From: Daphnia pulex
Taxonomy: Eukaryota > Arthropoda > Branchiopoda > Diplostraca > Daphniidae
Assembly: GCF_021134715.1 (NCBI RefSeq)
Contig: NC_060028.1
Location: 8,593,482 to 8,657,481, forward strand
Length of the DNA stretch: 64,000 nucleotides
Direction: 5' to 3'
The position numbers and the translations under genes were made by a program. This document shows, piece by piece, positions 1 through 64,000 of this stretch (position 1 is the first letter of the stretch; the number at the start of each line of letters is the position of its first letter). The notes under the pieces were generated by a model that searched no databases, was not told where the DNA came from, and saw only the letters and a program-made list of their open reading frames with translations.

Positions 1-3000
1 CGAGTTTTAGGAGCGAAAAAAAAAATCAATTCGTCTGAATTGTCTCTTGATCAAAGCGTGTACAGGGTTTCTACTAAATAATCATCAATGATGAAAAGAA
101 GAAGAAAAGCGAGAGAAAATGCTCCGTTCTTGTCATTTTTTTCATTCCCCCCGGCTTTTCTTGTTTTTGTTTGTTTTTTGGGCAGCCTTTGACGTCGAGT
201 TTTTGATTGGCTGCCAAAGGATGAGTGCACATCTCGTTCATGCAAGTTTTTTCTCATTTCTCGTTTATTTGAATGCGCATACCCGCATCGAAGAAATAAT
301 ATAAAAAGGGAGAGTGTAGCAGCTAGATGTTACCCAGAGATATCAGCTATTTATAATATAATATAATAATATAAATATGAGATGATGAAGAAAGTTTCGT
401 TTCTACTTTTTCATGGCGTCGCCATGGTGACTCTTTTGAATTTCACGTCGGTGACTGGAGATCTCTTTTCCCGCAGTGGCGTCTAATTGAGGGAGTGAGC
501 GGATAAACAGGCCCCCACCGAAACGGTAAAAGCGGCGCCCGTCTATAATATTTCGACGACGTTTTCTTTTCTTTTCTATTCATTCACGTCTTCTTGATCT
601 TCCACATTTGTTTGATTTCCCTATCATTTACCTCGATTTCATTCTCTTTCTATTTCGTCGCCACTACAAAGAGCCACCACGAAAAAGACAAGTTTGTTTT
701 CTTGTCTTCAAAGTTGTCGGTGCGTTTGGCTATCAGACCGGGTGACGTATTACGCAACTCGTTTGTTATAAATTGGATTCTTTTTTGTTTTGTTTTGTTT
801 TTGTTTGGTCGCACTCTGGGACCGATGCCTGGCTTTGTAACTTTGTTGCGGCCAAAAGTTTTGCAATGCCCTTTGCCAAAGGAAAACAAATTTGCCAGTG
901 TTTTGAAGAAAGTCAGAAAAAGGGCCACCAACCGCGTTTGGATTCCGAGTCATTGAGTTAATTAAGGATTCGGGCCGCCTAGTGAAGATTAACGACACGT
1001 GCAATCACGAGTCATACTCGTCTGGCGGGCGGCAGTGAAATGAGCCAATAAAACTGGGAGTCGGATATCGTCAATCAGCTAAGGTCTCAGGCCCATGCAG
1101 GAAACGTAATAAATATTATTATTACAGTCGCCTACTGCTTCACTTATTCAAGGAGGCCCCCCCCCCTTCCCGTAATGGACTATTTAGCTCCTAGGAGCGC
1201 ACAAAGTACTCAGCCAGAGGACCTTTCACTCGAGCTTGGCTGTGTGGCGATGTGATGCGACGTGATCCAATACTCGCAGCTTTTGGATGGAGGCCAATCA
1301 CATTTTTCATTACGTCAAATGGGCCCAGCCTAAATACAACAGCCCAGTGCGTCCCACACGCTTATAGATTCTCATCTTTTATCCGTGAAAAAAAAGGGGG
1401 GGGGGCGTCTTTTTATTTTTGTTTTTGCTTCCATCGGGAATATGCGAAGGCGAGGCCCTCCGGCGAGGGAGTATCAGCATTTAATAAATAAATATTATTC
1501 CCTCTTGTCTTCCAAGAGGGTCCTGGGGGAGTTTATTAGGACCGTTTTTTTTTATTTTCGGACAATTTGGGGGTTTCGTACAAAATTTTACTTTGATCTT
1601 GTCTGTTTTGGGTGGGCTTAATCCAAGTTGTTGGGAGACGAACAATTTGATGTGGAAATATAGTCCCGATTCGTTCAGCGGAAGTAAGAATTTAAGGTGG
1701 GGGTGTCGATTTTGAATAAATTCTAATCGATATCTTAAGTATTGCTAATTAGACGATAAGTGTCGTCTGCTTTACTTTTCGTTTACAAGTAAAGCATGAT
1801 GAAGAGAAGCAATACAAGTTTTGAAAAAGGGACTAACATTTCAAAGAACAACGGAACGATAACTTTTCTGGACGTGGATGCACGGAAATGAAATTACAAA
1901 AAAATTGGTCATCGTTATGTGAACTTTGCTGTCGCAGCTTTTCATGCTCTCCACTCTATGCTGTTTGGCGGGTAAAGGCTCAGAATAAAAATGGGATGAC
2001 CGACTTTGGGAGCTTAAATAGAAGAGTTAAACGTGTTCCAGGTTTCTGAATTGTTACTTCCTCACTACTGTTAGCATTATTTATCCACTTTAAAAACCTT
2101 TCCTCTTTGCAGATTTGAGGCCTGAGCCAGCCATCGTAACAGTAGCAAAGTTTTGCTTGTGCTGGACCTTCAGTCATATGATTTGACTGTAGACCTCCTG
2201 TCATCAGGAACAATCACAGTATCATCACATAGGTAATAACTTTTGTTACTTTTATTGACCTGCATGTGACATGCCAAATTTTGCACGATGATGCATGACT
2301 TGCTTAAATGCAACTGCATTTACTGGTGTATTTCATGGAAACCTTCAATTACCCTCTTTACTAACAATTAGGGTATACCACGTTCTGGTTTACAACTGTT
2401 GTCTTGTTTTCAACATTCTTCCTTTTTATTGTTTCTTTAAATATTTTTCGTAACTCATTGTTGACATTTTTTATACAGCATCCTCTTTAATTGGACAAAC
2501 TTCCAGTGTCGACTGAGTTAAGGATCTCTTCAATTTCCCTTTTCTTTCAATGTCCTCGTGTACGCCCCTGCGAGTTTGGGTGTCTAATCACGAGGACTCT
2601 GTTTTACCTATCCCTCGTCTGCTGGTGGATTCAACTTTTCTGTGGATGGATGGAGCACCTGGATGTGGATGCCTGGCTGTATTTCCCAGTCTTCAAGGTA
2701 GGACAAATTCATTTCTATCTTTCCTTTCTAACTATTGAGTGGGGTTTATTATAACTCGTTGCGGAGTACGATTACTCCTGAGCCATGCAGTTGGTTGAAC
2801 CTGTTTCATTTTGCTGTTTTTGTCTTGTTTTCTCAGTCAGGGTTCATTAAATAGCTCACGTGTAGAACCACTGCAGATCAGGCCTGTTTTGTACCTCACA
2901 ACTTTGTCTGTGGGTAAACAATCAAATTCAGAAATATTTGAACTTGAAACAGTTGAAGCAAAGTGAAACTTTGCTAACAATTTTTCCCACCGGGTATTGC

Positions 3001-6000
3001 CGCACCACTGGCACTTCCTGGTTGATGCAGACGCGTACTTTGAAATATCAGGCCTTTTTAACGAGAAACAACAATCAGGAGATGGAACAAATAAGACTAT
3101 TACCAGGGTCTTGTGCTTACAGATAAAAAGCCATGCCAGTTTTAATTAGCTTGATGAACATGTCTCTCTCTCTCTCTCTCTGCGCTTGTTGGCCTCTTGC
3201 ATCATCCCTCCCGTAGTAGTATAGACAGCGGAGCTCTACTCATTGGAAGTAAATATATAAGGCCCGACAGAGACAGAGAGGATGAGGCCACATCATCACG
3301 TTAAAGGAAAAGAAGAAGTAGACGAAGCAAAGAGCAGAGTTGATCAGGCAAGAGCTTTTCTCCTCTATCCCCCCACCACCACCACCAAACAAAAGAGCCG
3401 TGCCATCCTATCCATCGCGTCCTATCCCAAGTTCATCATTTGGCACTAGGAAAAGGAGCTCTCCTCCGCACAAGTTTTGGGCACATCCGCCAGAGAAAGA
3501 AGAGAGGGAGATGTTCACGGGGGAAAAGACGGAAAGAGGAAACAAAAAAATAAGAGTGAATAGCGTCTAGTAGCGGTGCTTGGAAATATATAGGAGGGGG
3601 GAAGATGGGTCGTATCATCCGTGATGGGCGCTGTGTGATTATACCGACGACGACGACGTCGTAATCCTTTAGCAACAGTAGCCAGTAAGAAACAGTTGCT
3701 GCTGCTGCTGTTCTGTCCGGTTTTTGTGGCGGGTCGTCACCCGATATCCTCAAGTCAGACCGCCGCAGCGGACCGCAAAGAAGATGATACGCTCTCTCTC
3801 TCTCTCCATGTCTCGGAGACTGTGTGTCTCTCTGCTCTTGGGTCGTTGAGCCAAATCGATGACTTCATCATCGTGTCCCGCCGTCAAAAATCATGTCGCA
3901 GATATGTAGAAGACGTCGTCGTCGCTCGGGGCCACTACTACTATAATACGACCCAACTTAGAACTCATCAGCAGCAGCTATTAACTTGATAGGGTGGCAG
4001 TAAATTTTGATGTTTTCAAGAGGGGGACAACCCAGCAGACTTGGAGGTTTTATATAGCTGTCAAACATATAAACATGATGAGCTATTCAATTAGAATCCA
4101 TTAGCCGACTGGAGCGTGTGCATGTCTGAAGAAGAAGAATAAATAAAACCCCAGCGGAATTGAAAGTCTCGTCTGCATATAAATCAGTTTTGCATGAAAT
4201 GCCATTCCGCCCAAATACGATTGCCTCTCGTTGATCTCTTTTCCGAACCGACTAATGTTTATTTCTCCCCCCGTTATTTTTTTAATGGTCAATAACCAAC
4301 TTATTGTCTGTTTTTTTTTTTTGTTTTTTTTTTTTCCGGCCGATTACGTTGTAACGCAAAGGGGGCAAAGAGGCCGTAACATAACGTTAGCAAATTGTTC
4401 AGCTAAATATATGCGGAGAAATGCCATGAGAAAATCTGATTCTCTCTATTCCATCTCGCGTGTGTGTTTATTTTGGGAGAGGTTCATACACGAGCAGTGT
4501 GTGTAGTGTGCATATCAGTTGACCAATTAGGCTGCTACTGGCTGCCGACGTGTAGAAAGAAGGAAACTTCTTCCAACTACTCTTCAACGTCACTCGGTAT
4601 ATAACAGAGTGGATCGTCTTTCTAAGCTCAGCTCGGAGACTAGTTGAACGTCGTCACAGCTAGGCTGCATCCATTTAACTCGTGTAAATCTTTCAAGGGT
4701 TTTTCACTTTTTTTTCCGTCTGACAATCTTCATTTCTTGTTGTTTGTTTGGTCTCTAAGGAACTGAGATACTCAATGTGAGTGACGCAGGGCCTTAACGG
4801 CAAGCCCCAGTTTAGTAGGCCAGGAAATTCAATTGAAAATGTATGATCGTATCTTCTAATGGGGAAAAGTTGTAGGTTGGTACGGTACAGAACCCACAGT
4901 CTCATCAATGTTTCAGAGGACGCCAACTTCATTATGTATACATATACACAGTGCACATAAGCACATTGTGGAAGACTGGATTTAAATGCACACTACGCAG
5001 CAGGTTATACTCTCCGAAGTTTTGCTGCTGTACATCCAAACAAATTAGCTTTTCCTTTAAAAGTGGCATCGTTTACTCTATACGCTTGTAATGAATTCTC
5101 GATAATTCTTTAGCGAAGCGCAGGCAAAAGTGAGCTCTTCCTCTAACAATTAGCATTTCCCGAAAATCAGGTAAATATTGAACTTTTAACAATTTGAGTT
5201 TGTTGAGAACTTCCCAAACTTTTTACGTCATTTTAAAAATTGAAAAAAAAAGTTTTCCCGCTTTTTCTCATTTTTTGTTTCTTTTTGAAATCTTGACTCG
5301 TCCTTGATGTACCCGCTACATCATTCCGGATGCTTAGATATCCAGAATCTTTTGCCGTTCCTTTTTGACAGCATTCACCTTGACCGCCCCCCCACACAAA
5401 AATGCCAAGTTATTGGCGAGCGCCGTAAGTTAGTCAACTAGAGAAAAAGGAAAAGAAAAGAAAAAGGGAGTAAATATTATTTCGCCGTTGAGCAATTAAC
5501 ATTTGTAGCCCCCCATCGTCATCACTAAACTGCTGATGTGTGGGTCGAGGTGGAATGACGAGCCAAAACGCTTGGCTGGCGCTCGATGTGCGGATGAGAC
5601 GGCCAGAATAGTCGGTGACGTCTTTCGTCTTCATTAGCGGTTGGTTCGTTGCCGCACGGGGGCGGATGGCAAGGCAAAGAGATAGAAACAAAACAACGAA
5701 ATTATTATACCAACAAACAACCCCGCAAAAAAAAAATGAATACACGCACGTCGCGACGGCCACCGTTTTGGCTCGACAGTAGCTTTTCTGTGTGTGTGTG
5801 TGTGTGTGGATATGGTCTATTATACACGCCCCATCGTGACTGAATGCGGAAGCGATTTGGGGACTCGGAATTCCTACGCAACGAGTGGGCATGGAACGAG
5901 TAGCCTTGGGCAAGCGTACAGCAGAGATGATGAGACATTTGACAAAGTCTACGTGGATCCAATTAGACCTGGCTGCTGTATATCCATCGGGTATTGTTGT

Positions 6001-9000
6001 GTACAGTCACTTTGCAGCGGAGGTGATACGATCCCTACAGCACATCCATCAAGTCCTATATACTATGCGATGGCTAAAATAATCTAATTGCTCGTATCTT
6101 CACTTGAAAGTTGTTTTAAGTGACTGGCAGCTCTCCGTTTCGCTATAGGCAACGTAAAGGTCCCTCCCCCTCTTCCAGCTGGCAGCTGAACAACCGACTC
6201 TGTTTGCGTCTCGCCCTTGTTATAAGTTTATGGACAGTGGGTCATCTTCTGCCAAGCCAAACAAAGAAAATCCCTGCTCGTGCTCTACATATCTATTGAT
6301 TTACGTCATTACGCAATGACGAATTCATAGAGAATAAACCGCACATGCGAGGAGGGACATGGTCAAAAGAGTTTTTCGCTTGGATAATCTTCAAAGTTTA
6401 TCGTTTGCGCATGAGCTTTAGCCGTCGTCGCAACACGCCAAGTTCTCCGGCTCCTAATTATTATTATAGACCGCGGTGGATGGGGGAGAAGTTGTCGTTA
6501 AATCCAGGTGAAACTTTTTTTTGGGGGGAGGTTTCTCGACAGCCACTTTTGCCGACGAACAAACCGAGTTTTTAATATTACACAACGGTCGCCGTTGATT
6601 AAAATTATACCGTGAAAGCGGCTGAAAAAAAAAAGTTTGGTACCGAAACGTAATCCAATGCGAATCATTTATTACGACCGTGGTTCTTTGTATAAAGTTG
6701 TCTTGTTTTTATGATGACAAAAGAAGTTTTCTCGGCTGGCGAACACTTCCTTCCGGCCTTGCTCCTTGCAGCTACTAAGGAAATGCCAGAAGACAACGAA
6801 ATTATTCATTATGTGTCTAGTTTTGGCGAAGCATCAGCAGCAGAGCGCTGGGATCGCGATCCATACACACGTGGCGGATATGTACAGAATCCCAGAACAA
6901 TTTCCCAGAGTTTACCTATGGAGTACACGTTCCCTGGCCGCCCGCCCCCAGTTGCATTATTGTAATTTGTACTTGAGGAGAGCCCTATGATGTCCCAAAA
7001 TTTGATGTTGCTGAGTTATACAATGAAAAGGGAGAATGGCATCAGCAGAGAATGAGATTATTATTGTTATGTGTGGCCTCCTTGATGTAATGGAAAAGAT
7101 ATACACACACACACACACACGGAGTAGCAGAGGGGGTGGGTTGTGTACATACTCTCCTTTAGGCCGGCCTATTAGTTGTGTGTCCGCTCTCCTTTGAATT
7201 CAAACGAAGTCAGATTGGATGGCAACGCCCACTCACTAGGCCAGGAACCTTCAACGACAAGAGACTCTTGTTGTCTATTCAAGATGACAGTGTAATCCTG
7301 ATGCGCCTCTTTCTATGTTCCTAAAACAAACATAATAAGAGAGAAAATTGAAGAAATGGAGAAGGAGCTGCTCGAGAGTTTTGTTTTTCCACTCTCTGGT
7401 ACTTGTGTTACACTCGATGTAAAACTCTTGAATCGGTTGACGTGTGCGTAGCAATCACGACGGCAAATGTCTGACGAAAACAGTGGCTTACGCAGATCGT
7501 GTAACTCGATGCTAATGATGCAAACGATATCCAAAAATGGAGCAACGTTTCGTCTCTGATTCAATATTTATTGTTGACATCGTTATCAGACGCGTTGTTC
7601 CAACCTGTTTGGGTGTTATTCACAAGTCATACGTGGAAGGATCCCCCCCCCTACCATTTATCGGTGAAAATCGTCAACCGTTTCCAGTGACATCCAATAA
7701 CGATCGGCTTACACGGAGGCTAATTATTACCTGCACGCGCCTACACGTACGAAATATAGGCGAAACATTTGAATTTCTATTATTCCTTTTCCCTTTTTTT
7801 TTTGTTTTTTTCTATTTGAAATAATTACTTGTTATGTAGTTAAACAGAGCATCTGCTGGGATACAGCTGAGAACTCTACATGGGAACTTGGATGTGCAAC
7901 TTATCCGGTACTCCCCTGAAGTTTCGGTTAATACGACGCATTTTTTTTTTTAAACAATTGGTCGCTTGTTTTGCTGATTTCCTATCCCTTTAGACACGCT
8001 TGTTTTCCTCCAAAATGTGTCTGGCGAGAGTATTTTTACAAGACAAGTCCAGCGTGACAAATGTGTACGTTTCCGTCGCTGGAATCCCGAATGTCCAGCA
8101 GTTATCGATTTCGACGTGTGCAAAAGTGTATTCCTTTCCGATATGATTTCTGTATTTCTTTTGCTTCGTGATCCTGGCATCTTATTCTGCGCTGTTCTTC
8201 TCTTTACGTAATATCAATAAGATCCCTCACGCTCCTTCTTCTTGTCTTCCAGCTGACGGTGCAGCGCCGGAGCAGCAGACCGAGTCTATTTGAGATCGTT
8301 GATATGATTTATGTATTAGATCCTTTTTTTTTATTTTATTTTCTTTTCTCTCTTGTTCGCCCTTTTACAGGCCGTGTATCACTCGATACATAGACGGGCC
8401 AAAGACTAGGCCGATTGTATGTTTTAGAAATGAACTCGCACGGTTCAATCACTTTTCACTCTCTTGTGAGATCCGAACCCGTCGGTGAGAGCGTCGATTT
8501 TATGTTTTTCTCTCGTCTTTTGAGTCGACATGCACCGCTCGATTCCCCTCCAACTTGAAATGGACAAATACGTGAACGTGACGTGTCCGACTTGTCCGCC
8601 ATCGACTGTCAAAGAGAAACGGTCGAAATGCGCCATTTGGAATCCGTGCAAATCTCCGGCTGTCGACGTTCTTATTCGTCCGGCCTTTTTTTTTTTTTTT
8701 CGAAAAAAACCAAACGTGAGTGAGCCCAGTTGGCAGCCACCAACCAAGGCCGCGTATGTTGGGTTGCATTGTATTCGACATGTTGAACGAAGCTTCCAGT
8801 TGCTACACACTCGAAAACATCTATAAATATCTGGCGCCCCGCTCCCGCCATTCCCGCCGATCCCGCGAGATTCACTCTGCGCAAAAAAGCGATGGGGGCG
8901 GGTTGCGGGGACTTGGAACAAACCTAATGGCCTTCGCACGCACATCAGGATGTGCTCCTGCTCCCGAGGGAGAGGTATGCGGTGTCGACTTGGCTGGCTG

Positions 9001-11468
9001 GCGTTCAATTCCCATCCGCGCGATGCCAGTTTTTCTCTTTGACGTTTTGTGCCTCCAAATTATTTTTTCCGGCTGCGATTATTGGCCGTGAAAAAGAGCC
9101 AAGTGAAACACCGGGCCCATGTAGAGAGAGAGAGAGCGACAAGGGCAAGGTGGCGCGCTTCATTTGTTTGCTATAAATACGCTTTTCTGGCGGCGGTGGG
9201 TATATGAATTGCGCCAGTCGGGAATGTCACGTAGACGCGCCGCCTTCGTGCACTCCCGTCGGCGCTCTCAACCCCCCTCGCCCCTCCCGTCCTCAACCCC
9301 CCCCCGTCCTCAAGTCAAAAGATTCCGCCAGGCGGCCCTTATAGGAGAAGAAGATGTGTACTATACTATTATTCAAATAATATAGTGTATAATATCATCG
9401 TGAGTGTAAAACCGAAAGGCCGTGTGGTACGAGATGCAAAGTCGAAAAAGAGAAAAAACGTGAAAGAACAAAAGGAGAAATGGAAGAAATGCTGGGGCGT
9501 TTTGCGCGCGTGATTTCTCACGCAACGTGATGAAACAGGGAAACGGAGCGAGCGGGATCGCACAGCTGTGCCGGAGATAGTGTAGCAGCAGCAGCAGCAC
9601 ACACACACACAAAGGAGGTGGTGGTGGGAGGCAAAAGAAGAAATGGACGAGCGCGACACACTTGACGTCATCAGAGATTGATTACAATGCAAGGCATTCA
9701 GTCTTCCTGTTAACCCTTAACTCTTTTCTCCATCTCTCTCTTTTTCTTCCGCTTCTCTCTCCTCTGACGATTTGATTTTCTTTTTTTCGAGTGCGATTGC
9801 CCGCGGGAAAAAAAGCTGGGTAGGGAACCGGGATGTTGCAGACGAACCATCCGTGTCGTCGCCCGAGACTATCATGCAAATTTGTTTGATCTATTGAGTA
9901 GAAGGAAACCCGGCAGCGGCAAGTTATATAGAGACGACAGCTTTTGATGTGCATTTTGATGCTGGTGATTTTGTGTTTATTCCCGAAAATGGGAATCACG
10001 GCAAAAGGTCGCCGCCAGTAACTAGGATCGACGTTATTAGTGCACGGGATTGTTGCGTGGCTGATTTGAGTGCGGGAGAATCAAACTCCCCACTCCCCCT
10101 AGATCCCCCCTAGACACGTACGCACGTACAAAACTGGCTCATTAGATTTGCATATATGTGCTGTGTTTCATTGTACCTCTCGCCTTCGGGAGCGTGATGA
10201 TCTTTTTTTGATCATCGTTCAACGATGTATATTCCCCTCCGCCAATCCGTTATGAGAGGGGCGGAATCCGAGCGGAAATTCGGTACACTCCGCATCCACT
10301 ACTTATGGAAGCATATCCTGCAGTGTACATATGTACATGTGCGTGACGGATGGGGCGGAATCATCATCATCATCATCATCCGATTTGCGGATCTAATATG
10401 CCAACAGCGTAATATATCGCTCTCTGCTGATGCCCGTCTCGCTTGAGATGATCAATCGCATCCGGATTTAATTGGATTCGTATGTATATACATGTCTGGA
10501 TGTCTTCCAGTTGGGGGGAGTGGTCAGCGTCCGGTTGGCCCTTTTTTTTTCTTCCGTCTCGACCATTTACTTACGTAAAATAACAACATTCACCAAACGC
10601 CATCAAGTCGTGGTGGAAATTAAAAGTTTCCCGTCGAAAGTTTGTATTTCCCGCATTTTTAAATTGACCACAATCGTGTCACAAATTGGCTCTAGAAAAT
10701 TTACATCCACAGTTGTCTTCACTTGATTTTTCCATTGCGCAGGCTCTATCATCAAAAACTATTGCAAATCAAAGTAGTATTCCACATTACGTAGTATTAC
10801 ACGTGTGTAGATAAAAATTGTGATTAATATGGAGACAGACAGACAGCGAGAGACAGCGAGCGAGAGGCTTTCATGCACAACTGGAGGGATTTTCCTTCGG
10901 AGGGATGAAGTTATTGAAGTGACGCTTCGCTTGGAGCGGACAAGGGCTGGCCAGGAGCGAGAGAATTTATATGAAACTTTTTCGGGAGAGAAAGGCGTGG
11001 GAAACAATGCAGGACATGACAGAAAAGAGAATATAATATCCATGCAAAGGATTATTGTGTGAAATTCTGACGAATTTTTCAGGATTTACACAAACATAAA
11101 AAAATAACAACCACAAAAAGACACATTTTCCTCCCCAAAAAACAAACAAATTAAGCAGCTTTTTTAATGTAGAATATAAGAAAATGTCAACACGACAAGT
11201 TATAAAGGGGGGGGGGACTCGTCCATTCTGAAAATTTTAGCCCAATTGCTCCCAATCGATTGTCCTCTTTTGTAATTTCAAAATTAATAATAATTATTTT
11301 TTGTTTCATATTTTTCTTTTTACTTGGCCTTTTTAAAAATGTATTCATCATAATATAATACGTATAATAATATATAACCTACTATATGTTCGAATAGAAA
11401 TTGTCCTTATTGTTTTTGTCTTTGATGTTATATTTTTTAAAAAATGGTGTTGTTTTGTTTGTTTTTTT
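1..11468. other. Long region without a supportable protein gene
   Basis: No open frame here resembles a known protein, and most long frames are low-complexity or are open on both strands. The region holds many simple repeats: CT near 3165-3180, TG near 5791-5809, CA near 7092-7120, ATC near 10361-10380, and several poly-T, poly-C and poly-G runs. TATA-like words occur near 301, 3254, 4597, 8823 and 9172, but none leads to a convincing first exon. Three exon-like blocks between 2113 and 2913 are listed separately. The stretch may be intron or regulatory DNA of a gene lying to the left of the window. Confidence 0.5.
2113..2913 (+). ncRNA. Possible spliced non-coding transcript or UTR exons
   Basis: Three consecutive blocks have good splice borders on the plus strand. 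2113-2232 is preceded by CCTCTTTGCAG and followed by GTAATA. 2479-2697 is preceded by TTTTTTATACAG and followed by GTAGGA. 2837-2913 is preceded by TTTTCTCAG and followed by GTAAAC. No shared open reading frame runs through them, so if transcribed they would be UTR or long non-coding RNA. This rests only on splice-site quality and could be chance. Confidence 0.2.
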
Positions 11469-14059
11469 TCATTCTTGCAGGTTATCGAGCAGGTGCTGAT
11501 TGGGATCGAAGACAATGGGCAGTAATTTGACAATTTCCTCTATGGGTTTGGCTAATGTGATTTCCGTGTCTTCATCGCGCCTCTGTTGTTCGGGATTCGC
11601 CAGCATTGTCGTCCGGTTAACAGGTTAGTTGTTGTTGTTTTTTTTTCGTTTTTTGTTGTTTTTGTTGTGTTCGCGTGTTGCCGTTGTTTCCATTGTTTGC
11701 GGGCAGGGTTTTTTTTTTTCGAGAGTTGAATGTAACGAACGACCAGCCGCGCGCCCGTGAGGGAATAAGAACAAATCACGGAACCACCGAACGGGAACCC
11801 AACGGCACACCAAGTCGGCAAAACCGCAGGGGAAATATCCAAGTTTGGTTGAAGACGTTCGTTCGGTTTCCCCCAGGTGGGAAGGTAAAAAGAAAAATCA
11901 AAAAAAGGAACAAGTCCATTAATTAGCGCCCCAAAAAGAAAGTGGAACTGACGTCAAATGCGTTGTATAGGCTAAGATATACAAGTTCGTTAATGATAAT
12001 AACCCTTCGGATAATAATTAATTAGCGAAAGAAAAGTATAAAGAATTCCCGCGAGGAGTAGGGGAAAAAAAAGAAAACAGAAAACAAGAAGAAAAGTTTG
12101 CCCCGTACCTGATAGAGCATTTCGCCCTCGAAGGAGACGAATCCGTGTTTACGTGCACTCAGCAGGTTACCCACGCACTTGTCCGAGATCGTGTTGTAGA
12201 TCTGCAGCATTCAAACCGTTATTTTTATTTAGACAATTTTCGTATTTTTCTCGGAAGAATGAAGTTCCCCCTCTCTTTGTGTATTTGTGTCGTAAATTTG
12301 TAATAATGACTAAAAGAGTACAAAAGTCTCACGTTAAAGAGATCGCCGAAGCGGATGATGGCCGTTCCGTCGGGAAATCTGTAGCCGCAGTCGTAAATTG
12401 TCTCGCAAAGCGTCCGCCATTCTTTCCTCATGTGTTGGTTGGCTTTTTTACCTTTTATTTTTAAATATTTCGCAGAAGAAATAATTAACTAGTTTTAAAA
12501 AGCTCCCATTTTCAACAAAAAAAAAGGAAATTATTTCATTATTACCTCTTAATTCAGTCATGGATCCGGCCGGAGGTCTGCACTCCATCAGGGGAAAAAA
12601 AAGAAAATTATTTTTTTTTTAAATAAATAAATTAGAAAAATTGTTTTTTCACTCGTGTCCCCTTAATATTATAAGAATGCAACAAAAAGGCGAGAGAGGG
12701 CGGGCAGAAAGAATTTGATTTAAAAACAAAAAAACCAAAATGGAACGACGTCATTAGACCGGATGTTGGTGTGAGGACGGACGGACGGACGGATACTTCT
12801 GGAGCACGCGCGAAAAACAACAACAAGAAAAGGCGCAAAGGGAAAAATTCCTTGGCCGGGCCAATAATAAGTCGATTGGTATGCCACTGACGTCATACGG
12901 TCCCACACACACACACAACTTTTTTTTCGTTCGCCCTTTCACTCTCTTTCTCTCTCTCTCTAGTCCCGCAACAGGCACGCGCATTTATAGAATGGATGTA
13001 GAGCGACACAGACAGATGCTCCCCCTCTCTCTCTCTACGTGTGTCTGTATACACACAAAACAGAATGCTCTATTTCAAAAAGACAAGGAGGAAAAAATCC
13101 ATCGGCCTTTCCAACTTTTTCGACCGTTCATTGATGATTTTCCTCAACCAACTCTGTCCTCTTGCTGAACTTGACATTCGTTTTAATGAGAAATTATGAG
13201 ACGCATTGATTAGATTCACGATGAAACATAAAAAAATGGTGAAACTTATTCCAGACGGGCATTCCAGAAATGGGCGGACATATTTGGAATGGTACTGACG
13301 TAACCGGACGCATGTAGGTATAACCGGATGTTAAAGAACGCCTATCTGTATTTTTGTGCCATAATCTGTCTCTCTCCCCCCTCCATCCATCCATCCATCC
13401 AACAAAAGACTAAACACAAGAGTCTATCCGAAAATAGGCGTTTGTGTACTATGTGGTAGCTAGCAGTCGTAGTACCGTAGTAGTAGTCTAGGCCGTAGAT
13501 GTATACAAATTGATGTCAAGGTTATCCAAACCAACCCCGGCCGAAATGTAAAACAACAAAATCTGGGGAGCTGGGAGAGCACTTGCATGTCGTGCAGTGC
13601 GTGCCCCGACACAACAATAGTCACACCCCAACAATGTGAAAGTGTCTGGTCTGCAGAATAGTTTGGTGGCCGGGGAAAAAAAAAAAAACAATTTGGTTTT
13701 CAGCTGTTCAAAGAGTCAAAAATGATTCATTTGTCCAAACATGGGCACATTTTTTTTTTTTTTTACAAAGTTTTGTCTGACTTTGTATTACATTTGCTGA
13801 AATAACTTGTACGTAATAATATAGTGGTGAATATAGTGTAATACCGTCCGTAATTGGGGTCGTTGACGTCCAGTTTGGCGATTTGGTAGCCTTCGGGCCG
13901 CTCGACGTCTGAGAACGGATTCGACAGCTGTTTCTCGTGATGTTCGTGAAACTTTTTATTGAACATGGCCACCTTGTCGGATAGATCGGAACCGCGTCGC
14001 TGACGAGGAACCACCGGCGCTGCTGGAACAATATCAGCCGATTTCCTCCTTACCGACAT
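11469..14059 (-). CDS. ABRA: Actin-binding Rho-activating protein (ABRA/STARS-like, costars domain)
   Basis: Five exons on the minus strand encode about 187 residues: 13845-14059, 12546-12577, 12333-12442, 12109-12201 and 11469-11582; all phases join cleanly. The C-terminal half is a costars domain, including RFGDLF, SDKCVGNLL and ARKHGFVSFEGEMLYQ. Vertebrate ABRA has the matching FGDLF and ARKHGLVDFEGEMLWQ. Upstream, LSNPFSDVE followed by NDPNYGRP matches the linker just before the domain in ABRA. ABRA proteins bind actin and promote Rho/SRF signalling in muscle; the small ABRACL proteins have only the costars domain, so the NPF and YGRP segments favour ABRA. Unlike vertebrate ABRA (about 380 residues), this protein lacks the long N-terminal region and ends with about 25 extra residues after the domain. 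The start is the only methionine before the conserved segment. Confidence 0.9.
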
Positions 14060-14210
14060 GTTGTTTTTCTTTTCTTTTCTACTTTTTTGTTAAATTTGCT
14101 TTTCTCTTTTTTTTTTTTTCGTTGATTTCCAATTCGATTGAAAACTTGAAGGAAAAAAGTCGGCTCACGTTTGACTGGCTGAATTTGATTTCACTTTGAC
14201 TTTGATGCAC

Positions 14211-14283
14211 ACTGACACTGAACTAACGCTCAAAAGAAAAACTCGGATGACACCGTTGTGGTTGACAAGCAATTGACCAATGG
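14211..14283 (-). promoter_or_regulatory. Probable core promoter of the ABRA-like gene
   Basis: Read on the minus strand, a CCAAT-type word (CCATTGGTC, 14275-14283) lies about 60 bp upstream of two overlapping arthropod initiator words (TCAGTGTCAGT, 14211-14221). That places the start of transcription about 155 nt before the ATG. No TATA box is visible. The assignment is inferred from motifs and position only. Confidence 0.35.
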
Positions 14284-14299
14284 ATTTAAAAAAAATTTT

Positions 14300-17200
14300 C
14301 GCTGGTCGAAAAAAACGGCCCAGTGTCAAGTTATTGATTTCGAAATGTTGTTGTCGCTGCTGCTTCGAAACTTACGCCGTGTGCTCCGAATGGTTTCGGA
14401 TCCGACGACTTACTGATCCACTTTGGCAGTTTATCGAGGCACGAAAAGAACAGCAGCAGCAGCAGGAGTAGCTGGCCCTTTCGACTCACGTTGCTGCCGC
14501 TGCTGTTGCTTTTCACAACACGGTCGGCCGACCGACCGACAGTGTGACGAGCCAAAAAGGAGGTTCTACTACCGCCACCCACCTCCACCTCGCAGCATAC
14601 AGTCGGTGTGTGTATAACGGCAAATGTATGGCACACACACACAGGGAGGGAGGGAGGACTCCCCAAGCTCTTTTTGAACGAAAAATTTGAAATAGAAAAA
14701 AGAAAGAAACGACGTATAAGAGAGAGAAAGAAAGAAAGAGAGAAAAACAACGTCATCATCCGGGTGCGGATTTATTTTTAAAAATATATATGTACATGTT
14801 ATGCGCGTCTAGTAGTATACAAGGGCGCCGGACAGTTTGAACGCGTTCGGACGGAAATACTCAAAGTGGTGGCAGCGAATAAGAGCAGCAGAAGCAGAGC
14901 GAAATTCCTTTGATTCTTTTTGTTTTGCGGGTAGGAAAAAATAATTTTTGTTGTTCCCTTCGGAGCTGGGCGCTCGAAAAAGTTCCGTGGAGGAGGAGGA
15001 GTGACGGGGAAAGGCATTTCAAAGTCTTCCCCTCCTTGCTCACTCATCACGTAACAGAGACACACATGGTTTTTATGGTTTGTATCGATCCGCTGTCACG
15101 CTGTGGCGGGTCGACCGATTTCCTCTCCGCTCTCCGTTCCCGGCCAGTGAATTTTTGATTCGCTTCCCGTTTTCTTTTTTTCTTTTTTTCTCTCGTCTCT
15201 TGTTGTCTTGTTTCAGTTCATTCAAATTCACAGTCTTATCCCTTTTGTTTGACGTCAGCGGAAGTAACGAGAGAATGAAGAAGAAGAAGAAGAAGCTTTT
15301 TTTAAAATAGATCTCGTCAGTGTAGGGCCAGCAGCTGCTGGGAGGAGATGATTCACACACACTCACGCAGGCAGGGAATACGACCACCACCGCATAACGC
15401 AACCAAAAGAAAAGAACAAGGAAATGAAGTCGAAAAAATAAAAATAAGATGGTTGTCGACCATTCTCACAAGCTTTTGGCTATGGTCGCTTTGAGGATAT
15501 GGGATGGATTCCCCATTTTTGTTTTTGTTTCTTTTCCAGCCAACGGGAGAGAAAGACGAATGACGACACCAGAAGAGCAAAGCTAAAGAAGAAGAAGAAA
15601 ATGTTGTTAAGCGTGATGGTCCCTGCCAACCATCTGTTGCTCGCCTGCGCGTATTATACCGCTAGGCTATACTACAGCTCGAAACGGCTGGCACTTGTGT
15701 TTTAAGATGCGGCCGCCACCATTTCAATTTCATCATTTTCAAATCAAATCGCGATGCGCTCCGTCGAGAAAACTTGATGCGGTATTACCGAGCATCGCGC
15801 AGTGTGTGCTTGTGTGTTTTCAGAGCTTTGTAATTATAGACATTCGGGGCGAAGGAACTGTAATCGCGTTTAGTCTGATTTAATATTCGTGTCCCCAATT
15901 TTTGTTTTCTTTCGCCGGGCTGCCGAGAGAAAGATAAAAAGAAAGAAGAAAAAAGGGGCGAAACACAAGAGAATGACAGAGAGAGAGAGAAAATTATTTT
16001 GTTTGACAAGTCAATCGGGCGTGTCGTCTGGCCAGACCCAATCTAGTTATGATTGGATTTGAGACCCTTATAGGCTCTCTCTCTTTCTCTCGCGTCTTTT
16101 CTCATATATCCTTATTAGATTTCTGTCTCCTCACGCTCTCTTAAAGCCTTTCTCTCTCAATTTTGCAATCAATCTCAAGTTTATTATCTTTTTCTAGTCG
16201 CGGAGCCTTTTAATTTTTTTTGGGTTTTTTTTTTCGCCGAGAGTCTGAAACAGAATTTCGCAGGTGCCGTGAAGAAAAATGTTTCTAAATAAATTCCGGC
16301 TGACAGGGTTTCGAGTCGTTTGCCTTTTTATTTATATTTTTTTCAGGTCGTGATTATAAATAGCAGCTCATCATAACGGTGAATATCGTTTGACGATTCG
16401 CAACGGCGGCACAGTCTCACAGCATCCATTTTCTCGCTGGAACAGTTTTCTATGTGCGTCCGTTTCGGACGATCTGCCCGCAGTTGTGTCTGCGCAGTTC
16501 CAATTTCGGAGGGGGGAATTTATGGAAGTGCGCGTCGAAAAGGCCTCCGGAGAAAAATAAAAAATAAATAAAATAAAACTCCTGCGCCTGTACAACATTT
16601 AATAACGTATCGATTGGAGTCAACGGGGCGTGACACACGTTTTAACCGGAGTAAAAAGGTTGTTTTCTTTTTTTAAATGTTCGCCATCATCTTTTGTGGT
16701 GTGCCTGAAACGTTTTTTCCGTGTGAAATGTTTTTGAGCTGAATCCTCACCGTGTGACTGATGAATGTTATCACGACACTCAGTCGCGCACGTGCCGGAC
16801 TTTGCAGGGAGATTGGAATGGAATGAACAGCTCCTCTGGAGCGTGTAAACTTTTGTCAGCCGTCAGTTTTTTTCGCGACGATAATAATGGGACTTTTTCT
16901 ACTTTTTCTTCTTCTTTTTCGTGTTAAGTTATTTGTTTTGTGTCTTTTGACTTTTTTTTTGTTGACGCACATTATGTGAGGTAATGCTGGGCTGCCAGCC
17001 AGAGCGGCAATGATTTCAAGGGAATTGGAATCTTAACTTGGGGATGAGTCGGGTTAAAATCGTTTTAGCGGAAGTTTCGACTTGATTGCCCGCCTGGAAC
17101 CCGAAAATAAAATTTTAAAAAAGAAAACCCGTCACAATAAGAGTGGTACTTGGAATTTGGAAATATGGTCCATTTCCACTTGGCTCGCTCTTTTCGGATG

Positions 17201-20200
17201 GTGGGGGGATTATACCGAAGGTCCAATCACCGTCATGGTGCGATGCCGATCGTGATGGAAATCATCCACCTTTTTTGTATTCGTACGAAAAATGGATGTT
17301 CTATCAACAGGTAAAAGACCTCCCGCAATACTGCCAAATCTGTCCCCTTTTCTTTTCAATGATTTCGAAATTTTTTTTCCCCCGAGAAATAAATCGAGAT
17401 GACTGGAAACTCTTTTGATTTCTCTCGCCAAAACGGGGATTCACCGTAGCGGTAAAATAGCGATGAAAGGAGCGTGGACAATTCACGCAGCGCAACGGCC
17501 GTTTTCAGTTTTGTCCCGAATCGGTTCACCCCGTTTTTCTTTTAAATGAACCGCGTCCTTCATGTGCCCTTTTTCTTACTTATTGGCACGTCTCGCTCCA
17601 TCTGCCTTTTCAAGCAGGACACGACAGAGTTGAAGCTATTCCTATACCTCAATAGCATATAAGTGAATCAAAGAAGAATTTCTGGTTAGATCGAAGCCCT
17701 GCTGTGTCCGATAAGGAACGAAAGAGCTTTTGACGTAGACCAAACGTGGTGGAGGGTCTTTATTTATTTATTTGTCTATCAGCTGACGGAGAGAAGAATA
17801 GCGCACATAGTGGACGTACATGTATACTTTGTCTTGTGTCACGCTCCTTCACCTTTTTTTTTCTCTCTGACGTTATTTGTGCTCTCCTTTTGGTTGTATT
17901 TGTTTCCTTCCGCGCTCTCCATATGAATACGTGGCTAGCTGGCTGGTCCTCTCCGCGGTGACGGGACTTTATTTTTTCCTTTTTTTTCCCAATTCCACTA
18001 AAGCAGCCAACCGCTCAAGGGGGACGACGATACATAAAATTGGCTTGAAATTATTGGCCGGCCGTATCAGAGCTTTCACGGGATTTTCCCTCTTGCCGCT
18101 CCTCCGCCGGCGGAAGGAAATAACCGACCGTGTCCGCACTGGACTATATCCTTACGTATATTTATTCATCCCTTTGAAGTCTCGAGCGCACACACGGCAG
18201 CACATTATTATCGATATATTTATTACATTGAAGAAAATCGAATCGAAAATGAAAGAAAAATATTTTCTTTTCTTTTTCTTTTTTTTTCCCCCTTTCGCTT
18301 GTGCTGAGTTGACCATCCACCCACCTCGGGGGGCAGCTTATTGAATCTACAAGATTATTATTTTCTTTTTCTTCTTCTTTATTCGATTCTTTTTGAGAGA
18401 CTGATTTCTCCGGCGATATATGTATGTGGCCGGTAGAGGGCGGTTGACACACGGAAACGAGTTGGCAACTTCCCCGTTCTCGTTGCTGCTGCACAGAAAG
18501 AAATTGACCCGGTCACGTACTCTTTTCGTCGGTGTATGTCATTGGAATGAATGGAACGAAGGGGAAATAGGAGGAGTAAGCAGGGGGGGGGGGAGGAGGA
18601 CATGACGGTGAATTCGTCTGTCGACCTGAATCGGAAGGAAGATGTAATCGAACTTGGCCCATGGATCAGAGCAGCAGCAGCAGCACGGGCGGCGGCGGCC
18701 AGCTCTCGATATTATTATTTCGTTCTTTAAATGCCAAACGGGGGAAGAAAAAAAAAGAAAAGTCCCGGCGCTTTTCCTCTTGCCAAGACGAGGCGGATCG
18801 TGGCCAAACATCCGCAACCCCTTGCATCCCAGGAAAGCCAAAAAGGAAAAAAAGAAGAAGGGAGAGAATTCTTGAAATGTTTTTCCTACTTGGCTCGCGC
18901 AATTGAACGATTTCACAAATAATTCTCCCGGCCATAAAAATCGAAAACTGACAGCCAGACTAACGAATAGAGAGAGCGACGTGATTGCAACTGCTGGGGA
19001 TATAATCGATGAGTGAGATGAGGTAACTTTTATTCCAACAAGTCTCTTGTGGGGTATATATATATATATGAATGACGTCCGTGGAGGGGAGTAAGGTCTT
19101 GGGTTGCTGTTGAAAACGCGAGTTTATTATTCTATCCCGGCCAACTGACAAATCCAAATGGCATTAATCCAATTCCCATTAAAGTTCGAACTTGTTAGCT
19201 CCGTGTAGACTTTTCCATTTGGAAATGAAAAATCAAAATAACGACGTAAATACCTGGAGCTCAACTTTTCGGTGCTCCCCAAGAAGACGTAAATATTGAT
19301 TGATATTCATCCCACGTCAGTGAAACGAATTGAATTTTTTACTTCCCTGATCAAAGTAGCAAATGTGACAAAATGAGAAAAGTCAAGGAGGTAAGCAACA
19401 AAGTTCATTTCCGAGGGAGTTTAGATTTCACAGAGACAGAAACACTACGTGACATGTCATACAACTTATACGTGAAAGTAGAGTCTTGTTGACAGACTAC
19501 GGGATGTGATGACTGATGATGGATATTATCCACATGTTCCCAAAAGTTACTTTTAGAACACCATTATATAAGATGTAGCAACTTTTATAGGGGCATATCA
19601 CTAAATTCATCGATTACTGCAACTACGTAATTCTACTAAGTTTCGGAACTGCGCTGCGTTAGTTGACTGTTAAAGCAACAGATACGCAATTGCATCCATA
19701 TGGTTCAATATTCAAATATGTTTCTCCGTTGAATTCTATTAGGCTTTTTAATGACGCACTTACACGTGAATTATTTCTCGAAAGAAAATGCGCAGTTCAG
19801 TTTTCGGAAACCTGGTGGAGTCGATAAGCTCAAAGACTCTTCTTCTTCTTGTCGATTTCATAACGCACAAGTTTAAGGGATAACAAGAAATGAATAACTG
19901 AAGACCTCTTACGCAATATTTTCGTTGTCAAGATTAGTGCAGGGCTATGTTGAAAGTTTTTTCCGGTTCTGAGTTATCTCAGCGAGAAAGATGTTTGGCT
20001 TCCGTTACTATTGGATAAGGTAGCGGAGAAACGGTTACCGAAGGGAAATGGAAAATGCAGATGATCATCAAAATGGTATTATTTTGATCCATATTTTAGT
20101 GTCCATTCGCCCATCAGCGATTTCAATCTGTTTGATTCGGGGGGAAATGCGCAGCAAGTAAAAGGGGAGAAACGCTTAGTAATTTTGTCAATAGATAGAG

Positions 20201-22600
20201 GACCTATTGCCAGGGTGGCACGAAAGTTGCTGATTCCGGCTAGAAAAAGTGAAGGAAAAATCGAACAAACGACGAAACGAGCCAAACTATTGTTGGATAT
20301 AACTGGCCTCGAAGGGTTTGACATTAACTTTGCTAGACGCACCGTAAACTTCAACAACTGCCTCTATTTTTTTGTTGTCCACCTATCCCATGTGAAGTCG
20401 TTACGACGCTATTCTACACTAGTTTAGGTTTAAAAAAAAAATACTAGAAAACAAGTTTTGAAAAATGTCGCATTTTTATTTCGACTAGAAGCTGTAGATA
20501 TAGTATTGTACGAAATCAAGTAATTTACAGCTAACTTTAAAGGCCCTTGCCATTTCTTTGGCTTGGTTACACGGATAGACGGTGTGTGCAACTGGGTTTG
20601 AATACTTAACCGAGACGTGAAAGGCTTTTGCTCTTCTTTTGAATAGAAAACGAAAACTCATCAGTCGTCGTGTCGAGTTTGCACAAAGGCGGAAAAGCGA
20701 GCAAAGCGAATAATAGTGTGCCGTGGAATAAGCTATAGTGCGCAGCTATATCAATAAGCACAATATACAAAGTGACGAAGCAGAAGCTAGTCTGCCAAAG
20801 AATGGTTCGAGCGTGAAGGTAAACAGTCTGACTGTCAAATGAAGTTCCACTTTCGAATGTTTATCTTACAATTTCCCCCCCACGCTGCTACGACAACATT
20901 TCCGTGTCTTTTCGACGGAATTGATGGTGACAGAGAGTGAGCTGATCCTTTTTTTTCTCTCCTATTTCCAAGATCTCCATCCGACACACGTAGACGTAGC
21001 TGTAAGCTGAAATCGTTACCCGTGACTTATCATCTGCCGAGGGCACGAGCCGGGTCACCCTTAATTGCCAGTAGTAAATCCCGAAATATTTCATTAAGAA
21101 TGTTACCACTTTAACCAAATTTATGGAGACTTTAGATTATTCTGTTTACGAGCCCTCTTGAATCTGATTTACTGATGTGCGCAGTCCTTGCCAGCATTTT
21201 GGATTGAATTGAAAAAAAACTTTGAGGAATTAAAAGAGTTCCCTCAAGAGTAGATTTGGCATTTGACGTCATTCACCGCGGTTTTTCAATTATTACACTA
21301 CAGAACCAAGTACTGCGTTATTGTAAGTGAAAAGTTACGCCATCCGTCCCATTGTGTCCGATCCCCGCATGTCGCTAGTCGAGAGAAAGTGCGCACGCTC
21401 TCCTTGGAAAAGCTTTTCTTCCTATCAACGTCTTTATGTAAAGTCCAGCACTCTTGTCCCTTTTCTTTCGACAAGTAAACTCGGTTCTTTTCTATAGATC
21501 CAATTCTCCTTGCTCCACATAGTTCCCTTCTTCCATAGTAATCCGCCGCCCACATCCGTTGCGAGCTCACCAGCCTTTTCTTCGCGGAACTTTTATTAGC
21601 AGTGTCGAGTCGTTGGCCAGCCAAATAATGACCAGCTTTAAGTACGGGTCCCTTGGCTTTTGTGCTGCTGCACTGCTTTATCTATCTACATAAGACGACG
21701 ATGCGATTGTATTAATTAGTAGTCTGCAGTTAATGGCACGATATCGTTCAACTTCCAGCAAAGAGAGATGCAACGTTTTTCCCAACCCATCGATACAAAC
21801 ACGATTTCACATTTGTCTTCAGCATAAGTATATTGCGTACATTACCCGACAAGTCGCATCTTGTTGGACAGTTATTTGTATCCGTTTGATACTCGTCGAT
21901 GCGGAAAATAAATGCTATGAGGAGAGCACAACCTTTTAGGGTTAGGGTAGCGTAAGGTTTAAATCGGACATTTGACATCAAAGCTTGGACACACAGACAT
22001 CTGCCACGCAGCTACCAAGGAGGAAGTTATTTTCCGATCAATTTGATTCCCTCTCACATGACGGGAAATGTCATTTTTGCTTTCTCTTGTGTGGGTGATT
22101 AGGAGTTGCCATGGAATTGAAAATACAAGACAGGTTAAATGAAAACACGGAATCTTGTATGTGATAAATCAATGTAATTTAATACAAAATGAACTCCATG
22201 CTGTTGCCTTTTAGAACTATTATTTATTATTAGACAGTATTATTGGGAAACTCATCTCTTTATTCTATAAGCAGTCCCTTATTTCGGATTCGATAGCTGA
22301 GTTCTAGTTAGAAATGAGGGGATATATATGATACAAACCCGAAATGCTACACGTACAAGTGTGCAGCACGATAGATCACGTCCGAACACTAACACCAACG
22401 ATGGCGGCGCAATAAACCGTGTGAATGGCAAAGCGTCGAGGACAGGGGAAGCGCAAATTAACAAAAAAGATTTTGAAGGACAAATAGCAAATAGATCTGA
22501 ACACGACATCCAAGTCAGCGTGGCACTATTCAAAGGGTTTTGTTATAAATAGTGGTGGTACTGAAGACGCGATATGTCACTTCATGTATATATGTACAAT
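14300..22600. other. Long region without a supportable protein gene
   Basis: I see no recognisable gene. The stretch contains AGC repeats near 14448-14467, poly-T/poly-A tracts, purine-rich (AAG)n tracts near 15280 and 15590, a TA repeat near 19057, and pyrimidine-rich stretches. Open frames around 20079-20427 are open on both strands and match no family I know. It could hold enhancers or first introns of the flanking genes. Confidence 0.5.
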
Positions 22601-22645
22601 GAATTCTAGAACGAGACGCCATGACGCCTGATTGGGTTTCTTTTC

Positions 22646-23244
22646 TTAGTAAGAGTGATCGTTGGAGTCAAAGAGCCAAACTCGATGAAAGTGGGGTAAT
22701 TTGGGGAGAAGAACAGCCACCAAAGCAATTATATTGACAATAAAGTGAGTCGTGTCATACTTTGTGTAAAAGCTGGTTAAGACAAACCTGAAAGAAAAAG
22801 AGAGAAATCATCTAATGAGTAAACAACTTACTGAATAATCAAATATTCAAATTACAGTATGACGGGCACGACCGTTAGAAATTTGCGTGTCACTGTAAAA
22901 CGCTTTCCATAATCTATTTGCTCCCAATGGGTCAGAGATCGAGTTTTCCCCTGATCTAAGGGTTCGAATGGTGCACCTTTGACTATGTGCAAAAATATCA
23001 ACATAAACTGAAACAAAAGAATTACTTGGTTAGAACCATGTGAAAGGGATGAATATGTTAAAATATTATTTACTAAATTATGAATGCAGTTCGTCAGAGT
23101 CCAAGACACTGCTGTAGAGATGAAAGGAAGACATAACAGTATTAGATGAAGTAGAAGGACACCAAGCCCGTAAGAGAGCCAGAACCCTTTTCCGTTCAGC
23201 CAAGAGCTATTGGGATTGACATCTCCATGACCTCCAACAATCAT
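22646..23244 (-). CDS. ORMDL: ORMDL family protein (sphingolipid homeostasis, ER membrane)
   Basis: Three exons (23074-23244, 22856-23007, 22646-22787) give 154 residues, the usual ORMDL length (153 in human ORMDL1-3). Diagnostic segments are [11 protein letters not shown] at the start, [10 protein letters not shown] at the end of exon 1, [26 protein letters not shown] and TSFYTKYD. Four hydrophobic segments fit the ER multi-pass topology. ORMDL proteins bind and restrain serine palmitoyltransferase, the first enzyme of sphingolipid synthesis. The start ATG at 23244 opens the conserved N-terminus; the upstream open frame lacks a conserved methionine. The gene is divergent from the Pcc1/LAGE3 gene, with 530 bp between the two start codons. 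Confidence 0.96.
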
Positions 23245-23659
23245 CTCAAAAGAAGTAACCTGATGACAAATAATAGGAAAGAAATTAACAAAAGTTGTCA
23301 GTACTAACTTGAATGACAACCATTTATGTTTTTGTAGGATTCATTTTAAAATGTTATTTGACACATGGATTATTATGATGATTGTAACAGTTGTTAGCAT
23401 TAAGAAAAAGGAAGAATGATTTTACTATTTTGGTTGTTTTGCTTCTAAAAACAGAACTGATTTTCTTTTGGCTTGTGAAATATTTGCATGCAAACAAAAA
23501 GAAAACAATATATATCGATAATATTACCGGTAGTAATGAAGATAGGTTCGAATGTTTAACTTCCGTTGCTCCACTAAATATCTTAGATTTCTTTCTACAA
23601 CACTCTAGTGATGACAATAATTTTAGCATAAGAGTATTAATAAACTTCAGTTGCCATTC

Positions 23660-23774
23660 AACATGAATAATAATTGATCGACAAATCGAGCAACTGCACG
23701 AAACGAACGCATCAATTTGCTGATGACGTATGCGTCGTCTGCACTGTGTAGTCTGCAATGGACTAAAATTGAGA
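23660..23774. promoter_or_regulatory. Presumed promoter zone between ORMDL and Pcc1/PIG-P
   Basis: This is the upstream side of the Pcc1 start, in the gap separating it from divergent ORMDL. It holds a CRE-like cluster around 23724-23740 (GATGACGTATGCGTC) and no TATA box, as expected for a housekeeping promoter. Whether ORMDL shares it is unknown. Confidence 0.3.
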
Positions 23775-24398
23775 ATGGACACTTCAAGCAATATTTCAGA
23801 TTTCAATATTTCTCCGCTTTTTGCGTAAGTAAATCTCTAACACGTTACCTTGAAATATGAATTAAAGAAAATATCCGTTAACAAAAATGTCTTCATTTAT
23901 CGTGTAAAACGGTTGGGTTGAAAGTTGAAACCAACACGGCATAAACCGGTCACATGTAGAACACACTGCATGCTTTGATAGGCACGTTAGTTATTGTGAT
24001 ATTTTCTGTGGTAGGAACTAGGAACCGACTATCAAGTAACTCATCTTTTTTATTTATTTTTTTTACTACAGAGAACTTTGCATTCCCTTCCAAACTGCTG
24101 ATCTTGCAAATGTAGCGTACAACTCTTTGAGAGTTGACAAAGAACCCAAACGGAGTTCAACAACAAAAACTCTTTCCTTGGAGGGTAACAGTCTTAAAGT
24201 GTAAGTGTCGTAGTTTTTGTCTTCGATCAACTTGTTCTAAATATTACTAATATTTTCTTTATTATTAGATCTTTTAAATCTGGAGATACTCGCCAATTGA
24301 GAACTGCTGTGAATTCATTTCTTGACCTCCTTATTCTTGTCTCAAGGGCGATAGATGAATTTACACCTGTTAATTTCAAGTTTGAGAATGTCTCTTAA
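23775..24398 (+). CDS. LAGE3: EKC/KEOPS complex subunit LAGE3/Pcc1 homologue
   Basis: Three exons (23775-23824, 24072-24200, 24269-24398) encode 102 residues with clean phase. The protein has the Pcc1 fold signature: IPFQTADLANVAYNSLRVDKEP (conserved IPF and NSL..D.EP core), then LSLEGNSLKVSFKSGDTRQLRTAVNSFLD. Human LAGE3 has the equivalent PSPLEAEIARRSLAPDAEP and VINFLDQL. Pcc1 is the dimerising subunit of KEOPS, which makes the t6A modification at position 37 of ANN-decoding tRNAs. The stop codon (24396-24398) lies inside the start of the PIG-P frame, so both probably come from one transcript. Confidence 0.9.
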
Positions 24399-24886
24399 AG
24401 ATTTAAGTGGACCGAGTGAGACCAAAAACACTCCTGCTCCCTATAGGGCTATTTATGGTTTTGTTCTTTGGCTGGTATCATATGTGTTCTTGATTATTTA
24501 TATAGTGTGGGCATTTATTTCAGAGGAATGGCTTCATGTATTTGGATTGACATACTGGCCTCAGAAATACTGGGCTGTTGCAATCCCAGCCTATATTTTT
24601 ACAGGGATTTTGCTCTTTGGCTTTGTAATCTATCCTAGTATCAACCTCTTGATCACCCCTCCATTGAATGATTTAAGGACAGTTTTAGATGAGAACTGTG
24701 CTTTCACTGCTGGTCGAGGAATTGCTCCCATAACTGATATCCCCCTTATTGAAGTATGTGAAAATTTGTATTTGTGAAATTTGATTTAAACTTTTTTTTT
24801 TCAAAATTTGAGTAACTGCATGTATTTCACAAACCTTGGTTAGAAGAAACGCATATTTGGACAAAAACAGATTCGAAATTCTTTGA
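24388..24886 (+). CDS. PIGP: GPI GlcNAc-transferase subunit P (PIG-P)
   Basis: The frame opens at ATG 24388, eleven bases before the end of the Pcc1 frame, and exon 1 runs to 24757. The protein has the PIG-P core: APYRAIYGFVLW, a membrane segment, VWAFISEEWLHVFGLTYWPQKYWAVAIPAY, a second membrane segment and NLLITPPLNDLRTVLDEN. The human protein matches at RAIYGFVL and GLTYWPQKYWAVALP. PIG-P is a small ER membrane subunit of the enzyme that adds GlcNAc to phosphatidylinositol, the first step of GPI-anchor synthesis. A second exon, 24813-24886, is my best fit for the C-terminus because it continues DIPLIEV with a plausible tail and stop after a poly-T tract; that exon is less certain than the first. 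The total is about 147 residues. Confidence 0.92.
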
Positions 24887-24974
24887 TCAACAATTTGGTA
24901 CGGTAAGATACAAAAACTGAAACTTTAAAATGGAAACTTCGTATTAAAGGACTCAAAATATTTTGCCAACTTAA

Positions 24975-25130
24975 TAGAGTACAAGAAGGCTTTTCTAGGT
25001 TGTAGGACCATTCCTTATCAACTTCCGGCAATTTACCTTCTTCCATTGAGTGTCTCGAGGTAAAAGGTACGTGAAAACATACAACAGAAAGCGGTGGGGT
25101 GAGGATTTTTGAACGGGCATAGGCCAAACA
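24975..25130 (-). pseudogene. Decayed tandem copy of the 3' end of the neighbouring PIP-box gene
   Basis: This sequence aligns by eye with about 25168-25327, the last coding part of the downstream gene. Shared words include ATGTTTTCACGTACCTTT, GGAAGTTGATAAGG and AAGCCT followed by GTACTCT, in the same order and orientation. Indels destroy the original frame; the remaining open frame reads partly as LPEVDKEW, compared with LLEVDKGS in the parent. It sits between the PIG-P stop and the intact last exon, so a short segmental tandem duplication is the simplest origin. Confidence 0.8.
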
Positions 25131-25157
25131 AAAATGGAAACATTAGGAATAAAAAAA

Positions 25158-27952
25158 TTATTTACCACTTAACAAAGAGTACAGGGAGGCTTTTTTAGAT
25201 GATCCCTTATCAACTTCCAGCAAATACTTTGCCTGACGCAGATCTTCCATTAAGTGACTCAAAGTAAAGGTACGTGAAAACATATTAACAGGAGGTGGTT
25301 CGGGTAAGGATTGTTGAACGGGGGTAGGCCTATCTGGATGGCGGTACCTTAAACGCATGTGAAACCAAGTTCTGAAGGAACCAAACAGTTTGAAGTACGC
25401 AGAAAGAGCTGTCAAAAACGCATTCCTCTCCACTGCTGGCTGCGACCGAAAACGGGCCACTACGTCTTCACGTTTCTTTACCTCATCTATTTCCAGGTAC
25501 GAGTTCAACATCCAGGTTAAATTCAAATTCTCCCCTTCTGGAATGGGTATTTGAGGTTTGAGTCTGTTCAGAATGACCAGTGGTAACAGAAGCTCCAGTT
25601 CAGATGAACCAAAACTACTGCAGAACGAGCTGTTTGTTAAATCGTCCGAACGTAGCACTATTTCCCTCGCCAAATTCATCATGTGCACTCCGGGTTTGCG
25701 GATCTGTAACGGCAACTGGAGATCACTCATCTGTGTCACTATGGTCATCATCTTCACAAGTGGTTCGGTATACAAGAGATTTGTTGGATTGCTAGATTTC
25801 TAAAAAAAAAAAAAAAAATCTAAAATGTTAATTTGTTTAGACTGTGCTAAGTCGATTGAAGGTTTTCTTACCAGTGCTGCTAGGTGGAAATCCATCAGCT
25901 CCCGACAGACCACATTAACATGAGGAATAGTAGTCTGTGGCCAAAGGAGCCGGGCTACCAGCGGCAAGTCATTTCGATCACGTTGTAATTGTGCAAATGG
26001 CTCTGAGGTTAAACTAATCCAGCAACGTAAATCTTCTTTTAAAACTTGAATGAAGACGGCTAAAACAGCTCTCGTGCGCTCCAACTGTGTCGTCGGTTTT
26101 TTAGGATCGATGTACATTTTCTTAGCATGATCTCCATCAGCGCTCATCACTTCCTCCAGTAATTCTCGCATAATTTCCCAGCGGCTGCAAGGGTCAGTGT
26201 CCTACGATTAAATAATATGTCACTTTTTAACTCACAACATTGCAATTCGACAGGTTACTTACATCGAAACGTCGGGATATGACTGACCAATAGTATTTCC
26301 TCATTACAACATCACCTGAAGGATGCAAACCTAAAGTCGCATAAATCAATTCCAGAGCGCGATACAACACACTATGCTCCGTCACGTTCTGGGGAAAAAA
26401 TCAAGTTAGCGAAATACATTAGTTAAATTTGATATGCAATTTGATTTACCATCAAAAACTGGTGGATGACAATATGCAAGTCTACGGCATGGGGATATTG
26501 ATAGCAATCCACGTGTAGTGAACGCAGTGCATCTATATAATTTACAGGTTTTCGATTAATGAAGAATTTGAAATTGACGTGGGAATCATTCGGCAAGTTG
26601 CGTATTGAGATCTGCAAAGCTTTTTGAAAATCTGAGCAAATTGTCGTATCCAAATTCAAATCAAGTAGAGTTTCCATGTCCTTGTAGGTTTCTCTAAAAG
26701 CTACTACAGCTCCTGCTTGAATCTCATCGAGTCCCACTGTAATCTTGGAAGAAATGGACACTCCGTTCTCTTCTGTTGTGTGTTGACTGCGACGTACGAT
26801 GCGACGTGAAGTCTTCTCTGATATTTCAGCTTCTTTGGCCGCTTGGGATTTCGTTTTAATGATAGCTTCATCAACATTTACCGCAGCGACAGCTGATTCT
26901 TTCGATGTCGACCTCTTCTCAGGAATAGATGTTTCTGGTGTTTCAGTTACTTTCTCCTTAATTTTCTTTTGCTTTTTAGTAAAATCAGGGGAAGCAGCAG
27001 GTCGCTTTGATTTAGTAACACGCTGTCGAGACGAAGACACATTGTTCTCTGTCAAAATGGAAGCTTCAGGAATATTTCGGGTTGCTGTCGGTGTCGGTTT
27101 AGTCTTTTTAGCAGCATCGATTTTCCCCTCAAAATCCAATTTTTCGGCGAAAATGTCACTTACTTTCGATTTGTTTTCATCCTTCATCTGGCTATGGCTA
27201 GAGACGCTGTTTGACGTGGAATTGCCAAGTAATACGATGGAAGGTTTCCTTCGGACTTTGTCCTTCACACCTTTGGCAGAATCTTCTTGAGAGTTGCTTC
27301 GTTTTGGTTTTTTGACAGGGGAAAAAATAATATCGACACTGTCATCGGAAACTGCTGAACGTTTTCCTCTGCTGTTCTTTTTTTCTTCGAATGCAATCTG
27401 CGAGGAGATATTTTCGCGAACCGACGACGACTTGTTGGGTGAGCGCATAGCAAGACCTGCTTTTTTTGTTAAAATGTCAGGCAAATTTGTTGATACTGTA
27501 AGAAAACTTGGAAGTTTATCTGGTCTTTTGGCAACTCTTGGTGACATTAATTTCTTTAGGGGTGATAGACCCAATTCTTCTTCCAAACTTGAATCTCTGT
27601 CAGACGAATCCAAATCAATTGCAATCACTTCATTTTTCTTCACCAATGTTTCTTCCTTGATGGGAGAATCTCGAATGACTCTCTTCCTTTTCTTAACAGC
27701 TGCAACAGAACTATTGGCTGTCACTTCGTGACTTTTTTTCACAGGTGAGATTCTGGCAACTTTAGTTGGTGATTCTTGAGTTTTCCTCTTGTTAAATCCA
27801 ATGTCTTTGGCATTGAAACTAGAACCATTTCTTTCCAGATTCTTTCTTAAAACAGAAGCTTCAGGGTTTGGTTTGAAATAGTTGGTCAAGCGGGATTGAC
27901 TTGAAGACTCATCCTTTCTTTTTGATACACTGGATGTACTGCTTGAAGACAT
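25158..27952 (-). CDS. Large PIP-box protein, possibly SLF2/FAM178-like (genome maintenance)
   Basis: Four exons (26450-27952, 26263-26388, 25872-26201, 25158-25799) give about 866 residues with clean phases. Residues 19-26 (QSRLTNYF) fit the PCNA-interacting consensus QxxLxxYF exactly and are followed by KPNPE. Residues about 30-400 are lysine/serine-rich and look disordered, with repeated SP and basic clusters (SPVKK, SPIKEE, SPLKK). From about residue 410 the protein is folded and helical: AGAVVAFRETYKDMETLL, then LELIYATLGLHPSGDVVMRKYYWSVISRRF. This arrangement resembles SLF2 (FAM178A), which links SMC5/6 to damaged chromatin, but I recognise the family only by layout and general resemblance. 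It converges with PIG-P on the opposite strand. The first ATG is used because it precedes the PIP box. Confidence 0.6.
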
Positions 27953-29884
27953 GTTAAAAAGGAAGATTTACTTCCAAGGATTTATATACAGCCTAGACAA
28001 ATCAAGAAGAAAAGGTATAATTACTAAGTATAAGTTGACATATTCACAAAATGTACAGAATTTTCGCCTTTGTCAATGCAACAACAAGCTAAATCTTATA
28101 AGAATCAGAGATTGTCACTGAATATTACTTAAAATTCCCGATAAAAACGACACCATGTGTTTTAATTACTTCTTGTCGTTCTCGCGCCACATTTCTATCA
28201 AGACTTGTTCTGTGAATTGCATTATTTCAAAAAGTCCTTCTGCATCAGCCCTGATTCATCATTCAGGGTGAGCTGTGTTGCATGTTCGTTAATGAAAACA
28301 ATGGCAGATATTAAATTTGAGTTTATAAGAAAAGTGATCAGAAAATTCAGAATCAGATCACCAGTCAGAGACTTTTTCTCATCAATAACATCTTGTTAAT
28401 TAAAAATGTTCCCATTCTTTACCCCGGAAAGGTTAAAAATAGCACGGAAATTTGCAAGATTATAGCCTACCTACAGACTGTACAGTATGTTTTCCAGTTA
28501 TCTTTCTTTCAGCAGAAATTTATTTTAGCTTATTCAATCTGTAATGACTTGACGAACACTAAAATTTACTGGTGTTTTCGAAAAATGAAAACAAAAAAAT
28601 TAACTATGGGTTGGGTCTGGTTAGGGGACTTAGGGGGTGAAGAGAGAATCCAAACGGAATAAAGAATCCTAGTCCATTCCTTCGAAAAAGTACGTAAGTA
28701 TATTTTTTAGAATATTCTCATGACCTTGGCCTTGAAATACATAAAAAAAACCCAAATAGTTTACCCTTTTCATTCAAATTTCTGTTAATGACTTTACATC
28801 AAAGAAGAGATGCGGTTCACTTGGGTTGAAAAATGATCTTTTTTAATTCTTCGAAATGTAATGTCTCACGAGTCACGAGACTCACGACGTAAACGACCCT
28901 TTAATTTTTTTTCAGCTCAAACTCTCAAAGAAATGTTGTTTTTGCTTGTTTCTTTTCTCTTCTCAAATTCGAACAAAAAACTCGCGTCGCACGTGTAGAT
29001 CTGGCAACGCTTTTATTCCTAGCCTCTTTGTTTTTAGTACAGTCAAATCGAGAATTCGACGTGGTGTGGTAGCGATGGAAGTACGCTTGAATTACCTTAC
29101 AAAAGTTGCCATTGTGGCCTTTTTTTATATTTTTGGAAAGTTGTTGACTATCAGAAACTTTATCATAAACTTTGTCTGGTTGTTTATTTTGCTCTATATC
29201 TAACTTTCGTCTAAAAGCATTGGAAATTGTAACGAACAATAGTATATCGAACACGAGGAACGTGATTCAAATAACTGCTGATTGGAAATAAAACCACGTG
29301 AACGCTGAAAGAAAAAATCTACAAACTTGTTAATTTAAACTTGGTGCAAACTTCTGCCTTCCTCTGATGACATGAGTCGTCAAATTATTCAAAGAAAGAA
29401 GAATCACGTTGGCTGTGCTTATCATTTCTGCTCATCTTCATCCGGCATCTGCATTTTCCCATTTCCACCTAACTCAAGGTAGGAAACCAATAATAGGCTT
29501 TGTTTTTAAAAAGAAGTGCTTTTTAAGAAATTTTGTGCATAAAACCTTCTAAAGTGTGTTATCAGGTGTAAAGTTATTTTCATTGGGTTCACCTAAAGTA
29601 TGTTAAAGGCAAAACCTATTTTCTCCGATTTTCTCATCAACTTCTTCGTTTATTAACCATTTTACTTGAACGATTTGTTCAACGACCTTCTATTTTTGTT
29701 TTATTGGGTGAATAGTGCATGAGATGCTAAATGGCGAAGAACAGTGTAAGCTCTCTCACACTTTCTTGAAAGTTGGAAAAACACTTGACTGATTGACATT
29801 TCCCGCGAATATCTTTTTCTGGCGAATATCTTTATTTTATTTTTGGCAACATATTTGATATGGCACGAATGAATCAGGCGCCCA
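27953..29884. other. Intergenic region between the PIP-box gene and the GH31 array
   Basis: No gene is supportable here. The first 100-200 bp are the presumed promoter and 5' UTR of the minus-strand PIP-box gene, and the last few hundred are 3' flank of the first alpha-glucosidase. Short frames around 28925-29254 occur on both strands and match nothing I know. Confidence 0.5.
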
Positions 29885-33753
<3,869 letters not shown>

Positions 33754-34048
33754 TCCAAATTTTGATAGTTGCACTCAACAAGAGAACGGCCCCGTAACTT
33801 GTGCGCCTCTAAATAGACGACTCAAGTTTTTTTCCTACCCAACTTTGACTTATCTCTAATCTCTAAGTTTTGGAGTCATCAAGTCTTATCATCGCTCAAC
33901 ATTTACGTAAATTGTGGTCTTAAACGGACCTCATGGCTTTTTAAGCTATGTTTACCTATTTGTTTAAACAAGAGAATGACAAAATAAGATAAATTGCCTT
34001 CTTTTATTATTATACAATTAGATGGTAAAAGAAATGAGACCACAAAAG

Positions 34049-34216
34049 TTAGTTCCCTTTAGTTTCAGCGATGACTAAGATTTTAATCGATTGACGTTCG
34101 TCAAGCCAAGGATAACGAAAAGTCAAACGGAACTGATATGGCATGCTGTTTACTTTAACTAGGATTCCACTCTCCAGCACTTGTCCGTTACTGGCTTGCA
34201 TCACTGATGTGTGATC
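34049..34216 (-). other. Orphan short open frame between alpha-glucosidases A and B
   Basis: A frame of about 55 codons reads DHTSVMQASNGQV, then PYQFRLTFRYPWLDERQ, and ends IKILVIAETKGN before a TAA. It looks coding rather than random. It begins just after an AG that could be a splice acceptor. It lies downstream of the stop of gene B and upstream of gene A. A similar orphan lies in the equivalent gap between B and C. It may be a vestigial or alternative terminal exon of the array; I do not recognise a domain. Confidence 0.35.
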
Positions 34217-34805
34217 TCAATCGTGAGTGGACTCTGTATCTTCAAAAGTGCAATAACAATGTATGAATGACACTCCATTTTCTTTGAAAATGCATGGGGT
34301 AATCAAAGTAATTTGAATGCTACCTTATTATTGAGCAGCACCAACTGTAATAAGTTTTACAATCACAAGCCAGACATGACCAGTTAGAGGTAGATCTGGC
34401 TTGTTAAGTTAATACTTGTACAAACACTTTTCTGTCTGAGATGAAATGGGAAAACCGTTTCTGATAAAATGTTGTTTCAGAATCTTCTAAACTACAGTTT
34501 TTTTTATTACTGTTTTCGTTTATGACAAAGTTGTCTAAACAACACAAATATTTTCTGCTTGCTTTACTTTATTTTCGGTTTTCCTTTTGCCTTGTTTTAT
34601 TGAGATACGAAATATGTCACGAGATATTACGTCGCGGCGGGTCTATTACTAATAAATGCGCAGGGTATTTGTGGACAACAACAACAAACATTGGTGCCAA
34701 GTTTTAGTATCGCGTACGCGGTTACGCATATATAACATACATTTATTTTTGCTTGATTAAATCACAGAGCTCGTATTTTATGGCACTGTATTGACTGCGT
34801 ACAAA

Positions 34806-38838
<4,033 letters not shown>

Positions 38839-39100
38839 CTTTTCAGCTTCTCTGTAGAACCAGTGAGCGCACTGTTGTTATGAACGTCCTACAGGTTCCG
38901 CTAATATTACAGGAATAATATCACGGCGGAGAGTCGATTCGTCTGTACGGCATACCACGTTCAATCTCTGTAGTGACGAAGATAAAGAAAAAGATACAAA
39001 CATTGATCTTGATTTTATTTTTATTCTTCTTCCAAATGTATTGTCAGGCATTTGCTAGCGGCGTAGACGGGCGAAGTCACGAAAAATAATCTGTTTGCTT

Positions 39101-39228
39101 TCACTTTATCGCTTCTACCAGTAGTATGCGCCTGTCGTTTACTGGTTTGCCCTCAGTCACGTAGATTTTCTTGTCCGTCATGACACATTCATCCCTGATA
39201 TAATTTTTGAGCCGCTTTGTCAGTTTGT
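39101..39228 (-). other. Orphan exon-like frame between alpha-glucosidases B and C
   Basis: After a possible acceptor (TTTTAAAATAG) an open frame reads KLTKRLKNYIRDECVMTDKK, then IYVTEGKPVNDRRILLVEAIK and a stop. Its end (NDRRILLVEAIK) is loosely like the end of the orphan frame at 34049 (DERQSIKILVIAETKGN), and both occupy the same place relative to the flanking glucosidase genes. That shared position suggests a remnant carried along by tandem duplication, but the similarity is weak. Confidence 0.3.
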
Positions 39229-39526
39229 CTATTTTAAAAGATAACAAAAACACGTCTATTGGTCAGTTTAATGTCAGAATCATTCAGATAGGAAATTAAA
39301 GTTATTTTTGCCTTATGTTATATGTTTTGTATCTCCTAAACCACACATTTAACGGTTTCAAACTTTATTATTTTTTTCTCCTCATAAGAGAGGTGATATT
39401 TTAAAATCGGAGGCGGCTCAGGCTTTATTCAGATGTTAAAAATAAATCCTCATTATTATAATGCCTGTTTGATTTATTGAATGATAAGCATTATAACTGG
39501 GCATATATCATGAATGTTTGCACCAT

Positions 39527-43973
<4,447 letters not shown>

Positions 43974-45434
43974 TAGCTTATTTGAATCCCTCTCTGTTCT
44001 TCAATAAGACAAAACTGGAGGGAATAGTTGATGACTCTTCACGTCTTGACGAGTCAAAACAATCGGCACCGAGATACGACACGACACTGATGCCTATTCG
44101 TCATCAGCTAGAACGAAGCAACTTTTTTATTTTTACAGACAGGCCTTGGAGTACAACGCTATCACATGTATTCCATTGGGGCCACCTTGCTGCTTGCAGA
44201 TAAATAGTTTTTGTTTCAAGTCTAGTGATGACTTTCTTATCTACAGTAGTTCAACACCAAAATGGCATACATACTCGATTGATTGACAGCAGTCTTATCT
44301 AGGTCCCTCTGACTGAATAACGAACGCTTGGCAATATCTATATGATCGAATCATTTTTCTATACCTAACTATGAGCCACTTAAAGCCGCTTGATATTTTT
44401 CGAGGGGTTTGACATTGTTAACAAGTCCGAAAGCCAAATTTGTAAAATGAAATCGTGATTGCGCCAATTATTCACCGACTGTTTTAAAATCCAAATAATC
44501 AATAATCGTTCAGTCCAAATCACATGAATTTTAACATCAGTTTTATTTTGTTTTTACGTAAAACTGTAAAAATATTTTGATACTGACGCATTCCAAAGTG
44601 GCAGCCTTAGAATCTCTGTACAGTGAGTGAATTGGAAACCGATTGATGTTTTGAACTGACGAATTTTGTGAGTGATATTTTTTAAAATTATTTCTGATAC
44701 GCAAAGATTCCTGAGACCTTAGAAATTTCAAAGACGAAGAAATCAAGTTGAGTTATTGCCTTTCCCCGCAAAATTTACCCTACGTGACTTGGAATTGATT
44801 TGATTTATCCTATATGACTAATAGTCTGATGACCATATTTTACAGTGTTCCATTTGCCATCTGTGTCGCTAATCTATGATGGGGCCATACTTCCCCAGCT
44901 GTCAGTATAGATAACTTACATAGAAAACTTTCGGATCCCTACCATTATAATTTATAGTTTATGTGCTTCCATTTTATGTGAACACAAGTCAAGTATCTAT
45001 CGTGTGGAAGTACTTGTATTAAGAAAGAATAGAGCTTAGATTTTTGTTATTAATAATACATGCAATTTTGCTATTTACATACCACATCACATATTAGGTA
45101 ATATTAATTCCTGAACTTTCAAATGTCTAAACTTCATAGCTTTTACTATTCAGAATAAAAACAGTTGAAACATGAAGTTGAAGTTAGTTATTCATGTATT
45201 GGAAATCTGTAATTTGAGTCATATTATGTATCATTTATCCGATTTCAATTATGGTTTCAACACAAATCATCTTGAAATTATACATTTGTTAAATGATTGA
45301 AAATTTTTATATGGCATAAATCGAATTCAAGTTTCAATTTCTAAAGTGGTACATTTTACTGAAACTTTTAAAATGCGCTACTGAATATGTCTAAACTATT
45401 TTACGGATTTAATTGGACCAATCAAAGAAGGATT
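43974..45434. other. AT-rich intergenic region upstream of glucosidase C
   Basis: The first part is the presumed promoter and 5' UTR of glucosidase C on the minus strand. The rest is AT-rich with short frames on both strands and nothing I recognise; no further GH31 exon could be found between gene C and the anchor-only gene. Confidence 0.5.
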
Positions 45435-45866
45435 TCATGTTCTCTGTCTCAAATTCAATTTATTGGTAATCTTGAGAGCTTTCCATAATATTTCGTTGTC
45501 CATTTCCGAGTCCCCAGTTGTTGTGCTCCCCGATTCCGTAGGTGCTGTTTCCGTCGAAGAAATTATTGTAATATCTGTCGTCGGTTCTGTCGGCGTCGAC
45601 AAAAAACTTGTTGTGTAATCAGTTGATTTCGCTGGATCCGTTGCAGGATCCGTTGTAGGATCTGTTGTGAGGCCCGTGTTCGTAGTAGAATCTGTCACGG
45701 TCACGGACTCGACGGTCGTGGTTGTGTCATCTGTAGCCGAATTTTTATTGTTATTCGTCACGACGATTGGCACCGTGATGCAGGTAACGATGAGTCCTAC
45801 TACCAGCACACCAAAAAGTATCTGTACCCACAGCTCAAGGGCCTTAAACCATTTTACGAAGCCCAT
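45435..45866 (-). CDS. Small type II membrane protein with Ser/Thr-rich stalk (orphan anchor)
   Basis: A single coding exon gives 143 residues. MGFVKWFKALELWVQ is followed by one membrane segment (LFGVLVVGLIVTCITVPIVV) and a long Thr/Ser/Asp/Pro stalk with repeated TTDP and ATDP units, then a short end, LWKALKITNKLNLRQRT. The anchor-plus-stalk plan resembles the N-termini of glucosidases B and C, but no trefoil or GH31 sequence follows before the stop. An upstream 5' UTR exon is likely: donor at 45970-45971 (GTAAGT), acceptor CAG at 45875-45877, and a TATA box further upstream. It may be a truncated array member or an independent mucin-like surface protein. The ATG at 45866 is chosen because it lies after the likely acceptor and directly before the anchor. 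Confidence 0.6.
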   Translation of the reverse strand: MGFVKWFKALELWVQILFGVLVVGLIVTCITVPIVVTNNNKNSATDDTTTTVESVTVTDSTTNTGLTTDPTTDPATDPAKSTDYTTSFLSTPTEPTTDITIISSTETAPTESGSTTTGDSEMDNEILWKALKITNKLNLRQRT

Positions 45867-46018
45867 TATGATAACTGAAATTAGCGGGGAAAAATGGTTA
45901 GCTGGAAGGTTTTTCAAAAAATTTACTGGAGTTAATATAGAGACAGAATTAGCTTGACTAGCTTCACTTACCTAGCACAATAAGGCTTCAAGTGATGCAT
46001 TGATTTAGTCAATTGACC

Positions 46019-46027
46019 TTTTTTATA
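46019..46027 (-). promoter_or_regulatory. TATA box of the anchor-only gene
   Basis: TATAAAAAA on the minus strand lies about 30 bp before TCACTTG, a plausible initiator near 45995. The donor of the presumed 5' UTR exon follows about 25 bp later. Confidence 0.5.
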
Positions 46028-46029
46028 CA

Positions 46030-47775
46030 ATATTCTTATCTGTGGGTTTTATACTTTTCTTTTCTCTTCGTAGGTATACCGTAACTAATGACGTTTTTAC
46101 AACATCTGGCACTTGACATTTTCATCAGCCAGGACAATGCTGTTGAATGAATCAGTAATTGGAAACTAGATACGGTAGTCATAGATAGTTCAGAAAAAAA
46201 ACTTTAGTTTCCTTTTCCTGTTCCCAAATTGAATTATTTCGGATGAGATCAGAATTCGCAGTTATTGGTGTGTACTCATGATCAACATTTGATCAAATGT
46301 TGCACATATTTTTGTCGCAAAACCCACGTTATGTGAACTGCTTTTTACAATGGCACGATGAGATGTTATTCAGGGGCTCATAAGTTATAATATTATGATA
46401 AGTAAAAAGTAAATTTAAAAAATTTAAAAAAAAAATTTTTTCCTCCAGCGGTGGCGCGGGGTCAATTTTCCTACCAGGGGGGGGGGGCATTAGGTTGAAC
46501 TAGACTTACTATTAATAATTGGGAATTTTTCCCAAGTGAAGATTCTTTTGTAAAATATGTGATATTGTTCAAAGTAGTTTTGAGGGACTGTTTTTATGCC
46601 TGTCATTATGTTATGTGATATAAGACATCTGCTTCTTAATATTAATTTCTTTATGTTTTATTATTTTAACAGTCTCTGAGTATGAGCGTCAGCCAGTAAC
46701 CAGTATTGGTGAGAGGTGTGAACAAGACAGCTGTTGCATTCAGTTTGTGGTGCTGCCATTATTATCCTTGAATGTGTTGGTTATTCTGACCAATATCTTT
46801 AAGCATCCAACACAGAAACCAGAAAAAATAAAAAAAAAAATTAATTACATGTTTATCAATTTCTAATGGAGAAAGCTACAGATTAAGTAAATGGGAGACC
46901 AGCATTCAGTAGAAAAGTCTAATAATCCATTGTATTTAGGCAACATCCATGGTATTTAACAACGACTGCAATGTAGATCTCTACGAATAAGTTTCTAATA
47001 GGGAGGAATTTCAAACGATCGTTAAAGTTGAGATAGAAGAAGATAACGGCTCGATACAATCAAATCAAAGAAAGACAAAACCAGAGGAGAGACGCCGCAA
47101 ATGTTACTTGTCGCACAAGTTGTGGTGATGGTGTCGCGTTTTGATGTCAAGGTGTCGTTAAATTACATTCTGACTTGTCTACACCGACTTCGAGATTCTT
47201 TGCCATTTCCAATCGGAATGATCAGTTTAGGTAAGTCAACGTTTACTAGACCATGTAAACTTTTGCTCTACCACAAATGAGTCGCACTGCCCAATGTCGG
47301 ATGTTACATTTGCTTCTGTGTTTGTACTTTTTTTTCCAGTTGAGTTTTTACGGTGAAAATTTAGCCACGGTTTGATTTTGAAAAGTGATGAGGTATTTCC
47401 ACACCATTCGACCAAGCTTAATCGAAAGTGAACAATTCTAAGGCATGTAAGTGAATCGCTGGAGTTTTGACTTTTCGAAAGATCAACTTTTTAATCTACT
47501 TCAATTTATTTTGTGAAAGCATGCCGAAAATCTTTTGCCTTTCTCCACGTGATCGCTGCCGTGTCATGACGATGCTTCTTTGAGAGGGTCTCTATACTAT
47601 ATTGCAAGACAAAAACGTGTTGAGAACAGGAAATCTGAGTTGATTATAATGTACTGTATTTTTAAGATAAATCAAGTAGGTAAGTATATTGGCAATATTG
47701 CTTACATTTTAGTCTACGTATATGAGCCTAAGAGTCGTACACTCGTACGTTTCTTTAGAATTAAAAAAAAAAAAT
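46030..47775. other. Intergenic region outside the left arm of the inverted repeat
   Basis: No gene is recognised. A G-rich stretch lies at about 46477-46489. A short segment near 46711-46760 resembles, on the other strand, part of the sequence at 51690-51735 inside the inverted repeat (shared words CTGTCTT, TCACACC, TCACCA in order). The left border of the inverted repeat, at 47776, follows a poly-A run. Confidence 0.45.
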
Positions 47776-47859
47776 TGTATATTTTCAACATGTTCCAAGT
47801 GATGCAGTATTTATTTATCATTTTTCAATTACCATTGTAGAGTTCAACCTGCAGACGGG

Positions 47860-48180
47860 CCGGCCAGTTTGCATGTCCTTCACGCTTGAAGGTCACGGTG
47901 AAAATTACGTGTAAAACTGTCAATGCGGTGGTGTAGAGGTTGGGTGAGAAAGGTACGTGTTTCATCATTATCAAACAGATAAAATACCCGCAAGGCTCAG
48001 CTATTTGGTATTCATTTTGATATTTGTTGTTGTAGACCCATCCCCAGCAACGCCAACCTAAAGAAGGAAAGGCCAGTTTGCATTTCCTTCGCGCTTGAAG
48101 GTCATGGAGATCATTACATAAAACGTATCATGCGACGGCGGAGAGGTTGGGTGAGAAAGGTACGTGTTTCATCATTATCA
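47860..48180 (+). repeat. Two tandem ~210-bp units upstream of the first Tyr-rich gene
   Basis: Units starting near 47860 and 48070 share the order CCAGTTTGCAT, CTTGAAGGTCA, GAGGTTGGGTGAGAAAGGTACGTG and CATCATTATCAAA. Each contains TGAAGGTCA (47887-47895 and 48097-48105), which fits the extended nuclear-receptor half-site TNAAGGTCA. They lie about 370 and 160 bp before the predicted transcription start, so they may be regulatory. One frame is also open (RPVCISFALEGHG), so a coding remnant is not excluded. Mirror copies lie at about 60052-60372, and a diverged third relative at about 61900-61975. Confidence 0.6.
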
Positions 48181-48231
48181 AATAGGTACAATAGCCGCAA
48201 GGCTTAAGAGGTGAGGGTGATCAAAAAATCG

Positions 48232-48267
48232 TATAAAAAGGAGAGAGAAAAGGCCAGAGACATCAGT
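48232..48267 (+). promoter_or_regulatory. TATA box and initiator of the first Tyr-rich gene
   Basis: TATAAAAA (48232-48239) is followed about 30 bp later by an arthropod initiator, TCAGTC (48263-48268). This is a canonical core promoter. The mirror copy is at 59965-60000 on the minus strand. Confidence 0.7.
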
Positions 48268-49318
48268 CGAGTGAGCATCTCCGACACGGCAACAACTGCT
48301 GTGGCCTATCTGTCACCATCTGCCTTCTTCACCGTATTGCCAGTTCACATCCATGGGTAAATATTGTCTTTTTTACATTGAGATTGGTAGCAATCCTACT
48401 TTTTTCTTTATGTATGCCTGTTATTATTTAATATTTACGTTTGAATGTGTTTAATGTCTAGTTAATAAGGCGTCATATGCTGTTGGGTGTTGTATCGTTG
48501 ATGGCTGGGTCGACCACTGGTGTACCGATGTCTCCTGGGTATGGTGGAAACCAAACCGCAACGCCGCCGCCTTACTACCCAAAAGCAACTTACGCAACGA
48601 CCAGTTACTGCACCGAGGTCTACAAGTACTACACTACTAAGGCACCGGAGTTTTATACCACAACTTACGCTGCCCCGACCCACTACAATGACGCCCTGAA
48701 GTATTACTCTGCCCCGAGTTACTACACCACGAAGGCGACGGAGTGCTACATGACTACGCATGCTGCCACATCCTACTACACGAGGCTCCCAAGTATTACT
48801 CTGTTCTCAGATACTTATTGCACCGATTTTCCTAAATACTATTCTGTTCCCAGCTGCTACACCGAGGCTCCCGCTGATTACTCCACCAAAACGGTCGAGT
48901 ACTTCACCGAAGCGGCAAAGTACTTCTCTGCCCCGATCTACGCAATCACAACTGAGGCGGCCAAGTATTACGCAGTCCCCACTTAGTGTACAGAAGCTGC
49001 TCTTTCGTGCTACGTTGAACAGAAATACTACACTGATGCTCCAGTTCACTACACCACGACCTACGCTACACCACAGCCCCCAAGTACTACACAGGAGAAA
49101 CCGTCTATTACACAACAACGTATGCTGCCTAGTTTACTACACCGATGCTCCCAAGTACTACATCACTAAGGCACCGGATTTCTACACTTGATGTATGCTG
49201 CCCCTGCCTACTACACCGAGGCCCCGCATTACTACAACACTGAAGCGCTCAAGTACTACACCACAACCTACGCTGCCCCGAGCTACTACACCTACGTCCC
49301 GAAGTATTACTGTGCGTA
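48263..49318 (+). pseudogene. Tyrosine-rich repeat secreted-protein gene Y1, disrupted
   Basis: Exon 1 ends ATGG|GTAAAT at 48356; exon 2 probably starts at 48462. The hydrophobic leader (LLGVVSLMAGSTTG) is in a different frame from that ATG, so translation could start only at an internal ATG (48477), giving 169 residues up to a TAG at 48984-48986. Beyond the stop, repeats continue in fragments to AVPKYYCA-like sequence ending at 49318. The body is built of Tyr/Thr/Ala/Pro units such as YYTTKAPEFYTTTYAAP and KYYSAPSYYTTKA. Proteins of this kind suggest an extracellular structural role (cuticle, egg case or adhesive, possibly tyrosine cross-linked); this is inference. Several shifts and a stop make a functional full-length product unlikely. 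Confidence 0.6.
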
Positions 49319-49411
49319 AAAGGTGTCGTTAAAAAAAAAGAAGTCGTGCCCGAACTGCAGTGCCCTATCTGTCACCAACTGCATTCCTCATCGTGTAACC
49401 GATTTGCAATT

Positions 49412-50099
49412 ATGGGTAAATATTCTTATTTTTACATTGAGTTTTGTACCAATTCTATTTTTTTTCTATTTGTTAATATGCCTGTTAATGTTTAATATTA
49501 ATGTTTAAATGTATTTACTCTTACTGTTTAGGCAACTATGGTGTCGTGCTCCTGTTGGGTGTTGTATCGTTGATGGCTGGGTTGACCGCTGGTGTAGCGA
49601 TGTCTCCTTGGTATGGCGGAAATCAAACCGCAACGCCGTCGCCTACCTACACAACTTACGCAACGACCAGTACTGCACCGAGGTCTTCAAGTACTACACT
49701 ACTAAGGTATCGGAGTTTTATACCACAACTTACGCTGCCCCGAGCCACTACACTGACGCCCTGAAGTATTACTCTGCCCCGAGTTACTACACCACCAAGG
49801 CGACGGAGTGCTACATGACTACGCATGCTGCCCCATCCTCCGAGGCTCATGCACCGAGGCTCCTAAGTATTGCTTTGTTCTCATCTACTTATTGCACCGA
49901 TTTTCCTAAATACTCCTCTGTTCCCAGCTGCTACACCGAGGCTCCCGCCGATTACCACACCGAAGCTTCAAAGTACTACTCTGCCCCGATCTACACAACC
50001 ATAACTGAGGCGGCCAATTATTACGCTGTCCCGACTTGCTGCACAGAAGCTGCACTTTCGTACTACGTTGAACAGAAATACTACACTGATTATCGTTGA
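49412..50099 (+). pseudogene. Tyrosine-rich repeat gene Y2, frameshifted and 3'-truncated
   Basis: Exon 1 (ATG 49412, donor after 49415) joins exon 2 at 49532 in frame. This gives an intact signal peptide, MGNYGVVLLLGVVSLMAG, then a mature start AMSPWYGGNQTATPSP. At about 49672 one base is missing (AGTACTGC where paralogue Y3 has AGTTCCTGC), and the repeat body (YCTEVFKYYTTKVSEFYTTTYAAP onwards) continues in the next frame. The gene is cut at about 50095 by the deletion that fuses it to Y3. The same frameshift is in the right-arm copy, so it predates the inverted duplication. Confidence 0.6.
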
Positions 50100-50874
50100 T
50101 GGCTGGGTCGACTGCTGGTGTAGCGATGTCTCCTTGGTATGGCGAAAACCAAACCGTAACGCCGCCGCCTTCCTACTCAACTTACGCAATGACCAGTTCC
50201 TGCACCGATGTCTTCAAGTACTACACCACCAAACCACGGGAGTTTTATACCACAACTTACGCTGCCCCGAGCCACTACACTGATGCCCTGAAGTATTACT
50301 CTGCCCTGAGTTACTACACCATCTAGGCGACGGATGACACCACATGACTACGTATACTGCCTATCCTATACACCGAGGCTTCTAAGTATAACTTTGTTAT
50401 CAGCTACTTATTGCACCGATTTTCCTAAATACTATTCTGTTCCCAGCTGCTTTACCGAGGCTCCCGCTGATGTCTCCACCAAGACGGTCGAATACTACAC
50501 TGAAGCGACAAAGTACTACTCTGCCCCGATCTACATAACCACAACTGAGGCGGCCAAGTATTACGCAGTCCCGACTTGCTACACCAAAGCTGCTCTTTCG
50601 TGCTGCGTCGAACAGAGATACTACACTGATGCTCCAGTCTACTACACCACGACCTACGCTACACCTAGCTACAACACCGCAGACCCCAAGTACTACACCG
50701 AAGAAGGCGTCCATACACAACTACGTACGCTGCCTAGCTTACTACATCGAGGAATTTAAGTATTACTCTCCTCCAAACTACTACCAAACTGAGGTTCATA
50801 TGTATTACATCAGCAATTCTCCCCACCTTGTCACCACTATTTACGCTACTCCGAGCTATATACCGAAGTTCTAA
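50096..50874 (+). pseudogene. Tyrosine-rich repeat gene Y3, 5'-truncated
   Basis: Only exon 2 sequence remains, starting inside the signal-peptide region (SLMAGSTAGVAMSPWYGENQT). Its frame stops at 50324-50326 after SALSYYTI. Repeats resume in another frame (PKYYSVPSCFTEAPADV, then KYYSAPIYITTTEAAKYYAVPTCYTKA) and end YATPSYIPKF at about 50874. Exon 1, the intron and the promoter seen in the right-arm copy are missing here. Confidence 0.6.
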
Positions 50875-51501
50875 AGTATTTTTTGTACGTGTTGAAAGAT
50901 TGTTGAAATACAAGATTGATTCATAAATCACAATTGCATGTCCATTTTCTCTTAAGTACCTTTCCTCCTGCTGATCATTGCGTGTTGCGAGAAAATATTT
51001 TTGAGTGCTGTGTAAACTTACAAAATAATCGATCTTGCAACATACCAACAATAAAAATTCAAACTCCTGTTTTACATTTCATAAACATCAACTTCTTTTT
51101 TATAAATTTTTTTCTATCATTAAAATTCAAAGTCCAACTTTTCTAAAAATTCAAAGTCCACACACCTATTATTTCTGCTAAGTCCAGACTTTTCTTTTTG
51201 AAAAAAAATTTAAAAAAATTCCCCTTACACAAAGTTTTGAAAAAATTATCGCGAAAAAATTTAACTCGAATATTTTATTGTATGCAAAATTTATTTTTAT
51301 AATATACATGCATCATATACATTTTTCCTGTGGCCCCCAGGGGGGGGGGCCTGTCGCTTTCTCTACCGCGATAATAACATGATGCAAGTTATATGCAAGT
51401 TATTATTTGTTTGGCGCAGAAAGCTTATTTTATCTAGCAGTTCTCGACTGTGTCAAACCTGACATTGATCAGGTTGCCTCAGTCGTATACTGCATGATTG
51501 A

Positions 51502-51744
51502 ATGAAAACTCAAAAGACAACATATCAAACTTTTAACGCAGCAACACAAAATATCACTGGCAGAGCAATTTCATATGGCATGGATGAAAACGACAACACA
51601 AAAATTTTTGAAGTCAGGAACCCAGATGGAACAGCTCAGCTGCAACAGCACAGCAACTTCTGGATTGAACTGCAACCGCATGCTCCATACAATGGTTCAA
51701 TCTGTCTTCGTCACACCTTTCACCATTTGGCTGCAACAAGGTAA
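51502..51744 (+). CDS. Unknown short frame in the left arm (mirror at 56063-56305)
   Basis: An 80-codon frame reads MKTQKTTYQTFNAATQNITG, later NPDGTAQLQQHSNFWIELQPH and HTFHHLAATR. It ends near a possible donor (ACAAG|GTAACC), so it might be one exon of a larger gene. I recognise no family. Similar short sequence occurs in the spacer near 55188-55225 and, faintly, near 46711-46760, so it may be part of a dispersed repeat. Confidence 0.3.
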   Translation: MKTQKTTYQTFNAATQNITGRAISYGMDENDNTKIFEVRNPDGTAQLQQHSNFWIELQPHAPYNGSICLRHTFHHLAATR

Positions 51745-52037
51745 CCACCACCAGCGTTAAAGAAGTGTTTGTTATATCTGTTTAAGAAAAGAAAATTATT
51801 TTCGAGAAACACAACTCTAAAATGCATACTCATTATAACAAAAGAATACAAAGAGTACAGAAAACTACGCAGTCCAACAGAATAACTTTGATAACTGATT
51901 CAAAATTTCTATAGTAGCAGAGCAAATTGGTCTACTCTCTAGTCATGTTAACTAAATCTGTACTTTTGAAAGACATTTGATCAAAATAATTACTTATTGC
52001 TGTTACGGTAAAAGTCTATTTTACCCGACCAACTTCT

Positions 52038-52311
52038 TACTTTACTTTACTTATCTAATTCACTTTACTTTACTTAATCTAGAAAAGTAACTAACTAAGC
52101 GGGAATGAGCCCGAGCGTAGCGAGGAAATACAGGGGTTTTGGGTGGGTATAATAAAGTATAATAAAGCATCAAACCATACTTCATTATACTTTACTATAC
52201 TATAACCAAAAACAACTATATTTTTACGGTATGCTCGGGCTTATTCCCGCTTAGTTACTTATCTAGATTAAGTAAAGCAAAGTGAATTAGATAGGTAAAG
52301 TAAAAATACCA
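52038..52311. repeat. Palindrome inside the transposon
   Basis: About 80 bp at 52038-52121 (including TAATCTAG and AAGCGGGAAT, then AGCCCGAGC) recur inverted at 52229-52311, separated by about 107 bp of AT-rich DNA. This subterminal hairpin could be a remnant of a nested foldback element or a transposase-binding structure. Confidence 0.7.
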
Positions 52312-52920
52312 CTTACTTTATTTACTTAAAGGTAATCCAATTGCCGCAATACAAAACGAACTTAACAGCACAACTCTATGTCCCTTATTAAGGAATCAAC
52401 ATGATTTCTTCGTAAAATCAAATCCCAAATTCTGCAGTTAAGATGGCGAGTTTTTGGTTTCACGAACAATCTGTGATACACTTCTGAGTCGTTATTAGCT
52501 ACAAAAAGTCTAGTCAAAATACGCCCGTCTAATTCCTGAGATGTTGCACTACCACCGTCAAAAATCAAACTAATTCAGGTGTCGTCTGCTACGGAAATTC
52601 TCAGACGTTGCATGCATCACAATTTGAGCCATACTTATACTTTGAATATTAAAATTTTATTTGATAAGTTTTCCACGCAACACATGATAAACTTAGATAT
52701 GAAAGTAAATTTTTTATCAATGTGCAGTGTTTGGCAATGAATCGCAGTAAAAATGTTTTTTTTGTGGGGGGGAGACCCCCCCAACCCCCCCTTTTTTTTA
52801 TTTTTATGCAGATTGTCCCCCAAAAGCCCACCATTTCAACTTACGCTTTTTACGCTAAATGATTTGTTAACGAAAACAGCCAACAAACATCGAAATTTTT
52901 CAGCCATATTATACTTATTA

Positions 52921-52967
52921 TAACCTAACCTAACCTAACCTAACCTAACCTAACCTAACCTAACCTA
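52921..52967 (+). repeat. Interstitial arthropod telomere repeat (TAACC/CCTAA)n
   Basis: Nine uninterrupted TAACC units, equal to (CCTAA)n, the complement of the arthropod telomere repeat TTAGG. The run lies in the middle of the transposon, so it moved with the element or was inserted into it. Confidence 0.9.
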
Positions 52968-53180
52968 CTATACTTTACTTTATCTTATAAGGATACATGA
53001 AACGTCAAAATCATAATAATAAAGTAAAGTAAAGTAAAGTATCTTCATCATGATATAATATAGTAAAGTTCCATGACCTTTATATGAATAATAAAGTATA
53101 GTAATATAAAGTAACAATTTGATTGCCACTTACAAGTTGTTATTAATACAGTAAAGTTTATAATGATTTGATGATATTTT

Positions 53181-53251
53181 CATCGATCGTGGATTTGAAC
53201 CACCAACCATTATGTTAGAATTCTATTGCTATACCACAGCGCTAATCGACA
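53181..53251 (-). tRNA. tRNA-like sequence, copy 1 (probably a pseudogene)
   Basis: Read on the minus strand it has a D-arm-like TAGCGCTGTGGTATAGC and a B-box GGTTCAAATCC. The GTGG/CCAC T-stem pairs, and the acceptor ends pair over 5-6 bp (GTCGAT with ATCGAT). The anticodon stem does not pair, so it is probably not functional. It lies inside the transposon. Confidence 0.35.
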
Positions 53252-53460
53252 CTTCCTCGATACGCAAAATGTTTTAATAACATTTACAGTTATATCATAA
53301 TAAAGTGCACTGTAATAATTTGAATAAAGCTGTATTTATATGGCACAATGAACTTCATAATAAAGTAGGATAAAATAATATAACGTTAAAATAAAAAGTA
53401 AAGTAATTCTTGATTGACCCTTACTTTAAAATTAAAAAAAATTTAATTTATATATTTCAC

Positions 53461-53529
53461 CTGATCTCGGATTTGAACCACTGAGCCATGAATTTGTAAT
53501 CCAGTGCTATACCACAGAGCTAATCGACA
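53461..53529 (-). tRNA. tRNA-like sequence, copy 2 (probably a pseudogene)
   Basis: It is related to copy 1, 280 bp away and in the same orientation. TAGCTCTGTGGTATAGC fits an A box and GGTTCAAATCC a B box. The anticodon stem pairs at four of five positions around TTACAAA (anticodon ACA if read normally), but the T-stem is broken. It may be tRNA-derived SINE material captured by the element. Confidence 0.35.
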
Positions 53530-54211
53530 TTGCTTCGATGTGAAAATAAATAAAATAAATAATATTTCACTATTATGTATTAATTATGAATTTTTGGCAA
53601 CAGTGTTTTAATAATATTGACAGGATGCCAGTCTGCTACACGGTAGGGAACAGAGAGGTTGTACGTGAAATTTCTCGTATTTAAGTAAAGTGAAGTAAAG
53701 TAAAGTGAAGTGAAGTAAAGTGTAAATTAAGTGAGTGTGTAGTAATAATTGAGAATTAAGGAAAAAATTAAGTATAATAAAGTAAAAATTAAGTAGAATT
53801 AAGTAAGGTTTTGGTCGGCTAAAATAGACTTTAACCGCTGTTACATGGGATGAGACGGTACGTCTAAGAACAGGCACCGAGACACACGAGGCACGCCATT
53901 TCGGAAATGTACAGGCACTTCCAAGTCTGATTTGAATGATTTGGCAACTTGGTTTTTACGTGCTAAATCACCTGTAAATTTTCACATCAACATATTACAT
54001 TCAATAGCAATAGGAAATTAACAATAAATACCTTTTAATTTTCATCGTGAGAAACGTCACAACCAACAACCCATCTCTGCTGCGTCTTGGATCAAAATGG
54101 CCGCTTAGCGTCCCCGAAGAGATTCGCGCCACCTGGTGGACATCAATTCAGCCACTTATTCACAGCCATTAGACTCCTGTTCCAAATGAGTAATGACTGA
54201 ACGCAACGGCT

Positions 54212-55440
54212 TTGAGTTCTACTGTCGTTTGAGTTCTACTGTCGCACACAAAGAAATTTTAAAAATTATTTCAAATATTGTGGTTCTATTGTCGATGGAG
54301 TTCTTCTGTCTTTTGACTTTTGAGTTGTACGGTCGCCATACCAAAGTAAATTGCGTTATGGACTTGGGGTGTCAGAGGTGTCCAATAGATGGCGTTTCAT
54401 GTGATGGCGGATTGTTGTATCAGTGTTTGTCAAAAGTTTTCCTGTTTTTCCATGAAAATTACCGATGAATTCATCAGTAAATTCAAGTTCTTTTCTGTGC
54501 AACTTGTTTGCGATGTTATTTATTCTTATGTGTGCTGGATCAAATTAAAAATTCCTCAATCTTACCTGCAGGAAGGAACGGGAAAGGACAGTAGCATACA
54601 AGCAGCCTAACATCACTACCACCATCTCTTTTATTAAAAATCTTCGTTCTGCTGAATGCATCATGCAGTCAAAACAGGTAAAAACAATAATGTCTTAGTC
54701 ACAATTTTTGTAAATACTTGTTCCCAGACTTAGTTAATATTCGTCTAATTATCAGCAGTTTCTATTGATCTTGGTAGGTCACTACCCCAGTGTGGACATG
54801 TTTGTTTTTCTGAACATGTTTTTCAACAAACAATTCATTGACGTACAAGTATTATTCTTCTTTCGGTTGTAAACTGTTATTTGATGTCATAGATTGTATT
54901 TTCTATCATGGGGAATAATATGAAAAATATCATTTCATCTAGGCCATGGGTAATCTTCAGGTCTTTGCAGCAGCTTAAGAGAAGAATATGAACAAATGCA
55001 GGGCAACTTACCAACATGTGTTGTATTTTTCTGAATGTTAAACACGAGCAGTAGGTAGCCATTAACTTTAGTTTATTGGATGAATGTTGGAATATTTATT
55101 GACATATTTACTTTAGATTCAACATGACTAACTGTTGGATGCCAAAGTTAGTTGGAACTCAACTCACTGTACATACTCTAACACAGATAACTCTGGTGAT
55201 GTTGCCTTACAGCCACATGCAGGAAAATGATTGTTTTCTTCAGAAAATTGTAAGTTTAATTTTTTTCTTGACCACCAACACTTTCTGTTAATATTATAGA
55301 TTTTTATGTTGAAAGAGTTACAAAGTCTGAAAAGCTAACTTCATTCTTCATGGTTTAACTTCATGGTGTTCATGCTCATTTGATTCATTTCGTGCCAGCT
55401 AGTGAAAGCCGAAAGGCATGTCGAATGTCGAATTCAATCC
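54212..55440. other. Spacer of the inverted repeat
   Basis: 1,229 bp of non-palindromic sequence. TTGAGTTCTACTGTCG occurs as a short tandem pair at about 54212-54244. Two blocks have splice-like borders (54572-54677 and 55117-55249), but their frames cannot be joined without a stop. The second contains DNSGDVALQPHAGK, reminiscent of IELQPHAPYNGS in the arm frame at 51502. No functional gene is supported. Confidence 0.5.
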
Positions 55441-56062
55441 AGCCGTTGCGTTCAGTCATTTGGAACAGGAGTCTAATGGCTGTGAATAAGTGGCTGAAAT
55501 GATGTCCACCAGGTGGCGCGAATCTCTTCGGGGACGCTAAGCGGCCATTTTGATCCAAGACGCAGCAGAGATGGGTTGTTGGTTGTGACGTTTCTCACGA
55601 TGAAAATTAAAAGGTATTTATTGTTAATTTCCTATTGCTATTGAATGTAATATGTTGATGTGAAAATTTACAGGTGATTTAGCACGTAAAAACCAAGTTG
55701 CCAAATCATTCAAATCAGACTTGGAAGTGCCTGTACATTTCCGAAATGGCGTGCCTCGTGTGTCTCGGTGCCTGTTCTTAGACGTACCGTCTCATCCCAT
55801 GTAACAGCAATAAGTAATTATTTTGATCAAATGTCTTTCAAAAGTACAGATTTAGTTAACATGACTAGAGAGTAGACCAATTTGCTCTGCTACTATAGAA
55901 ATTTTGAATCAGTTATCAAAGTTATTCTGTTGGACTGCGTAGTTTTCTGTACTCTTTGTATTCTTTTGTTATAATGAGTATGCATTTTAGAGTTGTGTTT
56001 CTCGAAAATAATTTTCTTTTCTTAAACAGATATAACAAACACTTCTTTAACGCTGGTGGTGG

Positions 56063-56305
56063 TTACCTTGTTGCAGCCAAATGGTGAAAGGTGTGACGAA
56101 GACAGATTGAACCATTGTATGGAGCATGCGGTTGCAGTTCAATCCAGAAGTTGCTGTGCTGTTGCAGCTGAGCTGTTCCATCTGGGTTCCTGACTTCAAA
56201 AATTTTTGTGTTGTCGTTTTCATCCATGCCATATGAAATTGCTCTGCCAGTGATATTTTGTGTTGCTGCGTTAAAAGTTTGATATGTTGTCTTTTGAGTT
56301 TTCAT
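56063..56305 (-). CDS. Unknown short frame in the right arm (mirror of 51502-51744)
   Basis: The translation is identical to the left-arm frame (MKTQKTTYQTFNAATQNITG onwards). The same uncertainty applies; it may be an exon or repeat fragment. Confidence 0.3.
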   Translation of the reverse strand: MKTQKTTYQTFNAATQNITGRAISYGMDENDNTKIFEVRNPDGTAQLQQHSNFWIELQPHAPYNGSICLRHTFHHLAATR

Positions 56306-56932
56306 TCAATCATGCAGTATACGACTGAGGCAACCTGATCAATGTCAGGTTTGACACAGTCGAGAACTGCTAGATAAAATAAGCTTTCTGCGCCAAACAA
56401 ATAATAACTTGCATATAACTTGCATCATGTTATTATCGCGGTAGAGAAAGCGACAGGCCCCCCCCCCTGGGGGCCACAGGAAAAATGTATATGATGCATG
56501 TATATTATAAAAATAAATTTTGCATACAATAAAATATTCGAGTTAAATTTTTTCGCGATAATTTTTTCAAAACTTTGTGTAAGGGGAATTTTTTTAAATT
56601 TTTTTTCAAAAAGAAAAGTCTGGACTTAGCAGAAATAATAGGTGTGTGGACTTTGAATTTTTAGAAAAGTTGGACTTTGAATTTTAATGATAGAAAAAAA
56701 TTTATAAAAAAGAAGTTGATGTTTATGAAATGTAAAACAGGAGTTTGAATTTTTATTGTTGGTATGTTGCAAGATCGATTATTTTGTAAGTTTACACAGC
56801 ACTCAAAAATATTTTCTCGCAACACGCAATGATCAGCAGGAGGAAAGGTACTTAAGAGAAAATGGACATGCAATTGTGATTTATGAATCAATCTTGTATT
56901 TCAACAATCTTTCAACACGTACAAAAAATACT

Positions 56933-57780
56933 TTAGAACTTCGGTATATAGCTCGGAGTAGCGTAAATAGTGGTGACAAGGTGGGGAGAATTGCTGATGT
57001 AATACATATGAACCTCAGTTTGGTAGTAGTTTGGAGGAGAGTAATACTTAAATTCCTCGATGTAGTAAGCTAGGCAGCGTACGTAGTTGTGTATGGACGC
57101 CTTCTTCGGTGTAGTACTTGGGGTCTGCGGTGTTGTAGCTAGGTGTAGCGTAGGTCGTGGTGTAGTAGACTGGAGCATCAGTGTAGTATCTCTGTTCGAC
57201 GCAGCACGAAAGAGCAGCTTTGGTGTAGCAAGTCGGGACTGCGTAATACTTGGCCGCCTCAGTTGTGGTTATGTAGATCGGGGCAGAGTAGTACTTTGTC
57301 GCTTCAGTGTAGTATTCGACCGTCTTGGTGGAGACATCAGCGGGAGCCTCGGTAAAGCAGCTGGGAACAGAATAGTATTTAGGAAAATCGGTGCAATAAG
57401 TAGCTGATAACAAAGTTATACTTAGAAGCCTCGGTGTATAGGATAGGCAGTATACGTAGTCATGTGGTGTCATCCGTCGCCTAGATGGTGTAGTAACTCA
57501 GGGCAGAGTAATACTTCAGGGCATCAGTGTAGTGGCTCGGGGCAGCGTAAGTTGTGGTATAAAACTCCCGTGGTTTGGTGGTGTAGTACTTGAAGACATC
57601 GGTGCAGGAACTGGTCATTGCGTAAGTTGAGTAGGAAGGCGGCGGCGTTACGGTTTGGTTTTCGCCATACCAAGGAGACATCGCTACACCAGCAGTCGAC
57701 CCAGCCATCAACGATAGCTACAACATAGAAAAAAATATAATTGATACAAAACTCATATAAAAATAAGAATATTTACCCAT
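56933..57780 (-). pseudogene. Tyrosine-rich repeat gene Y3, right-arm copy with exon 1
   Basis: Exon 1 survives here (ATG at 57780, ATGG|GTAAAT), and a canonical acceptor (TTGTAG) precedes exon 2 at 57717. The join puts the leader in the wrong frame, and the segment corresponding to NYGVVLLLGVV of Y2 is missing, so no signal peptide is made. The repeat body stops at 57481 and resumes in another frame to 56933, as in the left copy. Confidence 0.6.
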
Positions 57781-57864
57781 AATTGCGAATCGGTTACGAG
57801 GAGAGCAGTTGGTGACAGATAGGGCACTGCAGTTCGGGCACTTCTTTTTTTTTTAAGACTCCTT

Positions 57865-58820
57865 TTACGCACAGTAATACTTCAGGACGTGGGTGTAGTA
57901 GCTCGGGGAAACGCAGGTTGTAGTGTAGTACTTGAGCGCTTCAGTGTTGTAGTAACGCGGGGCCTCGGCGTAGTAGGAAGGGGTAGCATACATAGACGTG
58001 CAGAATTCCGGTGCCTTAGTGATGTAGTACTTGGAGCCTCGGTGTAGTAAACTAGGCAGCATACGTTGTTGTAGGCGGCTTCTCCGGTGTAGTACTTGGG
58101 GGCTGCGGTGTAGCATAGGTCGTGGTGTAGTGAACTGGAGCATCAGTGTAGTATTTCTGTTCAACGTAGTACGAAAGTGCAGCTTCTGTGCAGCAAGTCG
58201 GGACAGCGTAATAATTGGCCGCCTCAGTTATGGTTGTGTAGATCGGGGCAGAGTAGTACTTTGAAGCTTCGGTGTGGTAATCGGCGGGAGCCTCGGTGTA
58301 GCAGCTGGGAACAGAGGAGTATTTAGGAAAATCGGTGCAATAAGTAGATGAGAACAAAGCAATACTTAGGAGCCTCGGTGCATGAGCCTCGGAGGATGGG
58401 GCAGCATGCGTAGTCATGTAGCACTCCGTCGCCTTGGTGGTGTAGTAACTCGGGGCAGAGTAATACTTCAGGGCGTCAGTGTAGTGGCTCGGGGCAGCGT
58501 AAGTTGTGGTATAAAACTCCGATACCTTAGTAGTGTAGTACTTGAAGACCTCGGTGCAGTACTGGTCGTTGCGTAAGTTGTGTAGGTAGGCGACGGCGTT
58601 GCGGTTTGATTTCCGCCATACCAAGGAGACATCGCTACACCAGCGGTCAACCCAGCCATCAACGATACAACACCCAACAGGAGCACGACACCATAGTTGC
58701 CTAAACAGTAAGAGTAAATACATTTAAACATTAATATTAAACATTAACAGGCATATTAACAAATAGAAAAAAAATAGAATTGGTACAAAACTCAATGTAA
58801 AAATAAGAATATTTACCCAT
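57865..58820 (-). pseudogene. Tyrosine-rich repeat gene Y2, right-arm copy with full 3' end
   Basis: Exon 1 ATG at 58820 and exon 2 from 58700 give the same intact signal peptide and the same one-base frameshift as the left copy. Here the 3' half is retained: VEQKYYTDAPVHYTTTYATP, then KYYITKAPEFCTSMYATP, SYYAEAPRYYNTEALKYYTTT and a terminal YTHVLKYYCA with stop at 57865. A further frame change separates these last units from the main repeat body. Confidence 0.6.
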
Positions 58821-58913
58821 AATTGCAAATCGGTTACACGATGAGGAATGCAGTTGGTGACAGATAGGGCACTGCAGTTCGGGCACGACTTCTTTTTTTT
58901 TAACGACACCTTT

Positions 58914-59969
58914 TACGCACAGTAATACTTCGGGACGTAGTTGTAGTAGCTCGGGGCAGCGTAGGTTGTGGTGTAGTACTTGAGCGCTTCAGTGTTGTAG
59001 TAATGCGGGGCCTCGGTGTAGTAGGCAGGGGCAGCATACATCAAGTGTAGAAATCCGGTGCCTTAGTGATGTAGTACTTGGGAGCATCGGTGTAGTAAAC
59101 TAGGCAGCATACGTTGTTGTGTAATAGACGGTTTCTCCTGTGTAGTACTTGGGGGCTGTGGTGTAGCGTAGGTCGTGGTGTAGTGAACTGGAGCATCAGT
59201 GTAGTATTTCTGTTCAACGTAGCACGAAAGAGCAGCTTCTGTACACTAAGTGGGGACTGCGTAATACTTGGCCGCCTCAGTTGTGATTGCGTAGATCGGG
59301 GCAGAGAAGTACTTTGCCGCTTCGGTGAAGTACTCGACCGTTTTGGTGGAGTAATCAGCGGGAGCCTCGGTGTAGCAGCTGGGAACAGAATAGTATTTAG
59401 GAAAATCGGTGCAATAAGTATCTGAGAACAGAGTAATACTTGGGAGCCTCGTGTAGTAGGATGTGGCAGCATGCGTAGTCATGTAGCACTCCGTCGCCTT
59501 CGTGGTGTAGTAACTCGGGGCAGAGTAATACTTCAGGGCGTCATTGTAGTGGGTCGGGGCAGCGTAAGTTGTGGTATAAAACTCCGGTGCCTTAGTAGTG
59601 TAGTACTTGTAGACCTCGGTGCAGTAACTGGTCGTTGCGTAAGTTGCTTTTGGGTAGTAAGGCGGCGGCGTTGCGGTTTGGTTTCCACCATACCCAGGAG
59701 ACATCGGTACACCAGTGGTCGACCCAGCCATCAACGATACAACACCCAACAGCATATGACGCCTTATTAACTAGACATTAAACACATTCAAACGTAAATA
59801 TTAAATAATAACAGGCATACATAAAGAAAAAAGTAGGATTGCTACCAATCTCAATGTAAAAAAGACAATATTTACCCATGGATGTGAACTGGCAATACGG
59901 TGAAGAAGGCAGATGGTGACAGATAGGCCACAGCAGTTGTTGCCGTGTCGGAGATGCTCACTCGACTGA
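58914..59969 (-). pseudogene. Tyrosine-rich repeat gene Y1, right-arm copy
   Basis: The mirror of the left-arm Y1 with the same leader frame problem, the same 169-codon frame (59246-59755) and the same premature TAG. The promoter elements are also mirrored (TATA near 59993-60000). Confidence 0.6.
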
Positions 59970-60506
59970 TGTCTCTGGCCTTTTCTCTCTCCTTTTTATA
60001 CGATTTTTTGATCACCCTCACCTCTTAAGCCTTGCGGCTATTGTACCTATTTGATAATGATGAAACACGTACCTTTCTCACCCAACCTCTCCGCCGTCGC
60101 ATGATACGTTTTATGTAATGATCTCCATGACCTTCAAGCGCGAAGGAAATGCAAACTGGCCTTTCCTTCTTTAGGTTGGCGTTGCTGGGGATGGGTCTAC
60201 AACAACAAATATCAAAATGAATACCAAATAGCTGAGCCTTGCGGGTATTTTATCTGTTTGATAATGATGAAACACGTACCTTTCTCACCCAACCTCTACA
60301 CCACCGCATTGACAGTTTTACACGTAATTTTCACCGTGACCTTCAAGCGTGAAGGACATGCAAACTGGCCGGCCCGTCTGCAGGTTGAACTCTACAATGG
60401 TAATTGAAAAATGATAAATAAATACTGCATCACTTGGAACATGTTGAAAATATACAGTACCTCCGCATACAAAGGATCGCCATAGCCGTGGGTACTTAGT
60501 ACTTAC

Positions 60507-61514
60507 CACGGCTGTCATGGAACTGGCTGCTAGGCCAGAACCGGAGCCACTTTTGTTGAGATCCGAATGAAAACGTGCCAAACCAAAATCGGCCAAAACA
60601 GCTCGTACGACTTTTCCTTCGTCATCCCGTTGCAGTAAAACATTGGTGGATTTCACGTCACGGTGGACCATAACTGAACCGCCCGGCTCCTGCTGAGTGG
60701 AATGCTGCTGAGTAGATGGAGAGCCTCGCGATGAGATGGCGAGCGATCAGCATAATTTGATTCACGTCTAATTTGAATTTGCTGTTTTTTGCTTGGCCAC
60801 CGAAAAGACAGTCGAAAAGAGTCCCTCCGTTGGCGAATTCAAAGATGAGCGAGACTCTAATCGATGCGTCACCATCACTCGATTCGTTATCCATGCAAAG
60901 ACCAAGCAGTCCAATAATATTGCGGTGCTGGACAGCTGAAAGGGCTTCAACCTCTTGTTGAATCATCTTGGCGAACGATCGAGCCTCAACGACCGTGCTG
61001 CAACGTCAAGGAGAGCGGATTTCTTTGACGGCTACTTGACGTCCATGCCAAGTTCCTTTGCACACTTGACCGAATCCTCCACGCCCAATCGGCTCCTGAT
61101 AGTTGTCGGTTATCTTTCCAATGCGACGACGGCTGACAACGACAGCTCCGGTTGAGGCGATCACATTGCTCAATCGGACTTGCAGAAGATCAATTTCAAT
61201 CAGAATTTTAGAAAAGATAGAAGATGAGGTAGGAGGATTGTTTTCAGGAACACACAAAGTTCGGCTTTTTGCTCCAGTGGAAATAGCTGCAGATATCGAT
61301 TTGTCGATGACGACCTGCTGGCTCTTAATGCCAATGGGAGGACAGCCTGTTTGGCTTTGGCTTCCTGCAAACTAATCTCCAATTCCTGAATCTTCTTCTG
61401 TAGTTCCAGCATCCGCCATCGATCTTGTGAATCTCTTTCTTGTGAATCCAAACGTTCCACTGGCTCCGGTTGATTGATTTGTGAAGGCGGTGAAGCGGGC
61501 ACAGGCACAAACAT
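60507..61514 (-). pseudogene. Protein kinase pseudogene (Ser/Thr or TKL type) with coiled-coil N-part
   Basis: Minus strand. A coiled-coil-like segment (LELQKKIQELEISLQEAKAK) precedes a kinase domain. The domain has the glycine loop IGRGGFGQVCKGTWHGRQ, VAVKE with the ATP lysine, an alpha-C helix EARSFAKMIQQEVEALS, catalytic HRDVKSTNVLL and DFGLARF. Lesions are a two-base shift at a TGTGTG run between the coiled coil and the kinase (about 61250), a TGA stop after VAVKEIRSP (about 61007), and at least two shifts between ARHL and VMVHRD (60680-60740). The last exon ends at a good donor (60507), but the expected APE segment and C-lobe are not found; the inverted repeat begins 50 bp further on. 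The lesions make it non-functional as read; the subfamily is uncertain. Confidence 0.75.
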
Positions 61515-61519
61515 AGGTG

Positions 61520-62560
61520 ATGCGAAGATATTTTAATAGCTTGTGATTGTTGATGATGTGACCGAATATCCCGATGGAACACATTCGCGTTCTAAAAGAA
61601 AATTAAATGTTATGAAATATAACAGAACTATGTGCCAAGAGCAGTAAACGAGAAACGAATGGAATATAAATAGTGTGCTATAAATTAAACCATTAAAAAT
61701 CTATCCAACCCAACGTTTAAAATGAAGACAAAAAATATCGCATGATCGATGTAAACTCTCCCTTACAGCCATTCAAATTTTTAAAGTTTCTAAAAAGGTG
61801 TCATAGTAAAAATGCAATACCAGACAAGCAGATACTCTAATAATGTTATCCACGAAAACTATTACCAAATCCCTGAGTCACAACACTAGGAAGGAAGAGC
61901 AACCTCTCCGCCGTGGCATCATGACACGTTTTACGTAATGATTTACGTGACCTGCGAGTGTGAAGGATATAGAATATATCATGGTGTGCTGGTTTGGAGT
62001 ATGGCCTGGGGGCTGGTGTCCGGTGTTCGAATGACCGCATGCCATTTCACCACCTAGTCGTTGATGAAAGTATTCGTATTCCAACGGCAATTTTCGATAA
62101 TCATAAGTATCCACAAGATTCTCTCAAGACGAAACGGGACACGGACACCTTTGGGGCTTGGGCTTATGGGGATTGGTCAAATTGATTGCGAACACATAGA
62201 GCTAACGATTTGATTATTACATCAGTAAGACAAATGAAGTTAATGAAGCAGTTTCCAAAGCAACTGCAAAAAAAAAGAGTATTTAAACAAAAATGTGTAA
62301 GATCTTAGTATTAAATAAGGTAAACCAATATCTACTTATTGCCTATTTAAATCAGTAAATTTTCATTAGTTGAAGAATAAAGAAACTGTTCTCAACATTT
62401 TTCAATTTGACCATTATTAGGTGAACACCAGCTGAAAATTACCACCTACTTTAGCTGATAACCAAACACTGTGAACCAAGTGCAAATACGCAGTGAAGCA
62501 TCAATTGGCGAAATATTTATTTACTGTCGTTTTCTGGAACACGGCATCTCCGTTTTCTAC
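61520..62560. other. Region between the kinase pseudogene and RBM19
   Basis: An open frame at 61878-62114 (minus) reads MDTYDYRKLPLEYEYFHQRL and later SISFTLAGHVNHYVKRVM. The second part is related to the terminal repeat units of the inverted repeat (SFALEGHGDHYIKRIM). It may be a decayed 5' exon of the kinase gene or just that repeat; no complete gene is seen. Confidence 0.4.
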
Positions 62561-62567
62561 CATACAA

Positions 62568-63950
62568 CTAATCAGATTCTATTCCGTTTGCAGGTAATTC
62601 CAATTTCTTGTTGCGTTTTGTAGGTGGTCCTATATCGAAAAGAAAATAAATGAATTTCACAACGAGTTTAATATTTTGTACAAGATTTGCCTTCAGTATA
62701 ATGGGAAGTAGTTCTTCTTCGAACATCTTCTACCGTATCTTCGCTAGCCGCCCACTCCAACACCAAACGTCGTCCATACAAATGAGTACTTGCTGATAAA
62801 CTTTCAAATGCTCTCTGTAAGTAATAAAGGTAATACATATGACACAAAATGGAAAATAAAAGCTTCTTCTTTTGCTAAGCCTTACTTTAGCATCTTGCTT
62901 TGTGATGAAATCTATAAATGCAAAACCACGATGTGATTGATTTCCAGCCATTTTTTTTGGCAAACGAACTGCCTTTAGTTCACCGAATGGCCTAAAAATT
63001 TTCAAAATCATAAAAATATTTCTAGATCCTTTTATCCTATAATGAAGAATTATTACTTGAAGAGTTCAGTCACTTCCTTGGTCGTGGCTTCAAACGGAAT
63101 ATTCCTAACGAGTAATTTACTGGATATCGGTTCTTTAGTTGTCGACAAAGTTTTTCTCGCAGTAATTATCGTTTCTTCTTTGTTTTCAGTTCGATTTGAA
63201 CGCTTAAATGATATGGTATTATTTAAAAGTTACAAGTTAACAAGTAAGTTTTAGTTTTACCTTCAGTTCAATTGTATGACCATCCAACGTCGAGTTTTGC
63301 AATTCTTTTAAAGCTGTAACTGTAGCTTTTTTTGACAAAAACTGAACAAATCCGTAACCCATCGATAAAAACTGGCCAGGATTTTTCGGGTCTTTTTTCC
63401 GAGCCACAGTTGCGGAAAAAATGGGTCCGCAAGACTCGAAATGCTTACGCATCGATTGATCAGTAGTCGCAAAGTTAACATTTTTAACAAAGACTGTGGT
63501 ATCCTGTTCAGGTTGTTCTTCAACTTTATCAGAAGGAATTGGATTATTTTCTTCTAAAGTAGCCACTGCACTTGCATCTTTGACTGAACAAGTAAAAATT
63601 CAAATATTATTTGTTTATGTTTGATAGTTGGAATGCCACTGTAATTTACCTTTTGTTTTATTTTCAGAAGGTTTAGATTCAACGCGTTGAGCAGCCGTTC
63701 GAAAAACATCCATTGGAGCCCATTCCAGATACAAAGGCATGTGACGAAATTTCGAATAAGCCAACTTACGGAAAGCTGCCTTAGCTTCCGTTGGTTCAAG
63801 AAATTCGACAATAGCAGTTACGCCACGTGGTGGTAAAAGAACACGACCTAATTCACCGAAAGGGCTGAAAAGATCGCGAAGCTCGTCAACATTTGATTGA
63901 GCATCCAAATTTTTTACCAACATCACTGTTTTGGATCGTTGTTTAGGTGC
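62568..63950 (-). CDS. RBM19: RNA-binding protein 19 (RBM19/Mrd1), C-terminal part, 5' end outside the window
   Basis: Six exons are visible (63650-63950, 63261-63583, 63057-63202, 62886-62991, 62691-62814, 62568-62629). They encode the last three RRMs. The first is KTVMLVKNL...[18 protein letters not shown]...[14 protein letters not shown]; the second is [17 protein letters not shown]...GYGFVQF; the third is [14 protein letters not shown]...[12 protein letters not shown]...RGFAFIDF, ending [12 protein letters not shown]. These match RRM4-6 of human RBM19, a nucleolar protein needed for 18S rRNA maturation. The final intron (62630-62690) has a GC donor (GAAG|GCAAAT); splicing there gives [17 protein letters not shown] and a stop at 62568, as expected for the basic tail. 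The gene begins beyond 64000. Confidence 0.95.
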
Positions 63951-64000
63951 CTAAGAGAAGATTAAAATTTAATCAAACATACACGCTATTAACCAAACAC

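Follow-up and report, generated by a model that had tools for sequence, protein, structure and literature searches.

The stretch of Daphnia pulex DNA analysed here (64,000 nucleotides of contig NC_060028.1, hereafter the window) carries at 47776-60456 a large palindrome, in which a left arm on the forward strand (47776-54211; 6,436 bp, a 1,830-bp transposon included) and a right arm on the reverse strand (55441-60456; 5,016 bp) are separated by a spacer of 1.2 kb (54212-55440). Self-comparison of the sequence recovered the arm ends and the three indels named in a preliminary description of the locus, bearing out the palindrome itself as well as the claim that the 1,420-bp difference in arm length is the sum of 1,838 + 7 - 425 bp. 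Counting the substitutions between the aligned arms, which that description had proposed, gives 2 in 4,584 ungapped bp, distributed over three inverted blocks: 47776-50090 with 58142-60456 (2,315 bp, one substitution, at 49291), 50091-52006 with 55801-57716 (1,916 bp, none) and 53837-54189 with 55456-55808 (353 bp, one, at 54146). The 7-bp indel lies close to the inner edge of the arms (54185-54191, forward strand), and past this gap their likeness continues for some 20 bases, to ~54211/55441, the arm ends originally given. With such length and identity, a chance origin of the palindrome is excluded.

Two larger differences are specific to one arm. The 1,838-bp indel consists of a 1,830-bp DNA transposon (52007-53836), found in the left arm only, together with its 8-bp target duplication, GCTGTTAC, which stands at 51999-52006 and again at 53837-53844. 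This element, which contains a (TAACC)n array at 52921-52967, has 11 full-length copies in the genome, the window copy counted, at 97-100% identity. The second difference is a 425-bp segment present in the right arm (57717-58141, reverse strand) and absent from the left at 50090/50091, which is best read as a putative deletion in the left arm, since at most of the loci examined the match runs unbroken from ~57720 to ~58820 or 58879 and so spans the right-arm version.

The left arm holds three tandem copies of a repeat gene rich in Tyr, Thr, Pro and Ala, with YYTEAPKYY/TTYAAP-like motifs (48462-50759, forward strand), whose mirror copies occupy 57048-59770 on the reverse strand of the right arm. 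The copies examined are interrupted by stops and frame changes, apart from an open 223-aa frame in the middle right-arm gene (58052-58723). A working gene array is therefore not supported, nor is the doubled gene dosage suggested earlier, even though that one frame is open and a relative at C4:4497977/4506939 has a frame open over the whole match. A Pfam scan of eight window pieces returned nothing for the arm pieces save one weak match (E 0.05, below the cut-off), and no RNA families or tRNAs were found in the window. Selection on coding sequence is an unlikely cause of the identity of the arms, because the frames look broken and because 1,916 bp, much of it non-coding, carry no substitution.

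The sequences on either side of the palindrome differ from each other, and both recur at other loci, where the junction with arm sequence falls on the same base. To the left lies what we call an A-type flank (46700-47775, forward strand), which at C5_8.30 and C5_9.10 also directly adjoins the arm, and to the right a B-type flank (60457-61667, reverse strand) contiguous with arm sequence at C10_2.46. The latter contains pieces of a protein-kinase-like gene in several frames, with introns and breaks not told apart; its best Pfam E value is 2e-5, all kinase matches falling below the curated cut-off. The outermost part of the arm, a 555-bp block (47776-48331, mirrored at 59901-60456), is common to A-type and B-type loci, and over this block C5_8.30 and C10_2.46 are 84% identical, their local alignment beginning exactly at 47776. 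Because 47776/60456 is the very base at which the two locus types part, we take the outer border to be set by homology and not by an accident of end-joining. No target duplication was seen there when the printed ends of the window were compared by eye, the flanking bases being different. Outside this 555-bp block, the match between the C10 half and the window arm is confined to short pieces, so that an old recombination between locus types at the outer block could be another source of the mixed flanks.

This palindrome is one of many related ones in the genome. A protein search found copies of the gene relic of the arms in at least 66 clusters, of which 29 are inverted and convergent, none is divergent and 37 are confined to one strand (clusters built from 150 rows of 157 matches, with 150 of 1,857 first-look candidates scored); among the matches listed, related loci are spread over eleven numbered contigs. 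Ten palindromes of the family, that of the window among them, were read as sequence, and at all ten the arms of the same palindrome are sisters in the tree, the window arms being identical across 1,902 columns of the alignment. Within palindromes, the arms differ at no position per 1.5-1.9 kb in seven cases and at 1, 5 and 32 positions in the other three, and 1.7-8.0% separates them from their nearest copies at other loci, a range that excludes an unpaired copy and becomes 1.7-11.5% with it. The arms have evolved in concert, locus by locus.

The spacer tells of a longer history. Between 0.9 and 1.0 kb of its 1.2 kb also lies between the arms of C5_9.10, C5_9.29, C2_4.05 and C3_9.73, at 87-93% identity (99.6% in one 255-bp piece of C3_9.73); with 54412-55434 as the query, the genome yielded at least 51 matches (best 40 of 154 candidates scored). 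A homologous and equally placed spacer in four other palindromes indicates that the inverted layout predates the divergence of these loci. The arm ends vary between loci. At C2_4.05 some 0.7 kb of outer-arm sequence lacks any further scored match in the genome, from which it follows that arms also grow, or undergo inverted duplication, locally, and at C4_4.45 the inverted partner is only ~75-87% identical, so not every inverted pair has been homogenised.

Layout was also typed at related families, for 40 of 114, 17 of 21 and 16 of 102 matches, these rows including one mis-paired C10 kinase pair (2672645-/2688018+). Gene families of this genome do not all share the inverted layout, as in a control family of cuticle genes equal-score neighbours within 15 kb are direct in 23 cases and inverted in 1 (150 listed rows), a coarse comparison in which the score is that of a 66-position domain. 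For GH7, inspection by eye of 30 rows found no opposite-strand neighbours within 15 kb.

Differences between arms are concentrated at the arm edges. In nine palindromes, 147 of 163 substitutions fall no more than 750 bp from a visible edge, a limit set after the positions had been seen, where 37 would be expected from an even distribution. A shuffle of the mean distance to the edge, which makes no use of this limit, gives p < 0.01 for seven of the eight testable palindromes; the palindrome of the window, with two substitutions, is not significant (p = 0.12). Edge strips have diverged by ~7% in C5_9.10, ~9% in C5_9.29 and ~13% in C2_3.81, while the pooled interiors hold 16 substitutions in 36.5 kb, or near 0.04%, their length being that of the left arms with the window transposon included in the denominator. 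These counts use the best BLAST piece only, a 94-bp arm piece of C2_1.21 past a 3-kb insertion being uncounted; neither the C6 palindrome nor C12_9.82 (0 substitutions in 3,922 bp) enters the edge count, and the visible edges exclude the outer edges of C5_8.30, C5_9.10 and C5_9.29. No sign of GC-biased conversion was seen in a crude comparison, core GC spanning 0.389-0.403 in the palindromic copies and 0.389-0.404 in the single ones.

The window palindrome has the look of a fresh duplication, but its halves probably stem from an old inverted duplication and keep being copied over each other. We consider it highly probable that it belongs to a family of old autosomal palindromes dispersed in the genome, the arms of which are kept near-identical by intrachromosomal arm-to-arm gene conversion, a process we infer from one assembly. 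Inverted copies some 1.2 kb apart could pair within a single chromatid or across sister chromatids, after which a break in one arm would be repaired from the other. Conversion tracts would homogenise the interior and stop where homology ends, which is the spacer on the inner side and the junction with the A-type or B-type flank on the outer, so that a new change in an arm would survive just until another tract passed over it; the 425-bp deletion and the transposon of the left arm would be differences not (yet) erased. The pathway of repair, the cell type it acts in, its direction and rate are parts of this account that we infer. Gene conversion was one of three options offered in the preliminary description, and it is favoured by the sister arms at all ten palindromes, the position of the differences at arm edges and the coincidence of the outer border with a homology border. 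C12_9.82 and C2_1.21 count against it, as they have a common centre structure and yet stand apart in the arm tree.

The shared spacer and the single polarity of every inverted cluster listed also allow a different history, improbable in our judgement, in which copies of one ancestral palindrome reached many chromosomes by way of a hairpin or circular intermediate, the mirror arm being re-formed from the remaining half after partial loss, with flanking DNA taken in, and then kept perfect by gene conversion, which would make it self-spreading DNA. Less probable again is that every palindrome arose recently and on its own by inverted duplication, through template switching for instance, and that identity reflects youth only. 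Several arm pairs do have zero substitutions, and the unmatched ~0.7 kb in the outer arm of C2_4.05 implies that some arm growth is local. Against this, and against the very young origin put forward as another of the earlier options, stand the spacer held in common with four other palindromes at 87-93%, edge strips diverged by 7-13% beside near-zero interiors in three palindromes, a window border that is the homology border between two other loci, and one polarity in 29 of 29 inverted clusters (among the matches listed). 'Young' fits the last homogenisation only.

Three further readings we hold to be very unlikely. The first is an assembly artefact, through fold-back reads or the head-to-head joining of two haplotypes; on the latter, the caution of the preliminary description was reasonable. 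A mis-join of this kind should leave the same flank on both sides, yet each side has a flank of its own, and both flanks run directly into arm sequence at independent loci; the arm-specific transposon with its target duplication speaks against it too, as does the recurrence of the layout at many related-family loci when cuticle-gene neighbours are overwhelmingly direct. A giant fold-back or long-TIR transposon, inserted as a unit with the arms as its terminal inverted repeats, would fit the dispersal over eleven contigs, the common centre and the one polarity seen among the matches listed; it is opposed by the lack of a target duplication (by eye) at 47776/60456 and of fixed termini between loci, the two grounds on which we reject a transposon unit, and further by flanks that belong to longer homologous blocks elsewhere, by the 37 of 66 listed clusters on one strand only, and by the Pfam matches of the eight pieces scanned, among which there is no transposase. 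The third reading is of long hairpin-RNA loci, where read-through of the convergent relics would give dsRNA silencing intact relatives and selection for pairing would keep the arms matched. Hairpin-RNA loci as such have been described in Drosophila (accessible text of PMC10317233), and the inverted, convergent relics and the open-frame relative on C4 would suit this reading, but the arms resemble each other no less in their non-coding parts than in the gene relics.

Old palindromes homogenised by conversion would offer, in an animal that alternates clonal and sexual reproduction, many related loci over most chromosomes, for which the unpaired relatives supply internal controls. Each locus could serve as a replicate for measuring how fast conversion proceeds, how long its tracts are and how the edges decay, and Daphnia mutation-accumulation lines would allow these quantities to be tracked. 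Short-read variant calls and duplication dates are likely to be wrong at such loci of this model genome.

Arm-to-arm conversion is already known in other organisms, best of all from mammalian sex chromosomes, where it is often seen as a remedy for missing recombination and where palindrome arms are usually longer than the ~4-8 kb found here; to our knowledge, Daphnia has no sex chromosomes. The hsp70 genes at 87A of Drosophila form an inverted autosomal pair that gene conversion has homogenised; they are working genes at one locus, unlike the many loci with broken-looking genes in Daphnia.

The palindromes of the mammalian Y and X (human P6, PMC3723533; X palindromes, PMC8981503) are, in the accessible text of these reports, old and conversion-homogenised with arms more than 99% identical. 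The window arms are likewise inverted and more than 99% identical, whereas the Daphnia palindromes, with arms of ~4-8 kb, are apparently not tied to a sex chromosome, have many related loci in one genome and broken-looking genes, and show no difference in GC in the crude comparison made. Palindromes in the genomes of parthenogenetic invertebrates are described in the available portions of reports on Folsomia candida (PMC5490193) and Adineta vaga (PMC7953838). In the former, as far as that portion goes, a wide range of Ks is taken as evidence against concerted evolution, and D. pulex is one of three species omitted from the palindrome survey for lack of annotation. Our literature search, with most subscription journals outside its reach and novelty therefore unproven, found no report on palindromes of a Daphnia genome among the titles and abstract openings listed, and the terms 'palindrom' and 'inverted' are absent from a study of Daphnia gene families (PMC12102780). 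Comparable too are the actively maintained inverted repeats of C. elegans and its relatives (PMC1803023, accessible text), in which layout is conserved while sequence diverges, the arms being alike within a species and less alike between species; that case comprises few examples followed across species, whereas Daphnia presents many loci of one family within a single genome.

The giant inverted repeat claimed for the window in a preliminary description is borne out as three ungapped inverted blocks, which together hold 2 substitutions in 4,584 bp: 47776-50090 pairs with 58142-60456 (one substitution), 50091-52006 with 55801-57716 (none) and 53837-54189 with 55456-55808 (one). Past the third block there is a 7-bp gap, after which similarity continues to about 54211/55441. 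A stretch of 425 bp kept in the right arm has no counterpart in the left arm at 50090/50091, and at most loci examined the match crosses the right-arm version of this region without a break. Only the left arm carries a 1,830-bp insertion (52007-53836), with inverted ends and a flanking 8-bp duplication, GCTGTTAC; since a genome search returned 11 full-length copies, the window's own included, at 97-100% identity, it is a young DNA transposon, the copy at C3:649965 scoring 3296 bits vs 3301 bits for the window's own. Inside it lies a 47-bp (TAACC)n array, whose repeat unit is that of arthropod telomeres. Outside the palindrome, the window also holds a direct duplicate of about 2.4 kb (35107-37513 and 39849-42240), in pieces 77-82% alike.

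The genome searched comprises 133,188,837 bases in 13 contigs; a GH7 cellulase exon from it agrees with PDB 4xnn, a Daphnia pulex protein, at 112 of 117 residues by visual count. Querying this genome with 1 kb of arm gave 114 matches. The best 40, nearly full-length, fall at 27 places; 13 of these are convergent pairs, all 13 of one polarity, and in most of them the two scores are the same or almost so. When the protein of a single gene copy was the query, 150 rows of matches formed 66 clusters (29 convergent inverted, none divergent and 37 on one strand), and at least one pair matched in score within 3% was present in 25 of the 29. Fifteen more loci of the family, named by contig and position in Mb, were read as sequence, together with half of one related locus on contig C10. 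Palindromes were found at nine of the 15 (C2_1.21, C2_3.81, C2_4.05, C3_9.73, C12_9.82, C5_8.05, C5_8.30, C5_9.10 and C5_9.29); at C2_0.79, C2_1.55, C2_2.06, C2_3.98, C4_1.44 and C4_4.45, no near-identical second gene unit turned up in the 20 kb read. A separate inverted repeat of 1.1 kb lies at C2_1.55, and C4_4.45 (L027/L028), with inverted partner pieces about 75-87% identical, is an inverted pair without homogenisation. For another family, located on C6 and C1, the 14 best rows make seven convergent pairs and the next two typed rows are unpaired; the one pair read as sequence (L035, C6:461700-469000) makes a palindrome at least 7.3 kb long (1-7255), 98.6% alike overall and lacking a spacer of note. 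The kinase-like sequence beside the window's right arm forms six inverted pairs on C10 and occurs at five more unpaired places, the window's own among them; these C10 pairs and the other six C6/C1 pairs were located by search coordinates only.

A tree was built from 26 arm cores, each 1.5-1.9 kb long, and in it the arms of every palindrome (10 of 10) group as sisters; over these cores they show no differences in seven palindromes and 1, 5 and 32 in the other three. Copies at other loci, even the nearest, differ from them by 1.7-8.0%; for the unpaired copy that stands most isolated the figure is 11.5%. Used as a query, the window's 1.2-kb spacer gave 51 matches, with 40 of 154 candidates scored. 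Between the arms of C5_9.10, C5_9.29, C2_4.05 and C3_9.73, 0.9-1.0 kb of this spacer has a homologue in the corresponding position, at 87-93% identity except for one 255-bp piece at 99.6%. On these comparisons, the layout of inverted copies appears to be old and the identity of their arms young. The loci are old on the scale of D. obtusa and D. pulex, given the silent-site divergence of 0.134 quoted in PMC12926508. At the mutation rates that the same paper gives for D. pulex (2.30-4.53 x 10^-9), the two differences in 4,584 bp would amount to about 48,000-95,000 generations from the time at which the window's arms were last made alike.

The left flank at 47776 is of one type (A), which at C5_8.30 and C5_9.10 also adjoins arm sequence directly, and the right flank at 60456 is of another (B), kinase-like and directly joined to arm sequence at C10_2.46. 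A local alignment of C5_8.30 and C10_2.46, both outside the window, has 84% identity and starts exactly at base 47776/60456, so the window's arms are alike up to the end of homology between its two sides, as homologous repair would predict. Because the C10 half matches the arm beyond its outer 555 bp in short pieces only, the right arm combines a B-type flank with a non-B-type interior. Such a combination is what conversion from the left arm would produce, and an ancient recombination event between the two types of locus within the outer 555-bp block would produce it too.

The arm interior would be a record of the last conversion between the arms, and the diverged edge strips appear to reflect the true age of the inverted copies, a strip taken up by exchange with another locus being an alternative source. 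In nine palindromes, 147 of 163 substitutions lie no more than 750 bp from a visible edge of an arm (37 expected), a limit picked once their positions were known; shuffling the mean edge distance, independently of that limit, gave p < 0.01 in seven of eight palindromes with at least two substitutions and p = 0.12 for the window's own two, values that are guides only, as positions within one palindrome are not independent. C2_3.81 has 52 substitutions in its outer 400 bp or so, 3 in the next 4.7 kb and 6 near the centre, and C5_9.10 has 51 of 53 in its inner 0.7 kb or so; C5_9.29 and C3_9.73 also show a strong effect, and C2_4.05 a weak one (5 of 12 near an edge). A recent inverted duplication, which had been put forward as the cause of the identity, predicts an even spread of differences and so fits poorly with the uneven one found. 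A mis-join of haplotypes, also proposed, or end joining, would hardly produce an outer border set by homology.

Besides being homogenised, the arms seem to grow both outward and inward, because about 0.7 kb in the outer part of the C2_4.05 arm matches nothing scored apart from that locus's own two arms (40 of 126 candidates scored), as if arms can take in locus-specific DNA, and because at C12_9.82 (L029) and C2_1.21 (L011/L012) part of the spacer now lies within both arms, giving a derived centre. These two loci share that centre, yet their arms group with different loci in the tree; this mismatch, together with the 255 bp of C3_9.73 (L024 1-339) that match the window's spacer (54924-55178) at 99.6%, beside about 92%, suggests exchange between loci, and the 255-bp piece is possibly a recent exchange between chromosomes.

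Each arm of the palindrome contains, in tandem, three copies of one Tyr/Thr/Pro/Ala-rich repeat-protein gene. The copies have stops and frame changes, several of these defects recurring at more than one locus, and the arm pieces scanned gave no Pfam match above cut-off. The middle copy in the right arm has an open frame of 223 aa. Some members of the family may still be genes, since a 263-aa frame is open over the whole match in the inverted pair C4:4497977+/4506939- (region 4497977-4507538). Doubled dosage, suggested earlier as what a real palindrome would bring, is not supported as a function of this one, given the stops and frame changes in its genes, though it may still play some part.

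Among the papers listed by the literature searches, none was seen to describe Daphnia palindromes, and a survey of parthenogenetic animals did not cover D. pulex because annotation was lacking (PMC7953838). Gene conversion from arm to arm is established in the palindromes of mammalian sex chromosomes (PMC3723533, PMC8981503), active maintenance has been argued for Caenorhabditis inverted repeats (PMC1803023), and Folsomia palindromes have been read as being without concerted evolution (PMC5490193). The mechanism in Daphnia would be of an already known kind; what is new here is how many related loci there are, how they are spread over eleven contigs, and that unpaired relatives can serve as controls.
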